Virus record (IMG/VR): IMGVR_UViG_3300050821_006883
Location: 1-40,289 of that record
Strand: one strand, 5' to 3'
Length of the DNA stretch: 40,289 nucleotides
Origin: a virus
Shown here piece after piece: positions 1 to 40,289 of this stretch (position 1 is its first letter; the number at the start of each line of letters is the position of its first letter). Below the pieces are notes generated by a model, which saw nothing but the letters and a program-made list of their open reading frames with translations, was not told the DNA's origin and made no database searches. Both the position numbers and the translations under genes were made by a program.

Positions 1-97
1 GGGCGCGACGATTGTGCGGCCCATCGTCTACAGTTCCAACTCGACGGCGGCGTTCTATTCGTCGGACGATATCATCGACACGACGATCCAGGACAAC
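1..97. repeat. Left copy of the 97-bp terminal redundancy
   Basis: These 97 bases are identical to 40193-40289. The repeat lies inside the major capsid gene and keeps its reading frame across the join. This shows that the contig is a closed circle (or a permuted, terminally redundant phage genome), not that a real terminal repeat exists. A length of exactly 97 would fit the k-mer overlap a de Bruijn assembler leaves on a circular contig; that origin is inferred. Confidence 0.95.
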
Positions 98-802
98 TTC
101 ACGGCGGCCCAGTGGCAATGGCGGCAGGCGGCGGTGAGCGTCAGCATCACGGGACGCATCGAGCTTCAGAACATGGGCAAGTCCCAGGCCATCAGCTACG
201 CCAAGGGATATACGGATAACGCCTTGGCGAGTCTCAAGGAACTGATCGACCAGAAATTGTACGCGGCGGCTCAGGTGGGTTCAAACATCACCCCTCTTCC
301 GGCCATCGTCACCAATTCCGGAACGATCGGGGATATTAACGGCACCACCAACACCTGGTGGCAGGCACAGACCCAGGCCAGCGGTAGTTTCGCAGCCCGT
401 GGCCTGTCTGACCTTCGGTCGGTCTGGGACAAAGTCTCGGTGGCGATGCCCGCCGGTGGGCCCGACATCATCATCTCGGACCAGACGTCCTACGAGGCTT
501 ACGAGGCCACCCTCATCCCCACGGTCCGGTACACGGACGTGTATATGGGAGACCTCGGGTTTTCCAACCTCAAGTACAAAGATGCCGTCTGGACCTGGGA
601 CCCGAACGCGACCTCCGGGAGTATTTTTCTCCTGAACTCCAAGGCCTTGGAACTGGTGCAGCATGAAAAGCGCGTGTTCTCCTTGTCGGAATGGGTCAAA
701 CCCGCCAACCAGGATCTGATGGTCGCGCAGCTCTTCTGGGCCGGGGAACTGACCACGAAGAATCGTAGGAAACTCGGCTCGCTCACGGGCGTGACTGCCT
801 AA
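1..802 (+). CDS. Major capsid protein, C-terminal part (gene starts at 40032)
   Basis: This is the 3' part of a 320-aa major capsid protein whose GTG start is at 40032. Joining 40032-40192 to 1-802 gives one open frame. The N-terminal region contains the segment 'LSDNIHKAIPLFAWL', then 'GGATIVRPIVY', 'AAFYSS' and an 'AQWQWRQ' segment. This order is familiar from HK97-fold capsid proteins of short-tailed phages, in which an N-terminal helix binds scaffold and is followed by the E-loop. Position supports the call: the gene directly follows the scaffold gene and comes downstream of portal and terminase. No insertion domain is seen. The fold is inferred from the pattern and synteny. Confidence 0.85.
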   Translation, partial: GATIVRPIVYSSNSTAAFYSSDDIIDTTIQDNFTAAQWQWRQAAVSVSITGRIELQNMGKSQAISYAKGYTDNALASLKELIDQKLYAAAQVGSNITPLPAIVTNSGTIGDINGTTNTWWQAQTQASGSFAARGLSDLRSVWDKVSVAMPAGGPDIIISDQTSYEAYEATLIPTVRYTDVYMGDLGFSNLKYKDAVWTWDPNATSGSIFLLNSKALELVQHEKRVFSLSEWVKPANQDLMVAQLFWAGELTTKNRRKLGSLTGVTA

Positions 803-1095
803 TGGCTACATCAATGACATCGAGGGGCAAGGCGTATATTGCCCCGACGATTGTGTTGGAGTACGGGGACTTCACGTCTACGGACACCTCGCCTGTAACG
901 TATTCGGTGTCGGGCGGGTACGTGATCGGCGTGATGGTGTTCGACACCAACGGGAACCTGTGCGCGAGCGCCGGGACCACAACCACGGCCCCGTCGTCCG
1001 CGCTGGCGTTGTCGGGAAGCACGACTTCGGTCGTCGTGACGCCCAGCGGCGCGATTACGGGGGGCAGGTACATCTGTATTCACGGCGGTTCTTGA
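802..1095 (+). CDS. Small Thr/Ser/Gly-rich virion protein
   Basis: This 97-aa protein starts at an ATG overlapping the capsid stop codon (TAATG), so translation is probably coupled. It is rich in Thr, Ser, Gly and Val with alternating small and beta-branched residues, which suggests an all-beta fold. It has no signal peptide, membrane segment or catalytic motif. Its place right after the capsid gene suggests a head decoration or head-completion role; that is inference from position only. Confidence 0.7.
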   Translation: MATSMTSRGKAYIAPTIVLEYGDFTSTDTSPVTYSVSGGYVIGVMVFDTNGNLCASAGTTTTAPSSALALSGSTTSVVVTPSGAITGGRYICIHGGS

Positions 1096-1098
1096 ACG

Positions 1099-1158
1099 AT
1101 GCCGTCCCAAGGGACGGGTTTACCGGGCAAGCTCGGCACGTTTGGGTTTAAGGGGTAA
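1099..1158 (+). CDS. Possible 19-aa peptide
   Basis: A 19-codon frame begins just after the preceding gene and ends at the TAA inside the conserved AGGGGTAAAG element at 1151. The product is Gly-rich and ends 'GTFGFKG'. No good ribosome-binding site is visible and the frame could be chance, so this is a tentative call. Confidence 0.2.
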   Translation: MPSQGTGLPGKLGTFGFKG

Positions 1159-1172
1159 AGAGAGGAAAAGTT

Positions 1173-1601
1173 ATGTTGTTTAAATGGTCTGCACGCGGCG
1201 ATGAACGGGCGTATATGTCGATTCAAAATGTGTCGGCGTCTTCGATCACGACGGGGTTTCCGGCGCTTTTGGCTCAGGCGACGGCGTCTTTTAACGGCAC
1301 CCAGGCGATTGTCGGGGCGAACACCGGCAACGCGGGATTTATCGGGATTGCGTTTTATGACATTCCGCCTAATGCCTACGGCCTCATTCAAAACCTGGGT
1401 CCGGTGGCGTCCGTGTTTCTGTCGAATGTGGGTAGTTCCTTAACAATCAACATCGGAGATCCTCTGGTTCCCGGTCCGGCCGGGTTTTTCTCGGGTAATC
1501 CCCTGTTTGGCGTGAGCGGCTTTAAGTACATCCTGGCATCGAACGTCCCGTTGGCGACCTCGGCGGCGGCGTATATGAGCGGGTACATCCGCGCTCTCTA
1601 G
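1173..1601 (+). CDS. Putative head decoration or minor structural protein
   Basis: This 142-aa protein has an ATG preceded by GAGAGGAAAAG, and 12 nt further upstream by the element AGGGGTAAAG, which also precedes the capsid gene and the gene at 6273. The sequence is rich in Ala, Gly, Ser, Val and Ile with few charged residues and looks like a beta-sandwich. Position in the head gene block and the strong translation signal suggest an abundant virion component. The specific function is not recognisable. Confidence 0.75.
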   Translation: MLFKWSARGDERAYMSIQNVSASSITTGFPALLAQATASFNGTQAIVGANTGNAGFIGIAFYDIPPNAYGLIQNLGPVASVFLSNVGSSLTINIGDPLVPGPAGFFSGNPLFGVSGFKYILASNVPLATSAAAYMSGYIRAL

Positions 1602-1602
1602 A

Positions 1603-1809
1603 ATGGCTGCGGCCATGGGGCTTGAGTGGCTCTTGTTGTGGGTTGCAGGACCTCGGACCTGGCCGGTTTCGAGCCGTCTGTGGGAATGCCAGGCCTGCGG
1701 GAGGATTATCAGTGAAAGCGATATTAAAGGCGGCCGCTGCGTCGGGCACCGGATGCGTCCGGCGGCGGAAACATGGGGGAATACCGTTCGATGGCTGATC
1801 CGCGCGTAA
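1603..1809 (+). CDS. Small zinc-ribbon-like protein
   Basis: This 68-aa frame opens two bases after the preceding stop. It has a Trp-rich N-terminal stretch followed by 'ECQACGR' and 'GRCVGHR', a Cys-x2-Cys plus Cys-x2-His arrangement that could hold one zinc ion. Such short ribbons are common in phage genomes and have no assigned function. The end overlaps the start of the glycosyltransferase at 1791. The frame could be partly spurious because it lacks a clear ribosome-binding site. Confidence 0.5.
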   Translation: MAAAMGLEWLLLWVAGPRTWPVSSRLWECQACGRIISESDIKGGRCVGHRMRPAAETWGNTVRWLIRA

Positions 1810-2540
1810 TCAAGGTCGCCGTGGGGATTCCTCTCAAGGGGCACACTTGTCCTCGTGCATATAACGACCGGATGCTCATGGCCTTCTGTATGGGCGAGAA
1901 GGAGGCCGAACAGAGGATCAATAAAGAGCCGGTGCTCTACGAGTTCAACTGGTTTTTTACGGGCGAGATTTTCGTGCCGTTTGCCCGCGAGAACCTGGCG
2001 GACTTGGCCTTGCGGTACGGGTGCGATTATTTGTTTATGGTAGACGACGACATGCTGGCGCCCTTTGACCTCTTCTACCAGCTCGTCCGGCATGATAAGG
2101 ACATTGTGGCGGCCTTGGCGTTTACGCGCAATCCCCCGCACAACCCAGTCATTTACACGACCCGGCAGGGATGGGACGCGGTGGCGCGGAGTCGTTACTA
2201 CGCCAAGGAGTACGTCATCAATTATCCCAGAAATGCGCTCGTCGAATGCGACGCCGTAGGGTTTGGGGCTGTTTTGATTAAGACGGAACTCTTTAAGAAG
2301 ATGTCCAAGCCGTGGTTTATGTCCTCGGACGCCTGCGGGGAAGATGTGCTCTTTTGCACCAAGGCCAAAGAGGCGGGGTTTCGGGTGTATATGGACACGA
2401 CCCAGAAGTTGGGGCACATTTCGGATTCGATCATCGTCACCGAGGAGTATTCGGACAATTTTAACAAGCTCTCGGAATCGGATCGTGAAGATAAATATGG
2501 AAAGTACACGCGGTTCGAGAGTCTGGAGAAGGTGCGCTGA
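1791..2540 (+). CDS. GT-A fold glycosyltransferase
   Basis: This 249-aa protein is a probable nucleotide-sugar-dependent glycosyltransferase. It begins with a beta-strand 'VAVGIPLKG', has an acidic 'VDDDM' motif near residues 84-88 that matches the metal-binding DxD of GT-A enzymes, and a later 'GEDVLFC' near residue 183 typical of GT2-like catalytic loops. I chose the ATG at 1791 because the protein then begins next to the first strand; an in-frame ATG at 1773 is possible. It forms one block with two further glycosyltransferases (2540, 4109), which suggests sugar decoration of a virion or host surface component. The sugar and acceptor cannot be read from sequence. Confidence 0.8.
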   Translation: MADPRVIKVAVGIPLKGHTCPRAYNDRMLMAFCMGEKEAEQRINKEPVLYEFNWFFTGEIFVPFARENLADLALRYGCDYLFMVDDDMLAPFDLFYQLVRHDKDIVAALAFTRNPPHNPVIYTTRQGWDAVARSRYYAKEYVINYPRNALVECDAVGFGAVLIKTELFKKMSKPWFMSSDACGEDVLFCTKAKEAGFRVYMDTTQKLGHISDSIIVTEEYSDNFNKLSESDREDKYGKYTRFESLEKVR

Positions 2541-3754
2541 TGCCGGCAGTGACCGTGATTGTCGTGACCTACAACAACCCGAATTATCTGATTCCCTGTC
2601 TGGAATCGCTCAGCCAGCCTCTCCATATTGACCTCTGCAAGATCGTGGTGGTCAATAACGGAGAGCCGGGTTCGGTACAGGTGCAAAGCCCGGCCGTCAA
2701 AGTGATCGACGCCGGCAGGAATTTGGGCTGGGAAGGGGGATTAAAGGTCGGGCTTCTACATGCCGACACACCGTTTGTGTGTTTTTTAAATGACGATACC
2801 TTTTTCCCCTTTTCCGAGTCCCTGTGGCTCAATAAACTTCTCCAGAATTTCCGGGACCCCAGGGTGGCGGCGGTGGGGCCGTCGTCGAACGCCATCATGG
2901 GCGTGCAGAACATCTGGGCGAAGGCCCCATGGCCGGTCGTGGCCGTGCGCTTTTTGATCGGATTGTGTTTTCTCGTGCGCCGGGACGCCTTAGACGCCTG
3001 CGGCGGCATCGATGACACGCTCCCTGGCGGAGACGATATCGATCTGTCGATCCGCCTGCGAAAGATCGGCGGCACGCTTATTTGCGACAAGAACGCTTTT
3101 GTGTTTCACCACTACGGCACGACCGGAAAGCGCGTGCATCCGGGATGGGACGGTTTGGAGCACCAGACGGCTTACCGGAAGGCTCTCTGGGAAAAGCATG
3201 GTTTGAAGGAATTTCTCCTCACCATGAACCACCAGGTTATTTCCGGTTCCCCGTGGGAGAAAGTCAAAGACGATCTCGAAGGCGACATGGTGAGGAGTTT
3301 TATTCAAGGCGAGCGCATTTTTGATATCGGTTGCGGGGACACCAAGACCGTTCCCTTTGCGACCGGCGTGGACATCGTCCCGGACGGGAGCCCTATGGGT
3401 GGGGTGATGAACCGCATCTCCCACGCGGACATGGTGGCGAACGTCTTTGAAAAGCTCCCCTTTGATAACGCCGACACGATCGTGGCGCGGCATGTGTTGG
3501 AGCACCATCACGATCCGCTCAATTCGATGCAGGTGTGGAAGGCCGCCCTAAAGCCGCACGGGGGGCGCCTCATTATTGCGGTGCCGGACGAAGCCAAGGG
3601 CGCGATGATTCCCTTAAACCCCGAGCACAAGGCGGCGTTTACGAGGGAATCCTTAAAGCGCCTCGCCGACGCGGCCGGATTTTCGACCGTTTTGATTCAG
3701 GATTCAGGAAACCCCATCAGCATTGTGGGCGTGTTCGAACGTAACGGAAATTAA
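2540..3754 (+). CDS. Bifunctional family-2 glycosyltransferase / SAM methyltransferase
   Basis: This 404-aa fusion has two enzymes in series. Residues 1 to about 235 are a family-2 glycosyltransferase: 'TVIVVTYNNP' at the N-terminus, 'FLNDDTFF' with the DxD-type motif near 84-90, and 'GGDDIDLSIRL' near 163-173. Residues from about 250 to the end are a class I methyltransferase with the SAM-binding loop 'IFDIGCGD' near 260-266, an acidic post-motif, and 'ARHVLEHHHDP' near 315. The start ATG overlaps the previous stop (TGATG). A single chain that adds a sugar and methylates a glycan or its acceptor is the simplest reading. Substrates are unknown. Confidence 0.85.
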   Translation: MPAVTVIVVTYNNPNYLIPCLESLSQPLHIDLCKIVVVNNGEPGSVQVQSPAVKVIDAGRNLGWEGGLKVGLLHADTPFVCFLNDDTFFPFSESLWLNKLLQNFRDPRVAAVGPSSNAIMGVQNIWAKAPWPVVAVRFLIGLCFLVRRDALDACGGIDDTLPGGDDIDLSIRLRKIGGTLICDKNAFVFHHYGTTGKRVHPGWDGLEHQTAYRKALWEKHGLKEFLLTMNHQVISGSPWEKVKDDLEGDMVRSFIQGERIFDIGCGDTKTVPFATGVDIVPDGSPMGGVMNRISHADMVANVFEKLPFDNADTIVARHVLEHHHDPLNSMQVWKAALKPHGGRLIIAVPDEAKGAMIPLNPEHKAAFTRESLKRLADAAGFSTVLIQDSGNPISIVGVFERNGN

Positions 3755-3767
3755 AGGAGGCATCATC

Positions 3768-4112
3768 ATGGAAAATACAAGTTTTACAGGGCACGAAGAG
3801 CCGCACCAGTCGTTTGTGCATCCGGCGCATGACGCGCCTGTGGCCGCGCCGGTTAAAAAAGCGGCCGCCGCCCCAAAGCCCTACGAAAAGCCCGTCAAGG
3901 CCAAGTGCGAGTTGACGGGAGAGGAAGTGCGCGGGCTCTACGGGGTGTTAAAGTCTCTGCACGAGCAGACGGGCAACAACATCAACGCTCCTCGCGGGGA
4001 TCTGGGGCCTTTAAAGCGGGAGCTGGGCAAAATCAAATGGTACGACTGCACGGAATGGAAGCCCAATGGTGGACCTTGCACCTATGCCGGATGTGAAGGC
4101 GGCCTTCATTGA
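3768..4112 (+). CDS. Hypothetical protein with Cys-containing C-terminus
   Basis: This 114-aa protein has a very good ribosome-binding site (AAAGGAGG). Residues 20-45 are Ala/Pro/Lys-rich and probably disordered. The central part, 'TGEEVRGLYGVLKSLHEQ', is helical. The last 20 residues carry three Cys in the pattern C-x9-C-x4-C. It lies between glycosyltransferase genes and its end overlaps the TTG start of the next one, so it belongs to that transcription unit. Function is not recognised. Confidence 0.75.
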   Translation: MENTSFTGHEEPHQSFVHPAHDAPVAAPVKKAAAAPKPYEKPVKAKCELTGEEVRGLYGVLKSLHEQTGNNINAPRGDLGPLKRELGKIKWYDCTEWKPNGGPCTYAGCEGGLH

Positions 4113-5062
4113 TCGATAAGACCAAACCCCGCGTTTGTATTTACTATCATGTTCTGCCCTCCACGGGCTGGCGTGATGACGGGGCTCCGCTGTTTTTAAA
4201 CTTAAACCTTCGCAGAATCCTGAATGGAAATTCCAATCTGTCCGATCATGGGGGGAACGTCGTTCATCTGGCTCCCTACGGTGACATGGCATCCTTCGGG
4301 GCGTTTGACCTCCACATCCTGGTGGATCATGGTGAAGATGTTTTAGGGGTGCCCTTGGACTTTGACCTGCCGCACCCCTCAGCCTACTGGATCAGTGACG
4401 CCCACCTCGGGTACGACTACAGGATGAACCGCGCCAAACAGTTCGATTTCGTCTTTGTCGCGCAGAAGGCGTTTATCGAGCCCCTGGTGAAAGACGGCAT
4501 CGACCGCGCGCGGATTTTCTATCTGCCGCACGCCTTTGAACCGGCCGTTTATAAGCCGATTGCCGCCATCGAAAAGTGGGACTGGTGTTTTGTGGGCCAC
4601 CCCAACAGCGATCACCGTATAGAGCTTTTAGACCGCTTCATCAAGGCGTATCCGAACTATTACCTCGGGTGGCGGACGCCGGGACTAGCGGGCCACAACG
4701 AGTTGGAGGACGTAAACCTCAAATATAACCAGGCGCGTCTCGTCATTAACGACGCGGTGAAAGAGGATCTTAATCTCCGGGTGTTTGAGGCCCTGGGAGC
4801 CGGGCGGTGCCTCATTACCCAGGACATTTTGGAGTTTGACGGGGAGATTAACGAGGCTTTCGTGACGTACAAGTCGATCGATGAAGCTGTTGATCTGGCG
4901 AAAGGTCTTTTGAAGGATGACGAGCGGCGAACCCGTATCGCCAAGACAGGCCATGAAGCAGTGATGCGCGAGCACACCTTCGCGCACCGGGCGCTGACGA
5001 TTTTAGAAACGTGTCTGGATTACATACCAAAGGGGGAAGATTATGCTCTTGCGAATCGTTGA
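4109..5062 (+). CDS. GT-B fold (CgeB-like) glycosyltransferase
   Basis: This 317-aa protein starts at TTG, which overlaps the TGA of the preceding gene. The C-terminal half has the layout of group-1-type glycosyltransferases related to CgeB: 'WCFVGHPNSDHRIELLDRF', a block with an N-x-R-x-FEALGAGRCLIT pattern at about residues 222-237, and a helical C-terminus with 'HTFAHRA'. The N-terminal half has 'SAYWISDAHLGYDY' and 'FVFVAQKAF'. In this family the E-A-x-A/G-x-G loop contacts the nucleotide-sugar donor. It is the third transferase of the block. The acceptor is unknown. Confidence 0.8.
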   Translation: MIDKTKPRVCIYYHVLPSTGWRDDGAPLFLNLNLRRILNGNSNLSDHGGNVVHLAPYGDMASFGAFDLHILVDHGEDVLGVPLDFDLPHPSAYWISDAHLGYDYRMNRAKQFDFVFVAQKAFIEPLVKDGIDRARIFYLPHAFEPAVYKPIAAIEKWDWCFVGHPNSDHRIELLDRFIKAYPNYYLGWRTPGLAGHNELEDVNLKYNQARLVINDAVKEDLNLRVFEALGAGRCLITQDILEFDGEINEAFVTYKSIDEAVDLAKGLLKDDERRTRIAKTGHEAVMREHTFAHRALTILETCLDYIPKGEDYALANR

Positions 5063-5915
5063 CCATTTCCGGGATAACCCGAAGCGGATTGACAAGCTGA
5101 TTGCCATTAAGGGACTTCCGGAGGAATGGTTTTTTCGGGACGGGTCGGAAGGCCGGGAATTAAAGCGCCCCTGGGAGCCGGACATCGATAAAAACATCCC
5201 CTACGACATTCGGAGTCTCTGTGAGCCGATGTACGTGGTGATGCGTTTTCCGCCGATTGACCGGGAGCACAAGGAGTTCATCGAAAAAAAGAAGATTCTG
5301 GGGTTGCGCCTGGACTACAACACCGAACCCGGTCGGCAGATGTGGGATGACGTGGAGCGCTATATCGAAGAGACGATGCCGAGGGGGGAGAGGATCCCCA
5401 TACCGGTTCTTTGTGCTAAAGACGAGCGGTCGGCCTTTGAGACCTATACGCCACGGCGCAATAGCCGGGGTAGCGTGGAGCTGGTTCCGGGCCCGGTGCC
5501 GATGGTGGATTTAACGCAGTACGTTCCGGTCAAGATGGTGGAAAAATCGCCCGTGCTTGAAGTGGTGGGCGCGGACGTGGGAATCCCGGCCGCCGCTTTC
5601 GTTCCAGAGCCGTCGTCAGCGGCTGCGCCTCCGGTTTCTGCCACGGCTGCGCCCGAAAGCGCGGCCGAAACTCCCGCGCCTGTGACCCAGATTGCCGAAA
5701 CGCCTGTTCCCATGCAGGTGCCGGACCATGATTTTAAGTGCCAGTGGTGCGAGTACCGGCATGCCAAAAAGGCCGGAGTTCACGGCCACGAGGTTAAGCG
5801 CCACATCGAACCCGCTAACCGGGAGGCCGAGGCGCAGGAACGGGCCGAGAAGGCTGAAAGAAAGGCCGCCAGAGAGGCCAAGAAATCGGCGAAGAAAGAA
5901 GCCGTGGCGGCCTAA
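5043..5915 (+). CDS. Hypothetical protein with C2H2-like zinc finger and basic tail
   Basis: This 290-aa protein overlaps the end of the CgeB-like gene and has the site GGGGGAAG before its ATG. The first 150 residues look globular. Residues about 170-225 are Ala/Pro-rich and probably disordered. A zinc-finger-like segment begins with 'FKCQWCEYRH' near residue 230 and continues with two further His spaced like a C2H2 finger. The last 35 residues are a Lys/Glu/Ala-rich helix. The finger and basic tail could bind nucleic acid or another virion protein. No specific function is recognised. Confidence 0.75.
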   Translation: MLLRIVDHFRDNPKRIDKLIAIKGLPEEWFFRDGSEGRELKRPWEPDIDKNIPYDIRSLCEPMYVVMRFPPIDREHKEFIEKKKILGLRLDYNTEPGRQMWDDVERYIEETMPRGERIPIPVLCAKDERSAFETYTPRRNSRGSVELVPGPVPMVDLTQYVPVKMVEKSPVLEVVGADVGIPAAAFVPEPSSAAAPPVSATAAPESAAETPAPVTQIAETPVPMQVPDHDFKCQWCEYRHAKKAGVHGHEVKRHIEPANREAEAQERAEKAERKAAREAKKSAKKEAVAA

Positions 5916-5927
5916 TAAGGAGAATTT

Positions 5928-6239
5928 ATGGCTCTTCCCTATACATGCGGATTTGTGAGATTAACGGCGTCCGGGGCTGTGGGAGACGCGGGCAAGCCCG
6001 TGTCGATTCTGGGGTACAACTTTGATTCCGGTGGTACGGCGGCCAACCCCTATTTCATCAACGGGACGACGACCGTTTCGGCGGGAAACGCCCTGGCGTT
6101 TCGCGCCGGAGGCGGTGTGATTTCGAGCACCAGTCCGCAGCAGTCGGTGGGCCAGTTCCCGGTGACGCTTCCGCTCGGCTGCTATGTCTCTTTCGACGCC
6201 AACACGACCGCGATGACCGTTTTCTATTTTGAGCCGTAA
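5928..6239 (+). CDS. Small beta-rich structural protein
   Basis: This 103-aa protein has the ribosome-binding site AAGGAG. It is rich in Gly, Thr, Ser and aromatic residues and almost free of Lys, as expected for a compact beta-sandwich virion protein. It sits between the glycosyltransferase block and the head-tail connector gene. Its small size and composition recall the proteins at 1173 and 15098, but I see no clear sequence match between them. Confidence 0.7.
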   Translation: MALPYTCGFVRLTASGAVGDAGKPVSILGYNFDSGGTAANPYFINGTTTVSAGNALAFRAGGGVISSTSPQQSVGQFPVTLPLGCYVSFDANTTAMTVFYFEP

Positions 6240-6272
6240 GGCTGTAAGCAAGGGGTAAAGGAGGGTCTGCCA

Positions 6273-7190
6273 TTGGCGACCCTGGCGTTTTCCGATCTTC
6301 AAGCAGACGTTTTCGCTCACACCGGACTCGATTCGACGGATGCCACCAACCAGGCCAACGTGAAACGGTGGCTCAATTATACGCAACAGGACCTGTGCAG
6401 CCGCTGGCCCTGGACGTTTCTGTTGGGCCGGGAAGCGATTGCCACCATTCCCGATTACACGACCGGCACCGTCAGCATCACCGCCGGGACCAGTGCGGTG
6501 ACCGGGTCCGGGACCACCTGGACCGCGACCCAGGCCGACGGCACGTATTTCATGCAGGTCTCGTCCTCGAACAACTGGTACCGCGTCACCGCCACAGGCG
6601 GGGCGACGGCGTTTACCTTGGAAGTGCCGTACCAGCAGACCACAAACGCTGTGGCTTTGACGTATGTTCTCCGCAAGTTTTTCTACAGTCTCTCGTCTTC
6701 GGCAGACGAGGTTCTAGACGTTCGCAACTGGAACACCCCCATTAAGATGCTGGCCTGCGACTTTCGGACGGTTGACTTGATCAATCCTCTGGTGCAGTCC
6801 ACCAACTCAGCCTATGGGTACATGATGTTCGGCACAGACGCCTCTGGAAACGAGGTCTTTATGCCGTACCCATTTCCGTCGGACGCAAGACTCTTTGAGT
6901 TCCGCACCCGAAAGCGGCCTGTGGACATGGTCAACCCAACTGATTCCCCATCCATTCCAAATAAGTACGCGCAGGTGATCATATTCGGGGCCAACGCGGT
7001 GGCTTTTGCGTACCTGCGGAAGTTCGAGGACGCGAACGCATGGAACGCCAAGTACGAACAGAGAGTGGGGGAGATGAAGAAGGAATTTAGACAAACCGGC
7101 GACTACCAGCCGATCTTGGGTAGCATCGACTCCATCAGCCGAAGTCGTTGGATCAATTTTCCGTCGAACTTCCCTGTGGTAGGAACCTGA
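6273..7190 (+). CDS. Head-to-tail connector protein (P22 gp4 / T7 gp11-like)
   Basis: This 305-aa protein starts at TTG behind AAAGGAGGG and the conserved upstream element AGGGGTAAAG. The N-terminus 'LAFSDLQADVFAHTGLD' followed by 'VKRWLNYTQQDLCSRWPW' is the pattern of gp4-type connectors of podoviruses: a helical bundle whose 'W-x-W' helix docks on the portal. Residues about 62-130 are a Thr/Gly-rich beta insert. The C-terminus is helical ('YEQRVGEMKKEFR'). The neighbours, a gp10-like hub directly downstream and a long portal, support the assignment. Start choice rests on the ribosome-binding site. Confidence 0.75.
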   Translation: MATLAFSDLQADVFAHTGLDSTDATNQANVKRWLNYTQQDLCSRWPWTFLLGREAIATIPDYTTGTVSITAGTSAVTGSGTTWTATQADGTYFMQVSSSNNWYRVTATGGATAFTLEVPYQQTTNAVALTYVLRKFFYSLSSSADEVLDVRNWNTPIKMLACDFRTVDLINPLVQSTNSAYGYMMFGTDASGNEVFMPYPFPSDARLFEFRTRKRPVDMVNPTDSPSIPNKYAQVIIFGANAVAFAYLRKFEDANAWNAKYEQRVGEMKKEFRQTGDYQPILGSIDSISRSRWINFPSNFPVVGT

Positions 7191-8740
7191 TGCCGACAGG
7201 AACCGTTGCGCGAGGGCCGTATGGGTTTAAGGGGGGCCTGCATACCAAAGCAGGGGCCTTTACGCTCCCGCCCGACTGCATGTCGGCGGCGCAGAACGTG
7301 TACGTCTATGGCGACAAACTCTATAAGCTGGCGGGGTCGGCTTTTATTAACACGCTTGCCCTGAATTCCTCGGCTCCCATAACTGGCCTGTGCGACTGGC
7401 AGGCGGTCAATCAAAACCGGTATCTCGTGATCGTAGCGGGGTCGAAGATCTATTCGGATCTAAACCTTGGCGTGACTCCCTCGGACATTACGGGAGCGGC
7501 CACCATCACCGCCACCGCCAACAGCCAGCACACCTTTGCCTCCTTAAATAACATTCTGGCAATCTGCGGGGGAACCACGCCGGATACGCCTCTCCAATGG
7601 ACGGGGACCGGAAATGTTTCGGCTCTCGCAGGGACTCCCACTGTCGGAAATCTGGTGACGGTTTGTAACAACATCATGTTTATTTCCGGAAACGCCGCCA
7701 ACCCTTCGGGGTTCTGGTGGTCAAACCCCTCCGACCCCGGAACCTGGCCCGCTCCCAATAACCTCAATTTCCGGGCTTCCGACGGTGACATCATCACCGC
7801 CATTGCGCCCATGGGCTTGTACCTCATCATCTTTAAGCGCCGGTCAACGGGTTCGCTTTATACGCAGACGACCACTACGTCCAGCGGAAGTTCTCTTGGC
7901 CCTTTAAGCACGATCAACACCGCCATTGGATGTGCGGGATCGCAGGCGTGGGACGTGATGCCGACGGGCCAGTTGGTTGTGTTTGGCATTGACGGGCACT
8001 TACGTATCTTTGACGGGACGACCTACACGGACATTTCCGACCCGCCGATGCCGTTTTCCAACATTCAGCCGACGTTGGATGCTTGCAACATCCCCCGGTT
8101 TCCGTTCGCGTGTGTGCGGGTGTATCCGATGCTCAATCAAGTATGGTTGGCGATCTCGACGGCGGGAATGGCGACCAACGACAGCATCTTTATTTACGAT
8201 TACGTGCAGATGATCTGGATGTGTCAGGTTCCTGACAGGGCGGCGAATGTTATGGTGGCGTCACTCGACAGCCGGGGAACGCCCAAGCATCCTATCGTCC
8301 TGTTGTCGGGTAGTTACGGAGGGTTTGTCTATGAACACGACACCGGTTCCACAAACGCCCAAAACACAGACGGCCACATCGACGGCTACGGCACTTGCTC
8401 AATCCAACTTGGCGTCGAATCGTCCGATTACGAACAGGTCTCAGTTCGCGTCGCACAAGAAGGGCAAAGCATTGGACTCCTTCAAGTTGGATACGGATTT
8501 AATGATCTGACCAACATCCAGACGACGGTGATGGTCAACAGCCTCATCACGGGAGGGGTTTTGGACACCACCTTTATGCTTGATGTGAGTGTTTTGGGAG
8601 GTTCCACAATTCTGATCGGAGAAATCCGTACCCCGTCCAATGGACGTATTTTCACGTCGCAAGTGCAGTTCCGCAACCCATTTGGCAGTCAACCGTTCAT
8701 CGTGCATCCGTTCTGGATTAGCTCGGAGGTCATTACATGA
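7190..8740 (+). CDS. Tail hub / DNA stabilisation protein (P22 gp10-like beta-propeller)
   Basis: This 516-aa protein begins at an ATG overlapping the connector stop codon. It carries repeated beta-strand blades, for example 'YLVIVAGSKIY', 'NILAICGG', 'NIMFISGN' and 'QLVVFGIDGHLRIFDG'. These spaced hydrophobic-glycine strands are typical of the beta-propeller hub proteins (P22 gp10-type) that plug the portal and hold the tail. It follows the gp4-like connector as in other short-tailed phages. No enzymatic residues are apparent. The protein would be one of the last head-completion factors before fibre attachment. Confidence 0.7.
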   Translation: MPTGTVARGPYGFKGGLHTKAGAFTLPPDCMSAAQNVYVYGDKLYKLAGSAFINTLALNSSAPITGLCDWQAVNQNRYLVIVAGSKIYSDLNLGVTPSDITGAATITATANSQHTFASLNNILAICGGTTPDTPLQWTGTGNVSALAGTPTVGNLVTVCNNIMFISGNAANPSGFWWSNPSDPGTWPAPNNLNFRASDGDIITAIAPMGLYLIIFKRRSTGSLYTQTTTTSSGSSLGPLSTINTAIGCAGSQAWDVMPTGQLVVFGIDGHLRIFDGTTYTDISDPPMPFSNIQPTLDACNIPRFPFACVRVYPMLNQVWLAISTAGMATNDSIFIYDYVQMIWMCQVPDRAANVMVASLDSRGTPKHPIVLLSGSYGGFVYEHDTGSTNAQNTDGHIDGYGTCSIQLGVESSDYEQVSVRVAQEGQSIGLLQVGYGFNDLTNIQTTVMVNSLITGGVLDTTFMLDVSVLGGSTILIGEIRTPSNGRIFTSQVQFRNPFGSQPFIVHPFWISSEVIT

Positions 8741-9339
8741 GCATTATCAGCCGATTAACCACATGGGGAACGCAGATTCTGACGTCCGCGTCTCTCAATG
8801 GGGAATTTAACAATGTCGTCAATACTTTAAACAACCTCGATTCCGCCACGAGTTCCTGGACGAATGTGAAGACGGGTGTTCTAACCGTGACGGGCCTTTC
8901 GAACGTGACGGGCGGGATTGTCGGGACGACGGCGGGAGGCAATGCCACGGCTGGAAATGTCGGGGAGTACGTGGAGTCGGTGTTTTCGGCGGTCAATTTT
9001 CCGGCCTCTGGCGTTTTCGGAGATGCGACCAGCATTTCACTAACGGCAGGGGATTGGGATGTGTCCCTTAATATTTTGGCGGCTTGGGTTTCTGGGACAG
9101 TGACCGCATTGTTTGCCGGGATTTCAACAACCACCGGCAATTCATTAACGGGATTAGTGTTGGGAAGTAATTATGCGGCGAGTATTGTTCCTCCAAACGC
9201 AACCAACAATGTTCAGACGACCATTGCCGCATACCGTCAATCGGTGAGTAGTACGACCATCGTTTACGCAAAATTTTCGGGAAGTTTCACAGGAAGTTGG
9301 CAAGCCTACGGTCGTTTGTCGGCAAGGAGGATAAGGTAA
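8737..9339 (+). CDS. Tail fibre or appendage protein
   Basis: This 200-aa protein overlaps the hub gene by an ATGA junction. The N-terminus 'SRLTTWGTQILTSASLNGEFNNV' fits an attachment domain that docks to the hub. From about residue 70 the chain is Ser/Thr/Gly-rich with the 'GEYVESVFSAVNFPASGVFG' start of a beta-structured head domain seen at the C-terminus of many phage fibres. It is short for a receptor-binding fibre, so a second fibre gene (perhaps 15360) may complete the adhesin. Confidence 0.65.
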   Translation: MSIISRLTTWGTQILTSASLNGEFNNVVNTLNNLDSATSSWTNVKTGVLTVTGLSNVTGGIVGTTAGGNATAGNVGEYVESVFSAVNFPASGVFGDATSISLTAGDWDVSLNILAAWVSGTVTALFAGISTTTGNSLTGLVLGSNYAASIVPPNATNNVQTTIAAYRQSVSSTTIVYAKFSGSFTGSWQAYGRLSARRIR

Positions 9340-9728
9340 TGGCCCTCTACGCTTTAATCCACGACCCCGCAGGCGACCGAGTTGCTTCTTACGACGGCAT
9401 CGATCAGCCGACGGTGACGGGACTCCTGAACCAAACAGGTTTTACCTTTGCCTTCATCGACGCTCCGACGTATGCGGCGTTTATTCTGGCGCATCAGCCT
9501 GTTCCACTCACTCCCGCGCAGATATTGACGTTAGTTCATACGCAAGCGGTGGCGACAGCGACTACGGGAACTGATCCTCTTTCGACGTTGCAGAGGGCGG
9601 TTTTACTTGCGCTTCTGGATCAACTGAACATCGTTCGAGCGGCCCTTCCCACGCCATTGGGAGCGATCACGCCCGCTCAGGCTCGTGCGGCAATAGCGGC
9701 AAAGATCAATACGAACGCGGCGGATTAA
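9339..9728 (+). CDS. Hypothetical virion-associated protein
   Basis: This 129-aa protein starts in a TAATG overlap with the fibre gene. The first 60 residues are mixed alpha/beta. The C-terminal half is Ala/Leu-rich and predicted helical ('LQRAVLLALLDQLNIVRAAL', then 'TPAQARAAIAAKI'). Position just after a fibre gene suggests a fibre chaperone or a small tail protein, but nothing in the sequence proves this. Confidence 0.65.
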   Translation: MALYALIHDPAGDRVASYDGIDQPTVTGLLNQTGFTFAFIDAPTYAAFILAHQPVPLTPAQILTLVHTQAVATATTGTDPLSTLQRAVLLALLDQLNIVRAALPTPLGAITPAQARAAIAAKINTNAAD

Positions 9729-9737
9729 GGAGACTTT

Positions 9738-10949
9738 ATGGCGACTTATCAGGAACTTCCGCAGGATCAATGGTCGAAGTTCGGCGGCGGGGACGCAAAT
9801 CAAACAGGGCAGGTTAATTCTTCGCTCGACCTGTTTAAGCAGCAGTTTCAGAATCTTCTGGGGCGTCCGCCGACCCAGCAGGAGCTTTCCGGTTTTGCCA
9901 ATAACGCTCTTTACTCGGCGTGGCAGGCTCCGGGGGAGTTGACCTATGGAGATGAGTCGGGGTTGGCCAATTCCTATATCCAGAACACGTTCGGTCCGCA
10001 GGCCGCTCAATTTTCCCAGGAGCAGCAGACCAACCAATTAAACCAATCGCAAACCCAGATGCAGGATCTCATCAATAAGACGATGGGCAACACGGCCACG
10101 GCGCTTTCCGACCCCAAGAGTTCGATCTTTCAGCAATTGACGGGGTCCATGAATAATCTCGGCGCCGACCCCACGAGCGGAGCTTTTCAGGCGGGAGCGG
10201 GTTCGACGATCGCTAATTCGGGCTTGAACGCCGCCAACCAGGGCCTCACGGCCCTTGGCATTCCCGGCATTCAGGGCATCGCCCAGACGGGGCAAAATCC
10301 CTATCAGCAATCGTTCGGCAGCGGACAGACGGCTTTGGGCAACCTCGAAAATTTGAGTAATTTCGGGATGCAGTCGGATTTGGCCAAGCAACTTGCGGCG
10401 ATGGGCCAGCCGTCGGGGGCGCAGAGCGCATTGGGAATGGCGACGGGATCGGCGCAAGGGGCAGGGAGCCTTTTACAAGGCGGGTCTGCGGCCTATAACG
10501 CCACTTCCTACATATGCAAGGAACTGATTAAACGCGACCTTCTTTGCGCGTCCGACATGGACGATTTTCATGTTCACATCATGCCCGCCATGTTTAAGAA
10601 GGGGCGGGCGTTCTGGAAGTATGCGGTGGACGCGGGGCAGCTCGTAGATGCCGTCAATGAAAGGGGCCTCGACTGGAAGGTGTTTAAGCCGCTCTTGTTT
10701 GAGCGCGTGATGGAAGAGCCCGACGCCTGCAAAGCGGTAGACCTGTACTCGGACGCTTGCCACCAGCTCTGTATCAGCGCGGCGCCCGAACTCTGGGACG
10801 AGCGGGTTTTCCGAACTGGCTGGCTGGATTCTCTGGCCTTTCTGCCGCGACTTTTAACGTATGGTCCGTTCATTAAAGCTCTCGGCAAGTGCGTGAGGAT
10901 TAAGACCCTCATTATTTACGACAAGCCCCGCTGTGAGGTACATCGATGA
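9738..10949 (+). CDS. Putative ejection (internal virion) protein with Cys-rich C-terminal domain
   Basis: This 403-aa protein has the ribosome-binding site AAGGAG. Residues 1-255 are Gln/Asn/Gly/Ala-rich, with a run of amphipathic helices, which is the usual composition of podovirus ejection proteins. Residues about 256-403 form a different domain starting 'ATSYICKELIKRDLL', with at least six Cys and 'FKKGRAFWKYAVDAGQLVDAV'. The same kind of Cys-initiated C-terminal domain occurs in other phage virion proteins as I recall them; its role is unknown. The two halves differ enough in composition to suggest a modular fusion. Confidence 0.6.
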   Translation: MATYQELPQDQWSKFGGGDANQTGQVNSSLDLFKQQFQNLLGRPPTQQELSGFANNALYSAWQAPGELTYGDESGLANSYIQNTFGPQAAQFSQEQQTNQLNQSQTQMQDLINKTMGNTATALSDPKSSIFQQLTGSMNNLGADPTSGAFQAGAGSTIANSGLNAANQGLTALGIPGIQGIAQTGQNPYQQSFGSGQTALGNLENLSNFGMQSDLAKQLAAMGQPSGAQSALGMATGSAQGAGSLLQGGSAAYNATSYICKELIKRDLLCASDMDDFHVHIMPAMFKKGRAFWKYAVDAGQLVDAVNERGLDWKVFKPLLFERVMEEPDACKAVDLYSDACHQLCISAAPELWDERVFRTGWLDSLAFLPRLLTYGPFIKALGKCVRIKTLIIYDKPRCEVHR

Positions 10950-11494
10950 GTTGGCTGGATACGCTTCAGAACTTAACGAAGAATGTTGGGCGAGGGGCTT
11001 TGGATGTTTTTACTCTTGGCGGAAATGAACTAGGGCATCATTTTGGTGGGCAGGGATACGCCAACGCCATGAAGATTCCTGAAACGGGGTTTGGCGCAAA
11101 CTTTGAGGCTGGGGCAACAGGTGGTTCGGCAATGCTTGGGGCTCAAGGATTAGGGGCCTTTGGTGGTGGCAGTGGAGCCTCTTCCATGGGACCAGTAGGC
11201 CCGATGTCACAAGCGGGATCAACTTTGGGCGGGGGGATGTCGTCCCCAATGAACTTAGGGCCTTCTGCCATGGGGTCAACGGGTGCGGCGGCGGGTTCTC
11301 CTGTCGCTTCGGCGGCGGGTCCGAGTGCCGTTTCTCAGGCTTTACAGGCGATGAGGATGATGCCGCAGGGGGGCGGTCAGCAGGCTCCTGCTTCTCAAGC
11401 CAACATGCTCGAAACCATTTACAAGATGATGCCGAGCCTGCGGCCCGGACAAGGGATGGGGCAAGGCATGAACGTCGGAGGGATGAATGGCTGA
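10946..11494 (+). CDS. Gly/Ala/Met-rich virion protein
   Basis: This 182-aa protein begins in an ATGA overlap. After an N-terminal helix ('SWLDTLQNLTKNVGRG') most of the chain is Gly, Ala, Ser, Met and Pro with little secondary structure, then a short helix 'NMLETIYKMMPSL' and a Gly/Met-rich end. It lies among ejection-type proteins and is probably packaged with them. No enzymatic motif is seen. Confidence 0.6.
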   Translation: MSWLDTLQNLTKNVGRGALDVFTLGGNELGHHFGGQGYANAMKIPETGFGANFEAGATGGSAMLGAQGLGAFGGGSGASSMGPVGPMSQAGSTLGGGMSSPMNLGPSAMGSTGAAAGSPVASAAGPSAVSQALQAMRMMPQGGGQQAPASQANMLETIYKMMPSLRPGQGMGQGMNVGGMNG

Positions 11495-12647
11495 AATCTC
11501 GTTTCCCTGGGACATGTTCCTAAAAGCTCAGCAAGAAAAAAACCGTAACGCCCAGCAGATGAACCAGGATATTGCGGGCTTAGGGCAGGGGCTGGGGCAG
11601 GCGGCCGGCGGGATCGGGCAGATTATCCAGCAGCAAAAACAACAGGCGCTGATGAAGCAGCTTATGCAGGCCATGCAGACGCAGGGCGCTCCGCAGCAGG
11701 GGCCGCCATTGCCGCCACCGGGAACTCAAACGGCTGGCGTGAATGGCGTTCAGGACGCGACGATTCCGACCCAGACTCCCGGCCAGCAGCCCACGTCGGG
11801 CATTGGCGGGCCTTCGCAGGACAACACACAACTGATTCAGCGTCTGATCATGCAAATGAACCCTGAAATGGGGATGAAGGCGTACATTGACCAGCATGAT
11901 CCGTACAAGCAATCGCTGGAATCTCTTTATAAATCTGAAGCCGAAAAAAACATTCGACCTCCGGCGCCAAAGCCTGAATATCAGCCTGAGTCCGGAGTTC
12001 TTTCGGAAGATGGAAAAACGGTGATGTACGACAAATTCACGGGCAAAGAGATGAAAGGAGATATCCCGGTCAAATCAACGGGATACGGATCGACCATGGG
12101 AGGAATCCGGCTCAAGCAATACACAATGCAGGACCTCCCCTCGAATCAGCCACCGACGACCTCTGGAGGCGCTGCCTATCAGGTGAAGATAGGGGCCAGG
12201 CAGGGGAAAGCGCTCATCGGAAAACCGGGTTCTCCGCAAAGAACAGGCGCGGCCCGCGCAGACTTGGCTCGTGCCATTACCCGTGTGGCCCCAACAGACG
12301 AGGGCTTGAGGGGAATCAATTTTACCGATAACTTGGCGCAGCGGTGGTCGATGCTTAAGCAGCAGATTACGGTCGATCCGTCTGTCGTGGACAATCCCAA
12401 GATTCGCAAGGAAATGTACGACATTTTTGACGACATGGAAAAAGCTTCGACGCCGTTTATCGTCAATCAGTTAGACGAGATGGAAACGCAGGGGTTTAAC
12501 ATTACGCCCATGACTCGCAAGAGGCAATTGGGAGAGACCATGCCAAATATTCCTTTTGAAGAATCTGCGGTTTCGGCAACAGGCGGCCTTACGCCGCAGG
12601 AACAGGCCGAACTTCAGCGTTTAGAAGCCAAGTTCGGGAAAAAATGA
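11487..12647 (+). CDS. Gln-rich ejection-type virion protein
   Basis: This 386-aa protein overlaps the preceding gene. Residues 10-70 are a Gln-rich amphipathic helix with 'GLGQAAGGIGQIIQQQ'. Residues 75-115 are a Pro/Gln/Gly linker. The C-terminal half is more soluble and globular, with 'NLAQRWSMLKQQI' and a charged terminal helix 'TPQEQAELQRLEAKFGKK'. This composition and its place between two similar genes suggest an internal virion protein that leaves the capsid with the DNA. The exact role is not known. Confidence 0.6.
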   Translation: MAEISFPWDMFLKAQQEKNRNAQQMNQDIAGLGQGLGQAAGGIGQIIQQQKQQALMKQLMQAMQTQGAPQQGPPLPPPGTQTAGVNGVQDATIPTQTPGQQPTSGIGGPSQDNTQLIQRLIMQMNPEMGMKAYIDQHDPYKQSLESLYKSEAEKNIRPPAPKPEYQPESGVLSEDGKTVMYDKFTGKEMKGDIPVKSTGYGSTMGGIRLKQYTMQDLPSNQPPTTSGGAAYQVKIGARQGKALIGKPGSPQRTGAARADLARAITRVAPTDEGLRGINFTDNLAQRWSMLKQQITVDPSVVDNPKIRKEMYDIFDDMEKASTPFIVNQLDEMETQGFNITPMTRKRQLGETMPNIPFEESAVSATGGLTPQEQAELQRLEAKFGKK

Positions 12648-13480
12648 ACGATCAGGACGAACAGGAACGCTATCGCTATTTACAGCTAAAGGCCAAAGCG
12701 GCAGGGACGCAGCACGCGGCGCCTGGCCAAGGGGACTGGAAACAAGTGATTGGAAAAGTAGCCAAAGATTCTTTTATGGTGCCGATGGCGGCCGCTAAAG
12801 ACCTGGCAACCAATCCCGTCACAATGGCCAAAGCGCTTCCGCCGTTGGCGGGGATGGCCGGCGCGATGAGTCCCATACCGGGAGGCGCTACGCTTGGAAC
12901 GGTGGTCGGCAGGCAATTGTCAAACTTGGCGCTGAAAGGTTTGGGGAAAGGTGACCAAATTCCGTCTGGATGGCAGCAGGCGGGCGAGGCAGGACTTTCG
13001 GCTTTGGGAGATATTGCGGCCATCCCGATGATGAAGAAGGGTTACTACGGAGGGATGATTGGAGAAGCGGAAAGCAAATATCCGGGGATGGCAGGTGTTG
13101 TAAAAGAAGCTCCTCCTTCCGGAATGCGCACGGCGGTCAAATTTATCCAAGGATTAAAAGCCAAGGATTTAACGATTCTGGAAGCCAAACAGTTTAAGCC
13201 TGCTGTCGATACGATTTTTCAAAAGGGATGGCTTCGGGGGACGCCCTATGAACCGGATGCGGTTCTCGTTTCTCAGAAGATTCAGTCGGCTTTAAATCAG
13301 GTTCCGGGTCGTGGTGTAGCTTCCGCCGGAATGGCTCGCGCCATGACGATCCCGCGAAATATAAATCAACTCTATCAGAAACTTCCGCCTGCCGTGCGGC
13401 GTGGATTGGGATACGGGACCGGAGTGGGGTTGGCCGGAGGCGCGGCTGTTGAACTTATTCGGAAATTGATGGGGGATTAG
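12644..13480 (+). CDS. Putative ejection protein with hydrophobic helices
   Basis: This 278-aa protein starts in an ATGA overlap. A charged N-terminal helix is followed by a hydrophobic Ala/Gly/Pro-rich stretch at about residues 50-85 ('KALPPLAGMAGAMSPIPGGA') and a second one at the C-terminus ('GLGYGTGVGLAGGAAVELI'). Such membrane-active helices are expected in proteins that form a channel through the host envelope during ejection. It is the last gene of the virion block before the ATP-grasp enzyme. Function is inferred. Confidence 0.6.
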   Translation: MNDQDEQERYRYLQLKAKAAGTQHAAPGQGDWKQVIGKVAKDSFMVPMAAAKDLATNPVTMAKALPPLAGMAGAMSPIPGGATLGTVVGRQLSNLALKGLGKGDQIPSGWQQAGEAGLSALGDIAAIPMMKKGYYGGMIGEAESKYPGMAGVVKEAPPSGMRTAVKFIQGLKAKDLTILEAKQFKPAVDTIFQKGWLRGTPYEPDAVLVSQKIQSALNQVPGRGVASAGMARAMTIPRNINQLYQKLPPAVRRGLGYGTGVGLAGGAAVELIRKLMGD

Positions 13481-13483
13481 CCA

Positions 13484-13603
13484 ATGATGAATCTGACGAC
13501 GAAAAAAGCTACGACCCCAAAAAATCCTGTAGCCAGTCCTGCAAAGAGATCTTCCATGGATAAAGTCTACCATGCCTATGTTACGGCAGTGTTACGAAAA
13601 TGA
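13484..13603 (+). CDS. Small basic peptide (39 aa)
   Basis: This short frame fills the gap between the ejection gene and the ATP-grasp gene and ends in an ATGA overlap with the latter. It starts with two Met codons and is Lys/Thr/Ala-rich (net basic), with a short C-terminal helix. No function is recognised. The junction overlaps support it as a real gene. Confidence 0.5.
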   Translation: MMNLTTKKATTPKNPVASPAKRSSMDKVYHAYVTAVLRK

Positions 13604-14967
13604 GGGTTTTGATCCATTCTAGGGAAGGGGATTCCTCGGGCCTCGCCTGGCAGATGCAGAAGGAAGGGGCCTCTGTGGACCTTTTTGTGAAAGACAAGTC
13701 CATGCGCCGCACCATGGAAGGAATTATCCCTCATGTGGAGACGCTGGAAGAGGGCCTCAAAAATAAGCCGGACTTTATTATTTTCGATTTAAACGGGGAC
13801 GGGAAGACGGCCGATGACCTGCGCAAGGACGGCTGGAAAGTGATCAACGGTTCGGCGCTGGCCGACCGCATGGAGTTTGACCGGGCGTGGGGGGTCAAGC
13901 TCTGCCAGCAGGTCGGCATCAAGACCCCCAAGACGACCGAATTTGACAATGTGGATGCGGCCATGGCGTTTGTGAAGGAAAACAACAAACCGTATGCGAT
14001 CAAGATGGACAACAACTCCGGCGGGGAGTCCGCCTCGTATGTGGCCAAAGACGCCGAGGATATGACCGATTACCTGGCCCAGCAGAAAGAGTCCGGCAAG
14101 ATCAACGGCGACAAATTTATCGTTCAGGAGGTGGTCAAAGGTGCTGAAATCTCGACCGAAATGTGGTTTTGCGATGGGGCGCCTCTTTGGCCTGCCAACG
14201 GTACTTTGGAAGATAAGCACTTCCTGGCCGGAGGGCTCGGCCAGCGAACAGGATGTGAAGTCAGCGTGGTGTATCACTATGCAGGCGCTCACTCAAAAAT
14301 CGTTGACCGAACAATTCGCAAATTATTTCCGCTCTTAAAGTACGCCCGCTGGACGGGGTGTGTGGATGTGAATGCCATTATCTCGGAGGACGACCATGAA
14401 CCCTACTTCCTTGAATGGACGCCGCGTATCGGCTATTCCGCGATCTATGCCTACGCGGCGATACTGGCCCTTCCCGTCAGTGAGTATTTCGATCGACTAC
14501 GAAGAGGACCGTTTACGATTCCCTTCAAGGCCCTTTGGGGATCATCCCTCAAGCTCTCAATTCCGCCTTACCCGACGGCCATTGAACCGGACAAAGCTTC
14601 GGAAGAAACCTACGGCCTTGCGCAAGGCGTGCGCGTAAACGGAAAGTACGGCCCCGATTTTCTGCCGATCGATGTCATGAAGGGCAAAAAGACGGAGTTT
14701 GCCTCGGCGGGGACCACCTGCATTATCGGGGAATGCCTGGGGCGGGGCGCCACTCTTTCGGAAGCCTGGCGGGCCTCGCAGAAGGTATTTAAAACGGTGG
14801 AAGTGCCGAACGCGCAGGGTCGCTACACCGACGGCGTGGAAGACATCTGGACGCGGGCGCGAAAGCTTAAAAGCTGGGGATACGAGATCCCAAGCATGAT
14901 TTCCGGGGAGGGCGGACGATTGGCGACACCCCTTGTCGATAAGAAGCCTTCTCCGGCTTTGTTATGA
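13600..14967 (+). CDS. ATP-grasp ligase related to phosphoribosylamine-glycine ligase (PurD-like)
   Basis: This 455-aa protein follows the domain order of GARS/PurD. It has an N-terminal Rossmann-like part ('MRVLIHS', then 'PDFIIFDLNGDG'), a 'GSALADRMEFDRAWGVKLCQQVGI' segment matching the start of the ATP-grasp fold (residues about 83-107), 'YAIKMDNNSGGES' near 128-141 for ATP binding, 'FIVQEVVKGAEISTEMWF' near 175-192, and 'YFLEWTPRIGYS' near 268-279, where the Glu and Arg are the expected metal and phosphate ligands. A full purine pathway is absent, so a role in purine synthesis is unlikely. A ligase acting on a peptide, amino acid or virion component is possible. The substrate is unknown. 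Confidence 0.75.
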   Translation: MRVLIHSREGDSSGLAWQMQKEGASVDLFVKDKSMRRTMEGIIPHVETLEEGLKNKPDFIIFDLNGDGKTADDLRKDGWKVINGSALADRMEFDRAWGVKLCQQVGIKTPKTTEFDNVDAAMAFVKENNKPYAIKMDNNSGGESASYVAKDAEDMTDYLAQQKESGKINGDKFIVQEVVKGAEISTEMWFCDGAPLWPANGTLEDKHFLAGGLGQRTGCEVSVVYHYAGAHSKIVDRTIRKLFPLLKYARWTGCVDVNAIISEDDHEPYFLEWTPRIGYSAIYAYAAILALPVSEYFDRLRRGPFTIPFKALWGSSLKLSIPPYPTAIEPDKASEETYGLAQGVRVNGKYGPDFLPIDVMKGKKTEFASAGTTCIIGECLGRGATLSEAWRASQKVFKTVEVPNAQGRYTDGVEDIWTRARKLKSWGYEIPSMISGEGGRLATPLVDKKPSPALL

Positions 14968-15098
14968 CCAGCGACTTTGAAAAGCAGGGGATGGAGCGGA
15001 AAGATCGACTCACGATCAAGGTTTTGGAAGCGATCGATGAGAAGTTGGCCCGTATCATTGAGCTATTGGAAGCGCAAGGGCGCGTGAGGCCGAGCTGA
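14964..15098 (+). CDS. Small coiled-coil protein (44 aa)
   Basis: This peptide sits in a perfect ATGA-overlap chain between the ATP-grasp gene and the gene at 15098. Its central part, 'RLTIKVLEAIDEKLARIIELLEA', shows heptad spacing of Leu/Ile and should form a helix pair or coiled coil. Function is unknown; an oligomerisation partner of a neighbour is possible. Confidence 0.55.
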   Translation: MTSDFEKQGMERKDRLTIKVLEAIDEKLARIIELLEAQGRVRPS

Positions 15099-15367
15099 TG
15101 GCGGTCAATTATTCAAACGTTACGGTCGGCAACACGGCGACTCTGGTTCTAGCCTCCAATCCCGGCCGGCGGATGTTCAGCGTTTATAACAATGGCGCGG
15201 TGACGATGTACCTGGGACCGGACGCCAATGTGGCGACGACGACGGGCACTCCCATCCTTCCGCAGGCCAGCTATACGCAAAACGGCAGCCGCATGTATAT
15301 GGGCGCGTGGTACGGGATTACGGCCTCCTCCACGGTCGATGTTCGATACATGGATTACGGTGAATAG
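15098..15367 (+). CDS. Small beta-structured virion protein
   Basis: This 89-aa protein reads 'ANPGRRMFSVYNNG'-like at its centre (here 'ASNPGRRMFSVYNNG'), then 'YLGPDANV' and 'WYGITASSTVDVRYMDYGE'. I recognise this pattern as a widespread small phage structural protein near fibre genes, with no assigned role. Its beta-strand alternation suggests a compact sandwich. The start ATG overlaps the previous TGA. Its end overlaps the fibre-like gene at 15360. Confidence 0.7.
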   Translation: MAVNYSNVTVGNTATLVLASNPGRRMFSVYNNGAVTMYLGPDANVATTTGTPILPQASYTQNGSRMYMGAWYGITASSTVDVRYMDYGE

Positions 15368-16256
15368 AGTCTGGGTTTGTCTTCTGGTGGGGTTGTCGGT
15401 GGCGGCTTCCGGGGATATCACCAGTCGCCTGAATGTAAAAACAGCGGACAGCACGGTCAATACTTATCCGTATAGCGCGATTTTCAGCAATGGATCGCTT
15501 ACGGACAATGGAGATGGGACGGTGTCGGTGTCTGCGGGCGGCACCGGCGGATCGGGGATTGTGTCTCCCGGTACTTTTACCTGGGTCAACAATTTCGGGA
15601 TTGCCGTTTCAACCATCCAGGTTTCTTCCAACACGATTTTGTCGGGGGCTACGTTCTACCAGAACGGACCGGAAATATTTAAAGGAAGCGTAGGCGTTGC
15701 AACGAGTTTTCCGATCAGTGTTTTTTCCAACACCGCAACGGACAACACCGACAGTTCCGCGATCGGTAAGATTGCCGGTGCCTCTCTGGTGTGGGGAGCC
15801 AACGGAGTTGGATACGTTGGCTCTTTTATGAATACAGGGCTAACCCCCGTTAATCGCAATGCGCTTTTGATTAAAACCAACGTGACGGATGCGACTTCCT
15901 ACGGGCTGAGGGTTGAAGCCAATAACGCGGCGACCTTTGTGGTAACAGCGGCAGGAGGCGTCGGCATCAGCACCACGACTCCGCAGGCCAAGCTCGATGT
16001 GAACGGGGACGTTCTGGTGCGCAGTTCCGCCACTTTCCAGGGCAATGTGACAGTCAGTACCCTGACGATTTCGGGGGTGACGTTTGCGACGCTTGGAGCG
16101 GCGGCTCCGAATGGATCTTATCTGTATTGTTCCGATTGCGCGACGCTCACCCCCGCCACCTGTACGGCAAGCGTTTTAACCTCCTGCGTCTGTGCGGGGT
16201 CGGGAACGGGAGCCTTTGCCCGTCGGCTCAACGGCGCATGGCTTTGCGGGGATTGA
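15360..16256 (+). CDS. Fibre-like protein with predicted signal peptide
   Basis: This 298-aa protein starts at GTG overlapping the previous gene. Residues 1-17 look like a Sec signal peptide ('MNRVWVCLLVGLSVAASG': short basic start, hydrophobic core, small residues at the cleavage site). The body is Ser/Thr/Asn/Gly-rich with beta repeats ('SVGVATSFPISVFSNTA', 'GGVGISTTTPQAKLDVNGDV', 'SATFQGNVTVSTLTISG'), as in fibres and bacterial surface proteins. The C-terminus has a Cys-rich end ('YCSDCATLTPATC'). A signal peptide is unusual for a virion fibre, so a cell-surface or periplasmic role in the infected host is also possible. Confidence 0.65.
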   Translation: MNRVWVCLLVGLSVAASGDITSRLNVKTADSTVNTYPYSAIFSNGSLTDNGDGTVSVSAGGTGGSGIVSPGTFTWVNNFGIAVSTIQVSSNTILSGATFYQNGPEIFKGSVGVATSFPISVFSNTATDNTDSSAIGKIAGASLVWGANGVGYVGSFMNTGLTPVNRNALLIKTNVTDATSYGLRVEANNAATFVVTAAGGVGISTTTPQAKLDVNGDVLVRSSATFQGNVTVSTLTISGVTFATLGAAAPNGSYLYCSDCATLTPATCTASVLTSCVCAGSGTGAFARRLNGAWLCGD

Positions 16257-16257
16257 C

Positions 16258-16602
16258 ATGGAAGGACCCGACTATAAGCGCCAGATCGATATGTGGATCA
16301 AAATCATGGTAATCGCCGCGCCTTTTCTGACGGGAGCGGTTTCCTGGGGAATCATGAAGGCGACGATTTCGGGGCTGGACGTTAAGATCGCGGATATTCA
16401 GGGAGACGTGCGGGAAATTAAAGGATGGAAAGACGCGCAGATGGAAAAAAGCGTGGCAACAGCCAGGGAAAACGGGGAGATTATTACGCAGCTAAAGTAC
16501 CTTAACCAGCAAACCAGTAACCCGAGCGTCGTCAACCAATTAAAGGATTTGAATACCAAGATGGGGGATGTGCGAACTTCCGTGCAGAAGAAACTGCGAT
16601 GA
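16258..16602 (+). CDS. Small membrane protein with coiled coil (holin or spanin-like)
   Basis: This 114-aa protein has one membrane segment near residues 14-34 ('IKIMVIAAPFLTGAVSWGIM') and a long soluble C-terminal helix region ('KIADIQGDVREIKGWKDAQ'). One transmembrane helix plus an extended helical tail, directly before a putative cell-wall hydrolase, resembles the arrangement of lysis accessory proteins. It could be a type III holin, a spanin component or a virion protein. The start ATG follows the previous TGA by one base. Confidence 0.6.
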   Translation: MEGPDYKRQIDMWIKIMVIAAPFLTGAVSWGIMKATISGLDVKIADIQGDVREIKGWKDAQMEKSVATARENGEIITQLKYLNQQTSNPSVVNQLKDLNTKMGDVRTSVQKKLR

Positions 16603-17063
16603 AAGACCCTAAAATCCTGGCCGAAGCCCAGGACCGCGTGTGGGTCTCCGGAGACTTCCAGCCCAAAGAGACCGATGCGGGGGAAATGACGTATTGCAAC
16701 CTGGCGGTGAGCACCGTCCTGGGGATGATGGGATGTCATGCGCTTGACCACCTGACCGCCGGAGCGATGGTCTTGCGAATGCGCGAGCATCCGGATTGGG
16801 AAATGTGCCGAATGCAGGAAGCTCAGATGCGCGTCAACCAGGGTTCTCTGATCGTGGCGGGACTGACCGCCAACGAACTAGGGCAAACACACGCGCACGT
16901 CTGTACGCTCACCCCTGGCGTCGTGGATTTTGCCGGAAAATGGGGCGTCACGACCCCCGTGTGCATGAATTTGGGGCGCAAAGGGACCTGCTTTCGGTCC
17001 AAAGGGGTCAACTGGGCTTTTCAGATCAGACCAGATTTTTTTGTCTGGAAAGAGAGCTTGTAG
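16599..17063 (+). CDS. Putative papain-fold cell-wall hydrolase (endolysin candidate)
   Basis: This 154-aa protein has 'EMTYCNLAV' with Cys33 at the start of a helix and, 65 residues later, 'THAHVCTLTPG' with His100. Between them lies 'DWEMCRMQEAQMRVNQGSLIVAG'. The Cys-Asn helix start, the 'A-x-x-G-x-x-V-V/I-A' strand and the H-x-H-V strand match the layout of CHAP/NlpC-type papain-like peptidoglycan amidases in phages. It follows a small membrane protein and precedes another, which suits a lysis cassette. The assignment is by pattern only, and I cannot name the exact family. Confidence 0.6.
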   Translation: MKDPKILAEAQDRVWVSGDFQPKETDAGEMTYCNLAVSTVLGMMGCHALDHLTAGAMVLRMREHPDWEMCRMQEAQMRVNQGSLIVAGLTANELGQTHAHVCTLTPGVVDFAGKWGVTTPVCMNLGRKGTCFRSKGVNWAFQIRPDFFVWKESL

Positions 17064-17075
17064 AAAGGAGGTCGT

Positions 17076-17261
17076 ATGAAAGGATTGGACAATCGCAGAG
17101 GCGCGCTGGACATCTTTGGGCTTCTTTTGATTCTGCTTCTCTTCGGGTTTTTCGGGGCGGCGCCTTTTTGGAGTTACAGTCATTCTTGGGGGTATGGTCC
17201 CAGTGGATTTATGGGAGTTATTTTACTCATCATTCTGTTGAAAGTGCTTAACGTTATCTGA
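17076..17261 (+). CDS. DUF3309-like small membrane protein
   Basis: This 61-aa protein has the strong site AAAGGAGG before ATG. It has two hydrophobic segments ('IFGLLLILLLFGFFG' and 'GVILLIILLKVL') around a central 'WSYSHSWGYGPSG' loop. The W-G-Y-G-P-S-G loop between two Leu/Ile-rich helices is the hallmark of DUF3309 proteins. Their function is not established. Position in the lysis region makes a holin role possible. Confidence 0.7.
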   Translation: MKGLDNRRGALDIFGLLLILLLFGFFGAAPFWSYSHSWGYGPSGFMGVILLIILLKVLNVI

Positions 17262-17298
17262 GATACAGAATGTCTTTATTTGAGGAGAAAATTATGTG

Positions 17299-17745
17299 TT
17301 AAATATGTTTCCAGCCTCTTCTTTTAACGATGCCTGCAATCGTCGCTGGAGAGACTCCATAAATTCGGGCGAGGACTCCTCCTTGATAATGAATATAAAG
17401 ATGTCTGATTTCAGCGACATCTTCCGCCGTAAGTTTGTGACAGTAGTGTTTTTCGCCCCAACAATCTCTCGCTTTTGCGAGCATGTCCGAGCTGTTGTCT
17501 TTTTGAGTCCCGAGAAAAAGGTGGGAAATTTTAACGCAATTTCTGACATCACATTTATGGCAAACAAGCATGCCTTTCGGGATGAGGCCTTTTCGGACGG
17601 TCCAATGGAAACGGGATGCGACCGTCTGCCTTTTCCCGTCGTAAAAGGCCCCATATCCGTCGTGCGTTTTTGCCCCGGTAAAAAGCCAGCACGTAGGGGT
17701 TTTCTTGATATATTTGAAGAAGTGTTTGGTAAGATTTTTTCGCAT
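17299..17745 (-). CDS. HNH homing endonuclease
   Basis: This 148-aa protein lies antisense within the late operon. It contains 'CWLFTGAKTHDGYGAF' near the N-terminus, 'VCHKCDVRNCVKISHLFLGT' (the H-x-C-D-x-x-x-C-x-x-x-x-H-L core of phage HNH_3-type homing enzymes) and a C-terminal helix-turn-helix-like part 'VLARIYGVSPATIAGIVKRRGW' that would bind DNA. I chose the ATG at 17745 because GGAGG precedes it. The opposite orientation and independent position mark it as a mobile free-standing endonuclease that inserted between lysis genes. Confidence 0.85.
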   Translation of the reverse strand: MRKNLTKHFFKYIKKTPTCWLFTGAKTHDGYGAFYDGKRQTVASRFHWTVRKGLIPKGMLVCHKCDVRNCVKISHLFLGTQKDNSSDMLAKARDCWGEKHYCHKLTAEDVAEIRHLYIHYQGGVLARIYGVSPATIAGIVKRRGWKHI

Positions 17746-17770
17746 GGGAACCTCCAATTCCTGTGCCATT

Positions 17771-17797
17771 CCCCGCAAGGTTTACGCCTTGGCGGGG
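17771..17797 (+). terminator. GC-rich stem-loop upstream of the 17820 gene
   Basis: CCCCGC-AAGG pairs with CCTT-G-GCGGGG around the loop TTTACG, giving a ten-base-pair stem with one bulged G. The following bases are ATTTCTAT, only weakly T-rich. It lies between the start of the antisense HNH gene and the next late gene, so it could attenuate late transcription or shield the insert. A structural role without termination is also possible. Confidence 0.45.
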
Positions 17798-17819
17798 ATT
17801 TCTATGGGGGTATTTTAAC

Positions 17820-18224
17820 ATGAGTGTTTTAAAAAAGCTGGAAGACAAGATTTTCAAAGACGTGCTGGAACGGGTGAAGAACATGGAGCAAAATCTGTTC
17901 GGGGATTTGTTCAAACGGCTGGACGCTATCGAGGCCAATCTCGTAGCGATAGGAGAAAAGGAGGATAAAATCATGTCGCAGATCGATGATCTAAAGCAGG
18001 AAGTTTCGGATGAAGACGTGCAGGTCACAACCTTGGTGGCATCGGCGGCCAAGATTGACGCGGACGTGGCGGCCTTGATCGCTAAGGTGGCGGCAGGCGC
18101 GACCCCGGCGGACATCACCGCGCAGCTCACCACGATCAAAGCCCATACGGCGGCCTTGGCGTCGGTGAACGCCAACATGGTGGCGGACGACCTTTCGGCC
18201 AATCCAACGGCCCCCAGCGCCTGA
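17820..18224 (+). CDS. Coiled-coil protein
   Basis: This 134-aa protein begins with 'MSVLKKLEDKIFKDVLERVKNM', continues as an amphipathic helix to about residue 75, then has an Ala/Val-rich part ('AALIAKVAAGATPADI'). The heptad-like spacing suggests an elongated coiled coil similar to small 'SQIDDLKQ'-containing phage proteins found near lysis genes. The ATG at 17820 lies just after the stem-loop. Function is unknown. Confidence 0.6.
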   Translation: MSVLKKLEDKIFKDVLERVKNMEQNLFGDLFKRLDAIEANLVAIGEKEDKIMSQIDDLKQEVSDEDVQVTTLVASAAKIDADVAALIAKVAAGATPADITAQLTTIKAHTAALASVNANMVADDLSANPTAPSA

Positions 18225-18319
18225 TGAAAATACTCAAAAACGAAAGCGGCCTTGTGTTTCTCGTCCTGGCGATTATCGGGGCGGTGGCTGTAGTCGTCTA
18301 TATCGTGCATCACGTCTAA
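18224..18319 (+). CDS. Single-span membrane peptide (31 aa)
   Basis: The ATG overlaps the previous TGA (TGATG). The peptide is a short basic start followed by one hydrophobic helix ('GLVFLVLAIIGAVAVVVYIV') and a His-His end. It could be a holin-like lysis peptide because it is bracketed by lysis-type genes, but size alone does not decide this. Confidence 0.5.
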   Translation: MKILKNESGLVFLVLAIIGAVAVVVYIVHHV

Positions 18320-18322
18320 AGA

Positions 18323-18338
18323 AAGCGGGGGTCCGCTT
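18323..18338 (+). other. Short perfect stem-loop
   Basis: AAGCGG pairs with CCGCTT around a GGGT loop just after the 31-aa gene. No T-run follows, so it is not a standard terminator. It may affect translation of the next small gene or mRNA stability. Confidence 0.3.
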
Positions 18339-18364
18339 GTGGTGGGGACTCCCAAGGGAGACTT

Positions 18365-18517
18365 ATGGATGTTTTAACGCTCATGGCGTTTATTTCCAAG
18401 ATCGCCACCGAGGCTCCGGTTCTTTTGCCGGACGCTCTTAAACTCATGGCCGATCAGCAGCAGGTGTTTGCGGATTTCTCCAAACTGGTGAAGGACTTTC
18501 AGGCGACCAAGGCTTGA
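18365..18517 (+). CDS. Small helical protein (50 aa)
   Basis: The frame has a GGGAGAC ribosome-binding site and ends in a TGATG overlap with the hydrolase gene. The sequence is amphipathic helical ('VLTLMAFISKIATEAPVLLP', then 'FADFSKLVKDFQATKA'). It may be peripheral to the membrane. No family is recognised. Confidence 0.5.
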   Translation: MDVLTLMAFISKIATEAPVLLPDALKLMADQQQVFADFSKLVKDFQATKA

Positions 18518-19035
18518 TGACAGTACAGCCTGGCGACATTCTCCTATGGAAAATCGACGCGCAGGCTTCCTGGATTGAACGGCTAGTGGGTTGGGGGGAA
18601 AGACGCGCAGGCCAGCCGAAAACGGAAGGCGCGGACTTTTATCACGTCGGCATTTGCGGACCCGATGCCCTGCACTTCTACGATTCGGCTCCGGGGGGCG
18701 TCAAGAATTCCCTTATCACCGAACCCTGGCCCGATCACCTGGAAGCCTACCGATTTAAATTCCCGCTGACCGAAACGCAGCTCGCCAAGTTCTGGTCCTA
18801 TGCCAATTCCCAGAAAGGGGTCGGCTACAACTGGATCGGAGCGTTAACGCTGGGATGGGTGCAAGTGGCGGGCAAGCCTTTCTGTTCGGAGTTCGTCTGG
18901 CGCATCTGCGCCAATGCCGGGATTGTTTTATGCGATTACCAAACCTTCTTGTCCCCGGATGACCTGGCCCATTCGGACATTATTGTGAAGATTGGGGATG
19001 TTCCGCCGCCGGTTGTTCCTCATAGTGAATCGTAA
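18517..19035 (+). CDS. YiiX/Peptidase C92-like cysteine hydrolase
   Basis: This 172-aa protein has 'VQPGDILLW' (the P-G-D-I strand), 'DFYHVGIC' with His43, and 'GKPFCSEFVWRIC' with Cys123. This order, histidine before cysteine, is the circularly permuted papain fold of the YiiX/YebB group (NlpC/P60 superfamily). Such enzymes cut peptide or ester bonds; some act on cell-wall peptides or lipids. It is the last late gene, and its 3' end overlaps the early-operon rusA gene by 56 bp tail to tail. A second lysis enzyme or a virion hydrolase are both possible. Confidence 0.75.
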   Translation: MTVQPGDILLWKIDAQASWIERLVGWGERRAGQPKTEGADFYHVGICGPDALHFYDSAPGGVKNSLITEPWPDHLEAYRFKFPLTETQLAKFWSYANSQKGVGYNWIGALTLGWVQVAGKPFCSEFVWRICANAGIVLCDYQTFLSPDDLAHSDIIVKIGDVPPPVVPHSES

Positions 19036-19375
19036 CTTCCGTCCGGGGGTTGGCATCTTCCCGAACCATTCGCGTGTGCTCTTCGACAATTTGTTTATCG
19101 TCTTTCCATAAAATCTGATTCCCGGAGTCTTCAACCGCTTTGACCATGTTCGACAGGTCGGAACGGTTCCCGCCGCCATAGAAAACCATATCCACGGATA
19201 AATCCCCCCCTAGAATCGAAGCCTTGGCGATCTGCCGTGCATAAAAAAGGGCTAAAGAAAGCGTTTTTCGCTCTTTAGCGCTTTTATCGTAGGTCCAGGT
19301 GCGGCCCCCCTTAGTGACCGTCCGGGCTCTTTGCTGGATCACGGGTTTGCCGGCGATGCAGAAGCTGTACTGCAC
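18980..19375 (-). CDS. rusA: RusA-family Holliday junction resolvase
   Basis: This 131-aa protein has the RusA layout: 'IAGKPVIQQRAR' near the N-terminus, 'RSDLSNMVKAVEDSGNQ' with the metal-binding Asp and Asn, and 'LWKDDKQIVEEHTRMV' with the second acidic pair. RusA dimers resolve four-way DNA junctions made in recombination and replication. I prefer the GTG at 19375, which overlaps the exonuclease stop as TAGTG, because RusA proteins start close to the first strand; an ATG at 19417 is possible. It ends the early operon. Confidence 0.8.
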   Translation of the reverse strand: MQYSFCIAGKPVIQQRARTVTKGGRTWTYDKSAKERKTLSLALFYARQIAKASILGGDLSVDMVFYGGGNRSDLSNMVKAVEDSGNQILWKDDKQIVEEHTRMVREDANPRTEVTIHYEEQPAAEHPQSSQ

Positions 19376-19956
19376 TAGCGGGTTTTCCAACGGTACAAAT
19401 CCATCACCGAATCCCACTGAGAAAACCCGACTCCATAATCGAATTCTTTAAATGTGCCGTCATCGTGCAGTTCTACCACGATAAACGGGAGTGCAGGAAC
19501 ATGAATTTGGAGCGATAGATGTTTATAGGCCTGTCCCTGCAATTCAGCCACTTTGTCGTGATCCTTACTACACTTCCAATCCCAGATTCCTGTCTCGGTG
19601 ATAAGGTCGGGCGTTCCAGCAAATTCAATGCCTTTGGCGAAGGGATGTTCGAGTGCGATCACCATCTCTTTAAAGTGCCCTTGCCAAAATTTGAGGAACG
19701 CATCAAACTGAGGCTTGATGTTGGGGTCAAGACTCGCCGGGTCCAAGATTCCTTTCAAATGAAGTTCGATGGCTTTGTGGCAGGCAATCCCGCGATCCCG
19801 GTAAAAGGGATCAACCCCGTCATAGTTTTTGGTGAGCCCGATTTTCTGGAGAATTTCACTAACCGACGGTACCCGCGTTTTGCCGACGAAGTATTTGTGA
19901 CCTTCGGGATCAAACCGCAGTTCAGAATCCGGGAGGGGTTTCTTCTTCGATGGCAT
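19375..19956 (-). CDS. PD-(D/E)XK exonuclease (RecB/Cas4-like)
   Basis: This 193-aa protein contains 'SVSEILQKIGLTKNY' near the start, 'RGIACHKAIELHLKG' with a conserved His, and 'FAGTPDLITETGIWDWKCS', where the Asp of P-D and the D-x-K form the nuclease centre. A Gln-x-x-x-Tyr motif follows ('LQGQAYKHL'). It is a phage recombination exonuclease of the kind paired with RecT-type annealases. The gene lies between the ssDNA-binding protein and RusA genes, as in other recombination operons. I chose the ATG at 19956; an ATG three codons upstream is possible. Confidence 0.8.
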   Translation of the reverse strand: MPSKKKPLPDSELRFDPEGHKYFVGKTRVPSVSEILQKIGLTKNYDGVDPFYRDRGIACHKAIELHLKGILDPASLDPNIKPQFDAFLKFWQGHFKEMVIALEHPFAKGIEFAGTPDLITETGIWDWKCSKDHDKVAELQGQAYKHLSLQIHVPALPFIVVELHDDGTFKEFDYGVGFSQWDSVMDLYRWKTR

Positions 19957-20296
19957 TGAAATCACCTATGTGGGTCCGAATCTTTGACGGGTCTTTGGCG
20001 TCGGGCTTATGGGAAACCGTGGCATTAAACATTTTCCCATGCTGATCTTCCGTGCTCCAGTCAAATTTTCCGGGCTCAATCTCTGTGCAATCCAAAATCT
20101 TCAAGAGGCCGCCCATCATGTTCGGCAAAATGAGGACGTCTCCCGATCCTCCGTCATAGGTCAGCTTCCAGATAAAAAACTCTCCGTTATTTTTCCCGTA
20201 GCGTTTCTCCACGGACTCCACCAGAAAGTTGCGCTTTCCGTCGGGGAGATCCGACCCCATTCGGGGTTTTGTGTCTGTGATTTCTCTGGGGCTCAT
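19922..20296 (-). CDS. Putative single-stranded DNA-binding protein
   Basis: This 124-aa protein lies between the annealase and the exonuclease. The chain begins 'DGKRNFLVESVEKRYGKN', continues with beta strands ('GEFFIWKLTYDGGSGDVLIL'), and ends with an acidic tail finishing in 'EEETPPGF'. An acidic tail with a terminal aromatic is typical of SSB-type proteins (it binds replication partners). A DUF669-like fold is likely. It overlaps the next gene by 35 bp and the previous by an ATGA. Confidence 0.65.
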   Translation of the reverse strand: MSPREITDTKPRMGSDLPDGKRNFLVESVEKRYGKNNGEFFIWKLTYDGGSGDVLILPNMMGGLLKILDCTEIEPGKFDWSTEDQHGKMFNATVSHKPDAKDPSKIRTHIGDFNAIEEETPPGF

Positions 20297-20916
20297 GCTT
20301 TGGCCTCCGTGGTTTCAATCGACTTTTTCTCCAGAGCCTTGGGCATGTAAATGGTTGGCTTGGAGGTCCCTTCTCCATCGTTAAGCTCATCGTTTGTGTA
20401 GAGCCCAGAGATCGCATCAGGGAATGTGATCCGCAGGTTTGCGGCCAGAGCCCGCCAGCCGAACATGGTTCCAGCCTGCTTCTTGTAATTGTCTTTCCCC
20501 ATGAGCTGTTGGGCATTGGCTTCCTCCACTCCAAAGTGAGTTGTATACGGGGACTGTCCTTTGCGGGTGATGGTTACGGTAGCCAGAACCTGGGAGATTT
20601 CCATTTTCATGTCTTCGAGCTGGCCGGTACGCCGGGCCAGGGCCAGCATGAGTTGAGGAGATACCGATGTTTTACCCTGGATCACGTTAATGCCGCCCAA
20701 GGCCTCCATCATCCCGATCCCCAATTCCCGCCCCTTGAGCGCGATCGCCAGAACCTTTTCAGGAGTATTGACCTGAGTGGGAAGGAAACCAGACTTGAGC
20801 ATTGTATCGGCCTGCTGGCGCATCACGGTCCACTGATCGAGCGTCAGGTCTTTGACCTCCCCAGTCTTAGTATCGACGATCTCAGTCGTCTGTGTTTCGG
20901 GCACGTTCGTTGGCAT
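20293..20916 (-). CDS. RecT-like single-strand annealing protein
   Basis: This 207-aa protein has the RecT-type core: 'VLAIALKGRELGIGMMEALG', then 'INVIQGKTSVSPQLMLALAR', and 'GWRALAANLRITFPDAISGLYT'. These correspond to the 'A-L-x-x-G-R-E-L-G-I-x-P-x-x-A' and 'I-x-V-I-Q-G-K' blocks of phage annealases. It would load on the single strand made by the exonuclease at 19375. AGGAGG precedes two adjacent ATG codons (20919 and 20916); spacing favours the second. No DNA polymerase is encoded, so annealing may be this phage's main replication-linked function. Confidence 0.8.
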   Translation of the reverse strand: MPTNVPETQTTEIVDTKTGEVKDLTLDQWTVMRQQADTMLKSGFLPTQVNTPEKVLAIALKGRELGIGMMEALGGINVIQGKTSVSPQLMLALARRTGQLEDMKMEISQVLATVTITRKGQSPYTTHFGVEEANAQQLMGKDNYKKQAGTMFGWRALAANLRITFPDAISGLYTNDELNDGEGTSKPTIYMPKALEKKSIETTEAKA

Positions 20917-21076
20917 CATAAGCCTCCTCTTGTCGGCAATATCCACAGACCGTATACGTCACCGGCTCTCTCCCGCACGGGCAATCCCGTAAATCCTTAA
21001 AGGGCATCGTGCATCGGACGCAGGCATAGAGATGATCGTGCACATCAATTGAGTTTGGTTTTGAAATAGTTCTCAT
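20882..21076 (-). CDS. Small zinc-ribbon protein
   Basis: This 64-aa protein has the pattern 'YACVRCTMPFKDLRDCPCG' followed by 'YTVCGYCRQEE', giving six Cys in Cys-x2-Cys pairs able to bind one or two zinc ions. The start is uncertain: ATG at 21076, or GTG at 21037, which would keep the zinc ribbon and reduce overlap with its neighbour. It is part of the overlapping early chain. No function is recognised. Confidence 0.6.
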   Translation of the reverse strand: MRTISKPNSIDVHDHLYACVRCTMPFKDLRDCPCGREPVTYTVCGYCRQEEAYDANERARNTDD

Positions 21077-21197
21077 GAATCACGTCCAGTTTCCCATCTT
21101 CATTTAAGACTCGGACAAATTCGTTTGCCAGATCCCAGGCGACAATCACTTCCCGGCCATCTTCCAGACGCCAGCGTTCGCCTTTGATGTGTTTCAT
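21045..21197 (-). CDS. Small early protein (50 aa)
   Basis: The ATG overlaps the stop of the preceding gene as ATGA. The protein contains 'RWRLEDGREVIVAWDLANEF' then 'DVIHENYFK', beta-rich with Trp, similar to small SH3-like or inhibitor proteins of phages. No family is recognised. The coupled start supports it. Confidence 0.55.
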   Translation of the reverse strand: MKHIKGERWRLEDGREVIVAWDLANEFVRVLNEDGKLDVIHENYFKTKLN

Positions 21198-21331
21198 GCA
21201 GCCTCTCCCATCGGATCAAACGCTTCGCATAGGCACGTCACGCTGGTTTCGGCGTCCAAGTCTCCATTGCACATTCCAAATCCCCCGTCATGGACAGATT
21301 GGGGGTGATGGCATTGGCATATCCTATCCAC
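21194..21331 (-). CDS. Cys/His-rich small early protein (45 aa)
   Basis: A GTG start lies seven bases behind GAGGAGG. The product has 'RICQCHHPQS', 'GMCNGD' and 'VTCLCEAF', i.e. five Cys and two His, which is a zinc-binding pattern. It overlaps both neighbours and is too short for routine gene calling. Confidence 0.55.
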   Translation of the reverse strand: MDRICQCHHPQSVHDGGFGMCNGDLDAETSVTCLCEAFDPMGEAA

Positions 21332-21500
21332 GCTGGGCCTCCTCTAAGTCCAAAGTCGCGCACCGATCGCAGATATTGCTCTGCCAGGTTTCCATGAAGG
21401 GGTCCATACACCGGTAGGCGTAGTCGCAGTTACATTCCCGGCAATATTCCCTGTGGCAGAATCCGAGCGATAGGGGTTTACTTGTGTTTAGGGTTTTCAC
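21324..21500 (-). CDS. Cys-rich zinc-finger-like early protein (58 aa)
   Basis: A GTG start gives 'LGFCHREYCRECNCDYAYRC' and then 'SNICDRCATLDLEEA'. Seven Cys in C-x4-C-x2-C-x-C and C-x2-C spacing point to one or two zinc sites. No strong ribosome-binding site is seen, so translation may depend on the overlapping upstream gene. Function unknown. Confidence 0.5.
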   Translation of the reverse strand: MKTLNTSKPLSLGFCHREYCRECNCDYAYRCMDPFMETWQSNICDRCATLDLEEAQRG

Positions 21501-21645
21501 GTTTGTTCAGTCTTTCAAAATGCCGCAGATGCGGATTGACGAAATCTCTTTTGCGCTCATGATATCCCCGCGTCCGATTGGCCGCCTTCCAGATTCCCCA
21601 GAAGATGACGGCCCAGAAAAGTCCGATGCCGATAAAGAGAATCAT
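21478..21645 (-). CDS. Small membrane protein (55 aa)
   Basis: The ATG overlaps the excisionase stop as ATGA. The N-terminus is one membrane helix ('ILFIGIGLFWAVIFWGIW'); the C-terminus is strongly basic and probably cytoplasmic. Early phage membrane peptides of this type often alter host physiology or exclude other phages, but no evidence is visible here. Confidence 0.55.
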   Translation of the reverse strand: MILFIGIGLFWAVIFWGIWKAANRTRGYHERKRDFVNPHLRHFERLNKRENPKHK

Positions 21646-21872
21646 TCCTGGTGGTTTTCCACCCACCACATCAGCTTGTCATAAGGGAACTTGCGGGTCT
21701 TCCTCTTGGTGCCGGAGAGAATCACGGAAGGCGGCGGGTCCGGGAGTTTCATCCACCGCCATAAGGTGGTACGCCCCACACCCAGCAAATCCCGTACCTG
21801 CGTAATCGACAAAAGTCGGCTCTGGGCCGCCAGTTCCGGCAACTGATTTGCAGTGACTTCCGTTTTTTCCAT
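21642..21872 (-). CDS. AlpA/MerR-type HTH protein, probable excisionase
   Basis: This 76-aa protein contains 'LLSITQVRDLLGVGRTTLWRW', a winged-helix motif like those of AlpA and Xis proteins, followed by a basic wing and 'FPYDKLMWWVENHQE'. It is the first gene of the early operon, transcribed from the promoter at 21981-22009, and faces the integrase across the control region. An excisionase that also tunes the switch is the most likely role. The ATG follows AAGGGGAAAATA. Confidence 0.7.
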   Translation of the reverse strand: MEKTEVTANQLPELAAQSRLLSITQVRDLLGVGRTTLWRWMKLPDPPPSVILSGTKRKTRKFPYDKLMWWVENHQE

Positions 21873-21882
21873 TATTTTCCCC

Positions 21883-21911
21883 TTGACAAGCATGGAACTA
21901 ATTGGAACAAT
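21883..21911 (+). promoter_or_regulatory. Rightward promoter of the regulator-integrase operon
   Basis: TTGACA at 21883-21888 is separated by 17 bases from AACAAT at 21906-21911 (four of six -10 matches). It would transcribe the two RHH genes and the integrase and reads across the inverted repeat at 21940. The -10 match is moderate, so this is a prediction. Confidence 0.5.
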
Positions 21912-21939
21912 GTGAAACACTCAAGTTAGTTATCCACAA

Positions 21940-21966
21940 TGGGTTAAATTAGTTCACTTTAACCCA
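21940..21966. promoter_or_regulatory. Inverted-repeat operator in the lysis-lysogeny control region
   Basis: TGGGTTAAA at 21940-21948 and TTTAACCCA at 21958-21966 are perfect inverted repeats nine bases apart, centred between two facing promoters. The second arm continues into AACCCAAAATGGTTT, which overlaps the predicted start of the leftward transcript. The site is a good operator for the RHH proteins at 22003 or 22149, or for the HTH protein at 21642. Confidence 0.7.
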
Positions 21967-21980
21967 AAATGGTTTCAGGC

Positions 21981-22009
21981 AAAATACCAAAGGCGGTAGC
22001 GCTTGTCAA
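21981..22009 (-). promoter_or_regulatory. Leftward early promoter
   Basis: On the minus strand TTGACA (22009-22004) is followed after 17 bases by TATTTT (21986-21981). Transcription would begin near 21974 and cover the excisionase, RecT and RusA genes after a leader of about 100 nt. The -35 box overlaps the TTG start codon of the first RHH gene. The two promoters face each other across the operator. Confidence 0.65.
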
Positions 22010-22176
22010 GAAAATTTTACGCCACCATCGGGCTCGACGAAGAAGTGATGGTTGCGCTCAAAGAAAAAGCGGGATTAGATGACCGCAGTTTAAGCAGCAT
22101 GGTCAATCGCATCTTGCGCGAGCACTTCAAATTAAAAGGAGAAAAACAATGGCAACTAAAGTTCCCAGAGGACTGA
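22003..22176 (+). CDS. Ribbon-helix-helix transcription regulator 1
   Basis: This 57-aa protein starts at TTG; an in-frame TAG two codons upstream fixes the start. It has an N-terminal strand 'KFYATIGLDEEVMVALKEKA' and then 'SLSSMVNRILREHF', the strand-helix-helix pattern of Arc/CopG repressors. AAAGGCGG lies upstream as a ribosome-binding site. It is the first gene after the switch and overlaps the second RHH gene by 28 bp. Such small dimers bind operators like the repeat at 21940. Confidence 0.7.
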   Translation: MSRKFYATIGLDEEVMVALKEKAGLDDRSLSSMVNRILREHFKLKGEKQWQLKFPED

Positions 22177-22334
22177 GAATCAACATCCCGATCACCGGGG
22201 AAATCTACGAGCAGGTGCAGATGGATGCCGACGAGCATTGCCGGTCTAACGGGTCGCAGATTCTTTTTATTCTGCGGGACTGGTATGCGCGGCGTAAGCA
22301 GTTGCAGAGTGTCGATTCAGCAGGAGCGATCTAA
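22149..22334 (+). CDS. Ribbon-helix-helix transcription regulator 2
   Basis: This 61-aa protein has AAAAGGAG before ATG. It reads 'GLRINIPITGEIYEQVQMDA' then 'GSQILFILRDWYARR', again a beta strand plus two helices. Together with the first RHH gene it would replace a classical CI-type repressor, which this phage lacks. The final A of its stop overlaps the integrase ATG (TAATG), so the three genes are co-translated. Confidence 0.65.
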   Translation: MATKVPRGLRINIPITGEIYEQVQMDADEHCRSNGSQILFILRDWYARRKQLQSVDSAGAI

Positions 22335-23569
22335 TGGAAAAGTTCAACGCATGGACCGAAACAACGCAGGCGGGCAGTATCTTGATCCGCTATCGGGACA
22401 CTAAAACGGGAATCAAAAAAACGCACCAGATTGTGCAGAAAGAAGAGCGGGCTTTGATCGACGGAAAATGGCATACCGCCAAATGGCTGGCCGAAGCGCA
22501 CTTGCAGAACCTTCGCAACCTCTACCATTCCAATAAGCTGGGGTTTTCCGCAGCCTCTGAGCCCTTAGAAGAACTTGTAGAAACTTATCTGGAAGAAAAA
22601 AAGAACCTCGCCTGGAAGACCCTTGAGCATTACGAAAGTTCGCTCAATCATTTGAAGGCCGAGTTTTCCAGCACCGCAGAGTTGACCTTGGATCGAATAC
22701 GCGAATGGAAGGCCAAGATGACGCGCACCGGCATTGCCAACAACACACTTCACGGGCGGCTGAACGATTCCAGTATGTTCTGCCGCTGGCTGGTCAAACG
22801 CAAGAAGCTCTCTGAGTCCCCATTTTTGGAAGGGGAAGGCCTCATCCCGGCCCAAACGGCTCCCAAACCACGATTCTATACCACGCAGGAGTTCATGGCC
22901 TTAGATCGCCAATTAGAGGCCTTAAACCACCATGCCAGAGTGGGTTGCCACCTGGCGCGGGACTTTGGGCTGCGAATCGTGGAAATCGTGGGAGATGGGA
23001 TGGAACGAACGCAAGGCGTTTTGTGGGAAGACCTCATCTGGAAGCCGGATGGGAGCGTCGATCTCTTAATTCGCCGGGAAGTGACCAAAGGCCAGAAGAA
23101 GTCGCGCAAGGCCTACCTGGATGCTGACTTCATCCAAATGCTGGGATCGCGCCGTACAGGTCCGCTTGTCCCCTTGGGGCGCTGGGAGTTTGTAAACCTC
23201 TTTGAAAAGGCGCGGGATCAGGCTGGGATTAACCCGGAGCTGACTTTCCATGGCCTGCGGCATACCTTTGGCAAGAACTTCTTGCAGAGGTCAGGGTCGA
23301 ACCAGGCGGCGCTCCGGGACCTCCTGGGCCACACCGATGTCAAGACCACGGAAATCTATTCCCAGTTTGAAGATTCCTACTTGGAAGAGGCGACCAAAAA
23401 AGCCGGGGAAAAAATCCGTGAGGAAGAACAGGTGCTAAAGGCGCGTGGGCAGGCAAAGGGCAAACCTAGCCAAATCATCGAAACCAACGGAAACCTATCG
23501 GAACCAAATGGGACTAATAATGATTCCAAGAATGACTCTAAAAGTGGACAAATTTCTATGGGTTCGTAA
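22334..23569 (+). CDS. int: Tyrosine-recombinase integrase
   Basis: This 411-aa protein has an N-terminal arm-binding part, a core-binding SAM-like domain ('LEELVETYLEEKKNLAWKT') and a C-terminal catalytic domain. Catalytic residues are visible: Arg in 'ARDFGLRIVEI' near residue 214, 'HGLRHTFG' (H-x-x-R) near 306-309, and 'LLGHTDVKTTEIYS' with Gly-His and the nucleophile Tyr near 342. The last 60 residues are hydrophilic and Asn-rich. It lies immediately before the candidate attP at 23586. It would integrate the phage into a tRNA-Thr gene. Confidence 0.9.
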   Translation: MEKFNAWTETTQAGSILIRYRDTKTGIKKTHQIVQKEERALIDGKWHTAKWLAEAHLQNLRNLYHSNKLGFSAASEPLEELVETYLEEKKNLAWKTLEHYESSLNHLKAEFSSTAELTLDRIREWKAKMTRTGIANNTLHGRLNDSSMFCRWLVKRKKLSESPFLEGEGLIPAQTAPKPRFYTTQEFMALDRQLEALNHHARVGCHLARDFGLRIVEIVGDGMERTQGVLWEDLIWKPDGSVDLLIRREVTKGQKKSRKAYLDADFIQMLGSRRTGPLVPLGRWEFVNLFEKARDQAGINPELTFHGLRHTFGKNFLQRSGSNQAALRDLLGHTDVKTTEIYSQFEDSYLEEATKKAGEKIREEEQVLKARGQAKGKPSQIIETNGNLSEPNGTNNDSKNDSKSGQISMGS

Positions 23570-23585
23570 CTCATCGACGGACTAT

Positions 23586-23623
23586 GCCGACGTAGCTCAA
23601 ATGGTAGAGCCCTTGTTTTGTAA
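23586..23623 (+). other. attP: Candidate attP: 5' half of a tRNA-Thr(UGU) gene
   Basis: These 38 bases read as a tRNA from its first acceptor base to the anticodon loop: acceptor strand GCCGACG, D-arm GCTC...GAGC with TAGCTCAAATGGTAGAGC, and an anticodon loop TTTGTAA holding TGT. After it the sequence no longer pairs (GTAGA instead of ACAAG) and no T-arm follows. The piece starts 16 bases after the integrase stop codon. It is thus most likely the crossover core shared with the host tRNA gene. A decayed tRNA gene is the alternative. Confidence 0.65.
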
Positions 23624-23688
23624 GTAGAATCGAATGTTGATTTATAGATGTTTTTTTAAAAAGCGACGGGCAAATAGCGACAAAAAGT

Positions 23689-23717
23689 TTGATTTTTCGG
23701 GAAATCTTGCATACACT
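23689..23717 (+). promoter_or_regulatory. Promoter of the rightward accessory region
   Basis: TTGATT at 23689-23694, a 17-base spacer and TACACT at 23712-23717. The start point would be near 23724, two bases before the GTG of the next gene, so the mRNA would have almost no leader. It lies downstream of attP, so in a prophage it would stay with the accessory genes. Confidence 0.5.
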
Positions 23718-23725
23718 TTCCAATC

Positions 23726-23899
23726 GTGCTCGAAGAAAATATAATACTGACGCTGTTCTGGGTGGGCTTTTTAATCTGGGGTGCTCTGGAGATTTATGGC
23801 ATGACTTGGCGCGAGCGGCAGGCGCTCTTTATTTTTGGAGTTCTTTATGCGGGGATGCTGTATCTGATCGTTCACTTCGGGATATCTCTCCCAGGATGA
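23726..23899 (+). CDS. Two-helix membrane protein (57 aa)
   Basis: A GTG start begins a protein with two hydrophobic segments ('ILTLFWVGFLIWGALEIYG' and 'LFIFGVLYAGMLYLIVHFG') separated by 'MTWRERQ'. The stop TGA overlaps the next ATG. It has no Shine-Dalgarno site, which fits the predicted leaderless mRNA from the promoter at 23689. Confidence 0.5.
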   Translation: MLEENIILTLFWVGFLIWGALEIYGMTWRERQALFIFGVLYAGMLYLIVHFGISLPG

Positions 23900-24417
23900 A
23901 CGCGCTTTTTCTCATCGCGGCTCTGGCGCTGCCGTCCGGCAAGATGCAGGCCAGCATGGACACGCGGGTGCGCCTGGTGCAGATGCTCTCGGCGTTTACC
24001 AGCGAGTACACCAACGATAAGCAATCCCGCATTTTAGTGGTCAGTGAATCCTGGCAGATGGTATCGATCATGCGCCGCAAGAAGTTTAACGCCTATGGCC
24101 TGGCCTCCATTCGCACGCGCTCTAAATACGTGGTGCTCGGGCTGGCGATTCTGGCTCCTTTTTCCGAGTCGAGTTTTCGCCTGATCGTCCATGACGATTC
24201 GCTGCCCTCCATTCAGGGGCTTTTGATGATGTCCTTGCGGGAGATGGATCGCGTCCTAGTTCATGGGGGATTTCTGTTTACGCCTTCCGAGCAAAACGAC
24301 CTCACGCATTATTTTCTTTCGCAATTAAAATACCGGCGTATCGGGCTGACCTTTGAGGGACTGGCGGTCTTTCAGAAAAGCGGGACCGCCCGGCGCTATT
24401 GGGGACAGAGCGCATGA
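23896..24417 (+). CDS. Degenerate methyltransferase-like protein
   Basis: This 173-aa protein has 'RILVVSESWQMVSIMRRKKF', 'SSFRLIVHDDSL' and 'LREMDRVLVHGGFLFTPS'. The last two resemble motif IV and the 'L-x-E-x-x-R-V-L-x-P-G-G' helix of class I methyltransferases. The Gly-rich SAM loop of motif I is replaced by SESW, so SAM binding is doubtful. It could be a derived, perhaps inactive, Rossmann protein. It starts in an ATGA overlap. Confidence 0.5.
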   Translation: MNALFLIAALALPSGKMQASMDTRVRLVQMLSAFTSEYTNDKQSRILVVSESWQMVSIMRRKKFNAYGLASIRTRSKYVVLGLAILAPFSESSFRLIVHDDSLPSIQGLLMMSLREMDRVLVHGGFLFTPSEQNDLTHYFLSQLKYRRIGLTFEGLAVFQKSGTARRYWGQSA

Positions 24418-24491
24418 ATTTCGCGGACCTCCTGGTAGTCGTGGTCGCGCTCTCGGCTCTCATATGGCTCGTCGGAGATTTCTATAAATGA
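24414..24491 (+). CDS. Single-span membrane peptide (25 aa)
   Basis: ATGA overlaps at both ends place this peptide in the accessory chain. It is almost entirely one hydrophobic helix ('LLVVVVALSALIWLVGDFY'). No function can be assigned. Confidence 0.45.
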   Translation: MNFADLLVVVVALSALIWLVGDFYK

Positions 24492-24724
24492 CTTCATTTT
24501 CAGACGACGATTTGAAGTGGCTGAAAGAATATCTTGAGCGGCCGCCAAAGAATCAGACTGAGAGGATATCTAAAAAGAATCCAACACGTCTGCGCGAGAA
24601 TTTCTTCAGGGCTCTCCTCTCCCGTCTCGACGCGGCGGAGCAATTTATCATTGACGGTTTTGGGTCAGACAAGCCGCCGAGCCACGTTCTCTACGAAGCC
24701 TGGCGCAAGGCGTGTGGCAAATGA
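24488..24724 (+). CDS. Hypothetical soluble protein (78 aa)
   Basis: This charged protein starts in an ATGA overlap. It is mostly helical ('DDLKWLKEYLERPP', 'LRENFFRALLSRLDAAEQF') and ends 'YEAWRKACGK'. No known domain is recognised. Confidence 0.55.
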   Translation: MTSFSDDDLKWLKEYLERPPKNQTERISKKNPTRLRENFFRALLSRLDAAEQFIIDGFGSDKPPSHVLYEAWRKACGK

Positions 24725-24831
24725 AATTATTCGCTCTTGGTTTTTTAGCTGGAATGATATTTGGAATGACCCTTATTCTTCGAGCCCTGTGGCCGGTCGA
24801 TGGCCTTAGATGGAAGTGGTGGGGAAGATGA
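24721..24831 (+). CDS. Single-span membrane peptide (36 aa)
   Basis: ATGA overlaps join it to both neighbours. It has one helix 'LFALGFLAGMIFGMTLILRAL' and a Trp/Arg-rich end. Function unknown. Confidence 0.45.
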   Translation: MKLFALGFLAGMIFGMTLILRALWPVDGLRWKWWGR

Positions 24832-24977
24832 AAAAGAAAAAACAATATGTCCCTCTGCCAGATTGTCCGAACTGTGGAGGAATTCACTTCGGTCAATATG
24901 ATTGCCCATTTACGAAAGAAGAAGGCGCTGAATATAAGCGCAAGGCGGGTCCCCACGCCATGAGGAAAAAAGCATGA
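24828..24977 (+). CDS. Zinc-binding small basic protein (49 aa)
   Basis: The start is an ATGA overlap. 'LPDCPNCGGIHFGQYDCPF' gives C-x2-C plus a third Cys and a His, enough for one zinc ion. Both ends are Lys-rich, so nucleic-acid binding is possible. Confidence 0.5.
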   Translation: MKKKKQYVPLPDCPNCGGIHFGQYDCPFTKEEGAEYKRKAGPHAMRKKA

Positions 24978-25168
24978 AAGATACGCTCGCAGCGTCGTTC
25001 ATCGCATTCGGGATCGGAATGCTTCTGGGAGTCTTTACAACCCTCTCGATAATAGGTCAGGATCACAACAACGTCACCGTGCGCGGTATCAAAGATTCGT
25101 TTCAAACGGTGGTTTGGGAGGACAAGGCCTATCGACTGGTTCCGTTGGACAAAGCGGGCAAGCCATGA
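24974..25168 (+). CDS. Single-span membrane protein (64 aa)
   Basis: An N-terminal helix 'AASFIAFGIGMLLGVFTTLSII' is followed by a 40-residue soluble part with 'QTVVWEDKAYRLVPL'. It could be an anchored periplasmic or cytoplasmic small protein. It starts and ends in ATGA overlaps. Confidence 0.5.
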   Translation: MKDTLAASFIAFGIGMLLGVFTTLSIIGQDHNNVTVRGIKDSFQTVVWEDKAYRLVPLDKAGKP

Positions 25169-25299
25169 ACGATCCTTACATGAAAATAAGAATCCAGCTT
25201 CAAACACTTGTCGGCCTCCTCTGCGCCTGCGCCGTGGGCTGGCACTATCTGAGGTGGCAGGGGGTATTGATTGCGTTGGCCGTTTATGGCCTACGATGA
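25165..25299 (+). CDS. Single-span membrane protein (44 aa)
   Basis: Begins in an ATGA overlap. The central segment 'LQTLVGLLCACAVGWHYL' and the end 'GVLIALAVYGLR' are hydrophobic. No family recognised. Confidence 0.45.
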   Translation: MNDPYMKIRIQLQTLVGLLCACAVGWHYLRWQGVLIALAVYGLR

Positions 25300-25496
25300 A
25301 AAAATACTACGACGGAATCTGTATTGGTTTAGCTCTATCTTTGGCCTTGGCTTGCGTTGCGATCTTTGTCTATATGCTCGTCGCGCACTGGAAATGGGGT
25401 CTCGGGATGATTGGATCGTGGTTATTTATGATGGGTGCGATGAGAGGAGTTATGTTGCTTGGAATGTGGGATGAGCGACGGAGAAAGAAGCCATGA
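25296..25496 (+). CDS. Two-span membrane protein (66 aa)
   Basis: The ATG lies in an ATGA overlap. Two hydrophobic segments ('LALSLALACVAIFVYML' and 'LGMIGSWLFMMGAM') end with a basic tail 'DERRRKKP', which should be cytoplasmic. Function unknown. Confidence 0.5.
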   Translation: MKKYYDGICIGLALSLALACVAIFVYMLVAHWKWGLGMIGSWLFMMGAMRGVMLLGMWDERRRKKP

Positions 25497-25672
25497 CCCC
25501 GAAGGCCAGGAGTGCGGAGGAAATGGCTGAAATTATTTTAGGCCCGATTCATCTTCCGAAAGAAACGAGAGATTGGAATAAAGAACGGATTATCCAAGTC
25601 CTTAATTCTTTCGGCAAACAAGAATACGAACGCGGGCGTATGGATGGATTTAACGAGGAAAATCTCAGATGA
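25493..25672 (+). CDS. Small soluble protein (59 aa)
   Basis: An ATGA-overlap gene with helices 'SAEEMAEIIL' and 'ERIIQVLNSFGKQEYERGR'. The acidic-basic pattern resembles the start of the next protein, which also begins with a K-T/S-A-E-E motif. No domain is recognised. Confidence 0.5.
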   Translation: MTPKARSAEEMAEIILGPIHLPKETRDWNKERIIQVLNSFGKQEYERGRMDGFNEENLR

Positions 25673-26223
25673 AAACAGCCGAAGAAGCAGCGAAAGATTT
25701 TATCGAATACTGGAAGGATGATTTTCGTCTTGCGCCATTGGCCGATTTACTTACCGCCTTCGCCGAGGAGCGGGTGAAGGCCCACGACTTCAATTCTCCC
25801 GCGATGAAAAAGCCGGAGGAATTGGCTCTATCAATCGTAGCAAGGGTTCTAGCTGACGGAATAAGCGAAGGTCTAAGCGAAGAGACAAATCACAAAATTG
25901 CCCAAGCCATCACCGGATACGCCGAGGAGCGGGTGAAGCAAGCAATTAGAGCGGCCGTCAATACATTCTCTTTAACAAAACAGGAAATCGATAGGGTGTA
26001 TTTTGAAGCCCGCGCCGAAGCTCTAAGAGATTTGAAACTGGCCTGCCCTCTATGCGGCGAAACTCTTGACCATGAGAATAATGTGAAAAATAAATGGCTG
26101 GAAGAGGCGGCTCGAATGTCTGAAACGCATCATAAAAAGTTTCACTTCAAAACCAAGCCCAGAGATTGCGTTTGCGAAAATCAAATCGCTGATGACATCC
26201 GCGCTCTCAAGGACAGACCGTGA
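25669..26223 (+). CDS. Hypothetical protein with internal repeat and zinc ribbon
   Basis: This 184-aa protein has two similar segments, 'LLTAFAEERVKAHDF' and 'AITGYAEERVKQAIR', about 60 residues apart, so it contains a duplicated helical unit. The C-terminal part carries 'LACPLCGETLDHEN' and, further on, 'RDCVCENQ', four Cys of a zinc ribbon. It starts in an ATGA overlap and overlaps the next GTG. Function is unknown; nucleic-acid binding is possible. Confidence 0.6.
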   Translation: MKTAEEAAKDFIEYWKDDFRLAPLADLLTAFAEERVKAHDFNSPAMKKPEELALSIVARVLADGISEGLSEETNHKIAQAITGYAEERVKQAIRAAVNTFSLTKQEIDRVYFEARAEALRDLKLACPLCGETLDHENNVKNKWLEEAARMSETHHKKFHFKTKPRDCVCENQIADDIRALKDRP

Positions 26224-26390
26224 CCGAACGACAAATAACTTGGGTTCAAATTGCGGGGGTTAAAATTCCAGCTCATAAATTGATCTGTCCCGAATGCAAA
26301 ACGTTGGATTTGAATACGACAACGGACAAGGACTGGAATGCCCATTGTCCGTTGGGCCACATATGGAAAGTAAGAGAGCCAAAGCCGTGA
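26220..26390 (+). CDS. Small zinc-ribbon protein (56 aa)
   Basis: A GTG start overlaps the previous stop (GTGA). The pattern 'LICPECKTLDL' then 'AHCPLGHIW' gives C-x2-C and C-x3-H for one zinc. It ends in a GTGA overlap with the next gene. Confidence 0.5.
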   Translation: MTERQITWVQIAGVKIPAHKLICPECKTLDLNTTTDKDWNAHCPLGHIWKVREPKP

Positions 26391-26470
26391 CCTGGCCTGA
26401 GTGCATAGCGATTATCGCGGCGCTTGCGGCGGCTTGTGTGATGCTTTGGATCATTTGCAAATATAAGTGA
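26387..26470 (+). CDS. Single-span membrane peptide (27 aa)
   Basis: A GTGA-overlap peptide with one helix 'CIAIIAALAAACVMLWIIC' and a KYK end. It is the last member of the coupled chain before the tRNA at 26479. Confidence 0.4.
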   Translation: MTWPECIAIIAALAAACVMLWIICKYK

Positions 26471-26478
26471 CCGATTTG

Positions 26479-26559
26479 GCATGGGACAGAGTGGATCTGG
26501 GGAGGCCTGTAGAGCCTTTTGGCGAAAGCCTGATGATGGTTCGATTCCATCCCCATGCA
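26479..26559 (+). tRNA. tRNA-Tyr (GUA) with shortened D-arm
   Basis: The acceptor strands GCATGGG (26479-26485) and CCCATGC (26552-26558) pair perfectly, followed by discriminator A at 26559. The anticodon stem GAGGC/GCCTT (with one G-T pair) encloses CTGTAGA with anticodon GTA at 26509-26511. A long variable arm (TT-GGC-GAAA-GCC-TGAT) marks a type II tRNA, as expected for bacterial tRNA-Tyr. The T-arm is canonical (GATGG-TTCGATT-CCATC). Between acceptor and anticodon stem are only 16 bases, so the D-arm is very short. CCA is not encoded. It could be a degenerate gene. Confidence 0.6.
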
Positions 26560-26582
26560 GATTTGGCCCTGCGGCGATCCGC

Positions 26583-26663
26583 GTGGAGCTTTCGGGCGCT
26601 GAGATGCGGAGCATACTTCCGGTTCCGGGCCGGCCAGGGCCATTGGATTTGGAGGATGAATGA
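26583..26663 (+). CDS. Possible 26-aa peptide
   Basis: A GTG frame downstream of the tRNA ends in an ATGA overlap with the next gene, the junction style used across this region. The product is Pro/Gly/Leu-rich. No good ribosome-binding site is seen, so the call is weak. Confidence 0.25.
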   Translation: MELSGAEMRSILPVPGRPGPLDLEDE

Positions 26664-26806
26664 TCGAGATCGAGGAGCATACTTTCTTCTGGTTTGCGGG
26701 TGATTTTTGCCGTGGAACTTCCGAAGATATGAATGATTATCATTATATGTGCGAACGCGCTGGTGAAGAAATTAGCACAGCCCTCGGCGCTCTGGAGGAA
26801 AAATAG
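26660..26806 (+). CDS. Small acidic protein (48 aa)
   Basis: GGAGG precedes the ATG. The product contains 'EEHTFFWFAGDFCRGT' and ends with 'EISTALGALEEK', acidic and partly helical. No known family. Confidence 0.5.
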   Translation: MIEIEEHTFFWFAGDFCRGTSEDMNDYHYMCERAGEEISTALGALEEK

Positions 26807-26827
26807 TGCGTGACAAGGGGAGGCCTG

Positions 26828-27037
26828 ATGCCCAGAGTCATTAACGATGAATTTTCCGCACTTTCGATTTGCCGCCAGAGGCGCTGGCAGCTGCGGCAAG
26901 TCAAAGCCGGGCGTTGTATGATCTGCGGAAGGATGTCGGTCACCCGGCATTATTGTCGGAGACATGCCGACGATAACAGCCGACGTAACCTGAAAGGGGT
27001 TCAGGCGACAAAAAAAAGACTTGACAAGTTGGACTAG
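26828..27037 (+). CDS. Basic zinc-finger protein (69 aa)
   Basis: AGGGGAGG lies before the ATG. The core 'GRCMICGRMSVTRHYCRRHA' (C-x2-C and C-x2-H) with following Arg/Asn-rich sequence is a common small phage zinc protein that may bind nucleic acid. Function is not established. Confidence 0.6.
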   Translation: MPRVINDEFSALSICRQRRWQLRQVKAGRCMICGRMSVTRHYCRRHADDNSRRNLKGVQATKKRLDKLD

Positions 27038-27049
27038 ACTTCCCATAAT
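27021..27049 (+). promoter_or_regulatory. Strong sigma-70-type promoter
   Basis: TTGACA at 27021-27026, a 17-base spacer and CATAAT at 27044-27049 (five of six -10 matches) form the best consensus promoter in the window. It overlaps the end of the zinc-finger gene at 26828. Transcription would start near 27056, giving a leader of about 95 nt before the gene at 27151. Confidence 0.75.
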
Positions 27050-27055
27050 TTTCAG

Positions 27056-27150
27056 GTGCGCTCATATAGAAATCATTTCCAAAAAACCTCTTTAAGTGGC
27101 GCTTCCGGGGGCGCACAACTCTCCAATTGTCGGGGGGCCGCTTTCCTTTC
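27056..27150 (+). promoter_or_regulatory. Structured leader after the 27021 promoter
   Basis: No gene is visible in this stretch. It contains GTGGCGC and GCGCAC arms (27096-27116, one bulge) around a CCGGGG-rich loop, and a G-rich run (GGGGGGCC) shortly before the start codon. The leader may be regulatory, or the transcript may begin with a small RNA. Confidence 0.35.
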
Positions 27151-27330
27151 ATGAGTAGAAGCAAATCGATCCTTGGTGGAACTGAATACGCGCTCAAGGA
27201 CGCTGACAGCACCACCTTTCGGTTTATCCCGATTCAGGACAGCTTATTTCGCGTGAATCTTAAGACCGGCGAAACCTGGCTGTTATCCAACAAAGAGTTC
27301 AAATGGAAGCTGGTTCCCGAAGATGAATAA
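27151..27330 (+). CDS. Small beta-rich protein (59 aa)
   Basis: The start ATG at 27151 has no clear ribosome-binding site, but the frame follows a strong promoter. The product has alternating strands ('TTFRFIPIQDSLFRVNLKTG', 'ETWLLSNKEFKWKLV') like a small beta-barrel. No family is recognised. Confidence 0.5.
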   Translation: MSRSKSILGGTEYALKDADSTTFRFIPIQDSLFRVNLKTGETWLLSNKEFKWKLVPEDE

Positions 27331-27535
27331 CCCAATTTCGGACTTAAAACAACGGGGCTCATTCGGAGATTCATCCGTCCCGGCTCATTCAGACGAGATA
27401 CCGTCGGCTTTGTCCACCGGCGCTCTGGAACCTGTAGACCAATGTGACGATGACGGGGGAATCCCCTTCCTGGGTCAGTTGTTCGCAGGCAGGCTTATTG
27501 GTTCACCCTGGGTGCTTTCAGCTCTGACGCGCTGA
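27323..27535 (+). CDS. Possible small protein (70 aa)
   Basis: The ATG overlaps the end of the previous gene. The product is acidic and low in predicted structure, with 'VDQCDDDGGIPFLGQLFAG'. No motif is seen. The sequence could be noncoding; a start 5' of it (GGGGCTCATTCGG) superficially resembles a tmRNA 5' end but no matching 3' end exists. Confidence 0.3.
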   Translation: MNNPISDLKQRGSFGDSSVPAHSDEIPSALSTGALEPVDQCDDDGGIPFLGQLFAGRLIGSPWVLSALTR

Positions 27536-27656
27536 TCTGCTCAAGAATCAATCATTGTTCCAATAAGTATCGCTGTCCGCGATACGTCCATGTACCCATA
27601 TTGTTCCGAATCAAGGGGTCTCCCCTAGTGGCATACTAGACCAAACAGGACGAGTT
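27536..27656 (+). other. Noncoding leader with two stem-loops
   Basis: A perfect hairpin GTATCGC-TGTCC-GCGATAC lies at 27567-27585. A bulged hairpin lies at 27617-27642: GGTC, bulge TCCCC, TAGT, loop GGCAT, ACTA, GACC. The second ends 14 bases before the next start codon and so could control its translation. No gene is visible here. Confidence 0.5.
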
Positions 27657-27887
27657 ATGTCGAAATCAAGCAAATCCATGAAAAGTTCTAAAGAAAGAGT
27701 TCGTCAAGATTCCTGTTTGCATGAAAGCATCGCTTATTGTTCTGGAGAATTGATCAATGCGATGACGGGTGAATTGGTTCGCAGGGTCAATGGGAAACTG
27801 TGCGTGGATTGCGGCAAGGAAATCGAAAGAATTACGTGGGATAATATTGCCGGAGTGTTTGTTAAAGTCGATTACTTGAAAGGATAA
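27657..27887 (+). CDS. Small zinc-binding protein (76 aa)
   Basis: ATG follows AGGACGAG. A Ser/Lys-rich start is followed by 'RQDSCLHESIAYC', then 'GKLCVDCGKEIERITWDN', i.e. a Cys pair and further Cys/His residues. Such short phage proteins often bind zinc. Function unknown. The stem-loop just upstream suggests translational control. Confidence 0.55.
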   Translation: MSKSSKSMKSSKERVRQDSCLHESIAYCSGELINAMTGELVRRVNGKLCVDCGKEIERITWDNIAGVFVKVDYLKG

Positions 27888-27891
27888 TCAC

Positions 27892-28203
27892 ATGGCATGG
27901 AACGGAAGGGGCTACAGGCCGGGAACAAGGGTCCAGCATAAAAATGGGGTAATCTTCGTAAAGACGGAAGATGGGGTTATGGTGGAATCCCGGCGCGTCT
28001 GGGAATTAACTAAAGGCGAGCTATCGGAAGGCGACAAGGTGTATCATATCGACGGGGACCGCACGAACAATAAGCCGAATAATCTGGCGAAGATTCACTT
28101 TAACGCCACCAAGTTCGTGATGCTCAAAGAATCGAAGGTTCTCTGGGCTACTCCGGAGAAATTGAACGCGCAGAAGAACGGGAAGATTCTGATTGCGGCA
28201 TGA
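27892..28203 (+). CDS. HNH-like small protein, partly degenerate
   Basis: This 103-aa protein has 'RRVWELTKGELSEGDKVYHI' followed by 'DGDRTNNKPNNLAKI', the core of HNH_3-type endonucleases. The first His of the usual H-R-x-V-W motif is missing (Arg-Arg in its place) and there is no C-terminal DNA-binding domain. It could be a minimal or inactive nuclease or a DNA-binding regulator. Confidence 0.55.
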   Translation: MAWNGRGYRPGTRVQHKNGVIFVKTEDGVMVESRRVWELTKGELSEGDKVYHIDGDRTNNKPNNLAKIHFNATKFVMLKESKVLWATPEKLNAQKNGKILIAA

Positions 28204-28400
28204 CGTTTACCCGCAAGCTGCTCGCTAAGTTCTGCCTCGATGCCGCGTTGCTTTTACTGGGGGCGGCGTTTGCTTCTCAGTTCTTCGAGAAGTTTCCTGT
28301 TTGGGTGCGGCTTGATCTTATGGCTCTAGTCCCGTTCTTTATTTTGATTGGGGTGCGTGTCAGTTTGGGCGTGAAAGGAGGAAATACCGATGGAGATTGA
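28200..28400 (+). CDS. Two-span membrane protein (66 aa)
   Basis: It starts in an ATGA overlap. Two hydrophobic segments ('LDAALLLLGAAFASQFF' and 'LMALVPFFILIGVRVSL') flank a short loop 'EKFPVWVR'. No function known. Confidence 0.5.
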   Translation: MTFTRKLLAKFCLDAALLLLGAAFASQFFEKFPVWVRLDLMALVPFFILIGVRVSLGVKGGNTDGD

Positions 28401-28479
28401 ACTGATTGGTGTGTTTTTGATTGGGGTTGGCATCTTGGGGCTGGACTACTGGCTCAGGTCGCGGCAGAAGCATCCGTAG
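28390..28479 (+). CDS. Single-span membrane peptide (29 aa)
   Basis: The gene overlaps its neighbour by 11 bp. One helix 'LIGVFLIGVGILGLDYWL' is followed by a basic tail ending 'SRQKHP'. The same Lys/Arg-x-x-H-P tail occurs in the next peptide. Confidence 0.45.
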   Translation: MEIELIGVFLIGVGILGLDYWLRSRQKHP

Positions 28480-28488
28480 GAGACTCCC

Positions 28489-28581
28489 ATGGTTGAAACA
28501 TTGATCCTGCTGACTTTGATGGTGCTGTTTTTTGCGGTGGGTGACTACTTTACGCGCAAGCGTCCCGCCAAACATCCCTAG
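28489..28581 (+). CDS. Single-span membrane peptide (30 aa)
   Basis: GTAGGAGAC precedes the ATG. One helix 'LILLTLMVLFFAVGDYF' and a tail 'TRKRPAKHP'. It resembles the preceding peptide in layout (helix, aromatic pair, basic end in HP), so the two may be duplicates. Confidence 0.45.
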   Translation: MVETLILLTLMVLFFAVGDYFTRKRPAKHP

Positions 28582-28589
28582 CCTAGCGA

Positions 28590-29519
28590 ATGTATGGCCT
28601 GGATCTTTTTTCGGGAATCGGCGGCCTTACCCGCGCTCTCACCGGATACGTCACCCCCGTCGCTTACTGTGAAAACGACCGATATGCTCAAGGGGTATTG
28701 CTTTCCCGAATGGCAGCCGGAGACTTGCCCCATGCACCGATTTGGGATGATGTGCAAACCCTCCGGGGATGTGTGTTGCCGGATATCGACATCCTCTATG
28801 GGGGCTTCCCCTGTCAGGACCTTAGCTGTGCAGGAGCTGGAGAAGGTCTGGCAGGCAAGCGTAGCGGGCTTTTTAGCCAGATCGCCAGGCTTACTCGCGA
28901 AATACGACCCCGGTTCGTCTTCCTGGAAAATGTGCCAGCTATCCGGGCTAGAGGAGCCGACGTTGTTGCCGCGACAATGGCCGGCTTGGGGTATGATTGT
29001 CGATGGCTTACTCTATCCGCTGCGGAGGTCGGCGCCAACCATAAAAGGGATCGCTGGTGGTTCCTGGCCTACGCCAACGACGCGGGATTACAAGGACGGG
29101 TCGGCCCGGAGTTGCCAGAACGTCCCGGTCAATTCTCTCCTGGGGCGGGCGGTGCATTGGAGGACTCCGAGCGCAAGCGATTGGAAAAACCGGGGGACAG
29201 CCGAATATCGCAAGAAACACAAGGGCCAGATCATGCTCCAAACGCAAGTGCAGCAATGGCCCTCCCCGGCCGCCTCCCAGATTCACAAGAAAATCCGAAA
29301 ACTAGCGCCATCGGAGAAGGACAAAACCCACGGAACGATGACGGTGGGGGCGATGGGAGAGAAACATCCCGAAACGATTGGTGGTTATTTGAACCCGCAG
29401 TGGGTCGCTTGGCTCATGGGATACCCTTCCGAGTGGACCGACTTAGAGCCCTGGGTAATTCAGTCGTGCCTCTTCAAGCGAGGACGGCTTTTGAAAAACT
29501 TATCGGAATCAAAAAATGA
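28590..29519 (+). CDS. DNA cytosine-5 methyltransferase (Dcm-type)
   Basis: This 309-aa protein methylates cytosine in DNA using SAM. Motif I 'DLFSGIGG' is at residues 5-12, motif IV 'GGFPCQDLS' holds the catalytic Cys75, motif VI 'ENV' is at 113-115, motif VIII 'KRDRWW' at 152-157, and the C-terminal 'RLRALGNSVVP' is motif X. Between about 160 and 260 the chain is Glu/Arg/Gly/Pro-rich and lacks an obvious target-recognition fold, which coincides with the part where the second frame (28594) carries its strongest motifs. Phage methyltransferases often protect DNA from restriction. The ATG is shared with the overprinted gene within four bases. Confidence 0.85.
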   Translation: MYGLDLFSGIGGLTRALTGYVTPVAYCENDRYAQGVLLSRMAAGDLPHAPIWDDVQTLRGCVLPDIDILYGGFPCQDLSCAGAGEGLAGKRSGLFSQIARLTREIRPRFVFLENVPAIRARGADVVAATMAGLGYDCRWLTLSAAEVGANHKRDRWWFLAYANDAGLQGRVGPELPERPGQFSPGAGGALEDSERKRLEKPGDSRISQETQGPDHAPNASAAMALPGRLPDSQENPKTSAIGEGQNPRNDDGGGDGRETSRNDWWLFEPAVGRLAHGIPFRVDRLRALGNSVVPLQARTAFEKLIGIKK

Positions 29520-29556
29520 TTTACCCATACGCTCAAAGAAAAGTCGAAGGTCGTAA
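28594..29556 (+). CDS. Overprinted phage protein in a second frame of the Dcm gene
   Basis: This 320-aa frame starts four bases after the Dcm start, stays open over the whole Dcm gene and 37 bases beyond. Its product has the recognisable layout of a phage protein family I know from Dcm-rich phages: 'MGASPVRTLAVQELEKV' near 69-85, 'GLLAKYDPGSSSWKMCQLSG' near 99-118, 'WPAWGMIVDGLLYPL' near 129-143, 'SWPTPTTRDYKDGSA' near 157-171, a second 'WRTPSASDWKN', and 'LNPQWVAWLMGYPSEWTDLEP' near the C-terminus. The same bases encode Dcm motifs in the other frame. It may be translated by reinitiation or leaky start choice. Function is unknown. Confidence 0.65.
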   Translation: MAWIFFRESAALPALSPDTSPPSLTVKTTDMLKGYCFPEWQPETCPMHRFGMMCKPSGDVCCRISTSSMGASPVRTLAVQELEKVWQASVAGFLARSPGLLAKYDPGSSSWKMCQLSGLEEPTLLPRQWPAWGMIVDGLLYPLRRSAPTIKGIAGGSWPTPTTRDYKDGSARSCQNVPVNSLLGRAVHWRTPSASDWKNRGTAEYRKKHKGQIMLQTQVQQWPSPAASQIHKKIRKLAPSEKDKTHGTMTVGAMGEKHPETIGGYLNPQWVAWLMGYPSEWTDLEPWVIQSCLFKRGRLLKNLSESKNDLPIRSKKSRRS

Positions 29557-29884
29557 GAAGTTGGAGCATCGTCTGGTCATGGAAGCCTATTTGGGGCGTC
29601 CGTTACTGACAACTGAAATTGTCCACCACATCAACCATGACAAGCTGGATAATCGTATCGGGAATCTCCAACTTATAAATGCGAAGGATCATGCTTTTCA
29701 CCACAATAAAAAGCACCCGTACACAAAAATCTGCGTGATTTGCTCAGCTGTTTTTACGCCACATCCGACAAAGCGGGGGCGGAAGCGAACCTGCTCAAAG
29801 GAGTGTCGCTATAAGCTGATCGCCTTGGCTTGGGTGCCCAAGCGCCCTAAACTCCCACCCAAACTCACCCAAAATGGGGCATAG
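29516..29884 (+). CDS. HNH endonuclease with C-terminal zinc ribbon
   Basis: This 122-aa protein starts at an ATG overlapping the Dcm TGA. 'KKLEHRLVMEAYLGRPL' and 'EIVHHINHDKLDNRIGNLQLI' form the HNH core (H-R-x-V and H-H-I-N-H-D-x-x-D-N). The C-terminal half has 'CVICSAVFTPHPTKRGRKRTC' plus a further Cys for a zinc ribbon. It could be a homing enzyme or a nuclease that works with the methylase. Location right after a methyltransferase leaves both options. Confidence 0.8.
   Translation: MIYPYAQRKVEGRKKLEHRLVMEAYLGRPLLTTEIVHHINHDKLDNRIGNLQLINAKDHAFHHNKKHPYTKICVICSAVFTPHPTKRGRKRTCSKECRYKLIALAWVPKRPKLPPKLTQNGA
29867..29879. promoter_or_regulatory. Palindrome ACCCAAAATGGGG (operator-like site)
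   Basis: This site matches the 33101 operator ACCCAAAATGGGT in all but the last base. It lies inside the end of the HNH gene, about 40 bases before the gene at 29917. It may regulate a weak promoter here. A chance match is possible. Confidence 0.4.
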
Positions 29885-29916
29885 AAGCCACTCAGCCTTC
29901 GTTTTAACGCGCTATC

Positions 29917-30180
29917 ATGGCTAAGACCAGGGAAAGCTATCAGGAATGGGCCGAGGCCCTAAAAGACGCGATAGAAGGCTTTCTGGCGTATGGCTGGAAA
30001 GAGCCCATGGATAATCGGGTGCGAGAGTATAAGCAATGGAAAGAGGAACAGGCGTTAAAGCCCGGCCTGATCCCCGCTTGCGCACCTGTGGAGGTATCCG
30101 CAGATAAGGCAGATCCCGATAGTGCCCACGCCCAGGAGGCTCCCGTTGCAGATGGCGATGATAAGGCCGATCCAGAGTAG
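29917..30180 (+). CDS. Hypothetical protein (87 aa)
   Basis: The N-terminal half is helical ('ESYQEWAEALKDAIEGFLAYG'), the C-terminal half is acidic, Ala/Asp/Pro-rich and probably disordered ('DKADPDSAHAQEAPVADGDD'). It is the last gene of the rightward accessory region, ending 11 bases before the end of the convergent operon. No family recognised. Confidence 0.55.
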   Translation: MAKTRESYQEWAEALKDAIEGFLAYGWKEPMDNRVREYKQWKEEQALKPGLIPACAPVEVSADKADPDSAHAQEAPVADGDDKADPE

Positions 30181-30191
30181 GAGCATCATGG

Positions 30192-30392
30192 TTAGCCTCC
30201 CATTTTGACAATGATTGATTCGACAGTTTGTAAGGTTCTATCCAGTCGATATTTCGCTTTCGCCAGGTCGGCGCGGATGCGCTGTAGCCCCCACAAAGGA
30301 GTCCTCGATTTCCTGTAAGGCTCCGGGCGAGTGTCCCCTTGTCGGTTTCTTGCGATTTCAGCCGCTGTCATTTGATCGTGATTACTTCCCAT
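30192..30392 (-). CDS. Small basic helical protein (66 aa)
   Basis: A GGAGGG site precedes the ATG, which lies inside the previous gene's end. The product has 'GLQRIRADLAKAKYRLDRTL', a long amphipathic, basic helix. Function unknown. It is the last gene of the leftward accessory operon. Confidence 0.5.
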   Translation of the reverse strand: MGSNHDQMTAAEIARNRQGDTRPEPYRKSRTPLWGLQRIRADLAKAKYRLDRTLQTVESIIVKMGG

Positions 30393-30654
30393 GGGAGCCC
30401 TCCGCTTTTTCTATCGCGTCATTGATGAGTCGCAGCGGTTTGGTCAAGTTGCCTTCCCATCCGTCGCGCATGGCTTTACAGGCGGACAGGAGGTCCGGGG
30501 CGGCGGCCTGTAATTTCATGTCCGCGTCGCAGCAATCCGTCAGCGTATAGTCCTCGCAATGGTATCCGAGTTTTGTTTCCCCGCAAGCCTGGCAGCCAGG
30601 TTCGCAACCATTTAGGCCGCTTCTGTGTTGCAGGATTTTCTTTTTCGTTTTCAT
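30382..30654 (-). CDS. Phage protein with Cys-rich start and 'PDLLSACKAM' C-terminus
   Basis: This 90-aa protein begins at an ATG within the repeated element at 30644-30670. 'GLNGCEPGCQACGETKLGYHC' and 'TDCCDAD' form a Cys cluster, probably zinc-binding. The C-terminal 'AAAPDLLSACKAMRDGWEG' and 'INDAIEKAEG' is a pattern found in many small phage proteins of unknown role, and a variant of it closes the gene at 31990. Confidence 0.6.
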   Translation of the reverse strand: MKTKKKILQHRSGLNGCEPGCQACGETKLGYHCEDYTLTDCCDADMKLQAAAPDLLSACKAMRDGWEGNLTKPLRLINDAIEKAEGSHGK

Positions 30655-30670
30655 TTTAGTTCCCCTTTGG
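30644..30670. repeat. 27-bp direct repeat, copy A (gene junction)
   Basis: These 27 bases are identical to 30856-30882. On the minus strand the repeat spells the end of one gene (Lys-Gly-Glu-Leu-Lys-stop), its embedded ribosome-binding site GGGGAAC and the start Met-Lys-Thr of the next. The duplicated junction shows that one gene pair arose by tandem duplication or recombination at this element. Confidence 0.85.
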
Positions 30671-30866
30671 TTTTGAGTTTTTGTGTTTGCCAAGTTTTAT
30701 CGGCGCGATCCACCAGTTCAAAGATTTCTGCGGTTGTCAAATCCATGGAATCTTTCAAGTCCATGAGAATCTTGTCGGTAAACGCTCCCGCCATTTGCAG
30801 TTCGCTGATGAGGCGCGGGAATTGGATTGAATCATCCAACCAGCGCGGATTTTCGTTCGTTTTCAT
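30651..30866 (-). CDS. Hypothetical helical protein (71 aa)
   Basis: The protein has 'LDDSIQFPRLISELQMAGAF' then 'LTTAEIFELVDRADKTW', mostly helical and acidic. It ends KGELK in the 27-bp repeat, whose other copy holds its own start. No family recognised. Confidence 0.55.
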   Translation of the reverse strand: MKTNENPRWLDDSIQFPRLISELQMAGAFTDKILMDLKDSMDLTTAEIFELVDRADKTWQTQKLKTKGELK

Positions 30867-30882
30867 TTTAGTTCCCCTTTGG
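30856..30882. repeat. 27-bp direct repeat, copy B (gene junction)
   Basis: Exact copy of 30644-30670, 212 bp away. It covers the end of the gene at 30863 and the start of the gene at 30651, with the embedded ribosome-binding site. Confidence 0.85.
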
Positions 30883-31084
30883 CGGCTTGCAGCTCCGCCG
30901 ATGTGTCGTTCGTGAGTGACAAGAGCTGTACCGCAAGCGCGATGAGTTTCGTCACCGGCAGATTAAACCTGTCGGCCTGGGCGCGCAGGAGGTCGGCGCG
31001 GGCCTTGCCTGCTTCGCCCGATCCCATTTGATAGGTGGCCTGGTAATGTCCGGCGACTTCAAATGGCTTTAGTTTGGTGGGCAT
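30863..31084 (-). CDS. Hypothetical helical protein (73 aa)
   Basis: AAGGAG precedes the ATG. The product is helical ('ADLLRAQADRFNLPVTKLIA' is typical) and ends KGELK in the duplicated junction. No known function. Confidence 0.55.
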   Translation of the reverse strand: MPTKLKPFEVAGHYQATYQMGSGEAGKARADLLRAQADRFNLPVTKLIALAVQLLSLTNDTSAELQAAKGELK

Positions 31085-31094
31085 GATTTTCTCC

Positions 31095-31466
31095 TTATTC
31101 CGATGGTTTGAGTAACGCTAAGATGTTGACTTCCATGCGGTGTCCGCAGTACCCGCAGGAGTCTTTCGCGGCGTTGGCGGCTTGGTGTATGGCCTCGGAC
31201 CAACCGCAAGCGTAAGCGATGCGCCGCTTTTCTACGATGTCGGGCGTTTCTTTAAGCCTTGCGATTTCGGCTTGAGCGTCGGTGTAGCTCTGCTCTAGGG
31301 ATTGGATTCGGTCTTTACACTCGGCATGCCCTCCGGCGTCAGCCCATCTCTGGACGTCGGCTTTTAGACTTGTTATTTCGGCTTCCATCTTTTGCATTTC
31401 ATGTGCAAAGGCGGTCGATTCTCGCAGATGGAATTCACTTTCTTTTTTAATGCGTTCGTAGCCCAT
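31095..31466 (-). CDS. Coiled-coil protein with Cys pair (123 aa)
   Basis: Residues 10-85 form a long heptad-rich helix ('QKMEAEITSLKADVQRWAD' and 'QSLEQSYTDAQAEIARLKE'). The C-terminal part has 'KDSCGYCGHRMEVNILALLK', a C-x2-C that could bind zinc. No clear ribosome-binding site is visible. Similar small coiled-coil phage proteins have no assigned role. Confidence 0.55.
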   Translation of the reverse strand: MGYERIKKESEFHLRESTAFAHEMQKMEAEITSLKADVQRWADAGGHAECKDRIQSLEQSYTDAQAEIARLKETPDIVEKRRIAYACGWSEAIHQAANAAKDSCGYCGHRMEVNILALLKPSE

Positions 31467-31488
31467 TATTGTTTTTCGTGGTTGTAGA

Positions 31489-31773
31489 TCATGACACGGC
31501 CCGGTATCGTGTAACGGGTTCCGTTGTAAATTCTACGTCATGCGTTAAGAGGACGGAGGACCCGAAGCAGTTTTTGCGGGCCATTAACAGAAAGACGGGT
31601 TTCCAGCCGGTGGTGACTCCGACCGTCCCGGTTTTGACTTCGCCGTAAACTTTGACCCGTATGCGTTCGCCCGTATTAAACGCCTTGACAAACTTCATGG
31701 ACAAGTCGGATGGGTCCCATTTTGCGCCATGCTCTATCGCTTTTTGATTAAACCAATTCATGTAATCTCGCAT
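31489..31773 (-). CDS. Hypothetical protein (94 aa)
   Basis: The ATG at 31773 is preceded by AAGGAGCC. The chain is mixed alpha/beta ('MNWFNQKAIEHGAKW', then 'GERIRVKVYGEVKTGTVGVT') with no catalytic motif. The beta part resembles small OB- or SH3-like folds. Function unknown. Confidence 0.55.
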   Translation of the reverse strand: MRDYMNWFNQKAIEHGAKWDPSDLSMKFVKAFNTGERIRVKVYGEVKTGTVGVTTGWKPVFLLMARKNCFGSSVLLTHDVEFTTEPVTRYRAVS

Positions 31774-31786
31774 TGGAGGCTCCTTT

Positions 31787-31987
31787 TTAATCCTGTTCGG
31801 CTTCGCATTGATGACGGATGCAGACTTCGTCATCATCGGCGCTTGTGTCGAGGTTCCATGACGGCTGAGATCCTTCTACGTATTGCGGGCATGTCACTTG
31901 GGGCGCTGATATCAAGGGGATATCTGGCGTAGGCGTGTTAGGGGTTGTCCAGGGTAGCGCGAGGACGAGGGCGGCTGTGAGGATCAT
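31787..31987 (-). CDS. Small secreted or lipidated protein candidate (66 aa)
   Basis: The start lies two bases after the previous stop. The N-terminus 'MILTAALVLALPWTTPNTPT' looks like a short signal peptide without a classic lipobox. The mature part is acidic with three Cys ('SADDDEVCIRHQCEAEQD'), which could make a disulfide outside the cytoplasm. A superinfection-exclusion or inhibitory role would fit, but is not shown. Confidence 0.5.
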   Translation of the reverse strand: MILTAALVLALPWTTPNTPTPDIPLISAPQVTCPQYVEGSQPSWNLDTSADDDEVCIRHQCEAEQD

Positions 31988-31989
31988 GG

Positions 31990-32511
31990 CTACTTTCCCT
32001 CCGCTCGGGCGATGGCTTTAACCGCTATTTCGATTTCCGGGCCATGTGTTCGATTGTCCGTTGCCATATCTAGCAATGCTCTAACAGCGTCTAACAAGTC
32101 CTGATGGCTATTGACGGCGCGGACGATGAAGGCGGCTCCGTATTGAGATTCTAAGTCCTGTAATTCTTGTTTCGGGGTCGGTGTGCGTTGAGATTTATAT
32201 TTGGCGATAATCCGGTCTGCATTAGGAATACAATTCTCTGCCTTTTTTTTGAGATCGGCTATTCTCTTGTCTAAGTTTTTAGATTTCATGGTTGTTTGCC
32301 CCTCCGCTTTGGCTTTCATTGTGGCCACATAATCATCAACCGTCATTTTGTGCAGAGCATGGGGGCAGTCGGGGATAGTGCATACGGCGATTTCTTTTAA
32401 TTCATTTTCGATCTGTGTCGGTGTACGGGCTGATTTGGGGGTCATGGGTGTGTTACAGGTGGTGCAGGTTCTTTTGATGACTCCGTGTTTACAATCGTGC
32501 AGGTCTTTCAT
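31990..32511 (-). CDS. Hypothetical protein with zinc motifs (173 aa)
   Basis: AAAGGAG precedes the ATG at 32511. The N-terminus carries 'DCKHGVIKRTCTTCNTP' and 'VCTIPDCPHALH', two Cys/His clusters. A middle helix is Lys-rich and charged. The C-terminus 'SHQDLLDAVRALLDMA' with 'AVKAIARAEGK' resembles the end of the gene at 30382, so the two share a domain. First gene of the leftward accessory operon. Confidence 0.6.
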   Translation of the reverse strand: MKDLHDCKHGVIKRTCTTCNTPMTPKSARTPTQIENELKEIAVCTIPDCPHALHKMTVDDYVATMKAKAEGQTTMKSKNLDKRIADLKKKAENCIPNADRIIAKYKSQRTPTPKQELQDLESQYGAAFIVRAVNSHQDLLDAVRALLDMATDNRTHGPEIEIAVKAIARAEGK

Positions 32512-32590
32512 TTTAATGACTCCTTTTAGTGTGGCTATACATTCCATCTTGATAATCTCTCTCTCACGTGAATAGTCTAGTATGAATAGT

Positions 32591-32621
32591 AGTATGATGC
32601 TAGACCCAATCTTAATGTCAA
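32591..32621 (-). promoter_or_regulatory. Promoter of the leftward accessory operon
   Basis: On the minus strand TTGACA (32621-32616) is followed after 18-19 bases by TCATAC or CATACT (32597-32591). GTCTAG and CTAGAC arms (32575-32605 area) form a further inverted repeat near the -10 box, a possible operator. Transcription would start near 32583, about 70 bases before the first gene. Confidence 0.5.
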
Positions 32622-32775
32622 ATGGCCCATACTAACATCGGTCTATGGAGGACCATATGCTTGCTTGCAGCAAGCCTTAATGGAGCTTAATGGAACGTAT
32701 CAGAGGTTCATAATCTAGGATTAGGTGGCTAGAATCGAATCGTGGTGCAAGGAATAAACCGTTTATATCCATTAT

Positions 32776-32805
32776 TTGACAAATAAATCCAAAGTGTGCC
32801 AGAAT
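32776..32805 (+). promoter_or_regulatory. Rightward promoter with operator-like site
   Basis: TTGACA at 32776-32781, an 18-base spacer and CAGAAT at 32800-32805 (four of six matches). ACCCAGAATGGAT, two mismatches from the 33101 palindrome, follows directly. The start would be near 32812, two bases before an ATG. Confidence 0.45.
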
Positions 32806-32813
32806 CACCCAGA

Positions 32814-32885
32814 ATGGATGATCTAGCATCCCAGCGCCCGGCCAGAAGGAACCTGAGCCGCAAGCGTGATAATCCGAAGAACTGA
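32814..32885 (+). CDS. Possible leaderless basic peptide (23 aa)
   Basis: The ATG lies at the predicted transcription start of the 32776 promoter. The product is Arg/Lys/Asn-rich ('PARRNLSRKRDNPK'), so it may bind nucleic acid. It is very short and may be chance. Confidence 0.25.
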   Translation: MDDLASQRPARRNLSRKRDNPKN

Positions 32886-33089
32886 GAGAACTTCCTGATT
32901 AAGAGTTCTAGATCAGAAGAATAAATAGAAAGACGATCAGAACGCGCGCGATCTCTTTACCAGTTGTTTACCTAGCCCTCTGCAAGAGTGCCTCATTCAT
33001 GAGGCTATCCTAGAGCGCCATTGACCCTGACGTTCGCAGAGCCTAGGCCGCTCGGCCGTAGGCGATGCATACCCACTTTCACCCATAAG

Positions 33090-33118
33090 TTGACAAAGTG
33101 ACCCAAAATGGGTAGAGT
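33090..33118 (+). promoter_or_regulatory. Late promoter with palindromic operator
   Basis: TTGACA at 33090-33095, a 17-base spacer and TAGAGT at 33113-33118. The perfect palindrome ACCCAAAATGGGT fills the spacer (33101-33113), so a bound protein would block RNA polymerase. The start point predicted at 33125 is the A of the small terminase ATG, so the late mRNA looks leaderless. This promoter probably drives the whole late operon. Confidence 0.65.
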
Positions 33119-33124
33119 GCGGAT

Positions 33125-33616
33125 ATGGTCAATGCTCTAACCTTGGATGCTGAAACAGGTTTTCTACAGTCCATCAATCCCATAAGTAACACGTTTACTG
33201 CCGAGAAAAAGATGGATTTCCTGAGACAAGCGAGAGAATATCGGAAATTAAATAAGGGTTGGCCGGATTTTGGTGAGATATGCGAACGCATAGGGGTCAA
33301 TATCCTGACGCTAGAAAGGCATATCAAGATCGACGAGGAGTTCGCTAAACAGTTTAAGGAATTGAGTTTAAGTGGGAAATATCAGGCGGAAAGTGATATG
33401 TATAATGCCCGACTGAAGAACCCTCTTTACATGTTTGGTTGGCTTAGAAAATGGTTTCCCGACGAGTATCATCCAGAATACAGGGCGAATCCGACGGTAA
33501 ATATCCAGGTCTTCGACGGTAAAATAGGGAACGCACAAGCGTTTATAGAAGCAGAGACCGTCGATACGACGGTAATTAGCCCGTCATCGTCGGTAAAACC
33601 GTTGATATCCAAGTGA
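33125..33616 (+). CDS. Small terminase subunit candidate
   Basis: This 163-aa protein has a helix-turn-helix-like part ('WPDFGEICERIGVNILTLERH', 'IDEEFAKQFKELSLSGKYQAE') and a C-terminal part 'YNARLKNPLYMFGWLRKWFP' common in small-terminase-like phage proteins. It is the first gene of the late operon, upstream of the large terminase, and the CGACGGTAAA repeats lie in its end and just after it. It would bind the packaging site and start the packaging motor. Confidence 0.7.
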   Translation: MVNALTLDAETGFLQSINPISNTFTAEKKMDFLRQAREYRKLNKGWPDFGEICERIGVNILTLERHIKIDEEFAKQFKELSLSGKYQAESDMYNARLKNPLYMFGWLRKWFPDEYHPEYRANPTVNIQVFDGKIGNAQAFIEAETVDTTVISPSSSVKPLISK

Positions 33617-33790
33617 TCTCATCTGTTACACAAACAGATACAAGGGATTTACCGTCGATAGATAATGATGATCGGAAAATAATTACCCCATGGGGGGTAT
33701 CATGATCAGGGTAAGTCCCCTCCCCAATTCTCACAGGACAAAAAGGGTTCTCCCGTCGATCATTCTGGCGATCAATTCTTTTTACCGACG
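33492..33790. repeat. Iterated CGACGGTAAA motifs: probable packaging (pac/cos) region
   Basis: CGACGGTAAA occurs at 33492-33501 and 33514-33523 (22 bp apart). CGACGGTAAT is at 33567-33576, forming the perfect palindrome ACCGTCG-ATA-CGACGGT (33557-33573). The inverted copy TTTACCGTCG lies at 33648-33657, and one-mismatch versions CGTCGGTAAA at 33588-33597 and, inverted, at 33781-33790. Between them are ATCTGTT-ACACA-AACAGAT (33621-33639) and TACCCC-ATGG-GGGGTA (33684-33699). Such clustered repeats next to terminase genes are typical of packaging-initiation sites. The 33617-33801 stretch holds no gene. Confidence 0.6.
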
Positions 33791-33801
33791 AGTAATTTCA
33801 T

Positions 33802-34026
33802 TTGACCTGTAAATTCTGTACGCCCTATTCCAGTATTCCCGACGGGACTCCGGAGAAATTTAACGCGCGGACGGTGTGGCTGGTTTGGTATATGCCGCAG
33901 GAGCAGCCGACGGGTCCGGCGCTTTTGGGGGTGTACGCGACGTGGGCTCTGGCGCAGGCGGCGCGGGCGGGGGCGGCGGACACGGCGGTTTCGACCTCGA
34001 CGATTCGGGTGGAGGCGGACCAATGA
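33802..34026 (+). CDS. Hypothetical protein (74 aa)
   Basis: A TTG start opens this frame; no ribosome-binding site is clear. The product has 'CKFCTPYSSIPDGTPEKFNA' and a Trp/Ala-rich middle ('VWLVWYMPQEQP'), ending in an ATGA overlap with the next gene. The short C-x2-C may bind a metal. Function unknown. Confidence 0.5.
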   Translation: MTCKFCTPYSSIPDGTPEKFNARTVWLVWYMPQEQPTGPALLGVYATWALAQAARAGAADTAVSTSTIRVEADQ

Positions 34027-34208
34027 AGCATCTGGCTTCTTCTCCTTGGTGGCAGAGAATTTACAAGCAGATGACGACCAAGGGGTACGTCTTGGTGAGC
34101 GAGCCGTCGAAGAAGGCCGGAGTTTTCGTGGCGCGGTGGGTCAAGCCCGACTCTCTGATTAACGTCCCGTCTTTTCGTCGGTGGTATGCGCTTGAAAAGG
34201 CGCTATGA
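34023..34208 (+). CDS. Small basic protein (61 aa)
   Basis: The ATG and stop both overlap neighbours (ATGA). The chain is basic and aromatic ('SSPWWQRIYKQMTTKGYVLV', 'FVARWVKPDSL'), suggesting a nucleic-acid-binding or terminase-associated protein. No family recognised. Confidence 0.55.
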   Translation: MKHLASSPWWQRIYKQMTTKGYVLVSEPSKKAGVFVARWVKPDSLINVPSFRRWYALEKAL

Positions 34209-35686
34209 ATCCCTTGGAAGCCAAGGCGATCATTCAGAAGAACGCGGATCTCTGCATTGCGAATTTAAAGTTTCTGTGCGTGCAGTATCTGGATACCAAG
34301 GACTGGTCGCCGGGTGTCCACGACGAACTGACGAGATTTTTGAAGGTGGCCGGCCGGAGGATTCACATAGAACTCCCGAGGGGTCATTTGAAGAGCTGGA
34401 TTGTGACGAAGGGCTGGGCGATTCAGCAGATGCTCAGGAACCCGGATGTGCGGATACTGATAGTGAATGCGACGGAGGATAACGCGGTCAAGTTCATGCG
34501 CACCATTGAGCGGTACCTGGCGGCTGGGGGTTTGATGTCGCAGATGTTCGGGACGTTCGAATCGGCGGTATGGAACCAGAACGAGCTGGTGATCAGGCAG
34601 AGAAGAAAGAATCTGGACGCCCCGACCTTCATGGCCGCCGGTTTGCAGAAGACGCTGACCAGCCAGCACTTCGACGTGATTATTGCCGACGATCTGGTGG
34701 AGCCGGACAACGTACGCACCAAGGAGCAGCGCGACAAGGTCTACGAGTTTTATCTCTCGCTCTTTGATCTGTTAGAGCCCGACGGCAAGATGGTGGTGAT
34801 CGGAACGCGCTACCACCAGGACGACCTCTACGCGAGGATTTTAGAGGAGAATGCGGTCCACAAGAACTGGTCGGTGTTTATCCGTTCCTGCTACAAGCCC
34901 GACGGGTCGGTCATTTTCCCGGAGAAGTTTACGGAGGCGCAATTAAACGATATCAAGAAGAAGAGCTTCTACCATTTCTCGACGCAGTATTTAAACGATC
35001 CGATCGATCCGGAGAACGCCGACTTTAAGGCGGGGCAGATTAAAATCTACGATCCCGCGACTGCGCATCCGGCGAGCTTATATCTGACGATCGATCCGGC
35101 GATCGCGCTTTCGCGCGACGCGGACTACACGGCCTTCGTGGTGGCCGGGATGTTCGCCGACCGGAGAATCCGCGTGGTGGACGCTGTGCACAAAAGGCTG
35201 GTTCCTTCGGAACTGGTGGAAGAGGTCTTTGCTCTCGTCAAGAAATGGAGGCTCCACCGTGTCGGCATCGAAACCTTCGCCTTCCAGAAAACGCTCAAGT
35301 ACGACATCCAGCGCCAGCAACGAGAGCGAGGAATCTTTTTTTCGATTGACGAGCTTGGAAAACGCCACACCGGCCACGGTGAAGCAATTCTTTCTAAAGA
35401 GGCCAGAATTCGCCGGTTGCAGCCTTACTTCGAGCAGGGGCTATTTGAGATCCGATCCGACATGCAGGATCTTAGTGACGAACTGCTGGCTTTTCCCCGA
35501 GGAAAGCACGATGATTTAATCGACGCCCTTTCCTACCAGCTCGATTATCTGGTCCCCAGCATGGGGGTCGGTGTTCGCGAGCCCGAGATGAAAGAAGGGA
35601 CGATGGGTTGGTGGGTCAAGGAACATATGCCGGAGTTCAGGCAGTCGATCTACGACCGGTTTTTCGAGGATTTAAAGGTTCGATGA
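34205..35686 (+). CDS. terL: Large terminase subunit
   Basis: This 493-aa protein is the DNA-packaging motor. The ATPase half has a Walker-A-like 'ELPRGHLKSW' near residues 56-65 and Walker B 'DVIIADDL' near 156-163; 'MVVIGTRYHQDD' near 200 matches the coupling motif. The nuclease half has 'LTIDPAIA' near 293, 'GIETFAFQK' near 355 and 'KHDDLIDALSYQLDYL' near 434-449 with the catalytic acids. Length is normal for the family. It starts in an ATGA overlap and is followed by a small gene and the portal. Confidence 0.9.
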   Translation: MNPLEAKAIIQKNADLCIANLKFLCVQYLDTKDWSPGVHDELTRFLKVAGRRIHIELPRGHLKSWIVTKGWAIQQMLRNPDVRILIVNATEDNAVKFMRTIERYLAAGGLMSQMFGTFESAVWNQNELVIRQRRKNLDAPTFMAAGLQKTLTSQHFDVIIADDLVEPDNVRTKEQRDKVYEFYLSLFDLLEPDGKMVVIGTRYHQDDLYARILEENAVHKNWSVFIRSCYKPDGSVIFPEKFTEAQLNDIKKKSFYHFSTQYLNDPIDPENADFKAGQIKIYDPATAHPASLYLTIDPAIALSRDADYTAFVVAGMFADRRIRVVDAVHKRLVPSELVEEVFALVKKWRLHRVGIETFAFQKTLKYDIQRQQRERGIFFSIDELGKRHTGHGEAILSKEARIRRLQPYFEQGLFEIRSDMQDLSDELLAFPRGKHDDLIDALSYQLDYLVPSMGVGVREPEMKEGTMGWWVKEHMPEFRQSIYDRFFEDLKVR

Positions 35687-35847
35687 CGAAAAAAGAGCGG
35701 ATCGATTATGCGGTGCATCTTTACGAAGAGCGCTACGGGCCCGTCAGGCGCGTGGTGTGTGACAACCTGGAGGATTACCTGACCAAAGGTTTTCACGAAC
35801 CGGGCATCATCGATCGCTGCATGGCTATTTTGCAGGAGATTCAATGA
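35683..35847 (+). CDS. Small late protein (54 aa)
   Basis: It lies between terminase and portal with ATGA overlaps on both sides. The product is helical and charged ('KKERIDYAVHLYEERYG', 'IIDRCMAILQEI'). No family recognised. Confidence 0.6.
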   Translation: MTKKERIDYAVHLYEERYGPVRRVVCDNLEDYLTKGFHEPGIIDRCMAILQEIQ

Positions 35848-37961
35848 AGAAAGAAGACCTGGTCGGCGTCGGGGAAACGCCCAATCCGGATTCCGAAAAG
35901 CTGGAGGTGGAGAGTTGGCTGCGCACGATGACCCACGCGGAAAAGACGGCTGAGGACGCGGGCGCCAAGGCCGGCTGGAAACGCTATATCGAGGAGTACA
36001 AAAACGAGTGGGGATTTTTGCAGGCCAAGACCTCCATTCCCATTATTCCGATCAACCTCATTTACGCCTATACCAAGACCGAGATTGCGCGGTTGTACTT
36101 TAAGGATCCTTGGATTACGGTTAATCCCAAGAGGATGGAAGATATCGGCGCGGCGCAACTGGCCGAGCAGATCGTGAACTATACGTGGTCGGAACTGGCG
36201 CTAAAGCAGGAAATTAAGACGGCGCTCTTAGAAGCCATCCTGGTCGGCCACAGTTACGTGAAGGTGGGCTACGCCGCCGAGTTCGGGACCGTGGAGTCGC
36301 AGCCCAAAGAGCCGCCCAAGAGGGGGCCCGGCCGGCCGAAAAACGAGCCCAAAGCCAGGGAAATCGAGACCTCCGAGTATATCCGTTCGGAGAACGTGTT
36401 CGCCTACCACGTCCCGTACAAAGATATTCTTTTTGATCCGGCGGCGACCTTTCCGGCGACGCACAACGGCCGCTGGATGGCGCATAAGATCGTAAAGCCC
36501 TTGCGGGCGGTCAAAAGGGCCGGCATCTACGCGCATACCGACATGCTGAAAACCTCCTCCAAAGGCGATGACGAGAAGCTCGGCTACGACGTCTCCGGCG
36601 GATCGGCGGGCAAGGAAAACCAGGACGTCAGGAGCGTGACGCTCTACGAGATTTACGATCTGGACTCGATGCGGGTCGTGACGGTGTCGCAGGGATGTCC
36701 CTTCTATTTAAACGAGATCCCGTATCCTGAATACCTGTCGGGGGGCTTCCCCTTTTCGATGCTGGCCTTTAATCCCGTTCCGGGAGAGGTTTATCCCTTA
36801 TCCGACGTGGCCGCGCAGGAGGGTCTGGCCATCGAGATGACCAAGATCGTGGCCATCTGGATCAATCACTTAAAGCGCCACAACCGCCAGATTTTAATTG
36901 AGCCGGACTTGTTTACCGACGCCGAGCTTGACAAATTTAAGGACGGCAACGACGGCGCCATCATCAAGGCCAACGGGCCCATCGCCGACAAGTATTTTAT
37001 TCCGCAGTACCCGGCGGTGGCCAGCGACAGCTACCAGATCTACAACGAGGCGTACAAGCTCTACCAGGTGGTGTCGGGACAAACCCCTGCCGACCAGGGC
37101 GGGCAGGCCAAGGCCCCCACGCGCACTCTGGGGGAACTCCGGCTCCAGATGATGGGCGGGCACGCGAGGGCGGATGAGAAGGTGGACGTGCTGGAGGATT
37201 TTATCGGGGAGATCGCCCGCAAGATTCTGGGAATCATGCAGAAAAAGTACGACCTTCCGAAGATCTCGCGGATCGTGGGAAACAAGTCCGTGCAGCAGAA
37301 GGTCCTCGGCGCTCTTCCCGGCCGCCCTTCGGCGCAGTCGCAAGTCGCTCCCCAGGGGCAAGCCCCCCAAGGCCAGGGGCCCCAGGGGCAATCGCCCCAG
37401 GCTCCTGGCGGCGCCCCCCAGACGCCGCCGGCGCCGAACCCTGTGGCCGATCAATCCTTTGCCTCGGAGTTCGCTTTTTCCTGGAACCGTCAGGATATTC
37501 TGGGCGACATGGACGTGGACGTTGTGGCGGGGTCCACCGTTCCGATGGACAAGGAATCCACCTTGGAGATCATGGAAAAATTAATCCCGATGCTCCCCGC
37601 CGCCGGGGTCACTCCCGGCAGTCCCGCCGCCAAACAGTACGCGCGGGAAATCTTTCGTCTCATCGGCAACCAGTCTCTGGAGGCGATCATGGATCTGGCC
37701 GACCAGTCGCCGCCGCAGATGCCGCCCAAGCTCATGGAAATCCAGGCGAAAGTGAAAGCCAAGGAGCAGGAGACGCAGGTGAAGATTCAGGGCAAGTTGG
37801 CGGAAGAAAAGATCAAGCTCGAATCCATGCACCAGAAATTGGCCGTGGACAAACAGAAAAACCAGATGGACATGCACAAAAACGTGATCAATTCCATTTT
37901 ACAGGGCGTACGCGCCGCGCAAACGCCCGTGGGCGGACAGGAGAACGGCAATGGCTTCTAA
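35844..37961 (+). CDS. Portal protein
   Basis: This 705-aa protein is long, as P22-like portals are. It has an N-terminal helical start ('KTAEDAGAKAGWKRYIEEYK'), a central region with 'IPIIPINLIYAYTKTEIARLYF' at about 65-85, a long wing/stem region, a Gln/Gly/Pro-rich stretch at about 500-535 that is probably disordered, and a C-terminal helical barrel from about 630 with repeated 'KVKAKEQETQVKIQGKLAEE' heptads. It forms the dodecameric DNA gate of the capsid. The order terminase, portal, scaffold, capsid is standard. Confidence 0.8.
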   Translation: MKKEDLVGVGETPNPDSEKLEVESWLRTMTHAEKTAEDAGAKAGWKRYIEEYKNEWGFLQAKTSIPIIPINLIYAYTKTEIARLYFKDPWITVNPKRMEDIGAAQLAEQIVNYTWSELALKQEIKTALLEAILVGHSYVKVGYAAEFGTVESQPKEPPKRGPGRPKNEPKAREIETSEYIRSENVFAYHVPYKDILFDPAATFPATHNGRWMAHKIVKPLRAVKRAGIYAHTDMLKTSSKGDDEKLGYDVSGGSAGKENQDVRSVTLYEIYDLDSMRVVTVSQGCPFYLNEIPYPEYLSGGFPFSMLAFNPVPGEVYPLSDVAAQEGLAIEMTKIVAIWINHLKRHNRQILIEPDLFTDAELDKFKDGNDGAIIKANGPIADKYFIPQYPAVASDSYQIYNEAYKLYQVVSGQTPADQGGQAKAPTRTLGELRLQMMGGHARADEKVDVLEDFIGEIARKILGIMQKKYDLPKISRIVGNKSVQQKVLGALPGRPSAQSQVAPQGQAPQGQGPQGQSPQAPGGAPQTPPAPNPVADQSFASEFAFSWNRQDILGDMDVDVVAGSTVPMDKESTLEIMEKLIPMLPAAGVTPGSPAAKQYAREIFRLIGNQSLEAIMDLADQSPPQMPPKLMEIQAKVKAKEQETQVKIQGKLAEEKIKLESMHQKLAVDKQKNQMDMHKNVINSILQGVRAAQTPVGGQENGNGF

Positions 37962-38208
37962 AGTCGGGAACGTTTTAAGGGTGATCGGGCGCCGGATTCC
38001 GGATGCGGGAGAGGCCATGTACCACGCCGCCGACGGGGTTGTGGATGGCGGGTTTGTGGGTAAAGAAAAGCGCCACCGGATGCGAAAGGCCCTGCATAAG
38101 CAGCGTCTGCGGGCGACGGGGATGACGGACGACATTTTCGGCGCCAAGGAAGTGGGCGGAAGCCAGACCAATAAATACGAAAACGATCTGCCGGAGCCGA
38201 AGAATTGA
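37951..38208 (+). CDS. Small basic late protein (85 aa)
   Basis: The gene overlaps the portal end. The product is Lys/Arg-rich ('VGKEKRHRMRKALHKQRLRA') and may bind DNA or the portal. Its place between portal and scaffold genes suggests a virion or assembly role. No known family. Confidence 0.55.
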   Translation: MASKVGNVLRVIGRRIPDAGEAMYHAADGVVDGGFVGKEKRHRMRKALHKQRLRATGMTDDIFGAKEVGGSQTNKYENDLPEPKN

Positions 38209-38537
38209 TGACCTGCCGCCATTGCCAGAACGTCGCCGCCTATGCGGTGCGGACGATTTATGATGACGGCCGGCTCGTGGATACCTGCGACCAGTGCGGC
38301 GGTTCGGGCTCGATGGCGAACGTGCCGGATGTTTATTTTAAGGGTCCTTACGTGGACGAGCACCTGGGCAGCCAGGATTTTCCGGGTCCTAAGTTCATCG
38401 GAACACGCTCGGAAAAAGCCGCGTGGCTAAAGAGGTGCAATCTCCGGGAAGCGGGAGACCGCGTGCACGGATCGACCAGTTTTGATGCGGCCTACAGCCG
38501 CAAGGCACATGATTCCTTAAGGAGGAATAACCCATGA
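38208..38537 (+). CDS. Zinc-ribbon protein of the portal-scaffold interval
   Basis: This 109-aa protein starts with 'CRHCQNVAAYAVRTIYDDG' and 'VDTCDQCGGSGSM', giving two C-x2-C pairs. It continues with 'DVYFKGPYVDEHL' and 'EKAAWLKRCNLREAGDRVHGS', a pattern I have seen in many phage head genes. No function is established. Start ATG at 38208 (TTG at 38205 possible). Confidence 0.65.
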   Translation: MTCRHCQNVAAYAVRTIYDDGRLVDTCDQCGGSGSMANVPDVYFKGPYVDEHLGSQDFPGPKFIGTRSEKAAWLKRCNLREAGDRVHGSTSFDAAYSRKAHDSLRRNNP

Positions 38538-38713
38538 GTGACGAGATGCTGAATAAGACCAAGCCGTACAACAAGAGTTCGGGAATTCAGGGGATTGGGG
38601 ATACCGTGAAAGCCATGAACGATTACGACATGAATATGTTGAACGACCCCATTGCCTCGCAGAGAACGGAAAAGGGCAAAGGCGAGCCGTCGAAGTACAA
38701 CAAGAACTCGTAG
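38534..38713 (+). CDS. Small late protein (59 aa)
   Basis: TAAGGAGGAATAACCC precedes the ATG, which overlaps the previous stop. The product is Asn/Lys/Asp-rich and likely flexible. Both ends have 'K-x-Y-N-K-x-S' motifs (PYNKSS and KYNKNS), a possible repeat. Function unknown. Confidence 0.5.
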   Translation: MSDEMLNKTKPYNKSSGIQGIGDTVKAMNDYDMNMLNDPIASQRTEKGKGEPSKYNKNS

Positions 38714-38719
38714 GGCGCG

Positions 38720-39058
38720 ATGGACGTTTCAGGAGCCTTAAAGAGTTTCCGGGACGGCGGCTACGGGGGCAAAGACGCTTCGTCCGAGCCCAAAGAGGCC
38801 GCCGGTCCGCGCACGATTACCTTGACGGACGATGAAGCCAAGGAACTAGCGGGGTATTCCGGGGGGGAAGGCGCCGAGCAGGAGTGCCTGGTGACGGGGC
38901 GCCTGTCCGGGTCGGAGTTGACGGTGACCTCGGTCAAAAGTTCCGGCGGCGGCCAGGATGACATGGCCAAAGAAGTAATGGACCGCATGGGCGGGGCGGG
39001 CCGTTTGGGTAGTCCCGCACCCATGATGCAAAACCAGACGATGCCGAGCCCGAGTTAG
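38720..39058 (+). CDS. Hypothetical late protein (112 aa)
   Basis: Seven bases after the previous gene. Residues 15-40 and 75-112 are low-complexity (Gly/Ser/Pro/Met). The middle has beta strands ('ECLVTGRLSGSELTVTSVKS'). It could be a portal-associated or scaffold-related protein. No family recognised. Confidence 0.5.
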   Translation: MDVSGALKSFRDGGYGGKDASSEPKEAAGPRTITLTDDEAKELAGYSGGEGAEQECLVTGRLSGSELTVTSVKSSGGGQDDMAKEVMDRMGGAGRLGSPAPMMQNQTMPSPS

Positions 39059-39066
39059 GGGGAATT

Positions 39067-40005
39067 ATGCCAAATCCAATGGATGCTGCCGTGGCCGAAC
39101 CGGCGCCGGTCGTCGAACCGGCCGCCGGTATTGTCGAGCCTGTTGTTTCGGACCCCTTTAGTTTAGACGAAGGGAAACTGGCGAGCCTTTCGCCCGAGCA
39201 GCGGGCGGCTTTAGATCCCGTTTTTGAGGAATGGAAGGGGAAAGCCAAAGCCGAGATCGAAAAGACCGGCAAGACGGTGGCTGAAAAGTATAAGCCGCAG
39301 GAAGAAAAGGCGAAAGCCTTAGAGCAGCTGGTGGCGGACCCCCGGTTTCAGCAATGGTGGCGGGGAGTCCAGCAGGCGGGAATCGCGCAGAATCCGGCGG
39401 CCATCGGCGCCATTGCCACCGCCCGGCCGCAGGACTTTGCCACCAACGAGGAATGGCAGAACGCGATGGCGGAGGCCTATGCGGGAGATCCCACCAAGAT
39501 GAAGGAACTCCAGGCCCGCATGTATACGATTATGGCCACGCCCATTATCACGCAGCTAAAGCAAGGCCAGGAGGAACTCCGGGCGACCTTGGAGATGAAA
39601 GATTTATTCGAGCGCCATGCCGACGCCAAGGAATTAGACCTCATCGGCAGAGACCCCGCCGACAAGACGGATTCGTCGGAGTCCTTATTGGAATCGTGCC
39701 TGGAATGGGCGGACAAAAACGGCAAGACCTTCGAGGAAGGATACGCAAGAGCCCGCAAGTGGGCGGACGCGTTAAAGGTGGGGGCGCAGAAACAGGCGAT
39801 GGGGCTGGTGCAGGACAAAAAGGCGTCGGTGACCAGCGGTCCGTCCACCAACGTGCCGGGATCGGCGGTGGTGGAAGTGGCGGACGCCGAGGAATTGATG
39901 GACAAAAATATGGAGTATCTGGCTTCGGGGCAAAAGCCGCCGAGGTTTGTGATTAGACGTACAGAACCGGCCACATCGGGTAACCGGTGGTCGAACAGGA
40001 CGTAA
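39067..40005 (+). CDS. Scaffold protein
   Basis: This 312-aa protein is acidic and Ala/Glu/Lys-rich. It starts with a Pro/Ala/Val-rich disordered part, then helices ('KLASLSPEQRAALDPVFEEW', 'KALEQLVADPRFQQWW'), and ends with a basic tail 'RFVIRRTEPATSGNRW', the usual capsid-binding end of a scaffold. It directly precedes the major capsid gene, as in P22-like phages. No protease motif is visible, so scaffold exit may not involve self-cleavage. Confidence 0.75.
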   Translation: MPNPMDAAVAEPAPVVEPAAGIVEPVVSDPFSLDEGKLASLSPEQRAALDPVFEEWKGKAKAEIEKTGKTVAEKYKPQEEKAKALEQLVADPRFQQWWRGVQQAGIAQNPAAIGAIATARPQDFATNEEWQNAMAEAYAGDPTKMKELQARMYTIMATPIITQLKQGQEELRATLEMKDLFERHADAKELDLIGRDPADKTDSSESLLESCLEWADKNGKTFEEGYARARKWADALKVGAQKQAMGLVQDKKASVTSGPSTNVPGSAVVEVADAEELMDKNMEYLASGQKPPRFVIRRTEPATSGNRWSNRT

Positions 40006-40008
40006 GTT

Positions 40009-40018
40009 AGGGGTAAAG
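40009..40018 (+). promoter_or_regulatory. Conserved element AGGGGTAAAG before a start codon
   Basis: The same ten bases occur at 1151-1160 and 6251-6260, each 12-13 nt before a start codon (40032, 1173, 6273) of an apparently abundant virion gene. Each is followed by a purine-rich ribosome-binding site. It may enhance translation. Confidence 0.45.
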
Positions 40019-40031
40019 GAAAGGTGCTACG

Positions 40032-40289
40032 GTGGCGATAGGAGATCAGCTATTTACGTACGGGCCCGCAAATGTGGGCTCGCTCATTGCAACGACACTT
40101 AGTAACTATGGTAGAGAGCTGTCCGATAATATCCACAAGGCGATCCCGCTGTTTGCCTGGTTGAGTGTTAAAAAGAAAATCACCGAAGACGGGGGCGCGA
40201 CGATTGTGCGGCCCATCGTCTACAGTTCCAACTCGACGGCGGCGTTCTATTCGTCGGACGATATCATCGACACGACGATCCAGGACAAC
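40032..40289 (+). CDS. Major capsid protein, N-terminal part (continues at 98 of the window)
   Basis: The gene starts at GTG behind GGAAAGG and the AGGGGTAAAG element. The protein starts 'MAIGDQLFTYGPANVGSLIA' and continues to the 97-bp junction, where it joins 98-802 in frame to give 320 aa in total. Annotation tools that treat the window as linear will report this gene as two fragments. Confidence 0.85.
   Translation, partial: MAIGDQLFTYGPANVGSLIATTLSNYGRELSDNIHKAIPLFAWLSVKKKITEDGGATIVRPIVYSSNSTAAFYSSDDIIDTTIQDN
40193..40289. repeat. Right copy of the 97-bp terminal redundancy
   Basis: Identical to 1-97. Removing one copy leaves a circle of 40,192 bp in which the capsid gene is intact. 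Confidence 0.95.

Follow-up and report, generated by a model that had tools for sequence, protein, structure and literature searches.

The virus record analysed here (40,289 bases; hereafter the window) probably encodes a lysis-lysogeny switch on the plan of phages P2 and 186, in which ribbon-helix-helix (RHH)-like proteins take the position of the C/CI repressor and an excisionase-like protein, Xis, takes the role of Apl/Cox. The record carries a 97-nt direct repeat at its ends, which suggests that it is probably a complete circular phage genome, and it appears to belong to an uncultivated temperate phage of bacteria that alternates between dormancy in the host chromosome and killing of the host. 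The candidate switch lies in a gap of about 129-130 bp (21873-22002) that separates a leftward excisionase-like gene from a rightward operon of RHH-like and integrase genes. Among the relatives obtained by terminase searches, the module of xis opposite an RHH gene with face-to-face promoters was found in one only, G006 (IMG/VR 3300002307_000114; 38,680 bases, loci L008 and L009), whose terminase is 59% and whose integrase is about 40% identical to that of the window.

The gap contains exactly two promoter-like sites, and these are convergent. The promoter scan predicts a rightward TTGACA-17-AACAAT on the + strand (21883..21911), which would be the lysogenic, Pc/pL-like promoter of the RHH1-RHH2-int operon, and a leftward TTGACA-17-TATTTT on the - strand (22009-21981), which would be the lytic, Pe/pR-like promoter of xis and the recombination genes; both were recovered where an earlier, sequence-only reading had placed them. 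Each is sigma-70-like, scores 10/12 and has a TG preceding the -10 box. In dinucleotide shuffles of 21874-22012, sites of at least 10/12 on both strands arose in 2 of 3000 cases and a convergent pair in none of 3000. The predicted transcription starts lie 57 bp apart in the window and 79 bp apart in G006, the latter being somewhat longer than the 40-60 bp that characterizes P2 and 186.

Profile matches also bear out the operon contents that had been proposed for the two sides, namely two RHH-like ORFs and an integrase rightward and an excisionase-like gene with recombination genes leftward. The leftward operon is headed by the gene for an excisionase/AlpA-like HTH protein of 76 aa (21642..21872, - strand), the candidate for the Apl/Cox-like role. 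A match to phrog_66 (E=9e-8) identifies this product as a small protein of the excisionase (RDF) family; its Pfam HTH_17/AlpA match falls below the cut-off (HTH_17, E=1.7e-4), and it is 40% identical to the Xis of G006, which passes both HTH_17 (40 bits vs a cut-off of 27) and TIGR01764. It is followed by small ORFs and then, all on the - strand of this lytic-side operon, by a RecT-like gene (20293-20946), an ORF without assigned function (19922-20296), an exonuclease gene (19375-19965) and a RusA gene (18980-19417), the RecT-like, exonuclease and RusA genes being assigned by profile matches.

On the opposite side, the + strand encodes RHH1 (22003..22176, 57 aa), a candidate repressor whose TTG start lies within the -35 region of the leftward promoter, the Arc-like RHH2 (22149..22334, 61 aa) and then, in a P2-like arrangement, a tyrosine integrase of 411 aa (22334..23569; PF00589, E=2.5e-12; phrog_1, E=5e-33). 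Judged from its sequence, the probable attP core (23586..23624, + strand) corresponds to the 5' half of a tRNA-Thr gene up to the anticodon loop TTTGTAA: it is similar to the corresponding half of the tRNA-Thr in G006, where that tRNA is complete, and a weak tRNA match extends over 23586-23642. Phages usually carry the 3' part of the tRNA used as attachment site. With a 5' half as the core, integration would supply the host tRNA with a promoter region from the phage side. The stretch 23586-23624 additionally gives a sub-threshold Y-RNA-like (YrlA) match. A tRNA-Tyr (GTA) gene is present elsewhere in the window (26479-26559), and G006 has genes for tRNA-Thr and tRNA-Met. A scan of genome contigs returned one weak match to a Lysinibacillus integrase, and neither the host nor attB was found in it.

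The two small rightward proteins are related to the RHH fold by matches that fall below the Pfam cut-offs, with RHH1 scoring 18.6 bits against the FitA-like RHH family (cut-off 27; E=0.0019) and RHH2 scoring 14.2 bits against Arc (cut-off 20.4; E=0.041). A single-chain model of RHH1 (pLDDT 70) places two helices, residues 13-23 and 27-45, where they are expected in an RHH protein; the corresponding single-sequence prediction was uninformative, that of RHH2 was poor, and comparison of the RHH1 model with the PDB gave zero matches. BLASTP could align neither protein to the RHH protein of G006. A search with PF01402 (RHH_1) gave zero matches in all four genomes, G006 included, and is uninformative by itself on the absence of RHH proteins, because the RHH gene of G006 matches RHH_5 instead. 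As to a conventional repressor, the claim that the genome has no CI-like gene agrees with the profile searches of the window: HTH_3 yielded a 12.5-bit fragment below the cut-off, and Peptidase_S24 and Phage_CI_repr yielded nothing. The HTH_3 and CI_repr profiles likewise find no match in G006. Where P2 and 186 have an HTH immunity repressor (C/CI) as the first lysogenic gene, the window has the RHH-like genes. We propose the RHH proteins as the counterparts of C/CI because of this position on the lysogenic side and because no alternative is recognisable.

The best-supported candidate binding sites in the gap are short direct repeats that it shares with the attachment region. At the 3' end of int, to the left of the att core, lie four tandem 10-bp boxes, ATCGAAACCA|ACGGAAACCT|ATCGGAACCA|AATGGGACTA (23477..23516, + strand), in which autocorrelation peaks at lag 10; since their period of 10 cannot be divided by 3, a repeated peptide in the int frame fails to explain them. 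When the whole window was scanned with a matrix built from these four boxes, the best tandem triple outside att was the one starting at 21891, in the switch itself, where three putative excisionase-type boxes, CATGGAACTA|ATTGGAACAA|TGTGAAACAC (21891..21920, + strand), lie over the lysogenic promoter. Shuffled versions of the gap reached the score of this triple in 4 of 2000 cases, with only spacings of 9 and 10 scoring. The boxes of the window have moderate scores, and the shuffle figures are somewhat optimistic because visual inspection had first brought up the motif. A weaker array in the opposite direction, CCTGAAACCA|TTTTGGGTTA|AAGTGAACTA|ATTTAACCCA (21940..21979, - strand), is the best match of four units outside att and the + array. 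As the boxes are common to the gap and att, they point to the excisionase-like HTH protein, in an Apl/Cox role, as their binder. We infer that Xis binds them, and its assignment to the Apl/Cox role is, as a prediction, well supported.

Between the promoters, the sequence-only reading had noted a perfect inverted repeat, TGGGTTAAA-N9-TTTAACCCA, in a switch that it took to be controlled by RHH proteins. The repeat is indeed present at 21940..21966 and is unique in the genome, but it is a weak signal that rises barely above chance in shuffles: 56 of 3000 gap shuffles (about 2%) hold a 9-bp inverted repeat with a spacer of at most 20, and the window as a whole has four of these against 3.8 expected. 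We accordingly rejected it as a strong independent signal. Both of its arms fall within the weaker - strand array (21940..21979), and they would sit more naturally in an array for the excisionase than in an operator of their own. Of the proposal that RHH proteins control the switch, the facing promoters, the lack of a recognisable CI and the RHH-like genes that open the lysogenic side have held; control through this repeat is conjectural, and the best-supported sites in the gap are the att-type boxes. RHH1 and RHH2 may be the proteins that confer immunity, and the reported repeat may be among their targets; a search of the gap sequence brought out no convincing RHH operator.

Another candidate operator was the palindrome CTTGACAAG, which sits at the -35 boxes of both switch promoters and at a third promoter at 27020, as well as at two promoters of the relative L003. 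The window has only three CTTGNCAAG sites, at the same three promoters, against 0.6 expected. However, the intergenic TTGACA promoters of these phages are preceded by C in 10 of 16 cases and followed by A in most, so that a general preference for CTTGACA-A accounts for most of the palindrome and leaves its final G alone unexplained. CTTGACAAG was consequently dropped as an RHH operator and is not counted as operator evidence. The third promoter, TTGACA-17-CATAAT at 27020-27049, is strong (11/12). Also lying between the facing promoters is a perfect DnaA box, TTATCCACA (21930-21938), the only one in the window; by our estimate such a box occurs by chance in about one third of genomes of this size. 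Elsewhere in the window, two + strand ORFs (28590-29519 and 28594-29556) overlap almost completely in different frames and look like an overprinted gene pair, one being a C5 cytosine methyltransferase (PF00145; phrog_363, E=3e-58) whereas the match of the other is to phrog_1008 (E=2e-26), another family of phage proteins.

The arrangement of the switch recurs in G006, where xis (L008:19341-19541, + strand) lies divergent from an RHH gene (about L008:18942-19148, - strand) that passes the RHH_5 cut-off (30.1 bits vs 26). The gap between them holds predicted promoters that face each other, TTGACA-17-TATCTT (L008:19183-19211, + strand) as the counterpart of the lytic promoter of the window and TTGACT-17-TAGTAT (L008:19331-19303, - strand) as that of the lysogenic one, and here too a convergent pair arose in 0 of 3000 shuffles. 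In both phages the lysogenic -35 box adjoins the ribosome-binding site of xis and the lytic promoter adjoins the RHH start. The integrase gene of G006 lies outside the RHH operon, which indicates that the conserved element is the RHH gene opposite xis. Convergent box arrays are likewise found in G006. An unbiased repeat search recovered there a 20-nt sequence, GATACACCTTGGCACACCTA, composed of two 10-bp units, in two copies identical at 20 of 20 positions: one in the switch (19273-19292, - strand) and the other (18309-18328, + strand) between int and xis, near the tRNA-Thr gene. Integrase-arm-like repeats of 25 nt (18259-18283 and 18488-18512), separate from the boxes, flank the region of the second copy, which is taken to be att. 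Near it, beside the tRNA-Met gene, is a 49-bp tandem duplication (L008 18541-18638; copies 98% identical). Putative RDF boxes, repeated directly every 10-11 bp, can be recognised in the window and in G006, at the predicted att as well as in the space that separates the facing promoters.

Scanning with a matrix of the switch and att boxes revealed further clusters in both phages, located between the terminase small subunit gene and the operon that faces it, while a control stretch gave nothing convincing. The cluster of the window, with the core AATGGAGCTT|AATGGAACGT (32669..32708, + strand), lies upstream of the terminase genes and was equalled in 4-9 of 400 shuffles, and its syntenic counterpart in G006 (L008, 9386-9544) in 0 of 400. 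Tandem repeats resembling the excisionase boxes were also seen at 27555-27574 of the window, in a further regulatory gap.

Other genomes and collections yielded little that is close to this module. Close homologues of int, RHH1 and xis in viral contigs were either not found or came from G006 only, and in a phage collection RHH1 had no matches and xis only remote ones. A further relative by terminase, G009, has xis followed directly by int on one strand, a plan unlike that of the window. The genome G007 (L022-L024, IMG/VR 3300042196_000173), with a terminase 77% identical to that of the window, looks complete with its 127-nt terminal repeat and gave no profile matches to integrase, xis or RHH, as if this near cousin of the window phage were virulent.

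In phage 186 and the P2-like phages the lytic and lysogenic promoters are face-to-face and 40-60 bp apart, the excisionase (Apl or Cox) is encoded by the first lytic gene, and Apl/Cox direct repeats spaced by one helix turn (10-11 bp) are found in two places, namely att and the stretch that separates the promoters, where they mostly cover the lysogenic one (PMC7498355). The likeness of the convergent promoters to those of P2 and 186, which had been pointed out from the sequence, thus extends in this published plan to the position of the RDF gene and to the boxes (PMC7498355). Judged by sequence, the window shares with the pR-pL region of coliphage 186 (Apl, CI) the facing promoters, the excisionase gene first in the lytic operon and the presence of boxes at att as well as in the switch; 186 differs in having a CI repressor and seven boxes, whereas the window has RHH-like genes in that place and three clear boxes with a weaker inverted set. 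The CI protein of 186 is of the HTH type. In P2 the lysogenic promoter Pc drives the CI/repressor gene and int and is repressed by Cox, and the lytic promoter drives cox first (PMC10321612). Cox boxes do not all have one orientation, and a further promoter is among the targets of Cox (PMC5882170). The Pe/Pc region of P2 (Cox, C) and the window have in common a lysogenic promoter serving the repressor position and int, and xis/cox as the first gene on the lytic side; the variable orientation of the boxes and the further promoter targeted by Cox likewise count among the likenesses. They differ in that C is replaced by RHH-like proteins and that RecT, exonuclease and RusA genes lie downstream of xis, where P2 has replication genes downstream of cox. 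We do not class the window phage as a member of the P2/186 group, because the HTH repressor that defines it was looked for and was not recovered at the head of the lysogenic operon. Phage lambda, with CI and Cro acting from shared operators, has its promoters back-to-back (PMC7498355); it resembles the window in that two opposing transcription units run from one short region, and is unlike it in that the promoters of the window are face-to-face.

RHH proteins are already known as keepers of viral dormancy, as exemplified by F55 of SSV1 and by Arc and Mnt of P22. The latter two function within a secondary immunity region of P22, which also has the c2 repressor, whereas in the window no other repressor is recognisable. 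Arc and Mnt are RHH repressors of a temperate phage that serve in the maintenance of lysogeny (PMC10516654). F55 is a 55-aa RHH protein that keeps SSV1 dormant by repressing the early promoters and its own promoter, in a virus that is archaeal and has archaeal promoters; the description consulted mentions neither facing promoters nor an excisionase array (PMC9608457). In the open-access papers searched, no phage of bacteria is described in which an RHH repressor serves a face-to-face switch.

Taken together, the predicted promoters, the operons and the putative boxes at both places are all present in the window, and the plan is kept in a second phage. On this basis the lysogenic promoter (21883) and the lytic promoter (22009), both presumably active, would fire toward each other. 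For excision, the excisionase-like protein would bind the tandem boxes of 10 bp near att; it would also bind between the promoters, shutting the lysogenic one, while the RHH-like proteins, made from the lysogenic operon together with the integrase, would presumably repress the lytic promoter. It is very improbable that the promoter matches are accidents in an ordinary divergent gap and that the true promoters lie elsewhere: consensus matches are no proof, and the region 17000-33500 holds 19 of them against 13.9 in shuffles, only a slight excess, but in neither of two diverged phages did any of 3000 shuffles produce a convergent pair in the gap. The opposing promoters could alternatively set only the ratio of Int to Xis, as a module that balances integration and excision and takes no part in immunity or in the choice of lysis. 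This accords with int at the end of the rightward operon and xis at the start of the leftward one; yet the latter runs on into the RecT, exonuclease and RusA genes, the integrase gene of G006 is located elsewhere, and box clusters occur upstream of the terminase genes as well, so that such a restricted role is improbable.

A more serious challenge concerns the identity of the repressor. The promoters and the excisionase array may be real while another, unrecognised protein, for instance one encoded in the leftward operon 30192-32547, is the immunity repressor, with RHH1 and RHH2 only tuning the integrase or their own operon. Many small ORFs lack a family match, the RHH matches in the window are weak, and upstream of the terminase genes there is another regulatory region with boxes, all of which would fit such a protein. 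However, the RHH gene of G006 stays opposite xis although int has moved away, suggesting that RHH is linked to the switch and not to int, and the HTH_3, S24 and CI_repr searches find no gene in the window; we therefore regard a different repressor as unlikely. That RHH proteins are the sole immunity repressor of this uncultivated temperate-phage lineage, so that the excisionase half and promoter topology of a 186-like switch are joined to an unrelated repressor fold, is a reading to which we give somewhat short of an even chance.

Since the switch would consist of a gap of about 130 bp and three small proteins, it should be testable outside its native host. If the proposed P2/186-like switch with RHH proteins in the repressor position is correct, facing promoters and a dual-purpose excisionase would represent the part of such switches that endures, while the fold of the repressor would be interchangeable. 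This would also help to explain temperate phages that seemingly lack CI, and RHH genes opposite an excisionase gene would be where to search for their repressors.

Follow-up and report, generated by a model that had tools for sequence, protein, structure and literature searches.

M.EcoHK31I and M.EaeI are cytosine-5 methyltransferases that consist of two polypeptides. As Lee et al. reportedly described in 1995, the gene for the large subunit of M.EcoHK31I also encodes the small subunit, in an alternative frame. In this enzyme, motifs I-VIII and X lie in the large polypeptide and motif IX in the small one, while the predicted recognition domain belongs to the large subunit, not to the small (PMC3404938). 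M.AquI also consists of two polypeptides, one with motifs I-VIII and the other with motifs IX-X (PMC3404938). Here I compare with these systems a phage locus in which the same ~930 bases most probably encode, in two frames, two chains (alpha and beta) of one cytosine-5 methyltransferase.

The DNA studied is the phage record IMGVR_UViG_3300050821_006883, positions 1 to 40,289, and this whole stretch of 40,289 nucleotides is called the window. It encodes an integrase (22334-23569, PHROG), a terminase large subunit (34205-35686) and a portal protein (35844-37961), and the phage is probably a temperate, tailed one. All the features of the enzyme lie on the plus strand. ORF1 (28590-29519, 309 aa) is the alpha chain with the catalytic domain of a C5 DNA methyltransferase, and ORF2 (28594-29556, 320 aa, +1 frame) is the beta chain with an N-terminal module, a WPTP-repeat region (presumed recognition) and motif IX. 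The two frames of 309 and 320 codons given in the preliminary description were found exactly there, with their ATGs 4 bases apart. HNH_3 endonuclease-like ORFs lie on both sides of the methyltransferase, at 27892-28203 and at 29516-29884. The latter (plus strand, Pfam HNH_3 4.2e-11) is a neighbour outside the enzyme; since its first bases fall in the stop codon of ORF1 and it also runs over the end of ORF2, three ORFs overlap near 29516. By Pfam, no partner restriction gene was identified beside the methyltransferase in the window, only the HNH_3 genes. A tRNA-Tyr gene (26479-26559) was also found within the region spanned by the minus-strand ORFs 26260-26643 and 26273-27046.

ORF1 had been described as a cytosine-5 methyltransferase with motifs I, IV, VI, VIII and X, and this is supported by its matches to Pfam DNA_methylase (7.3e-34, ending at residue 168), PHROG 363 (2.7e-58) and M.HhaI (1.3e-21, confined to residues 4-173). 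All five motifs are present. Motif I (DLFSGIGG, 28602-28625) is read directly and is conserved in alignment A3, and motif IV (GFPCQD, 28803-28820) contains the catalytic Cys and reads ASPVRT in the +1 frame. In motif VI (ENV, 28926-28934), E113 and N114 are invariant and V115 nearly so. The invariant residues are H151, R153 and R155 in motif VIII (HKRDR, 29040-29054) and L288, G289, N290 and V292 in motif X (LGNSVVP, residues 288-294, 29451-29471). A canonical motif IX and a recognition region are absent from the ORF1 chain, and motif IX was found in ORF2. As a null model, the synonymous codons of one frame were shuffled and the other frame was then scored. The resulting z values rank regions and are no probabilities, because they rest on 60 shuffles and on related sequences; beyond the constraint from ORF2, alpha has z 29-41 at residues 2-165 and z 15-18 at residues 274-309 (z 18 at 286-309), and just 0.2-7 at residues 166-258, which are barely conserved. 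The C-terminal EPxVGRxAxGxP of alpha is itself selected (z 7-15), so alpha may retain a partial substitute for motif IX.

ORF2 matches PHROG 1008 (2.3e-26), a family labelled 'DNA methyltransferase'. Pfam and NCBIfam gave no match for ORF2, Pfam across 69 ORF2 homologues gave chance matches only, the ORF2 profile matched no solved methyltransferase among the PDB sequences, and an AlphaFold model of ORF2 alone, poor in confidence (pLDDT 59), had no fold match. The chain carries WPTP at 29065-29076 (T160 and P161 nearly invariant), a WPTP-like WRTP at 29158-29169 (z 7-10 for the W, T and P columns) and a WPTP-like WPSP at 29257-29268, the last read from the translation. From the WPSP repeat on, 62 aa of ORF2 align at 55% identity with the +1 frame of Paenibacillus phage Harrison. 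Then follows GGYLNPQWVAWLMGYPSEWTDL at 29380-29445 (z 30), where alpha reads EPAVGRLAHGIPFRVDRL from the same bases. In every region, ORF2 is conserved above the prediction based on ORF1. The excess over the synonymous null is lowest at GFPCQD/ASPVRT (ORF2 region 70-80, z just 2.6), amounts to z 13-20 across residues 81-160 of the N-terminal module, and peaks at LNPQWVAWLMGYP (region 259-285, z 30). It was confirmed that GFPCQD shares its bases with ASPVRT, and EPAVGRLAHG with LNPQWVAWLMG. The preliminary description had regarded the motifs of the second frame as Dcm motifs read out of frame. For ASPVRT this mostly holds, as it is largely an echo, whereas LNPQWV, with its z of 30, is not.

The conserved end of ORF2, LNPxWVxWLMGYPxxWT, is motif IX of the cytosine-5 methyltransferases. 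This identification follows from single-chain equivalents and from collinearity with known enzymes. In three related loci (L157-L159), motifs I-VIII and motif X share one frame with WPTP-type segments and L(N/S)PxWVExLMxYPxGWTD. When 61 ORF2 homologues were combined into a profile, hhalign matched it to residues 198-313 of L159 (probability 98.9, E 1e-17). The motif of L157 is collinear with M.HhaI 272-289, RKLHPRECARVMGYPDSY, a piece that alone scores nothing, and the canonical methylase L156 has RRLTPRECERLMGWPEDH at the motif IX position. Thus, ORF2 is not the distinct phage protein family that it had been taken for, since its WPTP and motif IX module lies in frame within single-chain methyltransferases. 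The second frame is strong where Dcm has no recognition fold because that part of the enzyme has apparently moved to the second frame. An origin of the second protein's family by overprinting on Dcm had been suggested. This is a good reading for the N-terminal ~150 residues only, as the N-terminal half is selected while Pfam and PDB contain no homologue of it, which de novo overprinting would fit; the C-terminal half is methyltransferase sequence instead.

How common is the split in other phages? The frame layout was surveyed in 253 loci, a set that is partly redundant and biased by the fetching route; 221 of them have motif IX in the +1 frame with motif X in the catalytic frame, five (4 distinct) have all motifs in one frame, and three have motifs IX and X together in the +1 frame. 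Acinetobacter phage ABMM1, Klebsiella phage VLCpiM12a, Paenibacillus phages Harrison and Toothless and Mycobacterium phage Hades are named examples of the two-frame layout. Motifs IX and X share the +1 frame in phiBT1, in Streptomyces phage Samy and, in addition to the three loci of the survey, in Mycobacterium phage Eris, and Mycobacterium phage RitaG provides another single-chain enzyme. L157-L159 form one clade (100/100) beside two-frame relatives in a catalytic-domain tree whose root is uncertain. Their +1 frame has a beta-like N-terminal reading with the first WPTP (E 1e-16 to 1e-19). The +1 frame of another single-chain locus (L155, 2867-3913) likewise reads a beta-like N-terminal module and the first WPTP repeat. 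In all four loci, the remainder of beta looks as though it had been transferred to the frame of alpha, and descent of L157-L159 from a two-frame ancestor by re-joining would be the simpler story. In an AlphaFold model of L157, the catalytic domain alone is confident, so the model does not show the beta-like part to be the small domain. In L021 (1541-2911), the catalytic motifs are in frame with WPTP repeats and LNPQWVAWLMGYP and motif X is in another frame, which may reflect either swapped frames or a faulty assembly. A Paenibacillus bovis plasmid (L262) has an unannotated two-frame methyltransferase with motif IX in the +1 frame ~920 bases after the catalytic start; a second motif-IX-like match lies ~600 bases further in a different frame.

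These relatives also bear on the best surviving alternative, in which ORF2 is an independent overprinted protein with a function other than methylation, for example anti-restriction. The independent selection on its N-terminal half (z up to 20), which has no Pfam or PDB homologue, agrees with such a protein. I nevertheless consider it unlikely, as the single-chain relatives read the C-terminal half in one frame with the methyltransferase core and ORF2 holds motif IX where alpha has no canonical one. Moreover, almost every locus examined has ORF2 lying across a Dcm gene, a point that the preliminary description had left to be checked, and ORF2 sits at a Dcm gene in those where the catalytic domain was detected.

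The two chains of the presumed enzyme have a coupled start, ATGTATG (28590-28596), in which the ORF1 ATG is at 28590 and the ORF2 ATG at 28594. The ORF2 start is offset by +4 in 22 and by +7 in 33 of 80 loci, the window included (55/80 together), and the first ORF2 residues M, A, W and I have z 7-9 over the synonymous null. In more distant loci, the open frame of ORF2 begins about 157 bases in. The closeness of the starts and the selected M-A-W-I point to translation of beta by independent initiation, from a landing site common to both chains, rather than by frameshifting. Programmed frameshifting would join motifs I-VIII of alpha to the recognition region and motif IX of beta in one chain. 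Single-chain relatives do exist, and a single shift would suffice for phiBT1, Samy and Eris, where motifs IX and X share a frame. In the window, however, the ribosome would have to shift twice, first to the +1 frame and then back, and the selected first residues and N-terminal half of beta would be unexplained if they were never translated. For these two reasons, frameshifting was rejected as the main route, and I regard it as very unlikely.

Is the second frame a genuine gene? For this question, 80 viral loci were fetched using ORF1 alone, so that ORF2 had no influence on which loci were taken. In all 80, the +1 frame stays open over a long run (228-366 codons), and an ORF2 relative is encoded in the +1 frame of 79 (tblastn). 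The locus without an ORF2 match (L138) has a +1 frame open for 240 codons. Relative to synonymous shuffles of ORF1, stops are depleted in the +1 frame (193 observed, 723 expected) and not in the +2 frame (1355 observed, 1296 expected). In the reverse test, with the ORF2 codons shuffled, 86 stops were observed in the other frame against 780 expected. The mean longest +1 run falls from 274 codons to 100 after ORF1 is shuffled; in the window, the run is 308 codons against a shuffled mean of 134, and p<=0.005 was obtained for 75 of 81 genes. The median score against ORF2 is 111 bits for the real homologues and 42 bits for the shuffles, although a partial echo remains, with 31% of the synonymously shuffled homologues still exceeding 50 bits. 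Frequent stops in the second frame and a lack of selection on it, the signs of a chance frame according to the preliminary description, were looked for and not seen; the +1 stops are depleted about four-fold. Since selection acts in both directions, both frames are selected, with the work of the enzyme shared unequally. ORF1 and ORF2 are both genuine genes, each under its own selection. A chance open frame kept by composition and Dcm conservation, with which only the 31% echo would agree, is refuted by the selection tests in both directions, the stop depletion limited to +1, the gap between the median scores and the z of 30 at motif IX, and is thus extremely improbable.

In the proposed two-chain enzyme, alpha would contribute motif X and, with motifs I-VIII, the AdoMet and catalytic core. 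Beta would provide the variable WPTP-repeat region, probably for target recognition, and motif IX, and its N-terminal half, overprinted on the catalytic core of alpha, probably serves dimerisation. Selection in the variable region is somewhat stronger in beta than in alpha, so target recognition in beta is favoured rather than proven. Because the starts are 4 bases apart, a single ribosome-landing site should serve both chains and link their expression. Alpha and beta would then assemble into an active methyltransferase acting on the phage DNA. Orphan phage methyltransferases usually protect phage DNA, and methylation here would probably shield it from host restriction. I infer the physical complex, its activity, its target site and its protective role.

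I give an even chance to a broader reading, that the locus represents a large and old phage-wide class of C5 methyltransferases with nearly the whole gene dual-coding, with motif IX and recognition migrating between the frames, and with a beta N-terminus born by overprinting. In full, the subunits of this class would start a few bases apart, and motif IX and recognition would be found in beta only, in beta with motif X, or back in alpha. The two-frame layout is already known from one bacterial enzyme, but here it proves to be old, it occurs widely among phages, and their annotations usually overlook it. More than 220 of the fetched loci share the split layout, many of them in named phages with one frame annotated. 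Few near-complete same-strand overlaps with clear selection on both products are known from DNA phages. Hundreds of natural examples, together with the single-chain and frame-swapped relatives, make the origin and upkeep of dual coding directly testable.

In most named records, the alpha frame alone is annotated, and in Klebsiella phage VLCpiM12a and Synechococcus phage Sc-Yong805-2, the beta frame alone. Named phage records of this kind, with beta annotated and the catalytic frame not, include L002 (1503-2378, 'DNA methyltransferase') and L171 (1318-2247, 'hypothetical protein'). Many 'DNA methyltransferase' annotations in phages thus name half an enzyme, with consequences for cloning, for specificity calls and for database families such as PHROG 1008 against PHROG 363. 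The label of PHROG 1008 (ORF2) omits that it is the other-frame half of an enzyme whose ORF1 is PHROG 363. A literature search, with most subscription papers outside its coverage, found no account of an overlapping-frame phage Dcm. The pairing is already partly visible, since both frames are annotated as cytosine methyltransferase or DNA methylase in Paenibacillus phage Toothless (genes 53/54) and Mycobacterium phage Eris (78/77), where HMMs detect the same modules as in ORF1 and ORF2. The records read for these two phages do not comment on a two-frame enzyme, and Eris has motif X in beta, unlike the window.

M.EaeI and M.EcoHK31I were not found among the plasmids. The nearest enterobacterial match (L254, Klebsiella aerogenes) was set aside, being phage-like and frame-shifted and not an identified EaeI system. 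The layout of M.AquI resembles that of phiBT1, Samy and Eris; the window, by contrast, has motif X in alpha and two genes that overlap over nearly their full length. M.EcoHK31I, compared by its published layout and not by sequence, has the same motif split as alpha and beta. Its second polypeptide reportedly also comes from an overlapping alternative frame, and in the window ORF2 is supported by the dual selection. Unlike M.EcoHK31I, the window enzyme is encoded by a phage and no restriction enzyme was identified as its partner, and its recognition region is favoured to lie in beta, while that of M.EcoHK31I is predicted in the large subunit. The window beta also differs in its 320 aa, as long as alpha, in its start 4 bases later and in its selected N-terminal module. 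What makes the finding interesting is its breadth, together with the near-complete overlap.
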